Under the pieces are notes generated by a model. It was not told where the DNA came from and searched no databases. It saw nothing but the letters and a program-made list of their open reading frames with translations. DNA of 39,987 bases. Source: Terriglobales bacterium (GTDB taxonomy: Bacteria > Acidobacteriota > Terriglobia > Terriglobales > Acidobacteriaceae). Where the stretch lies: contig JASHOU010000025.1 of NCBI GenBank assembly GCA_030038475.1, forward strand, positions 1 through 39,987, read 5' to 3'. Each line of letters opens with the position of its first letter. Within the stretch, counting starts at the first letter, position 1. Of the stretch, positions 1 through 39,987 are shown piece by piece. Position numbers and translations under genes: made by a program.

Positions 1-1
1 C

Positions 2-478
2 GGGGATGCCGAGAATGCGCAAGACCTCACCCAGGAGGTTTTCATCAAGGTTTACCGCACGCTGAATACATACGACTCCGGCAAGGCCGGGTTTATGACC
101 TGGGTAACCACGATCACGCGGAACCTGCTGGTCGATCACTTTCGCAAAACCAAGGGCGATCGGATGACGGATTCGCTCGATTCGACGCCGTCGGAACGGG
201 AAGACGCGCAACCGCTCGGCGAGCAGATCGCCGACCGGGGCGTGACGCCGGATGCGCAGGTGCAGAGCCGGGAGACGCGGGAGATGGTGCATTTGGCGTT
301 GCAGAAGCTGTCTCCGGAGCTGCGCGAGGCGGTGATTCTGCGCGACCTACAGGACATGGACTATCGGGAAATTGCTACGGCTCTGAGGGTTCCGGAGGGG
401 ACCGTCAAGTCAAGAATTAACCGGGGGCGAGCGGAACTTGCACGCCTCCTACAACGTACATATAAACAGGTGATCTGA
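2..478 (+). CDS. ECF-type RNA polymerase sigma factor, 5' end outside window
   Basis: The reading frame is open from base 2, so the N-terminus lies before the window. The visible part holds sigma region 2 (DLTQEVFIKVYRTL, then FMTWVTTITRNLLVDHFRK) and region 4 (LSPELREAVILRDLQDMDYR, then GTVKSRINRGR, a helix-turn-helix for the -35 element). No region 3 is visible between them, as expected for the ECF group. Such factors recruit RNA polymerase to stress or envelope promoters and are held inactive by a membrane anti-sigma factor. The stop TGA shares one base with the ATG of the next gene (TGATG), so the two are probably translationally coupled. The regulon cannot be deduced from the sequence. 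Confidence 0.93.
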   Translation, partial: GDAENAQDLTQEVFIKVYRTLNTYDSGKAGFMTWVTTITRNLLVDHFRKTKGDRMTDSLDSTPSEREDAQPLGEQIADRGVTPDAQVQSRETREMVHLALQKLSPELREAVILRDLQDMDYREIATALRVPEGTVKSRINRGRAELARLLQRTYKQVI

Positions 479-1296
479 TGCCAAGTGAATCAAAACACGG
501 AACACCCACCCCGCCGGGGGAGAATCGGCCCGGCGCGGTGCCGCAGATCGAATGCGGCGAGTTCGAAGCCCTGGTCGCCGACGCTATGGAGGGTCTGCTG
601 ACCGCGGAGCGGCAGCGGAACTTCGACGCCCATCGGCGGGTCTGCGAGATTTGCGGTCCTATGTTTGCGGAGGTGCAGGCGGGCCAACAATGGCTGAAGT
701 CACTGGAGGCGGTTGAGCCGCCGGCGCATCTGGTATACAACATTCTCGCAGCGACCAGCGGGATAGTTAGCACGCGGGCGGTAGAGGCAGCGGGCGGCAG
801 GAAGACTCCATGGGCCGAGCGGCTGCGCGAGCGCTGGGATGGGTTCTTCGCTCCGTTGACGGCGCTTGTGCGGCAGCCACGATTTGTAATGTCGTTCGGC
901 ATGATCTTTTTCTCGTTCTCGCTGGCGCTGAGCGCGGCGGGGGTGAAGGGGTCGGATGTGGCGAAGATCAGCCTGCGGCCGGAAGCGTTGCGGCATACCT
1001 ACAACGATGCGTCGATTAAGGTTGTACAGTATTACGACAATATCCGCTTCGTCTATGAGATCGAATCGAAGCTGCGCGAGCTGCGGCGAGCGAATACTCC
1101 GCCTGAGCCCGCGCCGGTGGAACAGAAAGGAACTCGCAAGAACAACACCAGTGGACAACCAGATCATAGCTCTCCGGAGCAAAGGCAGGATCGCAATTAC
1201 TCCGCGCAGGAGGGCCAGGTGGTGATGGCCGGATTGAGCGGAGTGGAAGAAGCTCCCCCTGACGTGATGTTGAGCGCGAACAGGAGGATGCTATGA
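478..1296 (+). CDS. Membrane anti-sigma factor with zinc-binding (ZAS) motif
   Basis: The N-terminal cytoplasmic domain carries the zinc anti-sigma signature: C26, then H52-x3-C56-x2-C59 (HRRVCEIC). A single membrane segment follows at about residues 136-154 (FVMSFGMIFFSFSLALSAAG), leaving about 115 residues outside the cytoplasm, rich in charged residues and Gln near the end. The protein should bind the sigma factor encoded immediately upstream and release it on an envelope signal. It overlaps that gene by one base and the next gene by four (ATGA). The functional pairing is inferred from motif and adjacency. The outer domain resembles nothing I recognise. Confidence 0.88.
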   Translation: MPSESKHGTPTPPGENRPGAVPQIECGEFEALVADAMEGLLTAERQRNFDAHRRVCEICGPMFAEVQAGQQWLKSLEAVEPPAHLVYNILAATSGIVSTRAVEAAGGRKTPWAERLRERWDGFFAPLTALVRQPRFVMSFGMIFFSFSLALSAAGVKGSDVAKISLRPEALRHTYNDASIKVVQYYDNIRFVYEIESKLRELRRANTPPEPAPVEQKGTRKNNTSGQPDHSSPEQRQDRNYSAQEGQVVMAGLSGVEEAPPDVMLSANRRML

Positions 1297-2357
1297 ACTG
1301 CGCCAATCATGCAGATGCGTCGGCGGTGGCGTATTGCCGCACTTGCGGCAAGCCGTTGTGTGGGAACTGTACGCGTCCAGTGCGGGGCGTGATCTATTGC
1401 GAGGATTGCTTGGGAGCAAGAATGGAGACGGGAGGCGCTGCGCCGGGAGCGGCCGGGCGTGATCCCGGGGTTGTCGTTGTGGGGGCTACATTCTCCTCGG
1501 GCAGGCCGGTACAGAATCCTCCGCCGCCTCCGGGGAGCGGGAGCGGACCGAACCCAACCGTGGCTGGCATTCTGGCCGGGTTCTTTCCTTTCGGCGTGGG
1601 CGCGGTTTACACCGGCCAGTATGCCAAGGGATTGGCCCATCTATGTATTTTTGCCCTGCTGATCGTAGGAATCAGCATCGGAGGCGAGCACGACCAGAGC
1701 GCGTTATTGGCGTTCTCGATCGTGGGATTGATCTTCTTCATTGTCTACCAGCTCATCGATGCGGTGCGATCGGCGAAGGCCATTCAGATGGCGCAACCGG
1801 TGCCCGATCCGTTTGGCCTCGCGGCAACCTTTGGCGGCGGAACAAAAATCGAGACGAGCAAAGTTCCGATGGGCGCGATTGTGCTCATCCTGCTCGGAGT
1901 GCTGTTCCTGCTGAATACGATGGGGCTGAGCGAGTATGGCTTGAGCCGCTTCTGGCCGGTGATTCTGATCGCCGTCGGCGCCTGGATGTTTGCCCGCAAC
2001 CTCGGAGTAATGGGGCTGTGCTGCACCGGCTGCCAATGCGCCCGTTGCCGCACGCGACGGCTGATGGGCCCGGCCATCGTCACAACGATCGGCGTCCTGT
2101 TTTTGTTGCATTACCAGGGCATAGACATCAACCGCACTTGGCCCGTGATTCTGCTGGTGGTTGGCGCCATCAAGCTGCTGCAGAACAGCGCCTCGTGGCA
2201 GGGACACGTTCCGTCTAGCGGAACCGGCGCGAACCCACCTGGCGGGCTAATTCCTCCAGCGCCACCGGTTCCGCCTGTGCCGCCGGTTCCACCTGTTCCA
2301 TCAACCGGCGGGGCGGGTGGTCGTTCGGAGAACGATAGCGAGGTGAATCGTGGCTAG
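1293..2357 (+). CDS. B-box zinc-finger multi-spanning membrane protein
   Basis: Residues 1-43 form a B-box-like zinc finger with Cys/His at C3, H6, C15, C18, C23, C26, C35 and C38. A linker leads to a TM2-like hydrophobic pair (VAGILAGFFPFGVGAVYTG, then a helix near LCIFALLIVGISI). Further on are repeated hairpins of the LiaI/LiaF-like type (IVLILLGVLFLLNTMGLSEY). The tail is proline-rich with PPVPPVPPVPP repeats. It overlaps the anti-sigma gene by 4 bases and the next gene by 8, so it belongs to the sigma-factor operon. Its job is unknown. A sensory or scaffold role in the envelope response is a guess from context. Confidence 0.8.
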   Translation: MNCANHADASAVAYCRTCGKPLCGNCTRPVRGVIYCEDCLGARMETGGAAPGAAGRDPGVVVVGATFSSGRPVQNPPPPPGSGSGPNPTVAGILAGFFPFGVGAVYTGQYAKGLAHLCIFALLIVGISIGGEHDQSALLAFSIVGLIFFIVYQLIDAVRSAKAIQMAQPVPDPFGLAATFGGGTKIETSKVPMGAIVLILLGVLFLLNTMGLSEYGLSRFWPVILIAVGAWMFARNLGVMGLCCTGCQCARCRTRRLMGPAIVTTIGVLFLLHYQGIDINRTWPVILLVVGAIKLLQNSASWQGHVPSSGTGANPPGGLIPPAPPVPPVPPVPPVPSTGGAGGRSENDSEVNRG

Positions 2358-3849
2358 CCCCGGCATGACTCCAGCTCCGCGTCCTCCGCATCGTTCGATT
2401 GCCGGACCTGTCGTGCTGATTCTCATGGGAGTTTTGTTTCTCTTGGGAACGATGGGAATCCTGGAGATTCACCACCTCGGGCTTTTGTTCGCGCGGTATT
2501 GGCCGGCGCTGCTGATTTTGTGGGGCGTGCTGAGGCTGATCGAGTACGAGCAGGCCAAGCGCTACGGCCAGCCCACACGCGGCATTGGAGTGGGGGGCGT
2601 TTTTCTGATCTTCTTCCTGATCATTTGTGGATTGATCGCAACGCAGGCCTCGCGCGTGGATTGGAAGGGCCTGGGCGAGCACATCGATCTCGGCGATGAT
2701 GAAGGGATCGACGATATTTTTGCCGGATCGACGTTCGATTACAGCGGCGACCTCAGCAGCGAGTGGCCGGCCGGCGGCAACGCTGTGCATATCAACGACG
2801 ACCGCGGCACGATTACCGTCAATGCCTCCGACGACAAGACGGTCAGGGTTTCCTGGCGCAAGAAGGTTCGCGCTGAAAATCAGAAGGACGCCGACAACTA
2901 CAACGCCAAGACGGCTCCGACGATGACGGTGGCCGACAAAATCGTGACCGTGAATGCCAACACTCAGGGAGCGGGCGATAAGAGCATCGCGCTCGACATG
3001 GATGTTTATGTTCCGCGCAATGCCAACCTGACGATTGTTTCCAGGCGCGGCGGTGTCACCATCAGCGGCATGAACGGCAGCGTTGATGTCAACAATCAGC
3101 ACGGCGAAGTCAATCTCAGCGATCAGACGGGGAATGCCACGTTCAACTTGGAAGAAAGCGCGGCGCATGTTGAGCATGTAAAGGGAGACGTCTCGATCCA
3201 GGGCCGTGCCAAAGAAGTTTCTGTTGAAGACGTGGATGGGGCGGTGCATCTGAACGGAGAATTTCAGGAAAGTGTGCGGCTGGTGCGGGTGAGCCAGACG
3301 GTAAGTTTCCATTCCTCGCGCACGGATATGGAATTTTCGCGGCTGGATGGCAGGCTGGATCTGGATTCGGGCGATCTGCGGGCCGATTCGCTGGCCGGGC
3401 CGATGCGCCTGACCACACGGTCGAAGGATATCTCGCTCGAAGGTTTGTCGGGCGATTTGCGTCTCGAAGACTCCAACGGGACGGTCGACATCGGACTGCA
3501 TAAACCAGGGAACATTCAGATCGATAACCGCAAGGGCGATGTGCAGGTAACCATTCCTCCCAACACGGCGGTGAAAGTAGAGGCGCGCACGCGCGAAGGA
3601 GAAATATCGAGCGACTTCGACGAAATCAAGGTCGAGAATCGCGACCGGGAATCGACCGCCAGCGGCTCGATTGGAACGAACGGCCCGAAGCTGGTGGTGA
3701 ATTGCGAAAGAGGAGAGATTGAGTTCCGCAAAGGAAATGTCGCAGTCACGCCGCCCGCACCGCCGATTTCGCCCGCGCCACACCTCAGGCCGGGTCCGGC
3801 GAAGGTGCTACCGGCTCCGAAGGCGCCGCCGGCGGAAAGCGAGAATTGA
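2350..3849 (+). CDS. DUF4097-type beta-repeat protein with N-terminal LiaF-like membrane segments
   Basis: The first about 110 residues hold three hydrophobic segments (VVLILMGVLFLLGTMGILEI; YWPALLILWGVLRLI; VFLIFFLIICGLIATQA). They resemble the membrane module of the preceding protein. The rest is a long series of short beta strands with G/D/N turns (for example GGVTISGMNGSVDVNNQHGE), typical of the DUF4097/DUF4098 beta-solenoid family, with a proline-rich end. The GTG start at 2350 is chosen because GAGGTG lies 4 bases before it; the ATG at 2365 has no ribosome site. It overlaps the previous gene by 8 bases. The family is common behind ECF sigma factors and LiaR-like systems; its function is not established. 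Confidence 0.85.
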   Translation: MASPGMTPAPRPPHRSIAGPVVLILMGVLFLLGTMGILEIHHLGLLFARYWPALLILWGVLRLIEYEQAKRYGQPTRGIGVGGVFLIFFLIICGLIATQASRVDWKGLGEHIDLGDDEGIDDIFAGSTFDYSGDLSSEWPAGGNAVHINDDRGTITVNASDDKTVRVSWRKKVRAENQKDADNYNAKTAPTMTVADKIVTVNANTQGAGDKSIALDMDVYVPRNANLTIVSRRGGVTISGMNGSVDVNNQHGEVNLSDQTGNATFNLEESAAHVEHVKGDVSIQGRAKEVSVEDVDGAVHLNGEFQESVRLVRVSQTVSFHSSRTDMEFSRLDGRLDLDSGDLRADSLAGPMRLTTRSKDISLEGLSGDLRLEDSNGTVDIGLHKPGNIQIDNRKGDVQVTIPPNTAVKVEARTREGEISSDFDEIKVENRDRESTASGSIGTNGPKLVVNCERGEIEFRKGNVAVTPPAPPISPAPHLRPGPAKVLPAPKAPPAESEN

Positions 3850-3853
3850 AGAG

Positions 3854-3889
3854 CAGGCCTCAGGCCTCATCAGGCGTCAGGCCTTAGGT
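3854..3889. repeat. Degenerate 7-bp tandem repeat, CAGGCCT type
   Basis: CAGGCCT occurs twice in direct tandem (3854-3860, 3861-3867). It is followed by degenerate 7-bp units with CAGG or TAGG cores up to about 3889. This is the same sequence family as the arrays at 15161 and 28723. Confidence 0.65.
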
Positions 3890-3913
3890 CTTGGGATTCC
3901 GTTCGACTATAAT
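3884..3913 (+). promoter_or_regulatory. Candidate sigma-70 promoter for the small basic protein
   Basis: A perfect TATAAT lies at 3908-3913. The best -35 at suitable distance is TTAGGT (3884-3889, 18-bp spacer), inside the repeat tail. Transcription would begin near 3920, giving about 30 bases of leader with AGGAGA before the ATG at 3952. Confidence 0.5.
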
Positions 3914-3951
3914 TGCGGCAGATCACTAATCGAGAAACACTAGGAGAACTC

Positions 3952-4122
3952 ATGTCCGCACCGAGCCGCCGTCCGGAAATTCGCCGCCGCCGCACCCGCG
4001 CGGAAAAGATCGCCAAGCTGCGCAAACGCCTCGCGGCCGCTTCCGCTGCCCCGGATAAAGAACGCCTCACCGCCAAGCTGCACCGCGCAGGATTAGCTTC
4101 TCCGGGTAATGCGCTGATTTAA
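3952..4122 (+). CDS. Small highly basic protein (56 aa)
   Basis: The start at 3952 is preceded by AGGAGA with 4 bases of spacing; an upstream in-frame ATG at 3913 lies inside the -10 box and is rejected. About a third of the 56 residues are Arg or Lys (RRPEIRRRRTRAEKIAKLRK), and the C-terminus ends GNALI. It has its own promoter candidate and stands alone. Small bacterial proteins with an R-x-EI-x-RRR-x-R pattern exist as a family of unknown function (I recall DUF6800, not verified). RNA or ribosome binding is plausible from composition only. Confidence 0.6.
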   Translation: MSAPSRRPEIRRRRTRAEKIAKLRKRLAAASAAPDKERLTAKLHRAGLASPGNALI

Positions 4123-4217
4123 GAAGCGTGAGATCTGGGCTGTCAACTTCTCAGGGCGGGATATGAAGCTGCGACATTCCCGTTCTAAGCTAATGCTACC
4201 GTGACTCGGCAGCTGCC

Positions 4218-4907
4218 CTAAAATTCTACGGAGATCAGGCGGGCGGGAGTTTTTCCTATGTTCGTCACGGTGTGGGTGTAGTTTGGGCGCAGCCATTTGA
4301 TGTCGCCGGACTTGAATTTATCCTCCACCGAACCTTTCCCCTCGATATCGCTGTGCAGGTTGGCATCGGTGATGGCGACGGCCAGATGCGGGCCATCGTG
4401 ATGATGGCTGGGCTCGACCGCGCCCGGCTGGAGATTAATCTCGCGTACGAGCACCCCATCTTTCACAAAAAGAATTTTGCTGCTGCCGCCGGGGAAGGTG
4501 TGTTCGCCACTTTCTTCGGGCCAGTGCTTGGGCGTCTGCCGCAATTTTTCGTCCTGCATCAGCTCAATCGTCACGTTGCGAAAGTGCTGATCGGAGAGAT
4601 TTTTGGCGATGTGAGCAAAGTTGCCGGGTGAGAAATGCGTGTCGCCGTCGGCGAGTTTGATCTCAACGGGAGGGTTACCTTCCACGTCATTTTCGATGCG
4701 AGTATCGCCGAGAGTGACATAGATGTAGTCGTGGCGATGGCGATGCATGAGGGTTGCGGCGTGGGGCACAACCTCGACTTGGAAGACGCGTACGTACTCG
4801 TTTTCGAGGGCGAGATGATGCGAGGGCTCGGCGGTAATTTCCACTTCGGGCGTGGTTTGGGCAAGGGCGAATGGAATTAGCAGGAGTAGGAACAGTGCTC
4901 GTTTCAT
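4218..4907 (-). CDS. Secreted bicupin protein
   Basis: From the ATG at 4907 the protein starts MKRALFLLLLIPFALAQ, a clean signal peptide with cleavage after ALA; a GTG at 4925 would add six residues. Two cupin barrels follow. The first has the metal-site pattern HRHRHDYIYVTLGD and the second HHHDGPHLAVAI, each followed by the G-x5-P-x-G type strand (GDTHFSPGNFAH; GDIKWLRPNYTH). Duplicated cupins bind a metal and either catalyse dioxygenase or isomerase chemistry or merely bind small molecules; the substrate here is unknown. It lies just downstream of pyrC but has no obvious link to pyrimidine synthesis. Confidence 0.75.
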   Translation of the reverse strand: MKRALFLLLLIPFALAQTTPEVEITAEPSHHLALENEYVRVFQVEVVPHAATLMHRHRHDYIYVTLGDTRIENDVEGNPPVEIKLADGDTHFSPGNFAHIAKNLSDQHFRNVTIELMQDEKLRQTPKHWPEESGEHTFPGGSSKILFVKDGVLVREINLQPGAVEPSHHHDGPHLAVAITDANLHSDIEGKGSVEDKFKSGDIKWLRPNYTHTVTNIGKTPARLISVEF

Positions 4908-4940
4908 GGCTGGGGATTGTAGCACCGGGTGAGCCGAGTC

Positions 4941-6293
4941 TCATCCCGAATGGACGATCTTCCCTGCGACGATGGTCGCGACTACTTTGCCGGTTAGCTG
5001 CCAGCCGTCGAAGGGGGTGTTGCGGGATTTCGAGCGCGACTTCGATGCCTCGAATGTCCACTTCTTTTTGGGATCGAAAATCGTGACATCGGCGGCCGAG
5101 CTGCGGACGAGCGTGCCGCGAAGCAATGATCCGTGCACCAGCGATCCGCGAACCGATGAGCCGGGGTCGCGAAGATCGAAGCAGCGCACCGGACCGGCGG
5201 TGAAAAGTTCGACGATGCGGAAAAGCGGAATGCGGCGCTCGCGATGCAGTTTGGTAATGGCGAGCGCGAGCGCGGTTTCGAGGCCAATGATGCCGAAGGC
5301 GGCGCGCTCGAATTCCATTTCTTTTTCGTGCGCGGCGTGGGGAGCATGATCGGTGGCGATGGCGTCGGCCGTGCCATCGGCCAGCGCGACCAGGATGGCT
5401 TCGCGATCGGAGGCCGAACGCAGCGGCGGATTCATCTTGTAGTTGCTGTCGTAGTCGCGCATGTCTTCGTCGGTAAGAGTGAAATGGTGTGGCGTAACTT
5501 CGAAGGTGACGCGGGCCTTCGCACGCTTGGCGCGGCGCACGCACTTCAGGGCGTCGGCGGTGGAAAGATGAGCGACGTGGAGGCGGGCGTTGGGAATATG
5601 CATGGCCAGTTGCACATCGCGCTCGACGATTGAGGCTTCGGCAGCCGCGGTCATGCCGCGCAAACCTAGGCGGAAGGAACGTGCGCCAGCGTGCATCGAA
5701 CAGTTCTCGGTCAGGCGAGTATCTTCAGCGTGTTGCACAACCGGGAAATTCAGTTCGCCGCCGAGGATGAGCACCTCGCGCATGACGTTGTCGTCAAGGA
5801 TCGGTTTGCCATCGTCAGTGACGGCGATGGCGCCCGCGGTTTGGAGCGTCCTGAAGTCGGTGAGCGCAACGCCCTTGCTGGCGCGGGTTGCGGCGGCGAT
5901 GGGGAACACGTTGACCAGTGCGCCGCGTTCCGGTTGGCGGAGCCACTCGATCCACTCAACGGAATCGACCACCGGAGCCGTGTTGGGCATGGTGCAAATG
6001 GAGGTGAATCCGCCCGCGGCTGCGGCTGCGGTGCCGGTGGCAAGGGTCTCTTTGTAGGATTGGCCCGGTTCGCGCAGGTGCACGTGCAGATCGATGAAAC
6101 CGGGAGCAACGATGAGGCCGCGCGCGTCGAAATTCTCGTCCGCACTGCCTTTGATCTTGCCGGGGGCGGCAACTTCGGCGATGCGACCGTCTTTGAGCAG
6201 CACGTCCATGGGCGCGTCGATGCGGGCGGCAGGATCGATGAGGTGACCGCGCTTGATCAGCAGGCTGCTTCGAATTTTGGCGGGGTTGATCAT
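4941..6293 (-). CDS. pyrC: Dihydroorotase (class I)
   Basis: This enzyme interconverts carbamoyl-aspartate and dihydroorotate, the third step of pyrimidine synthesis. The zinc motif DLHVHLREPG (H70, H72), the GGFTSICTMPNT stretch, the later His ligands (EVTPHHFTL; LHVAHLST) and the catalytic ATDHAPH motif are all present, so it should be active rather than a PyrC' pseudoenzyme. The start at 6293 gives the usual MINPxK...LLIKRGHLIDP beginning; an ATG at 6347 would add 18 unrelated residues. Near the C-terminus four tandem pentapeptides (GSSVR-GSLVH-GSLLR-GTLVR), encoded by 15-bp repeats at 5107-5166, interrupt the fold just after FDLRDP. It is last in the pyrR-pyrB-pyrC run. Confidence 0.95.
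   Translation of the reverse strand: MINPAKIRSSLLIKRGHLIDPAARIDAPMDVLLKDGRIAEVAAPGKIKGSADENFDARGLIVAPGFIDLHVHLREPGQSYKETLATGTAAAAAGGFTSICTMPNTAPVVDSVEWIEWLRQPERGALVNVFPIAAATRASKGVALTDFRTLQTAGAIAVTDDGKPILDDNVMREVLILGGELNFPVVQHAEDTRLTENCSMHAGARSFRLGLRGMTAAAEASIVERDVQLAMHIPNARLHVAHLSTADALKCVRRAKRAKARVTFEVTPHHFTLTDEDMRDYDSNYKMNPPLRSASDREAILVALADGTADAIATDHAPHAAHEKEMEFERAAFGIIGLETALALAITKLHRERRIPLFRIVELFTAGPVRCFDLRDPGSSVRGSLVHGSLLRGTLVRSSAADVTIFDPKKKWTFEASKSRSKSRNTPFDGWQLTGKVVATIVAGKIVHSG
5107..5166. repeat. In-frame 15-bp tandem repeat inside pyrC (4 units)
   Basis: Four consecutive 15-base units share a core like GATCCGCGA (for example ACCAGCGATCCGCGA at 5137-5151). Because 15 is a multiple of three, the array adds pentapeptides without shifting the frame. 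Confidence 0.75.
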
Positions 6294-6380
6294 TATTGCT
6301 GGTTTCGGTGTCGTTTCATCAATATAAGTACATACCGGTAAGTGCATTATGATAATTACATTCTCGTTAATTCATGCACG

Positions 6381-7292
6381 TCATCGCATCTTTCCTATCG
6401 CGCGCGCGAGAATGGCCATGCGCACGGGCACGCCATGGCGAACTTCCTCTACGATGAGCGACTGCGCGCCATCGGCGACTTCGCTGGTCAGTTCGAGGCC
6501 GCGAATGATCGGACCGGGATGCATCACAATCGCATCTTTCTTCGCCAGCTTCAAGCGCGCGGCGGTCATCTGGTAGCGGGCGATGTAATCGGCGAGATCG
6601 ATTTTCATTCCGGCCAGGCGCTCGCTCTGGACGCGCAGCAGCATGATCACGTCGGTGCTACGCAAAGCGTCTTCAATGTGGCGCGTGACACGCACGCCGG
6701 GCGCGAGGGTGGTGGCAATCTCGGGCGCAAGTTCCGGAGGGCCGCAAAGAATGATCTTCACACCGAATTTGCTGAGCAGATGGCAGGACGACCGCGCGAC
6801 ACGGCTGTGAAAAATGTCGCCGATGATCGCCACCTGCAGGCCTTTGAAAGTTTTCTTGTGTCGCAAAATCGTGTACGCGTCGAGGAGCGCCTGCGAGGGG
6901 TGCTCGTGCATTCCGTCTCCAGCGTTGATGACAGGAATGTCGAGGTGCTGCGCCATCAGCCAGGGAGCGCCTGCGTTCGGATGGCGAATGACGATGATGT
7001 CGGCGCCGGCCGCGCGCAGAGTGTGGCCGGTATCGAGCAGCGATTCACCTTTCTCGATGCTCGATCCGGAGGACTGGACGAGCACGGTGTAAGCGCCCAG
7101 CGATTTTGCCGCGACTTCAAAGGAGCAGCGCGTGCGCGTAGAGGCCTCGTAGAAAAGAAGAAAGACGCGGCTGCCTTTGAGCAGCGGCCGCGGCTTCGCC
7201 GGATTCATGCGCCGGGCAAACTTCAGCAGTCTCAGGATCTCGGCGGCTTCGAGATGCTCAATACCGAGCAAGGAACCACGCGCTGGATTCAT
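6381..7292 (-). CDS. pyrB: Aspartate carbamoyltransferase catalytic subunit
   Basis: It condenses carbamoyl phosphate with aspartate, the committed step of pyrimidine synthesis. The carbamoyl-phosphate motif STRTRCSFE (residues 51-59), the HPSQALLDAYTI motif and the late HPGPIIRG motif (usually HPGPxNRG) identify it. At 303 residues the length is normal for the family. The start at 7292 (MNPARGSLLG) is chosen because the longer frame to 7361 only translates an intergenic repeat. No ribosome site is visible before this ATG; the repeat lies directly upstream. No regulatory pyrI gene is present nearby, so allosteric control through PyrI is not expected. Confidence 0.95.
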   Translation of the reverse strand: MNPARGSLLGIEHLEAAEILRLLKFARRMNPAKPRPLLKGSRVFLLFYEASTRTRCSFEVAAKSLGAYTVLVQSSGSSIEKGESLLDTGHTLRAAGADIIVIRHPNAGAPWLMAQHLDIPVINAGDGMHEHPSQALLDAYTILRHKKTFKGLQVAIIGDIFHSRVARSSCHLLSKFGVKIILCGPPELAPEIATTLAPGVRVTRHIEDALRSTDVIMLLRVQSERLAGMKIDLADYIARYQMTAARLKLAKKDAIVMHPGPIIRGLELTSEVADGAQSLIVEEVRHGVPVRMAILARAIGKMR

Positions 7293-7295
7293 GGT

Positions 7296-7392
7296 CAATT
7301 TGTGATTTCCAATTTGTAATTTGTAATTGAAGAGCGCGAGATGCGGAGGGCAATTTTTCAATTACAAATTACAAATTACCAATCACAAATTG
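7296..7392. repeat. Inverted pair of AATTACA 7-bp arrays between pyrR and pyrB
   Basis: The left arm (7296-7329) and right arm (7359-7392) are each 34 bases of roughly 7-bp units. They are near-perfect reverse complements differing at about three positions, around a 29-base spacer. The transcript could form a long hairpin. The right arm contains the pyrR stop codon and the left arm ends 4 bases from the pyrB start. Confidence 0.85.
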
Positions 7393-8039
7393 CCCTGCTG
7401 CTTTTCCATCAGCAGGACCTTCTCTGCGTCGTCGACTTCGCGAAGTTTGACTTCGACGATCTGATTCTCGGTGGTTTGGACTTTTCGGCCAACGAAGGCG
7501 GCCTCAATGGGCAACTCGCGATGGCCACGATCGATGAGGACGCACAACTGGAGGCGTTTGGGCCGTGCGAAGCGAAACAGAGCGTCCATGGCGGCGCGGG
7601 TAGTGCGGCCGGTATAAAGGACGTCGTCGACCAGCACCACCGATTTCGCCTCAATGGGAATTCCGGGTTCGCTTTTTCGGACGAACGGGCTGGAGCCGGC
7701 AGAGTACTCGCCCAAAGTGCCGTCGTGCAAAGTGCGATCGTTTAAAGTGCGATCAGGCAACGCGCGATCGCGCGTGGAAAGGTCGTCGCGGTAGAGAGTG
7801 ATATCGAGCGTGCCGAGTGGGACCGGTTGTTTTTCGATGCGCTGAATGATCTTCGCCAACCGCTCGGCCAGCGGGACGCCCCGGCGGCGGATGCCGATCA
7901 GAGCCAAGTCTTCTACACCATTATTGCGCTCGAGCATCTCATGCGCCAGGCGGATCAAAGTGCGTTCCACCTCGGATGCCGACATGAGCTGCGCTTTCTG
8001 ATGGATCTCAAAGATAGGTTCTGACGCGCGCGAACTCAT
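7383..8039 (-). CDS. pyrR: PyrR, uracil phosphoribosyltransferase / pyr operon regulator
   Basis: The PRPP-binding motif SVVLVDDVLYTGRTTRAAMD and the DRGHRELPI and FVGRKVQT stretches match PyrR closely. The family has uracil phosphoribosyltransferase activity and in many bacteria regulates pyr genes by binding mRNA. The ATG at 8039 is used (MSSRASEPIFEIHQKAQLMS). At 218 residues it exceeds the usual ~180 because tandem pentapeptides (DRALP-DRTLN-DRTLH-DGTLG) are inserted after LYRDDL, in the flexible loop before PFVRK. Its last codons and stop lie inside the intergenic repeat. I found no PyrR RNA-binding loop upstream, so local attenuation is doubtful. Confidence 0.94.
   Translation of the reverse strand: MSSRASEPIFEIHQKAQLMSASEVERTLIRLAHEMLERNNGVEDLALIGIRRRGVPLAERLAKIIQRIEKQPVPLGTLDITLYRDDLSTRDRALPDRTLNDRTLHDGTLGEYSAGSSPFVRKSEPGIPIEAKSVVLVDDVLYTGRTTRAAMDALFRFARPKRLQLCVLIDRGHRELPIEAAFVGRKVQTTENQIVEVKLREVDDAEKVLLMEKQQGNL
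7711..7770. repeat. In-frame 15-bp tandem repeat inside pyrR (4 units)
   Basis: The four units are 7711-7725, 7726-7740, 7741-7755 and 7756-7770, with consensus close to TGCAAAGTGCGATCG. They encode the pentapeptide D-R-T/A-L-x in the pyrR frame. Confidence 0.85.
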
Positions 8040-8048
8040 AGACGCTGC

Positions 8049-8077
8049 ATCATACGCGTGCAAAAAGGTGAGAGCAA
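8049..8077 (-). promoter_or_regulatory. Candidate promoter of pyrR-pyrB-pyrC, possibly leaderless
   Basis: Reading the minus strand, TTGCTC (8077-8072) and TATGAT (8054-8049) are separated by 17 bp. The -10 ends only 9 bases before the pyrR ATG at 8039, so the transcript would have almost no 5' leader. This agrees with the lack of a ribosome site. Confidence 0.45.
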
Positions 8078-8307
8078 GGGCTTGTACTCGTCTGGTAGAG
8101 CCTACCCACATCGTATCCCCCAGCGATGTTGAAGTGCATGAGCGGGAAGCGGAGAAGTGTGAGCGGCCGACCGGCTCCTACAAAGGCGGGCGGACGGCGA
8201 GCGTTACCATCTCCCTCCGTGTCCACGCCTTGCGCACGGCGTAGGGACGAGGCCGCAGCGCCCGGCGCGATCTTCGCTTCGTTGCTTTCCGAAAAAACCG
8301 CCTGCAC

Positions 8308-8335
8308 TTGTAAAGCGGCCTTTGGGCATGATAAT
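8308..8335 (+). promoter_or_regulatory. Candidate sigma-70 promoter for the OPT transporter
   Basis: TTGTAA (8308-8313) and GATAAT (8330-8335) are 16 bp apart. The predicted transcript leader is about 50 bases and contains GAGGA 4 bases before the ATG at 8395. Confidence 0.45.
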
Positions 8336-8394
8336 GTGCGCCGTCGCTGCAACTGTGAATCGGCAATGAATTTTCTGGTGACCATGAGGATCTT

Positions 8395-10449
8395 ATGAGC
8401 GCTACCGTAGTGAATACCGAAGCCACTCGCAAACATCGTCCTTACGTTCCGGAATCCATGGAAATGAAGGAGTTCACTTTCCGTGCGGTTCTCATCGGAC
8501 TGTTTTTGACGGCCCTGCTCGGTTCGGCCAACGCGTACCTCGGGCTAAAGGCCGGAATGACGATTGCCGCAACCTATCCTGCGGCGGTGATCGGCATGGC
8601 GCTGCTGCGCTTGATGAAGGGCTCGTTGCTGGAAGAGAACATTGCCAGAACGGTCGGTTCCATTGGTGAATCGGTGGCGGCGGGCGCCATTTTCACCATC
8701 CCCGCGTTTGTGATGGCGGGTTTGTGGCCGGGACTGACGCACGACGAGTACTGGAAATCAGTAGCTCTGATGTTGATTGGAGGAACGCTCGGCATTCTGT
8801 TCGTGACCCTGCTGCGCCGGGTGATGGTTGAGGATCCCGACCTGCCTTTCCCGGAATCGGTGGCCGCGTCGGAGATTCATAAGGCCGGACAGCAAGGCGC
8901 CAAAGCCGCGAAGATTTTGTTTGCCAACATGGGATTCGGCGCGTTCATGTATCTGCTGGGAGCAGTTAACGTTTTCAATCCCAACAATACGTTCCCGGTG
9001 ACAATCAGCGCGCTCGGAAAAAGATTGCTGCTGCGCACGAGCACCAGGCCCAATGTGGCCACGACAATTACCGGCGGTGCGACCCTCATGACGGCGCCCG
9101 ATATCAGCCCCGCGTATCTTGGTGTGGGATACATTATTGGCCCGAGATTGGCCGCGCTGAACTTCGCTGGCGGGGTTTTGGCGTGGGGGTTGCTTGTGCC
9201 GCTGCTAACCTTCACGATCGGCCCGTATATTCAGTCGGCGCAGCCAGAGGCACAACCGATTGCGTGGCCGCTATTAGCGCAAGCCATCTATTTTTCGGTC
9301 GTGCGTCCGATCGCGGTCGGCGGCATGCTCGTGGGCGCCTGTTACACGCTTTTCAAAATGCGCAAACAGTTGGCTCTCGGCATGGGGCGCGCGGTTTCGG
9401 ATCTGAAGAAGTCGGCGTCAGCGCACGCTGCGACGAATCGCACTGAGCGCGATCTGCCGGCAAAGGCCGTCTTTGCCGGCGTTGCCCTGGTGTTCGTTGC
9501 CATGATTGTGCTCTATCATTACTTTATTAGCGGCGCTGGGACGCTCTCGAGTTCCACGATTCTGTCGGGTTCGCTGGTCGCGGCAGGCGTCATGATCATT
9601 GTCGGGTTCTTCTTCGCTGCAGTTTCCGGCAATCTCGTCGGAATGATCGGCTCGTCGAACAATCCGGTTTCGGGGCTTACCTTGTGCACGCTGGTGATTG
9701 CAGCGCTGCTGATGGTCGCGTTCGGAGTATCCGGTACTGGCGGGGTTGCGGCAGTGCTCGGCGTGGCGGCGGTGGTGTGCGTTTCGTCCGCGGTCGCTGG
9801 AGAGATGCTGCAGGACCTGAAGGTCGGACACATTCTCGGGGGAACTCCCGCGAAGATGCAGATAGGCGATCTTTTCGGCATCGTCGTCGCGTCGCTCGTT
9901 CTTTTCTTTCCGGTGGCGATTCTCGATAAGGCATATCACTTCGGCAGTTCTGCGCTTCCCGCTCCGCAGGCGGGATTGATGGCGATGCTCTCCAAAGGAA
10001 TCGTCGGCGGCGATATGGCGTGGCCGCTGGTGATCGTCGGCATTCTGCTGGGGTTTGCCATGATCATGATTGAGGTGAAGAGCGTAATGCTCTTCGCGGT
10101 CGGCATGTATCTGCCGCTTGGCACGACCTTCGCCATTTTTGTTGGCGGGCTGATTCGCTGGATGACCGACGAACTGCGCGATCACCGCGGATTCAACGAT
10201 GCGCAAAAGGCACGGGTGGAAAATGCGGGTGTTCTCACGGCCTCGGGGTTAATCGCGGGCGAGGCGCTATGCGGACTGGTCATCGCGGGGCTGGTGGGTT
10301 CCGGGCACGATGTAACGCTGTTCCAGTGGACGCCGCCATTTCTTTTGGCGCTGGGCGCGCTGGCCGTGCTGGCCCTTATCATGATCCGGGTTCCGCTGGC
10401 AAATGCCGGGCGACCCGAGGATCCGGCGCCGCCGACAGCGATCATGTGA
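8395..10449 (+). CDS. OPT family oligopeptide transporter
   Basis: The 684-residue protein has roughly 15 hydrophobic segments and the bacterial OPT pattern. It starts with MEMKEFTFRAVLIGLFLTAL followed by ANAYLGLKAGMTIAATYPAA, and has an internal region ISPAYLGVGYIIGPRLAALN and the conserved GNLVGMIGSSNNPVSGLT. OPT proteins are proton-coupled importers of oligopeptides or, in some branches, metal-siderophore complexes; the substrate is not evident. The start is supported by GAGGA 4 bases upstream and a promoter candidate at 8308-8335. It is followed by yggS after a 122-base gap containing a short hairpin. A second peptide transporter of a different family lies about 1.4 kb downstream. Confidence 0.92.
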   Translation: MSATVVNTEATRKHRPYVPESMEMKEFTFRAVLIGLFLTALLGSANAYLGLKAGMTIAATYPAAVIGMALLRLMKGSLLEENIARTVGSIGESVAAGAIFTIPAFVMAGLWPGLTHDEYWKSVALMLIGGTLGILFVTLLRRVMVEDPDLPFPESVAASEIHKAGQQGAKAAKILFANMGFGAFMYLLGAVNVFNPNNTFPVTISALGKRLLLRTSTRPNVATTITGGATLMTAPDISPAYLGVGYIIGPRLAALNFAGGVLAWGLLVPLLTFTIGPYIQSAQPEAQPIAWPLLAQAIYFSVVRPIAVGGMLVGACYTLFKMRKQLALGMGRAVSDLKKSASAHAATNRTERDLPAKAVFAGVALVFVAMIVLYHYFISGAGTLSSSTILSGSLVAAGVMIIVGFFFAAVSGNLVGMIGSSNNPVSGLTLCTLVIAALLMVAFGVSGTGGVAAVLGVAAVVCVSSAVAGEMLQDLKVGHILGGTPAKMQIGDLFGIVVASLVLFFPVAILDKAYHFGSSALPAPQAGLMAMLSKGIVGGDMAWPLVIVGILLGFAMIMIEVKSVMLFAVGMYLPLGTTFAIFVGGLIRWMTDELRDHRGFNDAQKARVENAGVLTASGLIAGEALCGLVIAGLVGSGHDVTLFQWTPPFLLALGALAVLALIMIRVPLANAGRPEDPAPPTAIM

Positions 10450-10516
10450 TCACGCTTCTGCAGGCCTCTGAGCCTCGCAGCGACCAGCATCATCCTGCGC
10501 GAATTCATGCCGGGAA

Positions 10517-10534
10517 ACGGGCGTCCTCGCCCGT
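10517..10534 (+). terminator. Possible hairpin terminator after the OPT gene
   Basis: ACGGGCG and CGCCCGT form a 7-bp stem with a 4-base loop. No U-tract follows, so a true intrinsic terminator is uncertain. Confidence 0.3.
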
Positions 10535-10571
10535 CCAACGTAGCTCAGCGCACCACGGTTCACGTAACGGA

Positions 10572-11270
10572 ATGTCGATCGCCGAAAATATTAGCTGTGT
10601 GCGCGGGCGCATCGCAGCGGCTGCACGGAGGGCTGGGCGCAATCAGGCGGAAATCACTCTGATGGGCGTGAGCAAGACATTTCCCGCCGAATGCATTCGC
10701 GAGGCATATGCGGCCGGTCTGCGCGTCTTTGGCGAGAATCGAGTGCAGGAGTATGCCGCTAAGGCTCTCGCTTTGCGTGACCTGCGCGACGCCGAATGGC
10801 ATTTGATCGGGCACCTGCAAACCAATAAAGCTTTGAAAGCTGCGGAATTGTTTGATGCGGTCGATGCGGTCGATTCTGTGAAGCTGGCGGAGAGGCTGAA
10901 CGCCGCCGCCGAAAAGTCGGGCAAGACGCTGGCCGTGCTGATCGAGATCAATGTCGGTGGCGAGGCTGCGAAAAGCGGCGTGGCACCCGATTCGGACGAA
11001 CTCGAGCAGATTCTTCAGGGCGCGCCGCAGTGGGACAAGTTGAGAATCCGCGGGCTGATGACCGTCCCGCCGTATACAGACGATGCGGAGGGCTCGCGGC
11101 CATATTTTCGCCAGCTTCGGCAAATTCGCGACCGCATCACCGAGCGTGTGCTGCCGAGAATCGAGATGGCAGTTCTTTCCATGGGCATGTCGCACGACTT
11201 CGAAATAGCGGTTGAAGAGGAAGCAACGTGCGTGCGCGTGGGCACGGCAATCTTCGGGAGCAGAAGGTAG
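10572..11270 (+). CDS. yggS: YggS-type pyridoxal-phosphate homeostasis protein
   Basis: The 232-residue protein (MSIAENISCVRGRIAAAARR) has the family landmarks: MGVSKTFPAE with the PLP-binding lysine at K35, FGENRVQEYAAKA, WHLIGHLQTNK, and SMGMSHDFEIAVEEEATCVR near the end. It binds PLP as a single alanine-racemase-like barrel and keeps B6 vitamers and amino acids balanced rather than racemising. The ATG at 10572 matches the family N-terminus; the frame is open upstream to 10269 but that part overlaps the OPT gene. In other bacteria yggS commonly precedes yggT/yggU genes, and here the DUF167 (YggU) gene indeed follows. Confidence 0.94.
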   Translation: MSIAENISCVRGRIAAAARRAGRNQAEITLMGVSKTFPAECIREAYAAGLRVFGENRVQEYAAKALALRDLRDAEWHLIGHLQTNKALKAAELFDAVDAVDSVKLAERLNAAAEKSGKTLAVLIEINVGGEAAKSGVAPDSDELEQILQGAPQWDKLRIRGLMTVPPYTDDAEGSRPYFRQLRQIRDRITERVLPRIEMAVLSMGMSHDFEIAVEEEATCVRVGTAIFGSRR

Positions 11271-11306
11271 ACCACCGCGGAGAATCGGGATATCGCGAAG
11301 ACCGAC

Positions 11307-11330
11307 CACGGAGACACGGAGTCACGGAGA
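11307..11330. repeat. 8-bp tandem repeat CACGGAGA (3 units)
   Basis: The units are CACGGAGA, CACGGAGT and CACGGAGA at 11307-11330, directly contiguous, in the gap between yggS and yggU. The period is 8, as in the TGAAACTT-type array at 11738. Confidence 0.8.
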
Positions 11331-11335
11331 GAACC

Positions 11336-11413
11336 ATGGATTCCGTAACAGCAAAACAGTTTCTGGTTTCCAAGGTCATCGACGAGGCGGAGGAGTTACA
11401 AGACCTGCGGTGA
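11336..11413 (+). CDS. Possible 25-residue ORF or gene remnant before yggU
   Basis: ATG at 11336 opens a frame of 25 residues (MDSVTAKQFLVSKVIDEAE and six more). Its TGA at 11411-11413 overlaps the GTG start of yggU (GTGA). The composition looks protein-like, unlike the repeat around it. It may be a real leader peptide coupling yggU translation, or the first part of a longer acidobacterial gene cut short. I do not recognise it with confidence. Confidence 0.25.
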   Translation: MDSVTAKQFLVSKVIDEAEELQDLR

Positions 11414-11697
11414 TTGCAATTCGCAAAACCGACGGCGGCGTCACGTTCGCCGTGAAGATCCGCCCGCGGGCGAAGAGGGACGCGATTACCGGCGAAGTTG
11501 GCGGCGCGCTGAAAGTCGCGCTGATCGCCCCACCGGTCGACGGAAAGGCCAACGAAGCCTGCATTGAATTTTTCGCAAAACTTTTGAAGCTGCCGCGCTC
11601 CTCCATTACTATTGCAGCCGGCCTCACCAGCAGAAATAAAGTGATTCGCGTGGCAGGTCTGTCAGCCGAAGAAGTTCGAAAACGGCTGAACTTTTGA
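11410..11697 (+). CDS. yggU: DUF167 / YggU family protein (UPF0235)
   Basis: The 95-residue protein shows the family core: VKIRPRAKRDAITG, then LKVALIAPPVDGKANEACIE, then TSRNKVIRVAGLS. These are compact alpha/beta proteins of unknown function found widely next to yggS. GTG at 11410 is chosen as start because it gives the usual family N-terminus. The only purine-rich stretch (GGAGGAG) is about 12 bases upstream, rather far. The start overlaps a tiny upstream ORF. The longer open frame to 11212 would run back into yggS and through a repeat and is rejected. Confidence 0.85.
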   Translation: MIAIRKTDGGVTFAVKIRPRAKRDAITGEVGGALKVALIAPPVDGKANEACIEFFAKLLKLPRSSITIAAGLTSRNKVIRVAGLSAEEVRKRLNF

Positions 11698-11737
11698 AAG
11701 CTCATATTTGCCGCATTGACGAGATTTTACTGTTCCC

Positions 11738-11785
11738 TTGAAACCTAGAAACACTGAAGCTTTGAAACTCTGAAACTTTGAAACC
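11738..11785. repeat. 8-bp tandem repeat, TTGAAACY type (6 units)
   Basis: Six contiguous 8-bp units, for example TTGAAACC, CTGAAACT and TTGAAACC, occupy 11738-11785. They end 24 bases before the TTG start of the POT transporter. The core GAAAC is shared with the arrays at 20228 and 22268. Confidence 0.85.
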
Positions 11786-11808
11786 TGGGTCTGTTAACCG
11801 GAGCCACT

Positions 11809-13206
11809 TTGACCTTCTCTGAACGCTTCCACGAAATTCGCACTGGCTTCGAGCGTCCTTTCTGGATCGCGAACCTCAGCGAGATTTTTGAACGGCTTTC
11901 CTACTACGGAGCGTTTGCCTCGCTTGCCTTGTACCTGCAGGAGAAGCTGAATTTTTCGACGGAGCAAACTGGTACGCTGACCGGTTTATTCGGCGGCATG
12001 GTGTGGTTCCTCGCCATTTTTGGCGGAGCGGTTGCCGATCGCATCGGATTCCGGCGCGCGCTTTCCACCGCGTATCTCATTCTGGCGGTTGCATACTTCC
12101 TGATCGGCTCGATTGGCGCGTCGTGGCTCGCGCCGGTGCGGAATCTGGTGCCGCTCGGACTTTTCGTCGGCTTCATTCTGATTTTGCCCGCGCTCGGCAT
12201 CTCGATGGTCAAGCCCTGCGTTGTGGGCACGACCGCCCGCGCGTCCAAAGAAAACGTTCGCTCGATTGGCTACTCGATTTATTACACGATGGTCAACATC
12301 GGAGGAGCAGCCGGGCCATATTTTGCTTCCTGGGCGCATCGCCATTTGGGTGTCGAGAATGTTTACCGCGTCGCTGCGGTCAGCGTCTTTGCGATGTTCT
12401 TCGTGGTGCTCATCTTTTTTCGTGAACCGCGCCAAGCTGGCGATACGCCTCCGCCGTCAATTGCCACCGTCGCTCGGAATTTTTGCGTGGTCGTGGGTAA
12501 AGCGCGGCTGGTTCTGCCGGTGCTGGCGATTGCGCTGGCTCTGCGCATCGCGGAAGCGCTTTATCCTGCGCTCGGCGTGCCGTGGTGGATTTGGCTTGGC
12601 CTGCTTGTGCTGGTGCTGGCTGGCATTAGCCGCTTTATGTGGTTTCTGGTGCTCTTCACCGGCTACTGGGTGGTGTTCTGGCAGCAATATATCAGTTTGC
12701 CCGGCTATATTCACGGCTATATCAACCCAAATGCTGACGTGGAGATGATCCTGATCACCGACGGCCTGACCGTGATCTGTCTGACGCTGGCGGTGAATTT
12801 CCTCACCCGCAAGATTCCGGCGTTTCAGGCCGTGATTCTAGGTACGGTGATCACTTCGGTCGCGTGGTTGATTCTCGCTTTGGAGCCGACGGTTTGGGGC
12901 GCGGTGTTTTCGCTGTTCGTGCTGGCGCTGGGAGAAATCATTCAGGCTCCGCGCTATTACGAATACATTTCACGGCTCGCGCCGGCCGAAGAGCAGGGCA
13001 CTTACATGGGCTTTGCCTTTTTACCGATTGGCATCGGCTCGCTCATTGGAGGATGGTTCGGCGGAATGGTTGTTCATCACTTCGGAGAAGTTGCGCATCA
13101 ACCCGAGCGCATCTGGTGGAGCGTGACGGCGGTTGGCTTGGCGACGGCGGCGCTGCTCTGGATTTATGACAAGATGGTAAGCGTCTTCAATCCCTCCGCA
13201 AAATAA
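11809..13206 (+). CDS. POT (PTR2) family proton-coupled peptide transporter
   Basis: The N-terminus FERPFWIANLSEIFERLSYYG carries the E-x-x-E-R motif of the POT family. It is followed by LYLQEKLNFS and about 12 hydrophobic helices over 465 residues, with the first inter-domain loop GGAVADRIGFRRAL as in MFS proteins. POT members import di- and tripeptides with protons. The TTG at 11809 is used because GGAG lies 5 bases upstream and no ATG fits. It ends 7 bases before the AlkD-like gene, so the two may be co-transcribed. The substrate is inferred from the family only. Confidence 0.88.
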   Translation: MTFSERFHEIRTGFERPFWIANLSEIFERLSYYGAFASLALYLQEKLNFSTEQTGTLTGLFGGMVWFLAIFGGAVADRIGFRRALSTAYLILAVAYFLIGSIGASWLAPVRNLVPLGLFVGFILILPALGISMVKPCVVGTTARASKENVRSIGYSIYYTMVNIGGAAGPYFASWAHRHLGVENVYRVAAVSVFAMFFVVLIFFREPRQAGDTPPPSIATVARNFCVVVGKARLVLPVLAIALALRIAEALYPALGVPWWIWLGLLVLVLAGISRFMWFLVLFTGYWVVFWQQYISLPGYIHGYINPNADVEMILITDGLTVICLTLAVNFLTRKIPAFQAVILGTVITSVAWLILALEPTVWGAVFSLFVLALGEIIQAPRYYEYISRLAPAEEQGTYMGFAFLPIGIGSLIGGWFGGMVVHHFGEVAHQPERIWWSVTAVGLATAALLWIYDKMVSVFNPSAK

Positions 13207-13213
13207 TCGAAAG

Positions 13214-13945
13214 ATGTCCGATCGTAAAATCACACCGGAATCGATCGCAAATCACATCCGGCGCGTGCTGAAGGATGGCGGCTCGGCGCCGCATTCCGAA
13301 GATGTACAACGTTTTTTCAAGGAAGTCATGAAGTCGCGCGGATGGCGCACCGCGGAGCTGAGAAAATTTGCCGTGCGCTTCCGGCGCGGCATCGTGCGCG
13401 AACGCGGAATGGATTTCCTGGTGCAGGTGGCCGATGAACTTTTCTCGGGTGAGATTCTCGAAGAAAAGGCGACGGCGGTTTTTCTGCTCGAAGGGCAGAC
13501 GGGCAAATTTGGCGACGCGGAGTTCGAACTGTTTGCCTCCTGGCTCGATCGCGTCACGAATTGGTCCGATCACGATGGGCTGGTGCATTACCTGCTGTCT
13601 CCGATGGTGGCCGCCGATCCCGGCCGTTGCCGGCAAGTTTTCCGCTGGGCCAAATCCCCGAGCCGCTGGCGGAGACGAGCGGCGTGCGTGGCGCTGATTC
13701 GCGCGGCACGCGAGCGGCGGTTGTTTGCGCAAATCACCCGGCTATCCGATCAATTGCTGCGCAGCAAAGACGAGGACGACATGGTGCAGAAAGGGCTGGG
13801 ATGGTTACTGCGTGAGACGGCGAAGGCTGACCCCGAACGCACTCTGCCTTATCTGATGAAGATCCGGAAGAAGGCGCCGCGGTTGGTGTTGCGCACCGCT
13901 TGTGAAAAGCTGAGTGTTGCAAAACGAAGACGAGTTCTCGGCTGA
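13214..13945 (+). CDS. AlkD-like DNA alkylation repair glycosylase
   Basis: The 243-residue protein is helical throughout and matches the HEAT-repeat AlkD/AlkC class. Landmarks include RGWRTAELRKFAVRFRRG near the start, the FLLEGQTGKF helix, WLDRVTNWSDHDGL, WAKSPSRWRRRAACVAL (substrate-side aromatic and Arg residues) and GLGWLLRETAKADP at the end. AlkD removes bulky or positively charged alkylated bases such as 3-methyladenine and 7-methylguanine without base flipping. The Trp and Asp in NWSDHD sit where the catalytic residues are expected; the exact alignment cannot be checked here. Confidence 0.85.
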   Translation: MSDRKITPESIANHIRRVLKDGGSAPHSEDVQRFFKEVMKSRGWRTAELRKFAVRFRRGIVRERGMDFLVQVADELFSGEILEEKATAVFLLEGQTGKFGDAEFELFASWLDRVTNWSDHDGLVHYLLSPMVAADPGRCRQVFRWAKSPSRWRRRAACVALIRAARERRLFAQITRLSDQLLRSKDEDDMVQKGLGWLLRETAKADPERTLPYLMKIRKKAPRLVLRTACEKLSVAKRRRVLG

Positions 13946-13954
13946 GAGTCTCCT

Positions 13955-14030
13955 TTGTGAAACCCTGTGAACCCCGGTAGTCAAGAATTTCAAAAGCATA
14001 ACGACGGGGACACATAGTACACAGGGAACC
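13955..14030. repeat. Degenerate inverted repeat between convergent alkD-like and AKR genes
   Basis: A left segment around 13955-13976 (rich in CCTGTGAA/TTGTGAAA) partly mirrors a right segment around 14007-14029 (GGGGACACATAG, then TACACAGGG). The match is imperfect. It fills most of the gap between convergent genes and could act as a transcription barrier. Confidence 0.35.
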
Positions 14031-14033
14031 CGA

Positions 14034-15068
14034 TCAGGCCGCCAGAATTTTGTCGCGCAAGCCGCCGTAGCTGAAAGTTCTCACCAGTTCTTTGGCGTAG
14101 AAATCGTGCGGGAAGCCCATTTCAATGGCGCTCGCCTTATCGAGAGCTCCGATCTGCTCCGCAGTCAATTCCAACTCGAGACTTGCGAGGTTGTCCTCCA
14201 GTTGCGAGATGCGGCGTGCGCCTATGATGGGAATGACGGGAATGTCGCGATAACGCAGCCACGCCAGAGCGACCTGTGCGAGCGAGCGGCCGACTTGCTT
14301 GCTTATTTTTTCCAACGCGGCGACAATCCGGTCCGGTCCCTCGCCGGTGCGGCGGAAGTTCTTGCCCATCTCGGTTGTGAGCCTGCTATCTTTCGCGTCT
14401 CCTGAATGGTATTTGCCGCTCAGTAAACCGCCGGCGAGCGGCGACCACGCGACCAATCCCATTTTGAAGGCCTTTGCCATGGGGATGAGTTCGCGCTCAA
14501 CCGTTCGTTCAAGCAGCGAATATTCAATTTGCAGGCCGATGAATTGCGTCCAGCCGCGCAATTCGGCCAGCGTGTTGGCTTGCGCGATCCACCATGCGGG
14601 CGCGTCGGAGATGCCGATGTAGAGGACTTTGCCTTGACTCACCAGATCGTCGAATGCGCGCATCACCTCCTCGACCGGAGTGAGCTGATCCCAGATATGC
14701 ATCCAATAGAGGTCGATGTAATCGGTTTTCAGGCGGCGCAGGGAAGCTTCGATCGCCTGCACCATGCTCTTGCGATGGTTGCCGGCCGCGTTGGGATCGT
14801 TCCCCGGCGCCGCGTTTGTGTATTTGGTCGCGAGAACGACCGATTGTCGATGCTCGCGCATGAATTCGCCAATGAGGGTTTCGCTGGTTCCATTGGTGTA
14901 GAGGTTGGCCGTATCGATAAAATTTCCGCCGGCAGTGCGGTAGGCATCATAAATTTTGCGCGCTTCGTCCTTTGCCGTTCCCCATCCCCAGTCTTCTCCG
15001 AAGGTCATGGTTCCAAGTGAAATCTCGGAAACGCGCAGGCCGCTATTTCCAAACAGGCGATATTTCAT
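14034..15068 (-). CDS. Aldo/keto reductase
   Basis: The 344-residue TIM-barrel oxidoreductase has the catalytic tetrad in order: Asp and Tyr in NFIDTANLYTNGTSE, Lys in VLATKYT and His in YIDLYWMHIWD. The NADPH site near the C-terminus is marked by VIPIIGARRISQLEDNL. The sequence resembles the large AKR group containing YajO/Tas-like proteins. Substrates of this group are carbonyl compounds and cannot be predicted. The ATG at 15068 has GAGGTG 7 bases upstream. It is on its own, separated from trxB by a repeat-filled 212-base gap. Confidence 0.93.
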   Translation of the reverse strand: MKYRLFGNSGLRVSEISLGTMTFGEDWGWGTAKDEARKIYDAYRTAGGNFIDTANLYTNGTSETLIGEFMREHRQSVVLATKYTNAAPGNDPNAAGNHRKSMVQAIEASLRRLKTDYIDLYWMHIWDQLTPVEEVMRAFDDLVSQGKVLYIGISDAPAWWIAQANTLAELRGWTQFIGLQIEYSLLERTVERELIPMAKAFKMGLVAWSPLAGGLLSGKYHSGDAKDSRLTTEMGKNFRRTGEGPDRIVAALEKISKQVGRSLAQVALAWLRYRDIPVIPIIGARRISQLEDNLASLELELTAEQIGALDKASAIEMGFPHDFYAKELVRTFSYGGLRDKILAA

Positions 15069-15160
15069 TTGCCTTCACCTCATGATTTTCATGATTGCAC
15101 TCTCTTGGATTCTCGTCTCAGGTGTGACGATTCAGAAGCTTCGGCCCGAGCCGTGAGGCG

Positions 15161-15276
15161 CAGGTCCTAGGTGACAGGTCTCAGGTCTCAGGGTATTAGG
15201 TCTTAACTCTTCGCACCGTGATGGTTCTTCTGAGAAGCTAAAACCCTAAGACCTGGGACTAAGACCCTGACACCTG
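15161..15276. repeat. Inverted pair of CAGGTCT-type 7-bp arrays
   Basis: Left arm 15161-15205 and right arm 15242-15276 consist of degenerate CAGGTCTC / CAGGTCCTAGG units and their reverse complements (GACCTGGGACTAAG). Together they could form a long imperfect hairpin downstream of trxB and upstream of the AKR gene. Confidence 0.8.
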
Positions 15277-15280
15277 CTCT

Positions 15281-16210
15281 TCACAGACCTTCTTTTTCTA
15301 GATACTTTTCCACTTCAAGCGCGGCCATGCAGCCCGAACCTGCGGCGGTAATAGCTTGGCGATAGCGGCGGTCTTGCACGTCTCCGCAGGCAAATACGCC
15401 GGGCACTTTGGTGTGGACGTTTTTGTGCGTGACCAGATAGCCATCGGCATCGGTTTCGAGCTGACCTTCGAAAATCTTCGTGTTGGGGATGTGGCCAATT
15501 CCAAGAAACATTGCGCTGGTGGGAAATTCCCAACTTTCTCCGGTCTTCAAGTTGCGCAGACGCAGCGCGGTGACTTCCTTCTTGCTCACATCGAGAACGT
15601 CGTCGACGACGGTATTGGTTAGAAACTCGATCTTTGGATTGGCGCGGGCACGATCGAGCATGATTTTCGAGGCGCGAAATTGCTCGCGACGATGAATGAG
15701 CGTGACCTTGCTCGCGAAGCGCGTCAGGAACGTCGCTTCTTCCATCGCCGAGTCGCCGCCGCCGATCACAGCGATTTCCTTGCCGGAGAAAAAGAACCCG
15801 TCGCACGTGGCGCATGAAGAAACGCCGTGGCCAATCAGCGCATGTTCGCTCGGCAGGCCAAGCCAGCGCGCCGAGGCGCCGCTCGCGATAATCAGCGTAC
15901 GCGTCGGAATGGTTTCTTTACCGACGGTTATTTCGAATGGCTGCCGACTCAAATCGGCTTTGACGACGTGACCGATGCGATAGTCAACGCCAAAGCGCGC
16001 CGCCTGCTTGCGCATGTTTTCGATCAGTTCCGGTCCCTGAATGCCGTCGGGAAAGCCGGGGAAATTTTCGACCAGGGTCGTCATCGATAACTGGCCGCCT
16101 GGCTCATGACCCTCAAGCACCAAGGGCTTGAGATTGGCGCGGGCCGTATAAAGAGCCGCAGTGTGACCGGCGCATCCCGAGCCCATGATCACGACATTGC
16201 GAATATCCAT
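15281..16210 (-). CDS. trxB: Thioredoxin-disulfide reductase
   Basis: The 309-residue flavoprotein has the FAD-binding VVIMGSGCAGHTAALYTARA start and the redox motif CATCDG (CxxC). It also has the NADPH site AVIGGGDSAMEEATFL with the following HRREQFRA, and the second FAD motif GVFACGDVQDRRYRQA. It transfers electrons from NADPH to thioredoxin. It has an extra Cys in GSGCAGH, a common variation. The start at 16210 is standard for the family. The end falls 5 bases from the CAGGTCT inverted repeat, which may help terminate transcription. Confidence 0.96.
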   Translation of the reverse strand: MDIRNVVIMGSGCAGHTAALYTARANLKPLVLEGHEPGGQLSMTTLVENFPGFPDGIQGPELIENMRKQAARFGVDYRIGHVVKADLSRQPFEITVGKETIPTRTLIIASGASARWLGLPSEHALIGHGVSSCATCDGFFFSGKEIAVIGGGDSAMEEATFLTRFASKVTLIHRREQFRASKIMLDRARANPKIEFLTNTVVDDVLDVSKKEVTALRLRNLKTGESWEFPTSAMFLGIGHIPNTKIFEGQLETDADGYLVTHKNVHTKVPGVFACGDVQDRRYRQAITAAGSGCMAALEVEKYLEKEGL

Positions 16211-16333
16211 AGAAAGTGGAAAGTGCTACTAGATAGATTCGACAAAACAGATTTCGCTTCAGCCCGCCGCTAGGGTGCCGGTAATTCTGCCAAAGCCCCG
16301 TAATTCCGCGCGACTGAACGGGGGAGACGCCCA

Positions 16334-17071
16334 CTAGCGGTTCTTCTTGCCGCTCGCAGATGCTTTGGCGGACGTTCCCACGCCCAGTCGCGCCAGTTCC
16401 TGCGGCACCATCTTGCGCACGCCTAACGCATCGCGATAACGTTCCATAATCGAAGAGGCGGCGTGGAAGATCGGTTCATACGCGGTCTGATCCGTTGCCG
16501 GACTTCCTTCTTCCCCCGAACATCGAGCCAGAGCCACCGACGACTTGCCAAAGCGCTCCAGTTTGACGCGCGCCACCGGCGTGTTACTCGATAACATGGC
16601 GGCAGCGGAGGTAACCGCAGAAGCGCTATCCTCGATCGAAACCTGCATCAGATCTTTCGGATCGCGCACGCGCAGCACGAGCGTCTCCACCATATTCTTG
16701 GAATCTACGCTGAAAGAATACTGGACATTGCTGAACGGGCTCCCATCAGGGAACTCGCGGCGAACTCTGACCCAGTCGGCCGCAGAGACCGCACCCGTCG
16801 GCAAGGATTCCATGCCGGGGATGGGCGTGTTCGGATCGAGGAGGGAATGTCCGCGAGCCACTTCGTAATCCCCGCCGAAAACGGGCTTCGCCGGTATCTT
16901 GTCGAGCGCCGAGGATAATTCTTTCTGCTCATCCGCCGACGGCGCGCACACGTTGAGAACGTTCACTTTCACCTGCGGTTGCTGCCGAGGGTTGGTTGCA
17001 GGTTGCTGGGCGGACGCTGCAGCAGCCATTCCAATGCTTGCCGTCAAGATCAGAAGTTTGCGAGGGAACAC
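16334..17071 (-). CDS. Secreted protein of unknown function
   Basis: The protein starts at GTG 17071 with a signal peptide (MFPRKLLILTASIGMAAAAS, cleavage likely after ASA). A Gln/Pro-rich stretch follows, then about 200 residues of mixed strands and helices with two cysteines (NVCAPSADEQ; ALARCSGEEG) that could form a disulfide outside the cytoplasm. The end is basic (KASASGKKNR). I recognise no family; it may be an acidobacterial lineage protein. A TACAAT box at 17083-17078 ends 6 bases before the start, so its mRNA may be nearly leaderless. It lies 123 bases upstream of trxB in the same direction, with no evidence of joint function. Confidence 0.7.
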   Translation of the reverse strand: MFPRKLLILTASIGMAAAASAQQPATNPRQQPQVKVNVLNVCAPSADEQKELSSALDKIPAKPVFGGDYEVARGHSLLDPNTPIPGMESLPTGAVSAADWVRVRREFPDGSPFSNVQYSFSVDSKNMVETLVLRVRDPKDLMQVSIEDSASAVTSAAAMLSSNTPVARVKLERFGKSSVALARCSGEEGSPATDQTAYEPIFHAASSIMERYRDALGVRKMVPQELARLGVGTSAKASASGKKNR

Positions 17072-17200
17072 AGCGAAATTGTATCAGGGGAGTGCGGAGG
17101 TCAGAGGTTTAAGGCCAGATTCAGAGGTAAAAAACCGGTGAGTGGAGGCGTTAGTTCGACCAGCATTACCCTCTGCAATCTGGTTCCGACTTCTGCACTC

Positions 17201-17860
17201 CTAGTCGGCCGCCCCCGACTCCGCTTCACTAGCACCATGCCGGCGCAACAATTGCGGCAGATTCTGAGAAAATGCCGACCGCGGCAATACCATGTCGCAA
17301 CCCGCTTCGTGTGCTTTCTGTTTCAGGTCGCCCTGCACATGCGAGAGAAACCCGATGATCGACGTCCCCTTCTTCAACTTGTTCTTCAGTTTCGGGATGA
17401 GCGACAACGGTTTGGCGTTGGCATTGTTCAAGTCGAAGATGATAAGCGAAGGTTTCTCTTCGCCGTTGTTTTTCATCCGCTCGGCCAGTTCCTTCTCGTT
17501 CTTCACGAACTCCACTTTCACGTTCATTTTGAGGCCGGTAGCCTGAATCTTGCTCAGGAAGAACAGGTCCTCGACAAAGGCGAATACGCGCGAGGCAGCA
17601 TCTTCGCGTGGAGCCGGCAGAGGCTCCGGATCCGCGACAGGGTACGACGCGGCAAAACCTGGACGGCGCGGTCCCTTGTTGCCATTGTCGCCTCCAAGCG
17701 TGGCGCGATAGCTATGATCCATGGGAGCGGTGAAAATACCCATGCTTTCCTGCCGCTGTCGGCCCATGCCGCCCGCGCCGCTTCGTCTTGCGGGACGCCG
17801 CCCACGGCGCCGTTTGTGTTTTCCTCCTCCGGCGGAGGAATGTCCGGGTCCTGCATTCAT
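17201..17860 (-). CDS. Receiver-like protein with basic N-terminus
   Basis: The N-terminal ~70 residues are Gly/Arg/Lys-rich (KHKRRRGRRPARR) and probably disordered, possibly nucleic-acid binding. From about residue 90 the sequence follows a CheY-like alternation. VFAFVEDLFFLSKIQA begins it, then SLIIFDLNNA with an Asp at the phosphoacceptor position, GTSIIGFLSHV, and GCDMVLPRSAF where the usual Lys-Pro is replaced. An acidic cluster near the first strand is reduced. This suggests a degenerate receiver that may not be phosphorylated. The role is unknown; no kinase is adjacent. Confidence 0.65.
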   Translation of the reverse strand: MNAGPGHSSAGGGKHKRRRGRRPARRSGAGGMGRQRQESMGIFTAPMDHSYRATLGGDNGNKGPRRPGFAASYPVADPEPLPAPREDAASRVFAFVEDLFFLSKIQATGLKMNVKVEFVKNEKELAERMKNNGEEKPSLIIFDLNNANAKPLSLIPKLKNKLKKGTSIIGFLSHVQGDLKQKAHEAGCDMVLPRSAFSQNLPQLLRRHGASEAESGAAD

Positions 17861-18308
17861 AGTTTCTCTCGTGTTAATCCTTAGAAGTTAAATCCCTGAA
17901 GTTAGTCCTCAGCCTGGATCGCATGCCGACTGTTTCGTCTACCCTGGCCCGTCGGAGTGTGCAACGCGTAACCGCAATGCGTGACCCACGCACGCGTGCA
18001 ATATGCGTGGCTGCTATAAATCGGCTACCGGCAGACCAACACCCCACATCGGCTGGATGCTATTCGAGAACGATGCTCAAGCTATCGATGTCTAAACTGT
18101 CGTTGTTCAAACTAGGCGCCTGGAGTTTACTTGGCGCACGGCCAGCCTGGAAGCATGGCCATCGGGAACAAGTTGATGTTACCCGCGAAAGCGCCAGATG
18201 CGCAAGTGGGCACCGCTTAAATTTTCCACAAGCGCATTACCAAAGTGGGTCGCGAACTCAACTCGCGAAGCGAAGCGCGAAAAACGAATTTTGAACCCTT
18301 AGTCGCAG
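17861..18308. other. 448-bp intergenic region with a short 15-bp repeat
   Basis: This is a divergent gap between the receiver-like gene (-) and the EAL/HDOD gene (+). A TATAAA lies at about 18015 without a good -35. A three-unit 15-bp repeat is at 18073-18117. An open frame covering much of the gap (17923-18294) lacks a ribosome site and protein-like composition and is not called. Confidence 0.5.
18073..18117. repeat. 15-bp tandem repeat (3 units), intergenic
   Basis: The units ATGCTCAAGCTATCG, ATGTCTAAACTGTCG and TTGTTCAAACTAGGC are contiguous. The 15-bp period equals that of the in-frame repeats in pyrC, pyrR, rpoN and lptC/A. Confidence 0.65.
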
Positions 18309-19610
18309 TTGCAGTTCGGGGTGAAGTTCCGCCACGCTTCCGCCGATGTAAAAACCGTGCAACCTGCGCCTGCCAAGAAAAATACCTCTGCGAACACGTT
18401 GTCTTTAGCCGGGCAGCGCTTCGTCGCCCGCCAGCCAATTCTTGACCGGTCACTGAATGTGTTCGGATACGAACTTCTCTTCCGTAACGGTTTTGAAGAT
18501 TACTTCAACGCTGATCCGGAACTTGCGGCCCGCTCAACGCTGGATACGTCGTTACTTCTGGGTATCAACACGCTCTGCGCGAAACGGCTCGCCTTTGTGA
18601 ACTGCACGCGGGAGGTGCTTTTCAAAGACTTGATTACGTTGCTTCCGCCCAACCAGGCGGTGGCTGAGATTCTGGAGACGGTTGAACCCGAAGATCGGGT
18701 GATCGCAGCGTGCAAGCGGTTGAAGTCGGCTGGGTATCTCATCGCCCTGGATGACTTCGCCCCTAATGATCCGCGCATCCCACTCTGCGAGTTCGCCGAC
18801 ATCGTAAAAATCGATATCCGGGCCACCAGACCGGAGGAACGGGTTGGCCTGATACGGCGATTCGGATCCGCAAAGTGTAAGATGTTGGCGGAAAAGCTGG
18901 AAACGCCCCAGGAGTTTCAGCAAGCCCGGGAAATGGGGTTCGTTTACTTCCAGGGGTATTTCTTCTGCCGCCCCGAAATCGTCATCGGCCGCGAAGTTCC
19001 CGCCAGCCGCCTGCATTACGTACGTCTGCTCGAAATGGTTTCGCGACCGGAACTGGACATGCGCGAAATCGAAAAGCTGCTCAAGCAGGAAGCCTCGATC
19101 TCCTACCGCTTGCTCCGCTATCTGAATTCCCCGCTCTTTGGATTTGGCCTCGAAATCAAATCCATCCGCCATGCCATCGCCATTCTGGGAGAACGGGAAC
19201 TGCGGCGCTGGGTCCGCCTCGTGATTACGGTGAGCGCGGCCGAGCAGAAGTGCAGTGAATTGGTTTTGATGGCCCTGGCGCGCGCCCGCTTTTGCGAACT
19301 GATCTCCAGGCGAATGCCGTCTGACAGCGATTTGTTTCTGATGGGGCTGCTCTCGCTGATGGACGCCCTTCTCGAGGTCAAGATGGATGTTCTTCTCGAA
19401 CAACTGCCCGTGGAGCACGATGTGAAAGCGGTGCTGCTCGGCCAGAAAAGCAACCTTCGTCCATTGTATCAGCTCATGCTTGCGCAGGAGTCGGGGGAGT
19501 GGTCACAATCGAGCGAACTCGCCAAACAGTTGCAGTTGCCCGATGAAAACGTCGCCTCGGCGTGGTTTCAATCTCTGCAGTGGGCGCAGGAAGCGACCGG
19601 CGGCAAGTGA
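18309..19610 (+). CDS. EAL and HDOD domain signalling protein (YuxH type)
   Basis: After about 35 disordered residues comes a reduced EAL domain: FVARQPILDRSLNVFGYELLFR (ELL in place of EAL), then YLIALDDFAPNDP, VKIDIR and KMLAEKLET. Several metal ligands of active phosphodiesterases look altered, so c-di-GMP hydrolysis is doubtful. From about residue 230 to the end is an HDOD domain (LLKQEASISYRLLRYLNSPL, then IRHAIAILGERELRRWV). EAL-HDOD proteins regulate motility and surface behaviour in several phyla. The start is uncertain: TTG 18309 is used, GTG 18321 is equally possible, and neither has a clear ribosome site. It converges on hpf with only 13 bases between. Confidence 0.88.
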   Translation: MQFGVKFRHASADVKTVQPAPAKKNTSANTLSLAGQRFVARQPILDRSLNVFGYELLFRNGFEDYFNADPELAARSTLDTSLLLGINTLCAKRLAFVNCTREVLFKDLITLLPPNQAVAEILETVEPEDRVIAACKRLKSAGYLIALDDFAPNDPRIPLCEFADIVKIDIRATRPEERVGLIRRFGSAKCKMLAEKLETPQEFQQAREMGFVYFQGYFFCRPEIVIGREVPASRLHYVRLLEMVSRPELDMREIEKLLKQEASISYRLLRYLNSPLFGFGLEIKSIRHAIAILGERELRRWVRLVITVSAAEQKCSELVLMALARARFCELISRRMPSDSDLFLMGLLSLMDALLEVKMDVLLEQLPVEHDVKAVLLGQKSNLRPLYQLMLAQESGEWSQSSELAKQLQLPDENVASAWFQSLQWAQEATGGK

Positions 19611-19623
19611 ATCTGCCATTACT

Positions 19624-20217
19624 CTATGGCGCTTCAATCAACTCCATCTTTCCATCCCGCGTGCGGTGCAGCACCATCAAGACGCCTTGAGGATCGCGAA
19701 AAACGAAAACATCCTTGTCGCGAAAATGCGCCTCTTTGATCGCTTCCTCAAGCGTCATCGGGCGAAGAGCGACCGAGTCCCTGGCATGAACCAGATGTAC
19801 TTCGGTGGTGCGCGCCACCGACGGAAATCTGTGAACGAGAACGGAGACCGTAGTACTGTCGGGCAGCCCGAGCGCCGCTCCCAGGTTTTCAGCCAGCGAC
19901 TGGCCGTCAAATTTCTTGCCTGCCTTGCGCTTTTTGCTCAGCCATTTCGTTTTATACTTGAGCGCCTGCTTCTGTAGATGATCGAGCGCCTCATTGACCG
20001 CCGACATCATATCCATGGTCTGCGCAAGTCCTACAATCGGACCGTTCGGCGGATTGATCGTGATCTCCGCCTTGTGGCGTCGCTTTTCGACAGCGAGAAT
20101 GACTTTCGTTTCAAAGCGATCGCCTAGAATTCTGCGGATCTTATTAAGGCCGGTTTCAACTTCCTTGCGGATGGCAGGAGTGAGTTCGTATTTCCTCGCG
20201 GTGTATTCCACGTTCAT
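19624..20217 (-). CDS. hpf: Ribosome hibernation promoting factor, long form
   Basis: Residues 1-100 are the HPF/RaiA ribosome-binding domain (MNVEYTARKYELTPAIRKEV; a central AVEKRRHKAEITI strand; MMSAVNEALDHLQKQALKYK). The C-terminal ~60 residues (RPMTLEEAIKEAHFRDKDVF, then GVLMVLHRTRDGKMELIE) form the dimerisation domain of long HPFs, which pair 70S ribosomes into inactive 100S particles. The ATG at 20217 has GAGGTG 6 bases upstream. It follows rpoN as in many proteobacteria, though ptsN and rapZ are absent here. A GAAAC-type inverted repeat fills the rpoN-hpf gap. Confidence 0.95.
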   Translation of the reverse strand: MNVEYTARKYELTPAIRKEVETGLNKIRRILGDRFETKVILAVEKRRHKAEITINPPNGPIVGLAQTMDMMSAVNEALDHLQKQALKYKTKWLSKKRKAGKKFDGQSLAENLGAALGLPDSTTVSVLVHRFPSVARTTEVHLVHARDSVALRPMTLEEAIKEAHFRDKDVFVFRDPQGVLMVLHRTRDGKMELIEAP

Positions 20218-20227
20218 CAGAACACCT

Positions 20228-20306
20228 CAAGTTTCAAGGTTTCAGAGTTTCAAGGAGAGATCGACACTCGCGGTTTACATTGAAACTTTGAAACCTTGAA
20301 ACCTTA
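20228..20306. repeat. Inverted GAAAC/GTTTC repeat between rpoN and hpf
   Basis: The left arm 20228-20255 (CAAGTTTCAAGGTTTCAGAG and following) mirrors the right arm 20279-20306 (TTGAAACTTTGAAACCTTGA and following) around a 23-base spacer. The rpoN stop codon (20304-20306) lies at the edge of the right arm. Confidence 0.85.
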
Positions 20307-22256
20307 TTTTTTTACCCTTCTCTGGTGCGTGCTCGGAATCTTCATATCCTCGCGATATTTTGCTACGGTGCGGCGAGTGACTTGGATGCCTTGCGACTGC
20401 AGGATGCGGGTGATCTGTTCGTCGGTAAGCGGGCGGGTCGGATCTTCTTCCTCAATCAGTTTTTTGACACGGCGTTTCAGAATCAGCAGCGAGGTGCCGC
20501 CGCCTTCGGGTCCCTGCACGCTTTCTGAAAAGAAATAGCGCAATTCGAACACGCCCTGTGGCGTGTGGACATATTTATTGGCGACCGCGCGGCTCACAGT
20601 CGAGGGATGCACACCGATTTCCTCCGCCACTTCCTTGATCATCATCGGCTTAAGTTGATCGATGCCGCGCTCGAGAAAATCCTGCTGGCGCGCCACGATC
20701 GAATAGCAGACTTTGGTGATCGTCTGCTTGCGCTGTTCGATGTTCTTGATGAGCTGAATGGCGGACTTATAACGATCTTTCACATAGTTCCGCGTGTCGC
20801 GGTCATTGCCGTCGCGACTCAACAGGCGCTTGTAGGCGGGATTTAAGCGCAACTGCGGCATGTCTTCGTCGTTCATGATGACCAGCCACTCGTCGCCATG
20901 CTTCACAAAAGCGACATCGGGCTCAATCAGCCGCGGCGGAACTTTGTTGTAGCGCAGGCCAGGGCGGGGATCAAGTGTCCGGACATAATCGAGCGCCGTC
21001 TGCACCGCTTCGACCGGACGACCGATGGCGCGGGCAATTTCCTTGAACTGTTTCAGCGTCACCGCTTTCAAATGCTGATCGACAACCGCAATCGCATCTT
21101 TGACAACCTGCTCGGTCTGCGCGCCTCCGTTTCTATGCAGGTGCAGTTGCTGCAGATGGTAGCGCAATTGATAGAGGAGGCATTCGCGCAGATCGCGGCA
21201 GGCGATACCCTGCGGATCGAATTGACGCACCGCTTCCAGCGCCTGATGCAGATCGGCGAGGCTGAAGTTCACATCCGGAATTCGGGCTGGCGCTGCGGCT
21301 GCACCCGTGGCGCTCTCAGGGTTCGCTGCGCTGGGTCTAGCGACGTTGGGCGTGTGAGCTTCGGACGTCTGAACTTCGCCCGTATGAAACTGGCCTGCCG
21401 AAACCCCATTTGTTGGAACCTGCATTGCCGGAATCTGGGTCCCCGACATCCCGATTGCCGGGATCTCAGCTGTCTCGGTTGGAACGCTGGGTTGAAGGTC
21501 GGCTTGAACGTCCTCTGGAATGCCGGTCGAAATCTCGTGCGCCGCATGCGGGGCAACGAAAGAATCGGTTACAACTCGACCGGCCGTCAACGAGGAATAG
21601 CCGGCGTCGGAAGTTTCACCCTCGGCATCGTCGGCAACCACAAGCCCCAGCGCCTCAGCTTCGCCGACGATCTTCGCCGCCGTTTCAACATCCGCGTCAG
21701 GAGTGGCGATTGGGGCGATGCCCAGGAGTTCTTCGTCGCTGGCAATCAGGTAGCCCTCTTCGTTCAGATTGCCAATAATGAGTTCAGCCGCCTGGCGCAC
21801 TGGCGGCCGCACTGAAATCGCTCCCAGTTGCCAAAGCAGGTGGTCCGTCAAATTCCCCGGTTTCGACAGGAAGTTTTCGAACGAAGGCTTCTCGATCTCT
21901 TCCATTTCTCCGGAGCTGCGATAACCGGGATCGAGATAATCCTGGAAAAACGAGCCAAAATCGATCTCCTCGAACGGATCCTTTTTCTCATCCGCTATGG
22001 TCGGGGGGCCTTCTTCGGGCGTCGTGACCTTGGCGGCTATTCGGTCCCGCTCTTCCTCCTGGCGTCCAACATCGTCGAGCAGCGGGACGGCGTCTTCCAG
22101 TTCTTCGAGCACCGGATTCTCGACCATCTCGGCATTGATCATGTCTTTGAGCTCGAGCTTGTTGAGCGCGAGCACCGAGACCATTTGCACGAGGCCCGGC
22201 GTCAGAATCTGCCGCTGCGACAACTTGACGTTCAGCTTGTGTTGAAGAAGAACCAT
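20304..22256 (-). CDS. rpoN: RNA polymerase sigma-54 factor
   Basis: Region I is clear (LSQRQILTPGLVQMVSVLAL, then INAEMVENPVLEELED, Gln/Leu-rich), which contacts enhancer-binding ATPases. The core-binding region runs from about residue 330 (FDPQGIACRDLRECLLYQL). The helix-turn-helix is EIGVHPSTVSRAVANKYVHT, and the RpoN box near the C-terminus is RRTVAKYREDMKIP. It directs transcription from -24/-12 promoters. At 650 residues it is about 150-200 longer than usual. The extra is an acidic, low-complexity linker between region I and core, including a stretch made of 15-bp in-frame repeats. It lies in the lptC/A-lptB-rpoN-hpf gene order. Confidence 0.96.
   Translation of the reverse strand: MVLLQHKLNVKLSQRQILTPGLVQMVSVLALNKLELKDMINAEMVENPVLEELEDAVPLLDDVGRQEEERDRIAAKVTTPEEGPPTIADEKKDPFEEIDFGSFFQDYLDPGYRSSGEMEEIEKPSFENFLSKPGNLTDHLLWQLGAISVRPPVRQAAELIIGNLNEEGYLIASDEELLGIAPIATPDADVETAAKIVGEAEALGLVVADDAEGETSDAGYSSLTAGRVVTDSFVAPHAAHEISTGIPEDVQADLQPSVPTETAEIPAIGMSGTQIPAMQVPTNGVSAGQFHTGEVQTSEAHTPNVARPSAANPESATGAAAAPARIPDVNFSLADLHQALEAVRQFDPQGIACRDLRECLLYQLRYHLQQLHLHRNGGAQTEQVVKDAIAVVDQHLKAVTLKQFKEIARAIGRPVEAVQTALDYVRTLDPRPGLRYNKVPPRLIEPDVAFVKHGDEWLVIMNDEDMPQLRLNPAYKRLLSRDGNDRDTRNYVKDRYKSAIQLIKNIEQRKQTITKVCYSIVARQQDFLERGIDQLKPMMIKEVAEEIGVHPSTVSRAVANKYVHTPQGVFELRYFFSESVQGPEGGGTSLLILKRRVKKLIEEEDPTRPLTDEQITRILQSQGIQVTRRTVAKYREDMKIPSTHQRRVKK
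21367..21486. repeat. In-frame 15-bp tandem repeat inside rpoN (about 8 units)
   Basis: Successive 15-base blocks (for example GTATGAAACTGGCCT, GCCGGAATCTGGGTC, GCCGGGATCTCAGCT) share a G-x-C-x-GAA/GGA-A-x-C core. Diverged copies extend on both sides to about 21516. In the rpoN frame they give a degenerate pentapeptide series (VPTNG, VSAGQ, FHTGE, VQTSE). Confidence 0.7.
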
Positions 22257-22567
22257 TTCTTACGGATCAGGTTTCAAAGTTTCAGGGGTTGCAAGGTTTC
22301 AATGTCCAAAGTTTCAAGCTTTCAAAGTTTCGGTGTTCTGCTCCTCGAAACCTTGAAACTCCGAAACTTTAAAACTTTGTAACCTTGAAACTTGCCTTCC
22401 CTAACTTCTCATGCCACGCCATCTTACGGCTCGGCACGAAGGTGCAATCCCTCTACCTTTTGGTAACCAAAAACTAGTTCCTAATTCCCAGGGACCCGTT
22501 CCCAGCGCTCAGAAGGCGGCTTACGAGCTTTCCGACTGAGCACCGGGGACTGAGAAAAACCGTTCTT
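22257..22567. other. 311-bp gap between rpoN and lptB
   Basis: The first 140 bases hold the large inverted repeat. A short hairpin TTTTGGT-A-ACCAAAA lies at 22458-22472. Further degenerate CAGGGACCC / GACTGAGCACCGGGGACTGA units lie around 22488-22556. I see no gene here. Confidence 0.5.
22268..22394. repeat. Large inverted GTTTC/GAAAC array between lptB and rpoN
   Basis: The left arm 22268-22332 is built of GTTTCAAAGTTTC-type units and the right arm 22344-22394 of the reverse complement (TTGAAACTCCGAAACTTTAA and similar). Only 11 bases separate the arms. It begins 12 bases upstream of the rpoN start codon. Confidence 0.85.
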
Positions 22568-23296
22568 TCACACGAGCGAGAAACTCTCGCCCAGATAAAC
22601 CCGACGTACCTCCGGGTCACTTCCCAGTTCCTCCGGCGTTCCGGCGCGGAAGATTCGTCCGTCATTGATGATGTAGGCGCGATCCGTGACTGACAAGGTT
22701 TCGCGCACGTTGTGGTCGGTAATCAGAATACCGATCCCGCTGGCCCGCAGATCGGAAATGATCTTCTGCAGATCGAGAACAGCGATCGGGTCTATGCCCG
22801 AAAACGGCTCGTCGAGCAAAATGAACGTTGGATTGATGCAGAGCGAGCGAGCGATTTCAACCCTCCGCCGCTCGCCGCCTGAGAGTGCGTAGCCGCGATT
22901 TTGGCGTATGTGCTCCAGGCCAAGCTGATCAATCAGCTTTTCCGCCTTTTCCCGGCGTTCATGCCAGGAAATCGGTTGCACTTCGAGCACGGCTAGGATG
23001 TTCTCCTCTACCGTTAGTTTCCTGAACACTGAGGCTTCCTGCGGCAGGTAGCTGATGCCGTACTGCCGTGCCCGTAAGTACATGGGAACGTTGGTGATAT
23101 CTTCGTCGTCGTAGAGAACGCGGCCGGTGTCGGGAGGGATCAATCCGACGATGGCATAAAAAGAGGTTGTTTTTCCGGCACCGTTGGGCCCGAGAAGACC
23201 CACGACCTCGCCCTGGGTAACCTGAAGGCTTACTCCGCTGACAACGCGTCGGCGACGGTACGATTTGCCGATTTCGTCGGTTGCCAGCGTGTGCAT
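22568..23296 (-). CDS. lptB: LPS export ABC transporter ATPase LptB
   Basis: This 242-residue ABC ATPase has Walker [14 protein letters not shown]-loop [18 protein letters not shown] (the QE-A-S-V/I-F-R-x-LT signature is typical of LptB), signature [15 protein letters not shown] and Walker [17 protein letters not shown]. It also has the switch histidine in [11 protein letters not shown]. It powers lipopolysaccharide extraction from the inner membrane with LptF/G, which are not in this window. Its ATG directly follows the TAA of the lptC/A gene with no gap, so the two are surely co-transcribed and coupled. Confidence 0.96.
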
Positions 23297-25942
23297 TTAC
23301 CGTGCCACTTGGGTCCGGGTGACCGCAGGGGACTTTTCCCTTCCTTCCACGAGCACCCTATCATCGTGTCTGTAGAAAGTCAACGAATCGCCCGTGGTTT
23401 TGCCGCGTTCGGCATCAAAAATGCTGGGAAGTGTGCCCGACGAGCCGCCGGTGAGCACAAACTTATCGTCCGCCGACGTGTAGAGCAAGTGTTGCCCGGT
23501 CGCATGACGGGTCGGCTGCGTAATCACAACCTGGTCTTCGGCGATGATCCGGTCTACTTGCCCCGGCGTTGCTGGGTTCGTTCCGGCTTTCGATTGACTT
23601 CGCGGCAGCAAAAATACTGTCATCCTCTGCGCCGTCATCGTTGCGTCGATTTCTGTAGCCGTAACTCCGCCATCGAAGAGGGCTTTTCGTTCCGGGTCGG
23701 AGTAGTGGAGACGCGCCGAGGTGATGTTGATCGGTGTCACCTTCCCCGCCTTGTCAACCTGAACCAGCACGGTTGAAACCGGCTGGTCAAGAGTTTGGGC
23801 GGGAGCGGAGTTTTGCCCCGCGCGGTTGGAGCCGAGTCCCATCGTTGCACTGGTCTCGCCCGGAGAGGCACCGTTTGCAGATAAGCCATGAGCGAACAGA
23901 GAACGCCGGTCTCGGTCGAATTCCAGCGTGGGAGCGACCACTACATTCGCGTCCTGCCACAAATGCGCGTCGCCGGTATACACCGCAATTCCCGAGGAAC
24001 GATGCGCCGTCATGCTGTGGCTGGTGACATGGATCGGGTCGGAAGAAGCAAGCATGGCGCCATCCGGCTGCGCCTTCAGATCGGAGTACGTGCTTTTGAC
24101 ATTGCCCTCGGCAATGGCATCGCCAGTCACGCGGTTCATCGTGAGTGTTTCGGCCGTGGTCGTCATATTGCCGTCGACTGCCCGAGGCGACCCAGTCAGC
24201 ACGATAAGTTGGTCGGAGGTTGTATACTCTCCGCGCTGGGCCCAAGCCTTCTGCGCGCCACCGACGTAGACAAACTGACCGGTCTGGGTAATCGAGCGAA
24301 CGCCGCCCTCGGGCAAAAAGACAACATCAAGCATTCGGCTGGTAGAAACGCGCTGCGGCTGTGCCTTGGCGGATCCGGCCTTGCCGGCGTCGATCAGGCT
24401 GCTCACGATCTTTGCGTTGGGTTCTCCGTGCAGCGTGTCCAGGCGATTCTTATCGGTGAATGTTGCCGTAAATTTGGCGGAGGTAACCACCGTCTTTTGG
24501 TTCGCATCCGGCTGCGTGATCACGATCTGCGGTGGTCCAGTGGTTTCAGCGCTTTCCAGCAGCCGCCCGTCTTTCACAATGAAGTCCATCACTGGCGCGG
24601 TCATCTCGACGTCCTGATTGGTTGTCTTCGGCGCTATCGCTGGCCGTGCAGCGCCCGACGCCGGAGTTGCACTGGCTGCAGTGGAAGCGCCAGCAGCTGG
24701 TATGGCTGAAGATGAAATGGCGGAAGATGGCGGCTGCGGTGTGGCCGCTGCGACTGCTCCGCGCTGACTGTTCTTTTGCGTCAGGCGCACGCCATCTTCA
24801 GCGTGAATCGTTTGCAGAAGCTGTTGTCCGGCAGAGTTGTTGATGAAGTAAAGCGTCGCCTTTCCCGCTGTGGCTTCCGAGGGTTCTGCCTTCGGATTTT
24901 GCGCCTGTTGCTCCTGGGCTCCTTCCGAAGTAAGCCGGACATCGCCGGTGAGAATCGCCTTGGTAAGCAAGCTCCGCGATCCAGTCAGAAAGAATTCCGC
25001 GCGGTCGGAACGAGCACGTGTCCTTGGACTGGGATTCGTTGAACCAGAGGTGTTTGAACTGGAGATCGTTGAACTGGCGATCGAACTCGAAGGATTAGAG
25101 CCGGACATCCTTGCTTGCGATGGCGACTGGCCAAGACTCTCACTCTCCACATCGCCCTCGGCGAGAATGCGGTCCACTGTGTCGTCGTCACGAAGAAAGA
25201 ATGTTGCCTGGTCGGAGCGCGCTTCCTGCTCCGTACGGGTCATGTGCACGTCGGTGAGAAAAACCTGGTGGGGTTGCTTGGTGATTACGCCATGATCGGC
25301 ATTCAGATGAATCGGCTGCGGCCTGTTCACCGTCATTTCAACGGCCGACCGGAGGGTCATGGTGCCCGTCTTGGCTATGTATTCGAGACCCACTGCTGAC
25401 CCGGAGGCTTGCGGCGTCTGGAAAACGACTTTGCCGGTGGCAGAGGCGTCGCCGGTATTCTTGTTGAACACGAGCCCGTTGGTTTCGAGATGGATCGGGT
25501 TACGGGTTGGCTCCGGCGCAAATTGATCGGAGCGCCGCGGACCCTCAGGATTGGCTTGCAAATCGATCAGCACCTTGCCCTTCGCGCTCACATTGCCCGA
25601 TTCGGGATCGAACTCGAAGTCATCTCCGGCGATGCGGTCAAAGCGGCTGGCGTCCTTGCCGTAAATAACGATCTTGACGTTGTGCAAGTCCGCCCGTGCT
25701 CCCTCCTTGAACTGCACCGCTTTGGAAGCGCTCACGGTAAACTGCGTGCGCCCCTCGACGGATTTGGAAATGGAGAATCCGTCCGCGGTTTGCTGAATAT
25801 TCACGCCGAGCTTGGCAGGAATGGTGTGGACAATCTGGCGCAGCCTCCATTGTGCATAGAAGTACATGCCCGCGACAATCGCAATCATTAGAATTGCGCC
25901 CAGTGCGAACCAGCGGCGCAGACGTGAAACTGAAGAGGCCAT
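23297..25942 (-). CDS. Fused LptC/LptA-like LPS transport protein
   Basis: The N-terminus has one membrane anchor (FALGAILMIAIVAGMYFYAQ), then an LptC-like periplasmic domain (KAVQFKEGARADLHNVKIVI; ATGKVVFQTPQA). Several OstA/LptA beta-jellyroll stretches follow, with repeated A-x-G-x-V patterns (VDRILAEGDVESES; AIAEGNVKSTYSD; IIAEDQVVITQP). At 881 residues it is four to five times an E. coli LptA or LptC, so it may form much of the periplasmic bridge as one chain. Ser/Ala-rich linkers separate the domains, one made of 15-bp in-frame repeats. It precedes lptB with no gap. The assignment is firm for the superfamily; the exact split between LptC and LptA is inference. Confidence 0.88.
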   Translation of the reverse strand: MASSVSRLRRWFALGAILMIAIVAGMYFYAQWRLRQIVHTIPAKLGVNIQQTADGFSISKSVEGRTQFTVSASKAVQFKEGARADLHNVKIVIYGKDASRFDRIAGDDFEFDPESGNVSAKGKVLIDLQANPEGPRRSDQFAPEPTRNPIHLETNGLVFNKNTGDASATGKVVFQTPQASGSAVGLEYIAKTGTMTLRSAVEMTVNRPQPIHLNADHGVITKQPHQVFLTDVHMTRTEQEARSDQATFFLRDDDTVDRILAEGDVESESLGQSPSQARMSGSNPSSSIASSTISSSNTSGSTNPSPRTRARSDRAEFFLTGSRSLLTKAILTGDVRLTSEGAQEQQAQNPKAEPSEATAGKATLYFINNSAGQQLLQTIHAEDGVRLTQKNSQRGAVAAATPQPPSSAISSSAIPAAGASTAASATPASGAARPAIAPKTTNQDVEMTAPVMDFIVKDGRLLESAETTGPPQIVITQPDANQKTVVTSAKFTATFTDKNRLDTLHGEPNAKIVSSLIDAGKAGSAKAQPQRVSTSRMLDVVFLPEGGVRSITQTGQFVYVGGAQKAWAQRGEYTTSDQLIVLTGSPRAVDGNMTTTAETLTMNRVTGDAIAEGNVKSTYSDLKAQPDGAMLASSDPIHVTSHSMTAHRSSGIAVYTGDAHLWQDANVVVAPTLEFDRDRRSLFAHGLSANGASPGETSATMGLGSNRAGQNSAPAQTLDQPVSTVLVQVDKAGKVTPINITSARLHYSDPERKALFDGGVTATEIDATMTAQRMTVFLLPRSQSKAGTNPATPGQVDRIIAEDQVVITQPTRHATGQHLLYTSADDKFVLTGGSSGTLPSIFDAERGKTTGDSLTFYRHDDRVLVEGREKSPAVTRTQVAR
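25023..25082. repeat. In-frame 15-bp tandem repeat inside lptC/A (4 units)
   Basis: The units CTTGGACTGGGATTC, GTTGAACCAGAGGTG, TTTGAACTGGAGATC and GTTGAACTGGCGATC lie contiguously at 25023-25082. In the gene's frame they encode a Ser/Asn/Thr-rich linker (SSTIS, SSNTS, GSTNP). Confidence 0.8.
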
Positions 25943-26018
25943 TTGAAGTTAGTGTAACGCGGGCGAGGCAGTTCCCAGTTCGCAGTGAAACCCTTCGAAA
26001 CTTGGAGGTTTTACTGAG

Positions 26019-26060
26019 AACTGACAACTGACAACTGACAACTGATAACTGATAACTGAA
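26019..26060. repeat. 7-bp tandem repeat AACTGAC (6 units)
   Basis: The units are AACTGAC x3, AACTGAT x2 and AACTGAA, exactly contiguous. They lie between the lptC/A start and the end of the RDD gene. A GTTCCCAGTTCGCAG stretch and a GAAAC-type stretch lie just before (25970-26015). Confidence 0.95.
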
Positions 26061-26062
26061 AA

Positions 26063-26683
26063 CTACAATCTCCGCACCAGCGTCCCGGCGAGCAAATCGT
26101 GCAATCCCTGCTTGCGTTCGGTGAATGCGACCATAATGTAGCCGATGCCCAGAATCATCGCCGAGAGCCACTTGGCAAAATGCCTTCCCGTCGCCTGGCC
26201 GAATGAGATTCGATTGCCATTGAGGTCGGTAACTTTCATTCCGAAGATCATTTTCCCGATCGTCGCCTGGTAAGCCGAGCTTTCCATGAATGCTTCATAC
26301 AGCCAGGAACCAAACAGCAATGCGACGAACGTAGCGCCGCCGCCTAAAATCGCCAGGGCAAGAGGATGGACGCCACTCATGACGCCCGCCAGACCGATAC
26401 CACCGAAAATGGCATGAAGCGGGGAGACGACCACGCGCAGGATGATGGCGTCAATAAGGGCCGCAACCACGCGAATCCAGAAGCCCCCATAGGCAATTCC
26501 CACCGCCGGCGCAACCGGATACGCGGGAGCAGCAGTTGCATAGGAGTATGCCGGAGTTGGCGCTGGCGGCATGGGCGGTGTGCCGGCCGGCGCCGGGTTC
26601 ATAGGTGCTCCGCAGCGGCTGCAAAACTGAGCTTCAGCGGCATTCGGCGTGCCGCATTTGTTGCAGAAAATAGTTCCATTCAT
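26063..26683 (-). CDS. Zinc-ribbon RDD family membrane protein
   Basis: Residues 1-25 form a zinc ribbon (C7-x2-C10 ... C21-x2-C24). A Pro/Ala-rich linker leads to an RDD domain beginning GGFWIRVVAALIDAIILRVV, with R and D in the first helix and later G-K-x-x-x-G-x-K-V patterns (TIGKMIFGMKVTDLNGNRIS). Three or four membrane helices are visible. RDD proteins are thought to transport small solutes or ions; some act as Na+/H+ antiporters. The specific role is unknown. Its stop is 2 bases from the AACTGAC array. Confidence 0.85.
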   Translation of the reverse strand: MNGTIFCNKCGTPNAAEAQFCSRCGAPMNPAPAGTPPMPPAPTPAYSYATAAPAYPVAPAVGIAYGGFWIRVVAALIDAIILRVVVSPLHAIFGGIGLAGVMSGVHPLALAILGGGATFVALLFGSWLYEAFMESSAYQATIGKMIFGMKVTDLNGNRISFGQATGRHFAKWLSAMILGIGYIMVAFTERKQGLHDLLAGTLVRRL

Positions 26684-26764
26684 GCCCCGGCACTATAAAG
26701 TCGGATCGGTTACTTGTCAAAGACTGATTCAGCAAAAGAAGAGACGCGGGTGAAGGCGCTACAA

Positions 26765-28669
26765 TCACCGTGCTCGCCTTAGATCCCGCAGGGTCAGCTC
26801 CAGTCCTCCGAACTCGGGATGGTCGTTCATACCGAGCGAATAGGCGATGTCGATGCGGTCGCCGGCCAGCAACTGCAACCGGTCGCAGCATTCCTTCAGA
26901 GACCAGCCCATCGCCTGGAATGCAATGTTGTTGCGCCAAGACGATTGCGATTGTGAGAATGGGGCTTGTGTGATGGCGGGGCTTGGCCCTGCCATGACGG
27001 GGTAGAGCCCCGTCACCACACTGCTGTCGAGATGGCAGCGTGGAGTGAAGTCTTGCGCTCCGGTGGATGCGCCATTAACGGCTGCTGTCACTCGAAGCCG
27101 AACATGCTTGTCTTTTACCGTTTGCGGAGGCGCCATCAGCCGCACTGCTCGCGCGGCGAAGACCGGTTCGGGGTTTTCCATCCCAAAAGGCTCCAGCAAG
27201 ACGAGCGCTTGATGAAGTTCAGGAGTTACCTCTCCCAGCGGCAACTCCCGATCGAACTCAAGCTGCGGCTCGAAGTCATCGAGGGTAAGCCGAGAGCGCG
27301 CATATCCTTCCAAATGTTCGCGCAGTTTCTCCACATTCGCCGCTGGCATGGCAAACCCGACTGCGTGCGCGTGTCCGCCGTAGCGTGAAAACAGTTCATG
27401 GCAGGATTCGATGGCGTGCAAGAGGTGAAACGCGGAAATCGACCGTCCCGAGCCGTATGCCTGGTCGCCTTCGCGCGAAATTACAACCGTCGGTCGCCCG
27501 TGACGATCTACGACACGCGACGCGGTGATGCCAATGACCCCGCGGTGCCAGCCGTCGCCATCCAACACCATGCAATAGGCGTCGCGCAGCCCGGGTTCTT
27601 CGTCGAGCCGGCGCTCAATGCTCTCCATGATGCGCCGCTCTTCGTCCTGGCGTTCGGCGTTCAGTTGATCGAGACGGCCGGCGATCTTGCGGGCGCGATC
27701 CATATCTTTTTCCTGGAAGAGATCGACCACATCGCGAGCCACATCCATGCGTCCGGCGGCATTCAATCGAGGCGCGATGCGAAACGCGACTTCGGTCGCG
27801 GTCAGCGCCCGCCCATCGCCAAGTTTCGCAACTTCAAGCAACGTCTTTAACCCGACGTTTACCGGGCGGCGCAATCCCTCCAATCCCAGTTTCGCGAATA
27901 CCCGATTCTCGCCGAGCAATGGAACGGAGTCCGCGATGGTCGCGATCGCCACTACTTTCATGAATGACATCAACAGTCGCGACAGATCCTTAGCATCCAG
28001 ACGCCGCTGCATCAATCCCTGCGCCAGTTTGAAGGCCACGCCCGCGCCGCACAGATATTTGCAGGGATAATCGCATCCCGCCTGGTTTGGGTTCACCACG
28101 GCCAGCGCCCGCGGAACGCCGTCGGTTCCCGGCAAGTGATGGTCGGTGACGATGAGATCGACTCCACTACGCCGTGCGGCGTCGGCGGCGGTGAATGCCC
28201 GGATTCCGCTATCCACGCTGATAATCAGGCGCACGCCCTCAGCCGCAGCACGCTCGATGACATCGTCGCGCAGGTCATAGCCCTCGCGAATGCGATGCGG
28301 CACATGAAAATCAGCGGCCCCGCCGCACAGTTCAATGGCCGTCTTGAGGATGACGATCGCCGTCGTGCCGTCGACGTCGTAGTCGCCATAAATCAGAATC
28401 TTCTCTTTGCGCTCAAGAGCTGCTTCCAGACGATCCAGAGCCGATTTCATCCCGCTCATCAGCAGCGGATCGTGCAGATCGCCAAGTGCCGGGGCGAGAA
28501 AACGGGCCGCCAATTCGGGCTCATCGATCCCGCGGCCGACCAGAAGGTCGGCTAATACCGGCAAAGCCGCAGAGGGAATTTTCGATTTGGAGTCGAGCAG
28601 GGCCGCTTCCAGCATCCGCGCTTTAGCAACATCAGTCGGATTGGAGATCCATCGCATGGGCAGAACCAT
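26765..28669 (-). CDS. recJ: Single-stranded-DNA-specific exonuclease RecJ
   Basis: RecJ degrades single-stranded DNA 5' to 3' in recombination and mismatch repair. DHH-phosphoesterase motifs appear in order: ILIYGDYDVDGTTA, LIISVDSGIRA, DLIVTDHHLPG, and in the DHHA1 part FSRYGGHAHAVGFAMP. The C-terminal OB-like domain follows (LEFDRELPLGEV). About 45 extra residues are inserted in this last domain between LRVTAAVNG and NIAFQAMGW. They are encoded by a region containing a compact palindromic element. The start at 28669 (MVLPMRWISNP) is chosen; ATG 28657 is as likely. Confidence 0.94.
   Translation of the reverse strand: MVLPMRWISNPTDVAKARMLEAALLDSKSKIPSAALPVLADLLVGRGIDEPELAARFLAPALGDLHDPLLMSGMKSALDRLEAALERKEKILIYGDYDVDGTTAIVILKTAIELCGGAADFHVPHRIREGYDLRDDVIERAAAEGVRLIISVDSGIRAFTAADAARRSGVDLIVTDHHLPGTDGVPRALAVVNPNQAGCDYPCKYLCGAGVAFKLAQGLMQRRLDAKDLSRLLMSFMKVVAIATIADSVPLLGENRVFAKLGLEGLRRPVNVGLKTLLEVAKLGDGRALTATEVAFRIAPRLNAAGRMDVARDVVDLFQEKDMDRARKIAGRLDQLNAERQDEERRIMESIERRLDEEPGLRDAYCMVLDGDGWHRGVIGITASRVVDRHGRPTVVISREGDQAYGSGRSISAFHLLHAIESCHELFSRYGGHAHAVGFAMPAANVEKLREHLEGYARSRLTLDDFEPQLEFDRELPLGEVTPELHQALVLLEPFGMENPEPVFAARAVRLMAPPQTVKDKHVRLRVTAAVNGASTGAQDFTPRCHLDSSVVTGLYPVMAGPSPAITQAPFSQSQSSWRNNIAFQAMGWSLKECCDRLQLLAGDRIDIAYSLGMNDHPEFGGLELTLRDLRRAR
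26967..27020. repeat. Compact palindromic element inserted in frame in recJ
   Basis: Two adjacent hairpins lie inside the gene. ATGGCGGGGC/GCCCTGCCAT has a 3-base loop (26973-26995), and TGACGGGG/CCCCGTCA has a 5-base loop (26995-27015). They are enclosed by an outer imperfect pair GTGTGATG/CACCACAC. Standard RecJ sequences have no counterpart here. Confidence 0.6.
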
Positions 28670-28722
28670 CGCATCAGAAGAACCAGAGTAGCAGCCCCGC
28701 AACTTGGGCAGAAGGTCTTATG

Positions 28723-28818
28723 GTCAGGTCTCAGGTCCTAGGTGTCAGGTCTCAGGAAAACCGTCATGAGAAGTGGAAGCTGTTGTTATTTCTCTGCGAC
28801 CTAGACCTGAGACCTGAC
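28723..28818. repeat. Inverted pair of CAGGTCT-type arrays in the recJ/HDOD divergent gap
   Basis: The left arm 28723-28756 carries GTCAGGTCTCAGGTCCTAGG and a second GTCAGGTCTCAGG. The right arm 28798-28818 (GACCTAGACCTGAGACCTGA and one base) is the reverse complement with one gap. The sequence family is that of 15161-15276. Confidence 0.88.
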
Positions 28819-28866
28819 TCACGAACTTCGCGGCATTGCCGATTGAAATAGAGCGGGGGAAATGTG

Positions 28867-29724
28867 ATGACTTCGGCAACCGGCACATCCAAAGCGGCGA
28901 CAATGCCGGAACTTCGGTGGGATCCGAACAGCGTTCCTCCGTTTCCTGCGATCGCTTTGAAGGCGCTAAAGCTTATGGCGGGTACAGACACATCCTTATT
29001 GGAACTCTGTAATCTGATCCGCGCCGATCCGGCATTCTCGATGGCGGTTCTCACCATCGCCAATTCTCCGTTGGTTGCGTTTTCCAAGAATGTCACCAGC
29101 GTTTTGCAAGCTTCGATGCTGCTCGGCTTCCAGCGGCTCAGGAGCGTGGTCATCACGGTTGGTCTCAAAGCGTATCTCAAAGACTCTTTCACGCCAGTCA
29201 CACGTTCGTGCTGGCGTCATAGCGTAGCCTGCGCGATCATCGCCGAGCGCAGTGCGAACTGGAGCCGGCTCGACAAGGAGTTCGCTTACACCGCAGGCAT
29301 TCTCCACGACATCGGCAGAATTGCTCTGGCCACGGTTATGCCGGAAGCCTACGCCCGCGTGCTCGAGCGCGCTGCCGATCAGCCCCAGGATGCTCTTCCG
29401 ATCGAAGGTGAGCTGTGCGGAATCGATCACTGCCAGGCTAGACGTTCACTGGTGGCCACCTGGAACTTGCCCGAGGCCTTCCTAGAAGTTACTGCTTCTC
29501 ATCACGACCCTAACGCACAGTTTCCGGGCGCAGCTTCATTGCTTCGTCCCAGTTGTGTGTTAGCGGATGTACTGGGGTTTACGGTCGTTCCCTGGCGGTT
29601 TCTTCACAGCTACGCCGAAACTCTAGGCATGTTTCCCGAGCCGGCCCGAAAACGGTTTCCCCCAAGCGCCAAGGAATTGGCTGCGGAGATCGCGACCGAG
29701 ATTAAGGTGATTGAATCCGCGTAG
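28867..29724 (+). CDS. HDOD domain protein
   Basis: One HDOD domain fills most of the 285 residues: the N-terminal LPPxP-like SVPPFPAIALKALKLMAGTD, DPAFSMAVLTIANSPL, SVLQASMLLGFQRLRSVVIT, and an HD-type pair (SCWRHSVACA ... GILHDIGRIAL). HDOD proteins are signalling outputs related to HD hydrolases, usually without catalytic activity. Here H and D are kept in LHDIG, so activity cannot be excluded. The ATG at 28867 has GGGGGA 6 bases upstream; GTG 28864 also lies in frame. The stop codon sits in a perfect 8-bp hairpin. A second HDOD protein is at 18309. Confidence 0.88.
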   Translation: MTSATGTSKAATMPELRWDPNSVPPFPAIALKALKLMAGTDTSLLELCNLIRADPAFSMAVLTIANSPLVAFSKNVTSVLQASMLLGFQRLRSVVITVGLKAYLKDSFTPVTRSCWRHSVACAIIAERSANWSRLDKEFAYTAGILHDIGRIALATVMPEAYARVLERAADQPQDALPIEGELCGIDHCQARRSLVATWNLPEAFLEVTASHHDPNAQFPGAASLLRPSCVLADVLGFTVVPWRFLHSYAETLGMFPEPARKRFPPSAKELAAEIATEIKVIESA

Positions 29725-29731
29725 CGGATTC
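29713..29731. terminator. Hairpin over the HDOD stop codon
   Basis: GAATCCGC and GCGGATTC pair perfectly around a 3-base loop, and the TAG stop is inside. It lies between convergent genes, so it may slow transcription from both sides. There is no U-tract. Confidence 0.4.
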
Positions 29732-29771
29732 TGCGGCGTACCAGATTCTGGAGTAGCAGCCGGCGCAGATT

Positions 29772-30248
29772 CTAACGTTCCTCGTCTTGATCGGGTTCAT
29801 CGATCATGAATCCGCCGCCATCATCGGCCAGCTCTCGCAGGTGTTGATAATTCGCGTACCATTCGGTACTGGCTTCAAAGACGAAGACGCACCCCTGGTA
29901 CGCCCATCCGAGTTGAATGAAGCCGGTCTTGCCGATGTGAGTTTTCAGCCAGCGGCTTTCTTCCAGGTCTTCCTCGGTTCTGTATTCGCTTTCCGACAGA
30001 ACCTGTGACAATCGGTCTAATTCGTCGCGATCGAGCGCCCAGGAATGCATGGTCAGGAACGGTGCGCCGGTCGACTTGGCCAGCTCTACAAAATCCTTCC
30101 AGCCGTCGGGGTTCTGCTCCGAGTCCCAGAGCACAGTGGGAACTTCTTCGCATTCGACATAGCCAAAGAAACGGCGCATGCCCAGGCCTTCAATGAAGGC
30201 CGTCATATCGTCTTTCATGCCGGTGAGGTCGTCGGTCTGTGGAGACAT
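29772..30248 (-). CDS. Acidic protein of unknown function (158 aa)
   Basis: The protein is soluble and strongly acidic at both ends (DDDMTAFIEGLGM-like start; ends DEPDQDEER). It is rich in aromatic residues: FFGYVECEEVPTVLWDSEQN, FLTMHSWALDRDELDRLSQV, FIQLGWAYQGCVFVFEASTE, WYANYQHL. No signal peptide, membrane segment or known motif is visible. It looks like a real gene: codon choice resembles the neighbours, and the start ATG at 30248 opens a clean frame. I do not recognise the family. A 286-base repeat-rich gap separates its start from the DUF507 genes. Confidence 0.7.
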   Translation of the reverse strand: MSPQTDDLTGMKDDMTAFIEGLGMRRFFGYVECEEVPTVLWDSEQNPDGWKDFVELAKSTGAPFLTMHSWALDRDELDRLSQVLSESEYRTEEDLEESRWLKTHIGKTGFIQLGWAYQGCVFVFEASTEWYANYQHLRELADDGGGFMIDEPDQDEER

Positions 30249-30309
30249 GGACTTTAATTATTGTAAGGCCTTAGAGCAGTCAGCCGCCACTACCGAGAAG
30301 GTATAGTCA

Positions 30310-30493
30310 TTGGTCGTTTGTCGTCAGTCGTTCACCAAGTCCGTTCTGCAAAATGCTGCTTTCGACTCGTCGCTGCGAGCTATGATTGTCTGCGAACGAC
30401 CAATGACCGACGATCAACGACCAGCGACTAACGGTAGTGGGTGCTTTTGAAAAGCACCCACTACCCGACTAACGACCGCCGACTAGCAACCGG
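30310..30493. repeat. 7-bp arrays of CGACCAA type, inverted, around a perfect hairpin
   Basis: Units TTGGTCG, TTTGTCG and TCAGTCG (30310-30330) are reverse complements of the right-hand units CGACCAA, TGACCGA, CGATCAA, CGACCAG and CGACTAA (30397-30431). More units (CGACTAA, CGACCGC, CGACTAG) follow at 30466-30486, after the hairpin at 30433-30465. Confidence 0.88.
30433..30465. repeat. Perfect 16-bp-stem hairpin with 1-base loop
   Basis: GGTAGTGGGTGCTTTT is followed by G and its exact reverse complement AAAAGCACCCACTACC. It sits inside the CGACYAA array upstream of the DUF507 genes. It may be a terminator-like or cruciform structure, or a small mobile palindrome. Confidence 0.9.
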
Positions 30494-30534
30494 CTCGCTT
30501 GTGTTAGACTTTCTTCTTACAAAAAGCGTAGATC

Positions 30535-30813
30535 ATGCTCTTTTCCAAAGAATACGTGGGCTATCTGGCCCGCGAAGTTTCCAAAAAACTGGTTGCCAGC
30601 GGTCTGATTGAGACCAAAGCGATGCCCGCTCTGAATGAGAAGGTGCATGCTGCCCTGCTCGAAGAACTCGCGCTTGAAGACCGCATTAACGACGAAGTGC
30701 GCGTGATACTCGAAGCCTATTCCGAGGAAATGCAGAAGAGCGGCGCCAATTATCAGGAAATGTTCCGTAAAGTGAAGAGCGAGCTGGTGCGAAAATACAA
30801 AGCCGTTCTTTAG
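30535..30813 (+). CDS. DUF507 family protein, first copy
   Basis: The 92-residue helical protein begins MLFSKEYVGYLAREVSKKLV and ends with a basic helix (MFRKVKSELVRKYKAVL), matching the DUF507 family, common in Acidobacteria and Deltaproteobacteria-like phyla. The function is unknown. It is followed after 23 bases by a second member of the same family, so the pair probably arose by old duplication and may form a heteromeric complex. No ribosome site of usual strength precedes the ATG. Confidence 0.88.
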   Translation: MLFSKEYVGYLAREVSKKLVASGLIETKAMPALNEKVHAALLEELALEDRINDEVRVILEAYSEEMQKSGANYQEMFRKVKSELVRKYKAVL

Positions 30814-30836
30814 AGGAAGCCGGAGACAATGCTGCT

Positions 30837-31112
30837 GTGCGATTGACCCGCGACAAAGTCAACAAACTCGCCCATGTGGTCACCGATGCCGTTGCCGCCA
30901 TGGACGAGGTCGAGTTCATCGAAGACCGCAACACCATCCGTCTCGAAGTCCGAAAGATCCTTGAAGAACTGCTCACCCAGGAAGCTCGCATCGACCAAGC
31001 CGCGCGGCAGAAAATCGACAGCCAGCGTCGCACCATCATCGAGGGTTCGGAGGAATGGTCGATTCTCTACCGCAAATACTACAACGACGAGGTAAAGAAG
31101 TTGGGCGTTTAA
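30837..31112 (+). CDS. DUF507 family protein, second copy
   Basis: The 91-residue protein begins MRLTRDKVNKLAHVVTDAVA, passes through VRKILEELLTQEARIDQAAR and ends YRKYYNDEVKKLGV. It aligns end to end with the first copy by pattern (helix - short acidic loop - helix with RxE - basic end), though identity is low. The GTG at 30837 is used; GGAGA lies about 10 bases upstream, and an ATG at 30829 is out of frame. The pair is probably one transcript. Confidence 0.88.
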   Translation: MRLTRDKVNKLAHVVTDAVAAMDEVEFIEDRNTIRLEVRKILEELLTQEARIDQAARQKIDSQRRTIIEGSEEWSILYRKYYNDEVKKLGV

Positions 31113-31129
31113 GCTCAAATGCCGTTCAG

Positions 31130-31243
31130 GTTGCCAGTTGGCTAGCACCCAGACTCAGAATTAACCGAAGAGTTGCGACATACCCTTCTCCGCCCTCGTC
31201 GCGTCATAGCCAACTGGCTACCGGCAACTGGGTACTGGCAACT
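31130..31243. repeat. Inverted 7-bp array, GGCAACT type
   Basis: The right array GCCAACT, GGCTACC, GGCAACT, GGGTACT, GGCAACT (31209-31243) is contiguous. The left segment near 31130-31146 (GTTGCCAGTTGGCTAG) is the reverse complement of its beginning. It ends 8 bases before the ABC ATPase start. Confidence 0.82.
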
Positions 31244-31251
31244 GACTTCCC

Positions 31252-32037
31252 ATGGATCGAATCGTCTTCGAATCCGTTAGCAAGATATTTCGCCATCGTC
31301 CCGCGCTGTTCAATTGGCTGGGGCGCGAACGGCGTGGCGAAACCCTCGCCTTGAAAAACATTTCTTTCTCGGCCCCGCCCGCCGAAGTCCTGGCGCTGCT
31401 CGGACCGAACGGCAGCGGAAAAACCACCGCTCTCAAGCTGATCTCGACGATGCTTCTTCCTGACGGCGGCGCAGTGTATGTGGGCGGATTCGATGCTCGG
31501 CGAGATGCGGACAAAGTCCGTCGGCAAGTGGGCATCGCGGTCGCGACCGAGCGCTCATTCTTTCCTCGTCTTTCGGCGCATGAGAACCTTGACTTCTTCG
31601 CCGCGCTCGATGAAGTCCCGCGCCGCGAGCGCAGGCAAAGAATCGAAGAAGTTCTTTGCGATACCGGTCTCGAAGAGCAAGCCGATACGCTGGTCATGAA
31701 GTTCTCGAGCGGCATGTACCAGCGACTGGGTATCGCCCGCGCGCTAGTCAAGCGCCCCAGCGTGCTTCTGCTGGACGAACCAACCCGCAGCCTGGATGCC
31801 GCCACAACGGCTCATTTCTGGGCCACCATCCGCGCGCTGGCGCGACAGGGAACGACGATTTTGCTCGCGACCCACAACTTCGCGGAAGTGGCGGCCGTGG
31901 CGGATCGCCTGCTTCTTTTGCGTCGCGGCGAATTGCTCGCCACGCGCGAGCTCGACGCTGGCGAGAACACCGAAGCCCTGCGCCTGTTTTATTTCCGCAT
32001 GACTGGCGAGATCGATGAAGCAATTTGCAATTTGTAA
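31252..32037 (+). CDS. ABC transporter ATP-binding protein
   Basis: Walker A GPNGSGKTTALKL, signature FSSGMYQRLGIARAL, Walker B VLLLDEPTRSLDAAT and the switch His in LLATHNFAEVA define an ABC ATPase of the drug/polysaccharide-export type that partners ABC-2 permeases. The N-terminus has an extra stretch before the core (FRHRPALFNWLGRERRGETL). The final residues (EAICNL) are read from the AATTACA-type repeat, so the original C-terminus may have been replaced. The permease gene follows after that repeat. With the modification operon downstream it could export a peptide; that is inference. Confidence 0.92.
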   Translation: MDRIVFESVSKIFRHRPALFNWLGRERRGETLALKNISFSAPPAEVLALLGPNGSGKTTALKLISTMLLPDGGAVYVGGFDARRDADKVRRQVGIAVATERSFFPRLSAHENLDFFAALDEVPRRERRQRIEEVLCDTGLEEQADTLVMKFSSGMYQRLGIARALVKRPSVLLLDEPTRSLDAATTAHFWATIRALARQGTTILLATHNFAEVAAVADRLLLLRRGELLATRELDAGENTEALRLFYFRMTGEIDEAICNL

Positions 32038-32141
32038 TTGGTAATTTGCAATCGGCAATTGGGTTGGGCCTTCGATGCGTGTGTCGTCTGGTCTTGAAAT
32101 TACAAATTAGAAATTGCAAATTACAAATACAAATTACAAAT
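32021..32141. repeat. Inverted AATTACA-type array between the ABC genes
   Basis: The left arm 32021-32062 (CAATTTGCAATTTGTAATTG and more) and right arm 32097-32141 (AAATTACAAATTAGAAATTG and more) are reverse-complementary arrays of 7-bp units. The consensus is the same as at 7296-7392. It overlaps the ATPase stop codon and touches the permease start codon. Confidence 0.87.
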
Positions 32142-32940
32142 GCCTTCCGCTCTTGACAAGCTCCTTGCCATCCTGCGTCGCGATCTTCTTACTTCCATCC
32201 GGCACCGCAGCGGTTTTGTTGTGACCCTGGTCGGCGTGTTCACCGAATTGGCGGCTTTCTATTTTCTCTCGCATGCTATCGGCTCCGGGTTTCGACCGGA
32301 TGGCCTCGAATATTTCCCGTTTCTGCTGGTTGGCACCGGTGTCTACACCTTTTTTGTCGCCAGCGCGCAATCTTTTCTGAGCGCGGTGCAGGAAGCGCAG
32401 CAAACCGGAACGCTCGAGGTGCTGATGACCACTTCCACCGCCCCGGCTGAACTCGTCGTCCTGAGTGCCATTTCTGCCTTTGCCGGAAAATTGGTGAATC
32501 TGCTGATCTACCTTTTCGCCGGCGTGGCAGTGTTCCGCGCCTCAATTCACGCCAACATATTGTCCTGCGCGGCGGTATTGATTCTTTGTCTCGCCATCGC
32601 CCTGGCTCTCGGGATTTTCGCCGCCACGCTTCAGGTTGCTTTCCAGAAAGGCGCGACCCTGCTCTGGATGCTCGGTTCCGGACTGTGGTTCTTGAGTGGA
32701 ACTTTGTTCCCCATACAGACCTTGCCCCGCACTCTTGAACTGCTGGCCCGCGCGGTGCCCCTCACCTACGCCATCGATGGAATGCGAGGAGCGCTCATCG
32801 AAGGCCGATCCATAGTCTCGCTGGCGCCGACGCTGGCTGTGCTTGCGGGGTTTGGCGTGGTGCTGCTGCCGCTTGCCTTGGCCGGCTTGTCGCTCAGCCT
32901 GCGTCGTGCACGGCAGAATGGAACGCTATCGTTTTATTGA
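32140..32940 (+). CDS. ABC-2 type transporter permease
   Basis: The 266-residue protein has about six membrane helices (GFVVTLVGVFTELAAFYFLS; FPFLLVGTGVYTFFVASAQS; SAFAGKLVNLLIYLFAGVAV; ILCLAIALALGIFAATLQVA; LLWMLGSGLWFLSGTLFPIQ; the last near LAVLAGFGVVLLPLALAGLS). The ABC-2 motif region around the fifth helix is typical. The loop QEAQQTGTLEVLMTTSTAPAE is the usual coupling helix region. The ATG directly follows the repeat and has no ribosome site. It is the partner of the ATPase upstream. Confidence 0.92.
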   Translation: MPSALDKLLAILRRDLLTSIRHRSGFVVTLVGVFTELAAFYFLSHAIGSGFRPDGLEYFPFLLVGTGVYTFFVASAQSFLSAVQEAQQTGTLEVLMTTSTAPAELVVLSAISAFAGKLVNLLIYLFAGVAVFRASIHANILSCAAVLILCLAIALALGIFAATLQVAFQKGATLLWMLGSGLWFLSGTLFPIQTLPRTLELLARAVPLTYAIDGMRGALIEGRSIVSLAPTLAVLAGFGVVLLPLALAGLSLSLRRARQNGTLSFY

Positions 32941-33070
32941 GAATGTTGATTCGCCCTTGCGCTTGATGTCTCTTTCCGTTAGCGCGGGCGAAAGGCTTGT
33001 AGTAAACTGCCTTCACTCTTATCAAAACTGGGGGGAAAGTCGGCTGCTTTACCAGCTGCCTTGACATACT

Positions 33071-33271
33071 ATGAACGACCACCGCGCCCCTGAAGAAAAT
33101 CGGCGACAGCTGACGAACCTGGGTCTGACGAACCTAGCTAAGGGAAAAAGGCCCTACAAGAAGCCAGACTTTCGCTTCGAACGAGTCTTCGAAACGCAAG
33201 CGCTATCTTGCGGCAAAACCGTCGCCGACACCGGCTATCCCCAATGTCAGTTTTCCAGCAAGAGTTCCTGA
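33071..33271 (+). CDS. Candidate RiPP precursor peptide (66 aa)
   Basis: A short basic leader (residues 1-28) contains LTNLGLTNL, read from repeat-like DNA. It is followed by PYKKPDFRFERVFETQALSC and a C-terminal part with two cysteines (C47 and C59) and Ser/Lys at the end. The TGA (33269-33271) overlaps the ATG of the peptidase gene (TGATG), implying coupled translation and a real gene. The arrangement small peptide - peptidase - kinase - PqqD - radical SAM is that of a ribosomally synthesised modified peptide. A core beginning near residue 44 (ALSCGK...) is a guess. No strong ribosome site is visible at 33071; the true start may lie slightly further in. Confidence 0.6.
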   Translation: MNDHRAPEENRRQLTNLGLTNLAKGKRPYKKPDFRFERVFETQALSCGKTVADTGYPQCQFSSKSS

Positions 33272-33810
33272 TGCCGGTGGGCGCTTTTAGCGCGGAGCAC
33301 TTGCGTGGCAGCGCAGAACGCACCGCGTTGCTGGCCGAAGCGTTTCGCTGCTTTGACCGATTGTCCGGGAACATACGTCTGCGAGTTTACGGCGAAAGCA
33401 TGCTCCCGGCCCTTTGGCCGGGCGACGTGGTCGAGATCGTAAGTTGCTTGCTCGGAGACATTCGGCCCGGGGACATCGTGCTCGCACGGCGCGACGGGCG
33501 GCTGTTTCTGCATCGCCTGATCGAAGCTAACAGAAACTGTTTCCTGCTGCGGGGCGATTCCATGCCAGCTTGCGACCCGGAGTATTCTGCCGAAGCGCTG
33601 ATCGGACGGTTGACCGACCGACGGCGTACCAACGGACGATTGGGGATCAGAAATAACGCCAGCCTGGCCTCGCGTCTCAAAGTGGTGTGGTATCGCACGG
33701 CGGGGTTCTTATTGTGTCATTGTGGGATGGCGCGGCGTCTTGCCCTTAGACTTCACGCCCGAGGACGCCAATCATCGCTCGGCGAAGTTCCGAGCCCGGA
33801 ACTTTTGTAA
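33271..33810 (+). CDS. S24/S26-type peptidase with Ser/His signature
   Basis: The 179-residue protein has the signal-peptidase fold motifs: VYGESMLPALWPGDVV with the catalytic Ser S43, IRPGDIVLARRDGRLFLHRL with His H81 where bacterial type I signal peptidases have Lys, and LLRGDSMPACDPE. The Ser/His pair resembles Sec11/SipW-type peptidases. There is no N-terminal membrane anchor; one weak hydrophobic patch (VVWYRTAGFLLCHCGMA) is near the C-terminus. It most plausibly cleaves the leader of the 66-residue peptide. The ATG at 33271 is chosen by overlap with that gene; the stop TAA shares a base with the kinase ATG. Confidence 0.82.
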   Translation: MPVGAFSAEHLRGSAERTALLAEAFRCFDRLSGNIRLRVYGESMLPALWPGDVVEIVSCLLGDIRPGDIVLARRDGRLFLHRLIEANRNCFLLRGDSMPACDPEYSAEALIGRLTDRRRTNGRLGIRNNASLASRLKVVWYRTAGFLLCHCGMARRLALRLHARGRQSSLGEVPSPELL

Positions 33811-34652
33811 TGCCTACACCTCGCAAGACTGCGTGCGTCGAGATCGGAGGGATTCCGATCGGGCTTTTGACTGACAGCGATCATTTTTTCAATTTGCTTT
33901 GCAAGCGCTACCACGGGTTCCTGAGTTCGTCGCGGCCCGAATTCGAGTTTGAGTTCGATCTGATTCCCGCCGGGCCGGCTTCCGATGAAGAGGCTCGCGT
34001 GCGCCGCGAGGGCGACGACTGGATATTGGAGCGTGGAGACTTCCATGTTCGCTGCGACCTGCGCCATGGACGGGGAGTTGTGCGGCAAAGCGCGAACCTG
34101 TATTCGCTCGATTCCGTCCTGCGCCTTGTCCATAGCCTGATTCTGGCCCAGCGCGGCGGATTTTTGCTGCACGCCGCCAGCGCAATTTGCCAACTCCCGG
34201 GCTCGAGCGTCAACGACCGAGCCTTTCTATTTTCGGGAGTGTCGGGTGCGGGCAAGACCACGATGACGCGGCTCGCACCCGAAGATGTCACCCTGCTGAC
34301 CGATGAAATCTCCTATGTGCGCCCGAACGCCGGCAGCTACGCGGCGTTCGGAACTCCTTTTGCCGGAGAACTTGCCAAGCCGGGCGAAAACCGCTCGGCT
34401 CCTGTTGCCGCACTGTTTTTTTTGGAGAAGGGACTGGAAAACCGCGTCGAAGAATTGCCATCTGCGGAAGCGGTGCGCCGCCTGATGCGCAACATTCTGT
34501 TTTTCGCCGAAGATCAACGTCTGGTGGAAGCACTTTTTGCGACGGCTTGCGATTTCGTCGCCCGCATTCCTGTTCGCCGCCTGACGTTCTATCCCGATGG
34601 CAGAGTCTGGGACGAAATCCGCGAGTTCAACGAGGTGGCCGAACATGTCTGA
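33810..34652 (+). CDS. HprK-like P-loop kinase
   Basis: The N-terminal ~110 residues form a divergent domain ending with the marker LLHAAS (H121). The P-loop FSGVSGAGKTTM (about residues 141-152) and the following LLTDEISYV (Asp165, Glu166) match the HPr kinase/phosphorylase type. The C-terminal HprK motif is not obvious. Such HprK-related proteins occur in peptide-modification cassettes next to PqqD and radical SAM genes (I recall the SynChlorMet cassette, unverified). The substrate may be the precursor peptide. It starts one base inside the peptidase stop and overlaps pqqD-like by 8 bases. Confidence 0.85.
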   Translation: MPTPRKTACVEIGGIPIGLLTDSDHFFNLLCKRYHGFLSSSRPEFEFEFDLIPAGPASDEEARVRREGDDWILERGDFHVRCDLRHGRGVVRQSANLYSLDSVLRLVHSLILAQRGGFLLHAASAICQLPGSSVNDRAFLFSGVSGAGKTTMTRLAPEDVTLLTDEISYVRPNAGSYAAFGTPFAGELAKPGENRSAPVAALFFLEKGLENRVEELPSAEAVRRLMRNILFFAEDQRLVEALFATACDFVARIPVRRLTFYPDGRVWDEIREFNEVAEHV

Positions 34653-34953
34653 AAATCCCATTTACGTTGCGCGCAACTCTGCGATCGCGGCGCGGGCGCT
34701 GGCTGGCGAAATGATGGTGATGAACTCGGCCGATTCCACCTTCTTCACTTTGAATGAAGTCGCAACCGTGATTTTTCAAGCGGCCGACGGCCGCACCCCC
34801 CTGCGCGAAATTGTGCGCGACCGCGTGTGTAAGCAGTTTGAGGTCGATCTCGCTGAGGCCGAAGCCGACGCCGAGCAGCTCGTCTCAGAACTTTCCCAGC
34901 ATGGAATCTTAATAACGTCGAACCAGCCGCTGCCCTCGGAGACCTCCCGATGA
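34645..34953 (+). CDS. PqqD-like peptide chaperone
   Basis: The 102-residue protein begins MSENPIYVARNSAIAARALA and shows the PqqD pattern: strands (MVMNSADSTFFTLNEVATVI) followed by a winged-helix part (GRTPLREIVRDRVCKQF; AEQLVSELSQHGILI). PqqD proteins bind the leader of a precursor peptide and present it to a radical SAM enzyme. The ATG at 34645 has GAGGTGG 6 bases upstream; the longer frame from 34597 is out. It overlaps the kinase gene by 8 bases and the radical SAM gene by 4 (ATGA). Confidence 0.9.
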   Translation: MSENPIYVARNSAIAARALAGEMMVMNSADSTFFTLNEVATVIFQAADGRTPLREIVRDRVCKQFEVDLAEAEADAEQLVSELSQHGILITSNQPLPSETSR

Positions 34954-36068
34954 CCCTCATGAGTGAGGTCGGGCAGAAGGCATTCGATCTGGGAGTGCCG
35001 CTCGCCGTTCACATGGATGTGACTTACCGCTGCAACGAGCGTTGCGTCCATTGTTATCTCGATCACGACGATCACGGGGAGATGACGACCGCAGAAATCA
35101 CGGACGCGCTCGATCAACTGGCTGACGCCGGCGTTTTCTTTCTTACGTTCAGTGGCGGCGAAGTTTTTATGCGCCGCGATTTCCTTGAGATCGTCGAATA
35201 CGCGCGCCGCCTCATGTTCAACGTGAAGATCAAAACCAATGCGGTCATGATTCATGAACAAGAGGCACGCAGAATCCGCGAACTGGATGTCGATACGATC
35301 CAGATCAGCGTTTACTCGCATCGTCCTGAAGTGCACGATGCCATCACCAAGCTGCCGCATTCATTCGAGCGCACCATCAATGCGGTTCGCTTTCTGCGCG
35401 ACCAGGGTCTTCGTGTCACCATCGCTAATGTCCTCATGACGGTCAACTCCGCCGATCACAGCGGCGTGCAAAAACTTGCCGCCGAACTCGGTGTGAACTA
35501 CACCCTGGATCCCACGATTACGCCGATGATGGATGGCGACACCTCGGTGCTTGCGCTGCGCATTCCGGGAGAAGAACTGCCGTCCATCTTTCGCAATCCC
35601 GCGCTGGTCGACAATCAGGAAGAGTTCTGCGCGCCGCCCAAACCGCCCTCGGAAAAAGATCTTGAAGGCTATTCGTGCAGCGCCGGCCACTCGTTCTGCT
35701 ACATTTCGCCTTACGGCGATGTTTTCCCCTGCGTGCAGTTCCCGCTTCCCACGGGAAACATCCGTCAGCAGAAGTTTCTGGATATCTGGAATTTCTCTCC
35801 GCAGATGAAAGAGGTTCGCTCGATCCAGGCCAAAGACTTGACTGTCTGTTCGTCGTGCTCGCACGTCACGAGTTGCTCGCGCTGTCCGGGCTTGGCTTAT
35901 ATGGAAGGCAGCATGCGCGGTCCATCGACGACCGATTGCGAAAAGTCGTTCTACCGCACGGGCGTGCCCACGGCGAACATGCTGCGACAGGGCTTATCGA
36001 AGCCGCGCTCCCTGGCGCGCTCTGGTGCCCCACTGATTCAGATTCAACCCGTCGCTGCCCCCGCCTAG
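34950..36068 (+). CDS. Radical SAM/SPASM peptide-modifying enzyme
   Basis: The radical SAM cluster motif is C28-x3-C32-x2-C35 (TYRCNERCVHCYLD), with the SAM-binding TFSGGEVF at residues 66-73. The SPASM part contains C243, C250, C261, C300, C303, C309, C312 and C330, enough for two auxiliary iron-sulfur clusters. Such enzymes modify peptide side chains, for example forming thioether or carbon-carbon links. With a PqqD protein upstream and a Cys-containing small peptide in the operon, thioether or Cys-linked chemistry is a reasonable hypothesis. The last ~30 residues are a variable tail. It ends 27 bases from the convergent GGDEF gene. Confidence 0.94.
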   Translation: MTLMSEVGQKAFDLGVPLAVHMDVTYRCNERCVHCYLDHDDHGEMTTAEITDALDQLADAGVFFLTFSGGEVFMRRDFLEIVEYARRLMFNVKIKTNAVMIHEQEARRIRELDVDTIQISVYSHRPEVHDAITKLPHSFERTINAVRFLRDQGLRVTIANVLMTVNSADHSGVQKLAAELGVNYTLDPTITPMMDGDTSVLALRIPGEELPSIFRNPALVDNQEEFCAPPKPPSEKDLEGYSCSAGHSFCYISPYGDVFPCVQFPLPTGNIRQQKFLDIWNFSPQMKEVRSIQAKDLTVCSSCSHVTSCSRCPGLAYMEGSMRGPSTTDCEKSFYRTGVPTANMLRQGLSKPRSLARSGAPLIQIQPVAAPA

Positions 36069-36095
36069 ACGCGAAAGACTGATAAGGGTAAGTGT

Positions 36096-38870
36096 CTACA
36101 GGTTTTGTCCAGCGGCGTGGCTGCGTTTCCGATCCGCCATTTCCGCATTCGACAGTTGTTCCAGAATGCGTTGCAGCGTCGCGCGCATTTCGTTGGTCGT
36201 TTCGTAAAACTTCAGCGCGGCTCCGATACCCATGTCCATCCGCACGACCTCGGCTTGAATCGAAATATTTGAACGCTCGTGCGAAAAGTTCAGTTGCAAC
36301 TGAGATTTCGGCAACAAGAGGCCGCTGGTTTCAATGTAGCAACCGCCCAGGCTCAGGTTGGTAATGATGCCCAGCATCTGTTCCATCCCGGTTCCAGAAA
36401 TTTCGGCAGTGAAGCGGCCCCACACTCGCGGATAAAGCCGGCGATTCTTCGTGTGTGGCTGACTCCGCTTTTGCAGATACATGCGCTTATCCGCTTCGGA
36501 GAGAATTCTTTCGGCATCCATCCCATCTTCTGGATATACCGCGTTGCCAACACTCAACGACAGGATGTCCTCGTTGCAAACGTCCCTGCCCGCCTGTTGC
36601 GCCAGTTCGCGCATGTGCTCCGCTTTGCGCCCCGCGGCTTCCGGAGTGAGTCCGGGAGCGATGACCACGAATTCGTCGCCACCCATGCGCGCTACATAGT
36701 CATATTCGCGGCTGATTTCCTTCAGCGAGCGCGCAAAGAGTCGCAGCACGCGGTTGCCTTCCAGGTGCCCGAAGCGGTCGTTAATCTGCTTGAAGCCGTC
36801 CATATCGGCGACCATAACGGTCAGCGTCTTGTTGTCGCGTTTGCAGCGCGCCATCTCCCGGTCGAGCTGCAAGAATAGCGATCGTGCGTTGGGAAGACCG
36901 GTCAAATAGTCGGTCACCGCCGAATTCTCCGCCTGCTCGTATTTCACTGCATTCTCGATGGCCAGCGCCATCTTGGAGCTGACTGCCAGCAAAATGCGCA
37001 GATGGTCGGAGGTGAAGAAATCCTTCTCGGCGTGATACAGGGCGACTACTCCGACCACGCCCTGCAAACCCTCGAGCGGAACCGCGAGCGCTGAGTTCAG
37101 CGTGCTGTACTTGGAAGCGTCGTTCAGATATCCAGGTTCCACCGAAGGGTTACCGTTCAAAATCGGTTTTAGATTTTGCGCGACCCATCCCGAGAGTCCT
37201 TGCCCGATCGGGATGCGCAGCGAAGCAAACAGCCGGAAGTTGTCGCCGTTGACATATTCCGGCACAAGTTCATCGCCGTGGCGGACGTAGATGGCAATTG
37301 CGTCATAAGGCATCGCCCGGCGCAGTTTCACCGCGAACACGGAGAGCGTTTCGCCCAGGCTCAGCGACGCTCCCAGATCCTGGCTGAGTTCGAAAAGAGT
37401 CTGCGCCTCTTGGCGCGCCGCTGCAATCGAGCTTAGAAAAGTGCGCTCTGGAAGTTGGCGCCTTCCCTGCGCTTCGAATCCGGCTGCAGGCTTGATAGCC
37501 GGCTCAATATTCACGTCGTGGTCTTTGACCTCGACCTCAGTGGACAGTTTGTGCTTGCCCCGAGCATCCGTCCGTTGCCGTACCAAACGCTCCAGATCCA
37601 CATATCTTTTTTGCAGCACCTTGACTACTTCCGGATCGAACGCCTTCCCCGACTCATCCACCAGCCTCGCCATAGCCTCATCGAGCGCCAATGCCCGCCG
37701 ATATTGCCGGTCCGACGCGAGCGCGTCCAGAAAATCCACCGCCGCCAGGATTCGGGCGCCAATTGGAATCTGCGCCCCGCGCAGCCCCAATGGGTAACCG
37801 GTGCCGTCGAATTTCTCGTGATGGGCCCGCACGATCGGCACAACCGGATAGGGGAATTGCACGCGTTCCAGAATTTCTGCGCCCACCAGTGGATGAATCT
37901 TCATTTTCTCGAATTCTTCCGGCGTAAGCCGGCCTGGTTTCGAGATGATATGTTCAGGAATTGCCAGCTTGCCGATATCGTGCAGCAAAGCCGCAGCCTG
38001 CAACGCCTCGCTCTCCTCACGGCTGACTTTAAGCTCCTTGGCAACCTCGACCGCGTACACGCGCACTCTCTGCAAATGGTCGTGGGTCGTCTGGTCCTTG
38101 GCCTCGATGGCGAGCGCCAACGCCTCGATCGTGCGCATGTGCAAATCGGCGATTTCTTCGACGTGCCGCTTTTCGTCTTCCAATTTGCCGAGGTAAAGCC
38201 GGTAAGAGCGGTAAATAAGATATACAACCGGAAGCGTCAGCAACGAGGTTTGCCAATCGGTAAAGTTGTGCAGCCAGCTCATCATGCCGGCTACGCCTGC
38301 TCCCACCAGGTAATAGGGGAAGCTCCAGAAGTAGCAATCCGCCCAGATCTTTCGCAGCGATCTGCGCTCGGTCAGGGATATGATGGCCGCCACGGGAAGC
38401 GTGTTGGCGACGAAATAGACGGACGCGGCCATGAACAGCAGGGTAGAGGGGTTATTGACCAACTCATGTGCGAGCGAGTAGCGATACGCGAAAAATGTTA
38501 CGGCGATGGCCAGCGCGGTCGAGCAGACATTGAAAGCGACCTGAATCGGAACCGGACGATCGCGGCCCAGACACTGCACCACCACCGCGGCACACCCCAG
38601 CGCCATGGCTTCCGACAAACTCAACTCCAGCACACCCAGCAGCAGAAAGAGAAAATTCACCGACATTGTGCCGGTGATGCCGGGAAGGTTTACCTTGAGC
38701 CGCGAGGCGGCCAGTGCAATCACGAAATAACAGAGAAACTTGAGCGGATTCTCGCTGCGGCCATGTAGAACGGAATAGGTCAGGACCGCCGTGCCGCAAA
38801 TGACGACCACGGCCAGAAAAAAACGTGGTGCTGCGCTGAGTTCCCTCCAGGATTGAGGGCGAGTTGCCAT
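36096..38870 (-). CDS. Membrane HD-GYP / GAF / GGDEF / PilZ c-di-GMP protein
   Basis: Seven or so N-terminal membrane helices form a sensor module (first: FFLAVVVICGTAVLTYSVLH). A complete HD-GYP domain follows (LLHDIGKLAIP; HHEKFDGTGYPLGLRG), then a GAF domain (LGASLSLGETLSVFAVKLRR). A GGDEF domain has the intact motif ARMGGDEFVVIAPG after DYLTGLPNARSLFL. A PilZ domain closes the chain (NLSLGGCYIETSG). Domains that make, break and bind cyclic-di-GMP are thus in one protein. The ATG at 38870 has AGGAG about 10 bases upstream; an in-frame ATG at 38936 would add 22 Pro/Arg-rich residues. It is probably monocistronic. Confidence 0.92.
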   Translation of the reverse strand: MATRPQSWRELSAAPRFFLAVVVICGTAVLTYSVLHGRSENPLKFLCYFVIALAASRLKVNLPGITGTMSVNFLFLLLGVLELSLSEAMALGCAAVVVQCLGRDRPVPIQVAFNVCSTALAIAVTFFAYRYSLAHELVNNPSTLLFMAASVYFVANTLPVAAIISLTERRSLRKIWADCYFWSFPYYLVGAGVAGMMSWLHNFTDWQTSLLTLPVVYLIYRSYRLYLGKLEDEKRHVEEIADLHMRTIEALALAIEAKDQTTHDHLQRVRVYAVEVAKELKVSREESEALQAAALLHDIGKLAIPEHIISKPGRLTPEEFEKMKIHPLVGAEILERVQFPYPVVPIVRAHHEKFDGTGYPLGLRGAQIPIGARILAAVDFLDALASDRQYRRALALDEAMARLVDESGKAFDPEVVKVLQKRYVDLERLVRQRTDARGKHKLSTEVEVKDHDVNIEPAIKPAAGFEAQGRRQLPERTFLSSIAAARQEAQTLFELSQDLGASLSLGETLSVFAVKLRRAMPYDAIAIYVRHGDELVPEYVNGDNFRLFASLRIPIGQGLSGWVAQNLKPILNGNPSVEPGYLNDASKYSTLNSALAVPLEGLQGVVGVVALYHAEKDFFTSDHLRILLAVSSKMALAIENAVKYEQAENSAVTDYLTGLPNARSLFLQLDREMARCKRDNKTLTVMVADMDGFKQINDRFGHLEGNRVLRLFARSLKEISREYDYVARMGGDEFVVIAPGLTPEAAGRKAEHMRELAQQAGRDVCNEDILSLSVGNAVYPEDGMDAERILSEADKRMYLQKRSQPHTKNRRLYPRVWGRFTAEISGTGMEQMLGIITNLSLGGCYIETSGLLLPKSQLQLNFSHERSNISIQAEVVRMDMGIGAALKFYETTNEMRATLQRILEQLSNAEMADRKRSHAAGQNL

Positions 38871-39090
38871 TCGCGACGCACTCCTGCCCCTGACTCCGGG
38901 TCGCGATTCCCCGGGGCAAAAAGAGGGAACACTCATTGATAACAGTCGGCGAAGGGACAGGAAAGGATTGGGGCATTTGGAGACAAACTTCCGTAATCTG
39001 GTAACGTGACCTTCTGGCCGCGGTTCCGCCCAGAAGGTATTGAAACTGCGCTAGATTGCGATTGGAATGCGGGCTGTCGGTTACGGAAAA

Positions 39091-39116
39091 TCAGGCTGCG
39101 GTCGGCCGCAGCCTGA
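39091..39116. terminator. Hairpin in the Ig-protein 3' region
   Basis: TCAGGCTGCGG and CCGCAGCCTGA pair perfectly (11 bp) around a 4-base loop. Confidence 0.55.
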
Positions 39117-39126
39117 CCGGCTGCAG

Positions 39127-39148
39127 CCGATCTACCGGTCTAGATCGG
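39127..39148 (-). terminator. Second hairpin in the Ig-protein 3' region
   Basis: CCGATCTA and TAGATCGG pair perfectly around a 6-base loop. It is one of three successive inverted repeats in this gap. Confidence 0.4.
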
Positions 39149-39167
39149 CCTTTCGATGCCGTGGCCA

Positions 39168-39213
39168 CCAGCCTATCTCCACGAGAAGCGTTCGGAATGT
39201 AAAGATAGGCTGG
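39168..39213 (-). terminator. Third inverted repeat, nearest the Ig gene
   Basis: CCAGCCTATCT (39168-39178) and AGATAGGCTGG (39203-39213) pair perfectly over 11 bp with a 24-base loop, 17 bases downstream of the Ig gene's stop. Confidence 0.45.
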
Positions 39214-39229
39214 CGCCGTCGATCCGGTT

Positions 39230-39987
39230 TTAGTTGACCGTCAGCAAAGTCGACCCACTTATACCATTCATGCTGGCCGTAATGGTCGTCGTTCCCGTGG
39301 CGGCCGTGTTAGCAATGCCGCTGGCAGAAATCGTGGCAACGTTTACGCTGGAGGAGCTCCAGGTTACCTGCGTTGTCAGGATCTCCGTGGTCCCATCGCT
39401 GAAATTGCCGGTCGCAACGAAAGGCTGGGAACTGCCCAAGGGGATACTGGCATCGCTGGGCGTGACGGTGATGGAAACCAAGGTTGCGTTCGTTACGGTT
39501 AAGGACGCGGTCCCGACCTGGCCCGAAAACAGCGCTGTGATCGTGGCGTCTCCAGGGACGAGCCCGATTGCTAAACCCTGGCTTCCTGGCGTGTCACTTA
39601 CGGTCGCAACCGTTATGGGCGACGCCGTCCACGATACCGAACTGGTAAGGTTTTGCGTGCTGCCGTCGGCAAACACCCCAGTGGCAGTGAAAGGTATGCC
39701 CGTTTGCTGTGCCACGGTGGCAGTAGCGGGCGTAATTTGGATCGAAGTGAGGGGCGCCGACTCGACCACTAGGCTGGCGGCGCCACTCACCGAGCCCTGT
39801 TGAGCCGTGATCGTTGCGAGCCCCGGCGATTGGCCCGTAACCTGGCCGAAGCTGGTGATGCTGGCTACGCTGGGAGCCGACGAACTCCATGTTACAACTG
39901 TAGTGATGTTCTGCGTGCTCCCGTCACTATAGGTTCCGATGGCGGTGTAGCCCAGCGTGGATGCCGGAGCAAGCACCGCGGTCGCTG
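39230..39987 (-). CDS. Bacterial Ig-like (Big_2) repeat protein, N-terminus outside window
   Basis: The frame is open to the window edge, so only the C-terminal part is seen. At least three ~85-residue Ig-like domains repeat. Each has the markers GSTQNITTVVTWSSSAPSVA, a G-x-A-T-I-T-A strand and a spacer like SIQITPATATVAQQ. The final one ends STLLTVN at the stop. The domains are Thr/Ser/Ala-rich, with no cysteine. Tandem Big_2 domains occur in large secreted or cell-surface proteins involved in adhesion. Three inverted repeats lie within 140 bases downstream. Confidence 0.9.
   Translation of the reverse strand, partial: ATAVLAPASTLGYTAIGTYSDGSTQNITTVVTWSSSAPSVASITSFGQVTGQSPGLATITAQQGSVSGAASLVVESAPLTSIQITPATATVAQQTGIPFTATGVFADGSTQNLTSSVSWTASPITVATVSDTPGSQGLAIGLVPGDATITALFSGQVGTASLTVTNATLVSITVTPSDASIPLGSSQPFVATGNFSDGTTEILTTQVTWSSSSVNVATISASGIANTAATGTTTITASMNGISGSTLLTVN

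Follow-up and report, generated by a model that had tools for sequence, protein, structure and literature searches.

A peptide-modification operon from Acidobacteriota, probably a radical-SAM-bearing relative of the linear polyphosphorylated and phosphorylated lasso peptide pathways

The closest described counterparts of the gene set reported here are the Linear Polyphosphorylated Peptides (LPPs) of Bacillota, known from the Paenibacillus alginolyticus lpp cluster (PMC13381572, Nat Commun, May 2026). According to that work, the set comprises a signal-peptidase-like leader peptidase, a RiPP recognition element (RRE), an HprK-like kinase, and a nucleotidyltransferase. The LPP leader reads YxxPxVLxHQxIxFETxxS and is cut by LppS after FET with the help of the RRE, while N33 and D70 of LppB contact the leader Pro and Tyr (PMC13381572). 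The HprK-like kinases PadeK and ThcoK are reported to act on a C-terminal Ser and BsfK and LppK on Ser3, and PsmN, a relative of the PF14907 nucleotidyltransferases, adds hexoses to the phosphoserine of pseudomycoidin.

The window, that is, the whole analyzed stretch of 39,987 nucleotides from a Terriglobales bacterium, holds five overlapping genes on the forward strand (33071-36068), and their coordinates confirmed the order given in the preliminary description. The first, read from the sequence, encodes a precursor peptide of 66 aa (33071-33271, TGA at 33269-33271) and shares TGATG with the gene of an S24/S26-type Ser-His(-Asp) peptidase (33271..33810, ATG at 33271, TAA ending at 33810). Through TAATG, the latter runs into the gene of an HprK-like kinase (33810..34652, ATG at 33810, TGA ending at 34652), which in turn overlaps by 8 bp with that of a PqqD-type RRE (34645..34953, ATG at 34645, TGA ending at 34953), and a 4 bp overlap (ATGA) leads to a radical SAM (rSAM)/SPASM enzyme (34950..36068, ATG at 34950). 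The protein types were borne out by Pfam matches above cut-off for the peptidase (PF00717, 27.5 bits, cut-off 23.3), the PqqD-type protein (PF05402, 48.7 bits, cut-off 23.4), and the rSAM enzyme (PF04055, 89.0 bits, cut-off 29.5; PF13186 SPASM, 44.9 bits, cut-off 21.5). The unit, originally described as five genes, is larger, as a pair of forward-strand genes for probable exporter subunits lies just upstream: a DrrA-like ABC transporter ATPase (31252..32037; PF00005 above cut-off, TIGR01188 below) and an ABC-2 type permease (32140..32940; PF01061 above cut-off), which ends 130 bp 5' of the peptide gene. Some of the related loci keep the ATPase upstream, the permease family occurs in 22 of 81 clustered loci (the window's own counted), and relatives have a PF14907 nucleotidyltransferase, a large propeller-like gene, or both next to the five genes. 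No promoter-like site was found, and the 8 terminator-like sites were no excess over the 7.2 in shuffles.

Related loci were collected via relatives of the rSAM enzyme, so that sets devoid of it would escape this sample. Among the loci of 80 such relatives, PqqD was found in 77 of 79, HprK in 74 of 77, and S24 in 73 of 75. The peptide gene was present beside the homologous enzymes in 63 of 71 rSAM loci with enough upstream DNA, although two of the copies scored as present are broken (L035 and L100). The remaining eight had no peptide in place, one of them carrying it on the opposite strand, which could indicate that the small ORF has nothing to do with the enzymes and that these act on another substrate. 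This is extremely improbable, as the leader is conserved and under selection, the position is held in two gene orders, and most same-genus genomes without an intact cis copy have copies elsewhere. The second gene order belongs to another family of the class (NTase-HprK-PqqD-rSAM-peptide-S24), in which five of six fetched loci held all five genes and the sixth lacked S24 only, within the DNA fetched. Of 46 loci with long flanks, 29 carry PF14907, as do all 13 same-genus genomes in the count; in the window's own genome, it lies on another contig. The set also occurs in a cultured relative, Granulicella mallensis (L080).

The leader of the peptide carries KRPYKKPDFRFERVFET (Y29, P32, F40, T42), followed by QALSCGKTVADTGYPQCQFSSKSS (C47, C59, C-terminal S66), and the consensus reads KKPYxKPxFRxERVFET-xALxCGK...C...S. 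When the window's peptide was aligned with 62 homologues, Y29, P32, F40, C47, and C59 were invariant, and L45, at position +3 after FET, was nearly so. Of 65 full-length motif peptides on the plus strand, the 62 with a usable start entered the alignment; the three dropped (L037, L061, L068) all end in Ser. With regard to the tail, the C-terminal Ser is invariable: it was found in 111 of 113 distinct peptide tails, and the two without it are broken pieces in L006. This count was drawn from 121 distinct closed tails, of which six fell short of the profile end (five short out-of-class peptides ending in Ser and one decayed copy in L185), and the frameshifted L035 peptide was excluded. The dN/dS ratio of about 0.22 overall and 0.06-0.08 in the leader motif indicates purifying selection, strongest in that motif. 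The peptide gene is genuine and under selection, and a free-standing chance ORF is ruled out by this ratio and by the conservation of position and sequence. The peptide matched no NCBIfam or Pfam family, and its profile matched no solved chain.

Turning to the enzymes, S43, H81, D96, and D102 of the peptidase were invariant in 18 of 18 aligned sequences. SEC11C/SEC11A was the best match of its profile among solved chains, and TIGR02228 matched below cut-off. It is predicted to be the leader peptidase, of the SEC11/archaeal signal peptidase I-like type and a counterpart of LppS, whose S29/H68/D93 resemble S43/H81/D102 in type. The best solved matches of the RRE profile were TbiB1 (2e-10), PbaB1 (9x90, 1.1e-8), and TfuB1 (5e-8), followed by PqqD (7.1e-6) and LppB (9x8z, 1.2e-5). 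Since its N37 and D75 align with the LppB residues N33 and D70, the leader contacts given for LppB are retained in this discrete, lasso B1/LppB-type protein, which is predicted to bind the YxxPxF leader.

The kinase matched nothing in Pfam above cut-off, and its sequence nothing significant among solved chains. Its AlphaFold model (mean pLDDT 89.9) shows a PEPCK-type fold (top Z 15.2), HprK itself not being found among the best 50 structural matches listed. Conserved in 77 of 77 aligned rows are H121, the P-loop G143...K149-T150-T151, and D165-E166, so that the His, P-loop, and Asp of an HprK-like kinase are kept; Asp-Glu stands where BsfK has Asp-Asp. By analogy with described kinases, the peptide is its predicted substrate, with the C-terminal Ser, the sole core hydroxyl always present, as the most likely site. 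The rSAM enzyme carries CX3CX2C and the complete seven-Cys SPASM set (C243, C261, C300, C303, C309, C312, C330) as well as an additional conserved C227, its Cys being conserved in 98-100% of 81 rows. Among solved chains, the sactipeptide maturase SkfB comes closest to it (8.4e-15), and the enzyme is predicted to modify the Cys-containing core. Against a peptide role count the second-best solved chain, cytosylglucuronate decarboxylase, and the two best NCBIfam rSAM models by E-value, which are haem enzymes (NirJ2, 142.9 of 500 bits; AhbD, 133.0 of 500 bits). As no NCBIfam model matched at cut-off, the enzyme was not placed in a characterized non-peptide family.

Taken together, the locus is probably a maturation operon for a RiPP related to the LPP/phosphorylated-lasso group, with a radical SAM step added. 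We infer the chemical steps, their order, the cleavage site, and the export as follows. The PqqD-type RRE would hold the YxxPxF of the leader and present the precursor, whereupon the rSAM/SPASM enzyme would introduce a bond or another radical modification into the core, most likely at the conserved Cys of ALxCGK...C. The HprK-like kinase would then phosphorylate the C-terminal Ser, to which in most genomes the PF14907 nucleotidyltransferase may attach a further group. Finally, the signal-peptidase-like Ser-His peptidase would cut off the leader, most likely after FET, and export of the product would fall to an ABC transporter, in the window the DrrAB-like pair. As conservation extends beyond FET into ALxCGK, the cut could instead precede the Cys, in which case the core would begin at Cys47 rather than Gln43. 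The peptidase, RRE, kinase, nucleotidyltransferase, and leader type would also agree with an ordinary LPP, a phosphorylated linear peptide, the rSAM enzyme working elsewhere or making a minor change only. We regard this as very unlikely, however, as the rSAM gene overlaps PqqD by 4 bp and stays with the set in the rearranged order too, and as conservation in the core falls here on the two Cys and the C-terminal Ser, not on Ser3.

What is new here is the number and setting of the peptide genes: a genome of the same genus may have as many as three, and the off-operon copies often adjoin genes of large and apparently secreted proteins of propeller-like type. Across the 24 same-genus genomes, 18 of 25 off-operon peptide loci adjoin a propeller-like gene. 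Where this gene and the peptide share a strand, it ends 11-52 bp (measured to profile starts) ahead of the peptide in 25 of 32 pairs. The neighboring proteins are large and apparently secreted, secretion being read from their N-termini. In other clades, peptides lie beside a CBM96 protein (L151), C25 peptidase/fn3 proteins (L159, L160), and FG-GAP proteins (L156, L158). Such pairs raise the possibility, on balance an unlikely one, that the mature peptide is made specifically for a large secreted protein, as its ligand, cap, anchor, or cofactor, with the operon as a common maturation center for peptide-protein pairs scattered over the genome. However, seven of the 25 off-operon loci have no propeller-like neighbor (intact peptides in L190, L196, and L197; L189 broken, L201 a partial copy, two cut by a contig end), and of the 22 propeller genes counted in 13 genomes, only 8 adjoin a peptide gene. 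The window's own peptide adjoins ABC genes. Across the peptides, the core varies, in contrast to PqqA-type cofactor precursors. Moreover, the propeller assignment is weak, with a model pLDDT of 56.5 and propeller enzymes as structural matches at low TM-scores.

More broadly, and rather doubtfully, the maturation operon might belong to a phylum-wide system of Acidobacteriota in which a single set of RRE, radical SAM/SPASM enzyme, HprK-like kinase, signal-peptidase-like peptidase, and nucleotidyltransferase processes a number of peptides, which would carry a radical modification and a C-terminal phosphate, perhaps also a sugar. Each peptide would be the dedicated companion of a large secreted protein and act on or with it at the cell surface. 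The companions would be propeller-like, CBM96, FG-GAP, or C25 peptidase proteins, and the peptide would not be a free antibiotic-like product.

The set unites radical SAM/SPASM core modification with HprK-type phosphorylation and signal-peptidase-type leader removal, a pairing we did not find in print; full-text searches of the literature returned no report of an rSAM version of an LPP-type set. With a short precursor, clearly recognizable leader and modification sites, and five genes in one contiguous stretch, the system is experimentally tractable. The LPP authors call the function of phosphorylated RiPPs unknown (PMC13381572), and the large secreted proteins encoded nearby provide a lead to it that can be tested.

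Other known systems were compared as well. The SynChlorMet cassette holds HprK-like, PqqD-like, and two rSAM proteins (ScmE and ScmF), whereas the present locus has one rSAM. The earlier suggestion of SynChlorMet as a related cassette did not hold, as all matches lay far below the curated NCBIfam cut-offs (ScmC, to the kinase, 41.4 of 125 bits; ScmD, 17.5 of 100; ScmE/ScmF, 100.5 and 58.4 of 400). PQQ (PqqD, 22.9 of 46 bits; PqqE, 98.8 of 381), mycofactocin, GeoRSP, and HPr-rel-A were rejected likewise, all matches being below curated cut-offs. With the SkfB sactipeptide, SuiB, CteB/SCIFF, PqqE, and mycofactocin systems, the locus shares a SPASM enzyme and, by our inference, a small leader-bearing substrate; with sacti- and ranthipeptides, a core Cys and a radical SAM/SPASM enzyme; and with radical SAM/SPASM peptide pathways in general, the PqqD-type RRE. 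It differs from the latter in its kinase, Ser-His leader peptidase, and C-terminal Ser, with no model reaching its cut-off.

With phosphorylated lasso peptides (paeninodin, pseudomycoidin, Bsf), it has in common the YxxPx leader, B1-type RRE, HprK-like kinase, and nucleotidyltransferase, and with paeninodin also the C-terminal Ser. In contrast to these, it has a Ser-His peptidase and an rSAM enzyme, and the B2 peptidase is absent: PF13471, the transglutaminase-like B2 leader peptidase, gave 0 matches in the whole own genome (the control search was positive in 2 of 14 genomes), and a lasso peptide was rejected on these grounds. No macrolactam synthetase C was found among the seven operon proteins.

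In comparison with the LPPs, the leader YxKPxFRxERVFET keeps Y, P, and FET but differs in the middle, with a Y-to-T distance shorter by two residues. The phosphorylated Ser3 is absent (+3 is L45), the C-terminal Ser and two Cys being conserved instead. The nucleotidyltransferase, here PF14907, is equated with LppN by description, not by LppN's Pfam family. The LPP exporter is MsbA-like, whereas the window has an ABC ATPase and an ABC-2 permease; the host phylum is Acidobacteriota rather than Bacillota; and a radical SAM/SPASM enzyme is present here, while 'radical sam' occurs 0 times in the text of PMC13381572. The combination of a kinase with a Ser/His peptidase, proposed as unusual, is indeed encoded but no longer unprecedented, as LPPs use both according to the same text. 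The peptide-modification operon itself stands, with the peptide conserved and under purifying selection. Given the LPP precedent, the proposed new RiPP class is better described as a relative of the LPP/phosphorylated-lasso group that is equipped with a radical SAM enzyme.

The five overlapping reading frames of the preliminary description were confirmed in the window sequence at 33071–36068 (+), in the order peptide, S24/S26-type peptidase, HprK-like kinase, PqqD-type RRE and radical SAM/SPASM enzyme. In domain scans, Peptidase_S24, PqqD, Radical_SAM and SPASM were found over the Pfam cut-off, while matches of the kinase-like protein to ScmC and PEPCK were all sub-threshold and the peptide matched no family. 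Upstream of the peptide and in the same direction lie two ABC transporter genes, one for the ATPase and one for an ABC-2 permease. At 36096–38936 (−), a gene for a 946-aa protein, in which HD-GYP- and GGDEF-like motifs were read by eye, converges on the operon; its family is present in 22 of the loci that were clustered. Housekeeping-type neighbours (an HDOD/EAL protein, sigma-54, an LptC/LptD-N protein and a RecJ-like DHH protein) occupy 18309–28702.

Searching genome contigs with the radical SAM protein as query, we kept 80 loci, 76 of them with Acidobacteriota-type names. The other four, labelled Burkholderiales (L073), Proteobacteria (L096), Binatus (L104) and Nevskia (L106), may reflect transfer or mislabelled bins. 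Gene presence was scored with one profile per gene at loci with sufficient DNA upstream of the radical SAM gene, and PqqD was found nearby at 77 of 79 loci, the HprK-like kinase at 74 of 77 and S24 at 73 of 75. The peptide was present at 63 of 71, a count that includes the broken copies at L035 and L100. The peptide was not in place at eight of these 71 loci (L039, L051, L058, L075, L084, L099, L106 and L110); at L110, it lies on the opposite strand between two genes for large, apparently secreted proteins, here called propeller-like. We regard the gene set as a genuine, conserved peptide-tailoring operon. Among the 46 loci with long flanks, 28 carry a propeller-like gene, 29 a PF14907 nucleotidyltransferase gene and 41 one or both. 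A second PqqD-like match was seen 5' of the peptide in L055 (3667–3921) and L061 (4498–4767).

Aligning the window peptide with 62 homologues revealed Y29, P32, F40, C47 and C59 as invariant. Among 16 close sequences, median dN/dS over the whole gene was 0.23; it was 0.076 in the leader motif, 0.34 between C47 and the C-terminus and 0.53 in the part preceding the motif. The C-terminal residue is Ser in all 62 aligned homologues and in 111 of the 113 distinct tails from all loci fetched up to that count, the two exceptions being fragments of one broken copy (L006); 112 of the 113 tails hold two or three Cys. Because the residue preceding the first Cys varies (Ser 44, Ala 32, Thr 17, Arg 10, Gln 6, other 3), the C-terminal Ser is regarded as the core's constant hydroxyl.

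Peptidase residues S43, H81, D96 and D102 were invariant in 18/18 aligned sequences, and its profile best matched SEC11C (3e-10) and SEC11A (1.5e-9), followed by LexA repressors. The kinase, which has a PEPCK-type fold in its structure model, keeps H121, the P-loop and D165-E166 in 77/77 rows. For the radical SAM enzyme, the alignment showed CX3CX2C and a full SPASM set. Its closest solved chain was SkfB (8.4e-15), cytosylglucuronate decarboxylase came second (8.6e-8), and further matches were 5v1q and 5wgg, which we take to be SuiB and CteB, and PqqE (8.2e-6). Among NCBIfam models, all far below cut-off, the haem enzymes NirJ2 and AhbD ranked ahead of peptide maturases. Given both rankings, the peptide substrate is assigned more from context than from the enzyme's own sequence.

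The most surprising aspect is the link between the peptide operon and large, apparently secreted proteins. One to three peptide matches were found in 23 of 24 same-genus genomes, 48 in total: 22 belong to the operon, and the other 26, at 25 loci, lie away from it. A propeller-like gene lies near 18 of these 25 loci. It was missing near the intact peptides of L190, L196 and L197; of the other loci without it, L189 has a broken and L201 a partial peptide copy, and L146 and L200 are truncated where the contig stops. Of 22 propeller-like genes in 13 genomes, only 8 adjoin a peptide. The propeller label is tentative, as the protein had no Pfam match and a poor structure model, whose Foldseek matches to propeller enzymes had low TM-scores. 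The peptides at L196 (3300–3470) and L197 (3268–3411) occupy the same position in two genomes, near what are presumably SMC and SAICAR synthetase genes.

The source genome of the window holds three peptide matches and one close kinase copy. Its second full peptide gene (L145 237–413, contig C185; product ending CGKTHSQGGPCHTHPSSS) converges on a propeller-like gene (L145 1072–2943), and the third (L146 8791–8901, contig C43) is cut by the contig end directly after FET, the end of the leader motif and predicted cut site. Its sole PF14907 gene (L114 4272–5498, contig C100) is located away from the operon, and in some relatives, too, PF14907 lies on a different contig.

More widely, the peptide was detected in 47 of 299 genomes of the class (E ≤ 0.01) and 16 of 396 of the phylum (E ≤ 0.001). 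In one other family of the class, the genes run NTase-HprK-PqqD-rSAM-peptide-S24, and the peptides end in CGKLPGQGGVCNAAPRRS or a similar sequence. Outside the class, stretches from 8 of 10 matching genomes were sampled, of which four contained a radical SAM relative, three an HprK-like gene and two S24. These peptides are shorter (MKKPYEKPxIxxxEKxExRAxxCxK...C...S in seven loci; longer in L153) and end in Ser in 10/10. In L153, an ORF at 6203–7618, resembling a B12-binding radical SAM protein by its N-terminal sequence, adjoins a complete set with a PF14907-type gene. C25 (gingipain-type) peptidases with fn3/PKD domains stand immediately 3' of short peptides in L159 (7066–11562) and L160 (7673–11863). 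L150 carries two near-identical peptides (7134–7283 and 10158–10304) and L151 a single one (6491–6655), each followed by a large protein, with CBM96 over cut-off in that of L151, then a small lipoprotein-like ORF and an S24 gene.

The closest comparison is with the Linear Polyphosphorylated Peptides (LPP) of Bacillota. PMC13381572 describes a peptidase LppS (S29, H68, D93), RRE LppB, HprK-like LppK and NTP transferase LppN, together with an MsbA-like exporter, a leader YxxPxVLxHQxIxFETxxS cleaved after FET, and up to four phosphates on Ser3; end product and role are given there as not known to its authors. The window RRE profile lies nearest to the lasso B1 proteins TbiB1, PbaB1 and TfuB1, then PqqD and LppB, and its conserved N37 and D75 align with an Asn and Asp of LppB. 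By spacing, these would be N33 and D70, the residues that contact leader Pro-13 and Tyr-16 (PMC13381572). For phosphorylated lasso peptides, it is reported that PadeK/ThcoK target a C-terminal Ser and PsmN leads to hexoses on phosphoserine (PMC9266682), and that BsfK has the motif H-G-G-G-K-S-D-D with a leader YxxPxL (PMC10368454). Unlike LPP, the window operon lacks the Ser3 feature and an MsbA-like exporter in the cluster, and it is therefore not classed as LPP. Of the candidate new RiPP class proposed in the preliminary description, the peptide-tailoring operon holds, but not a wholly new kind: it is predicted to encode an LPP- or phosphorylated-lasso-like pathway with an added radical SAM step, a radical SAM-bearing variant of a type of system published in 2026.
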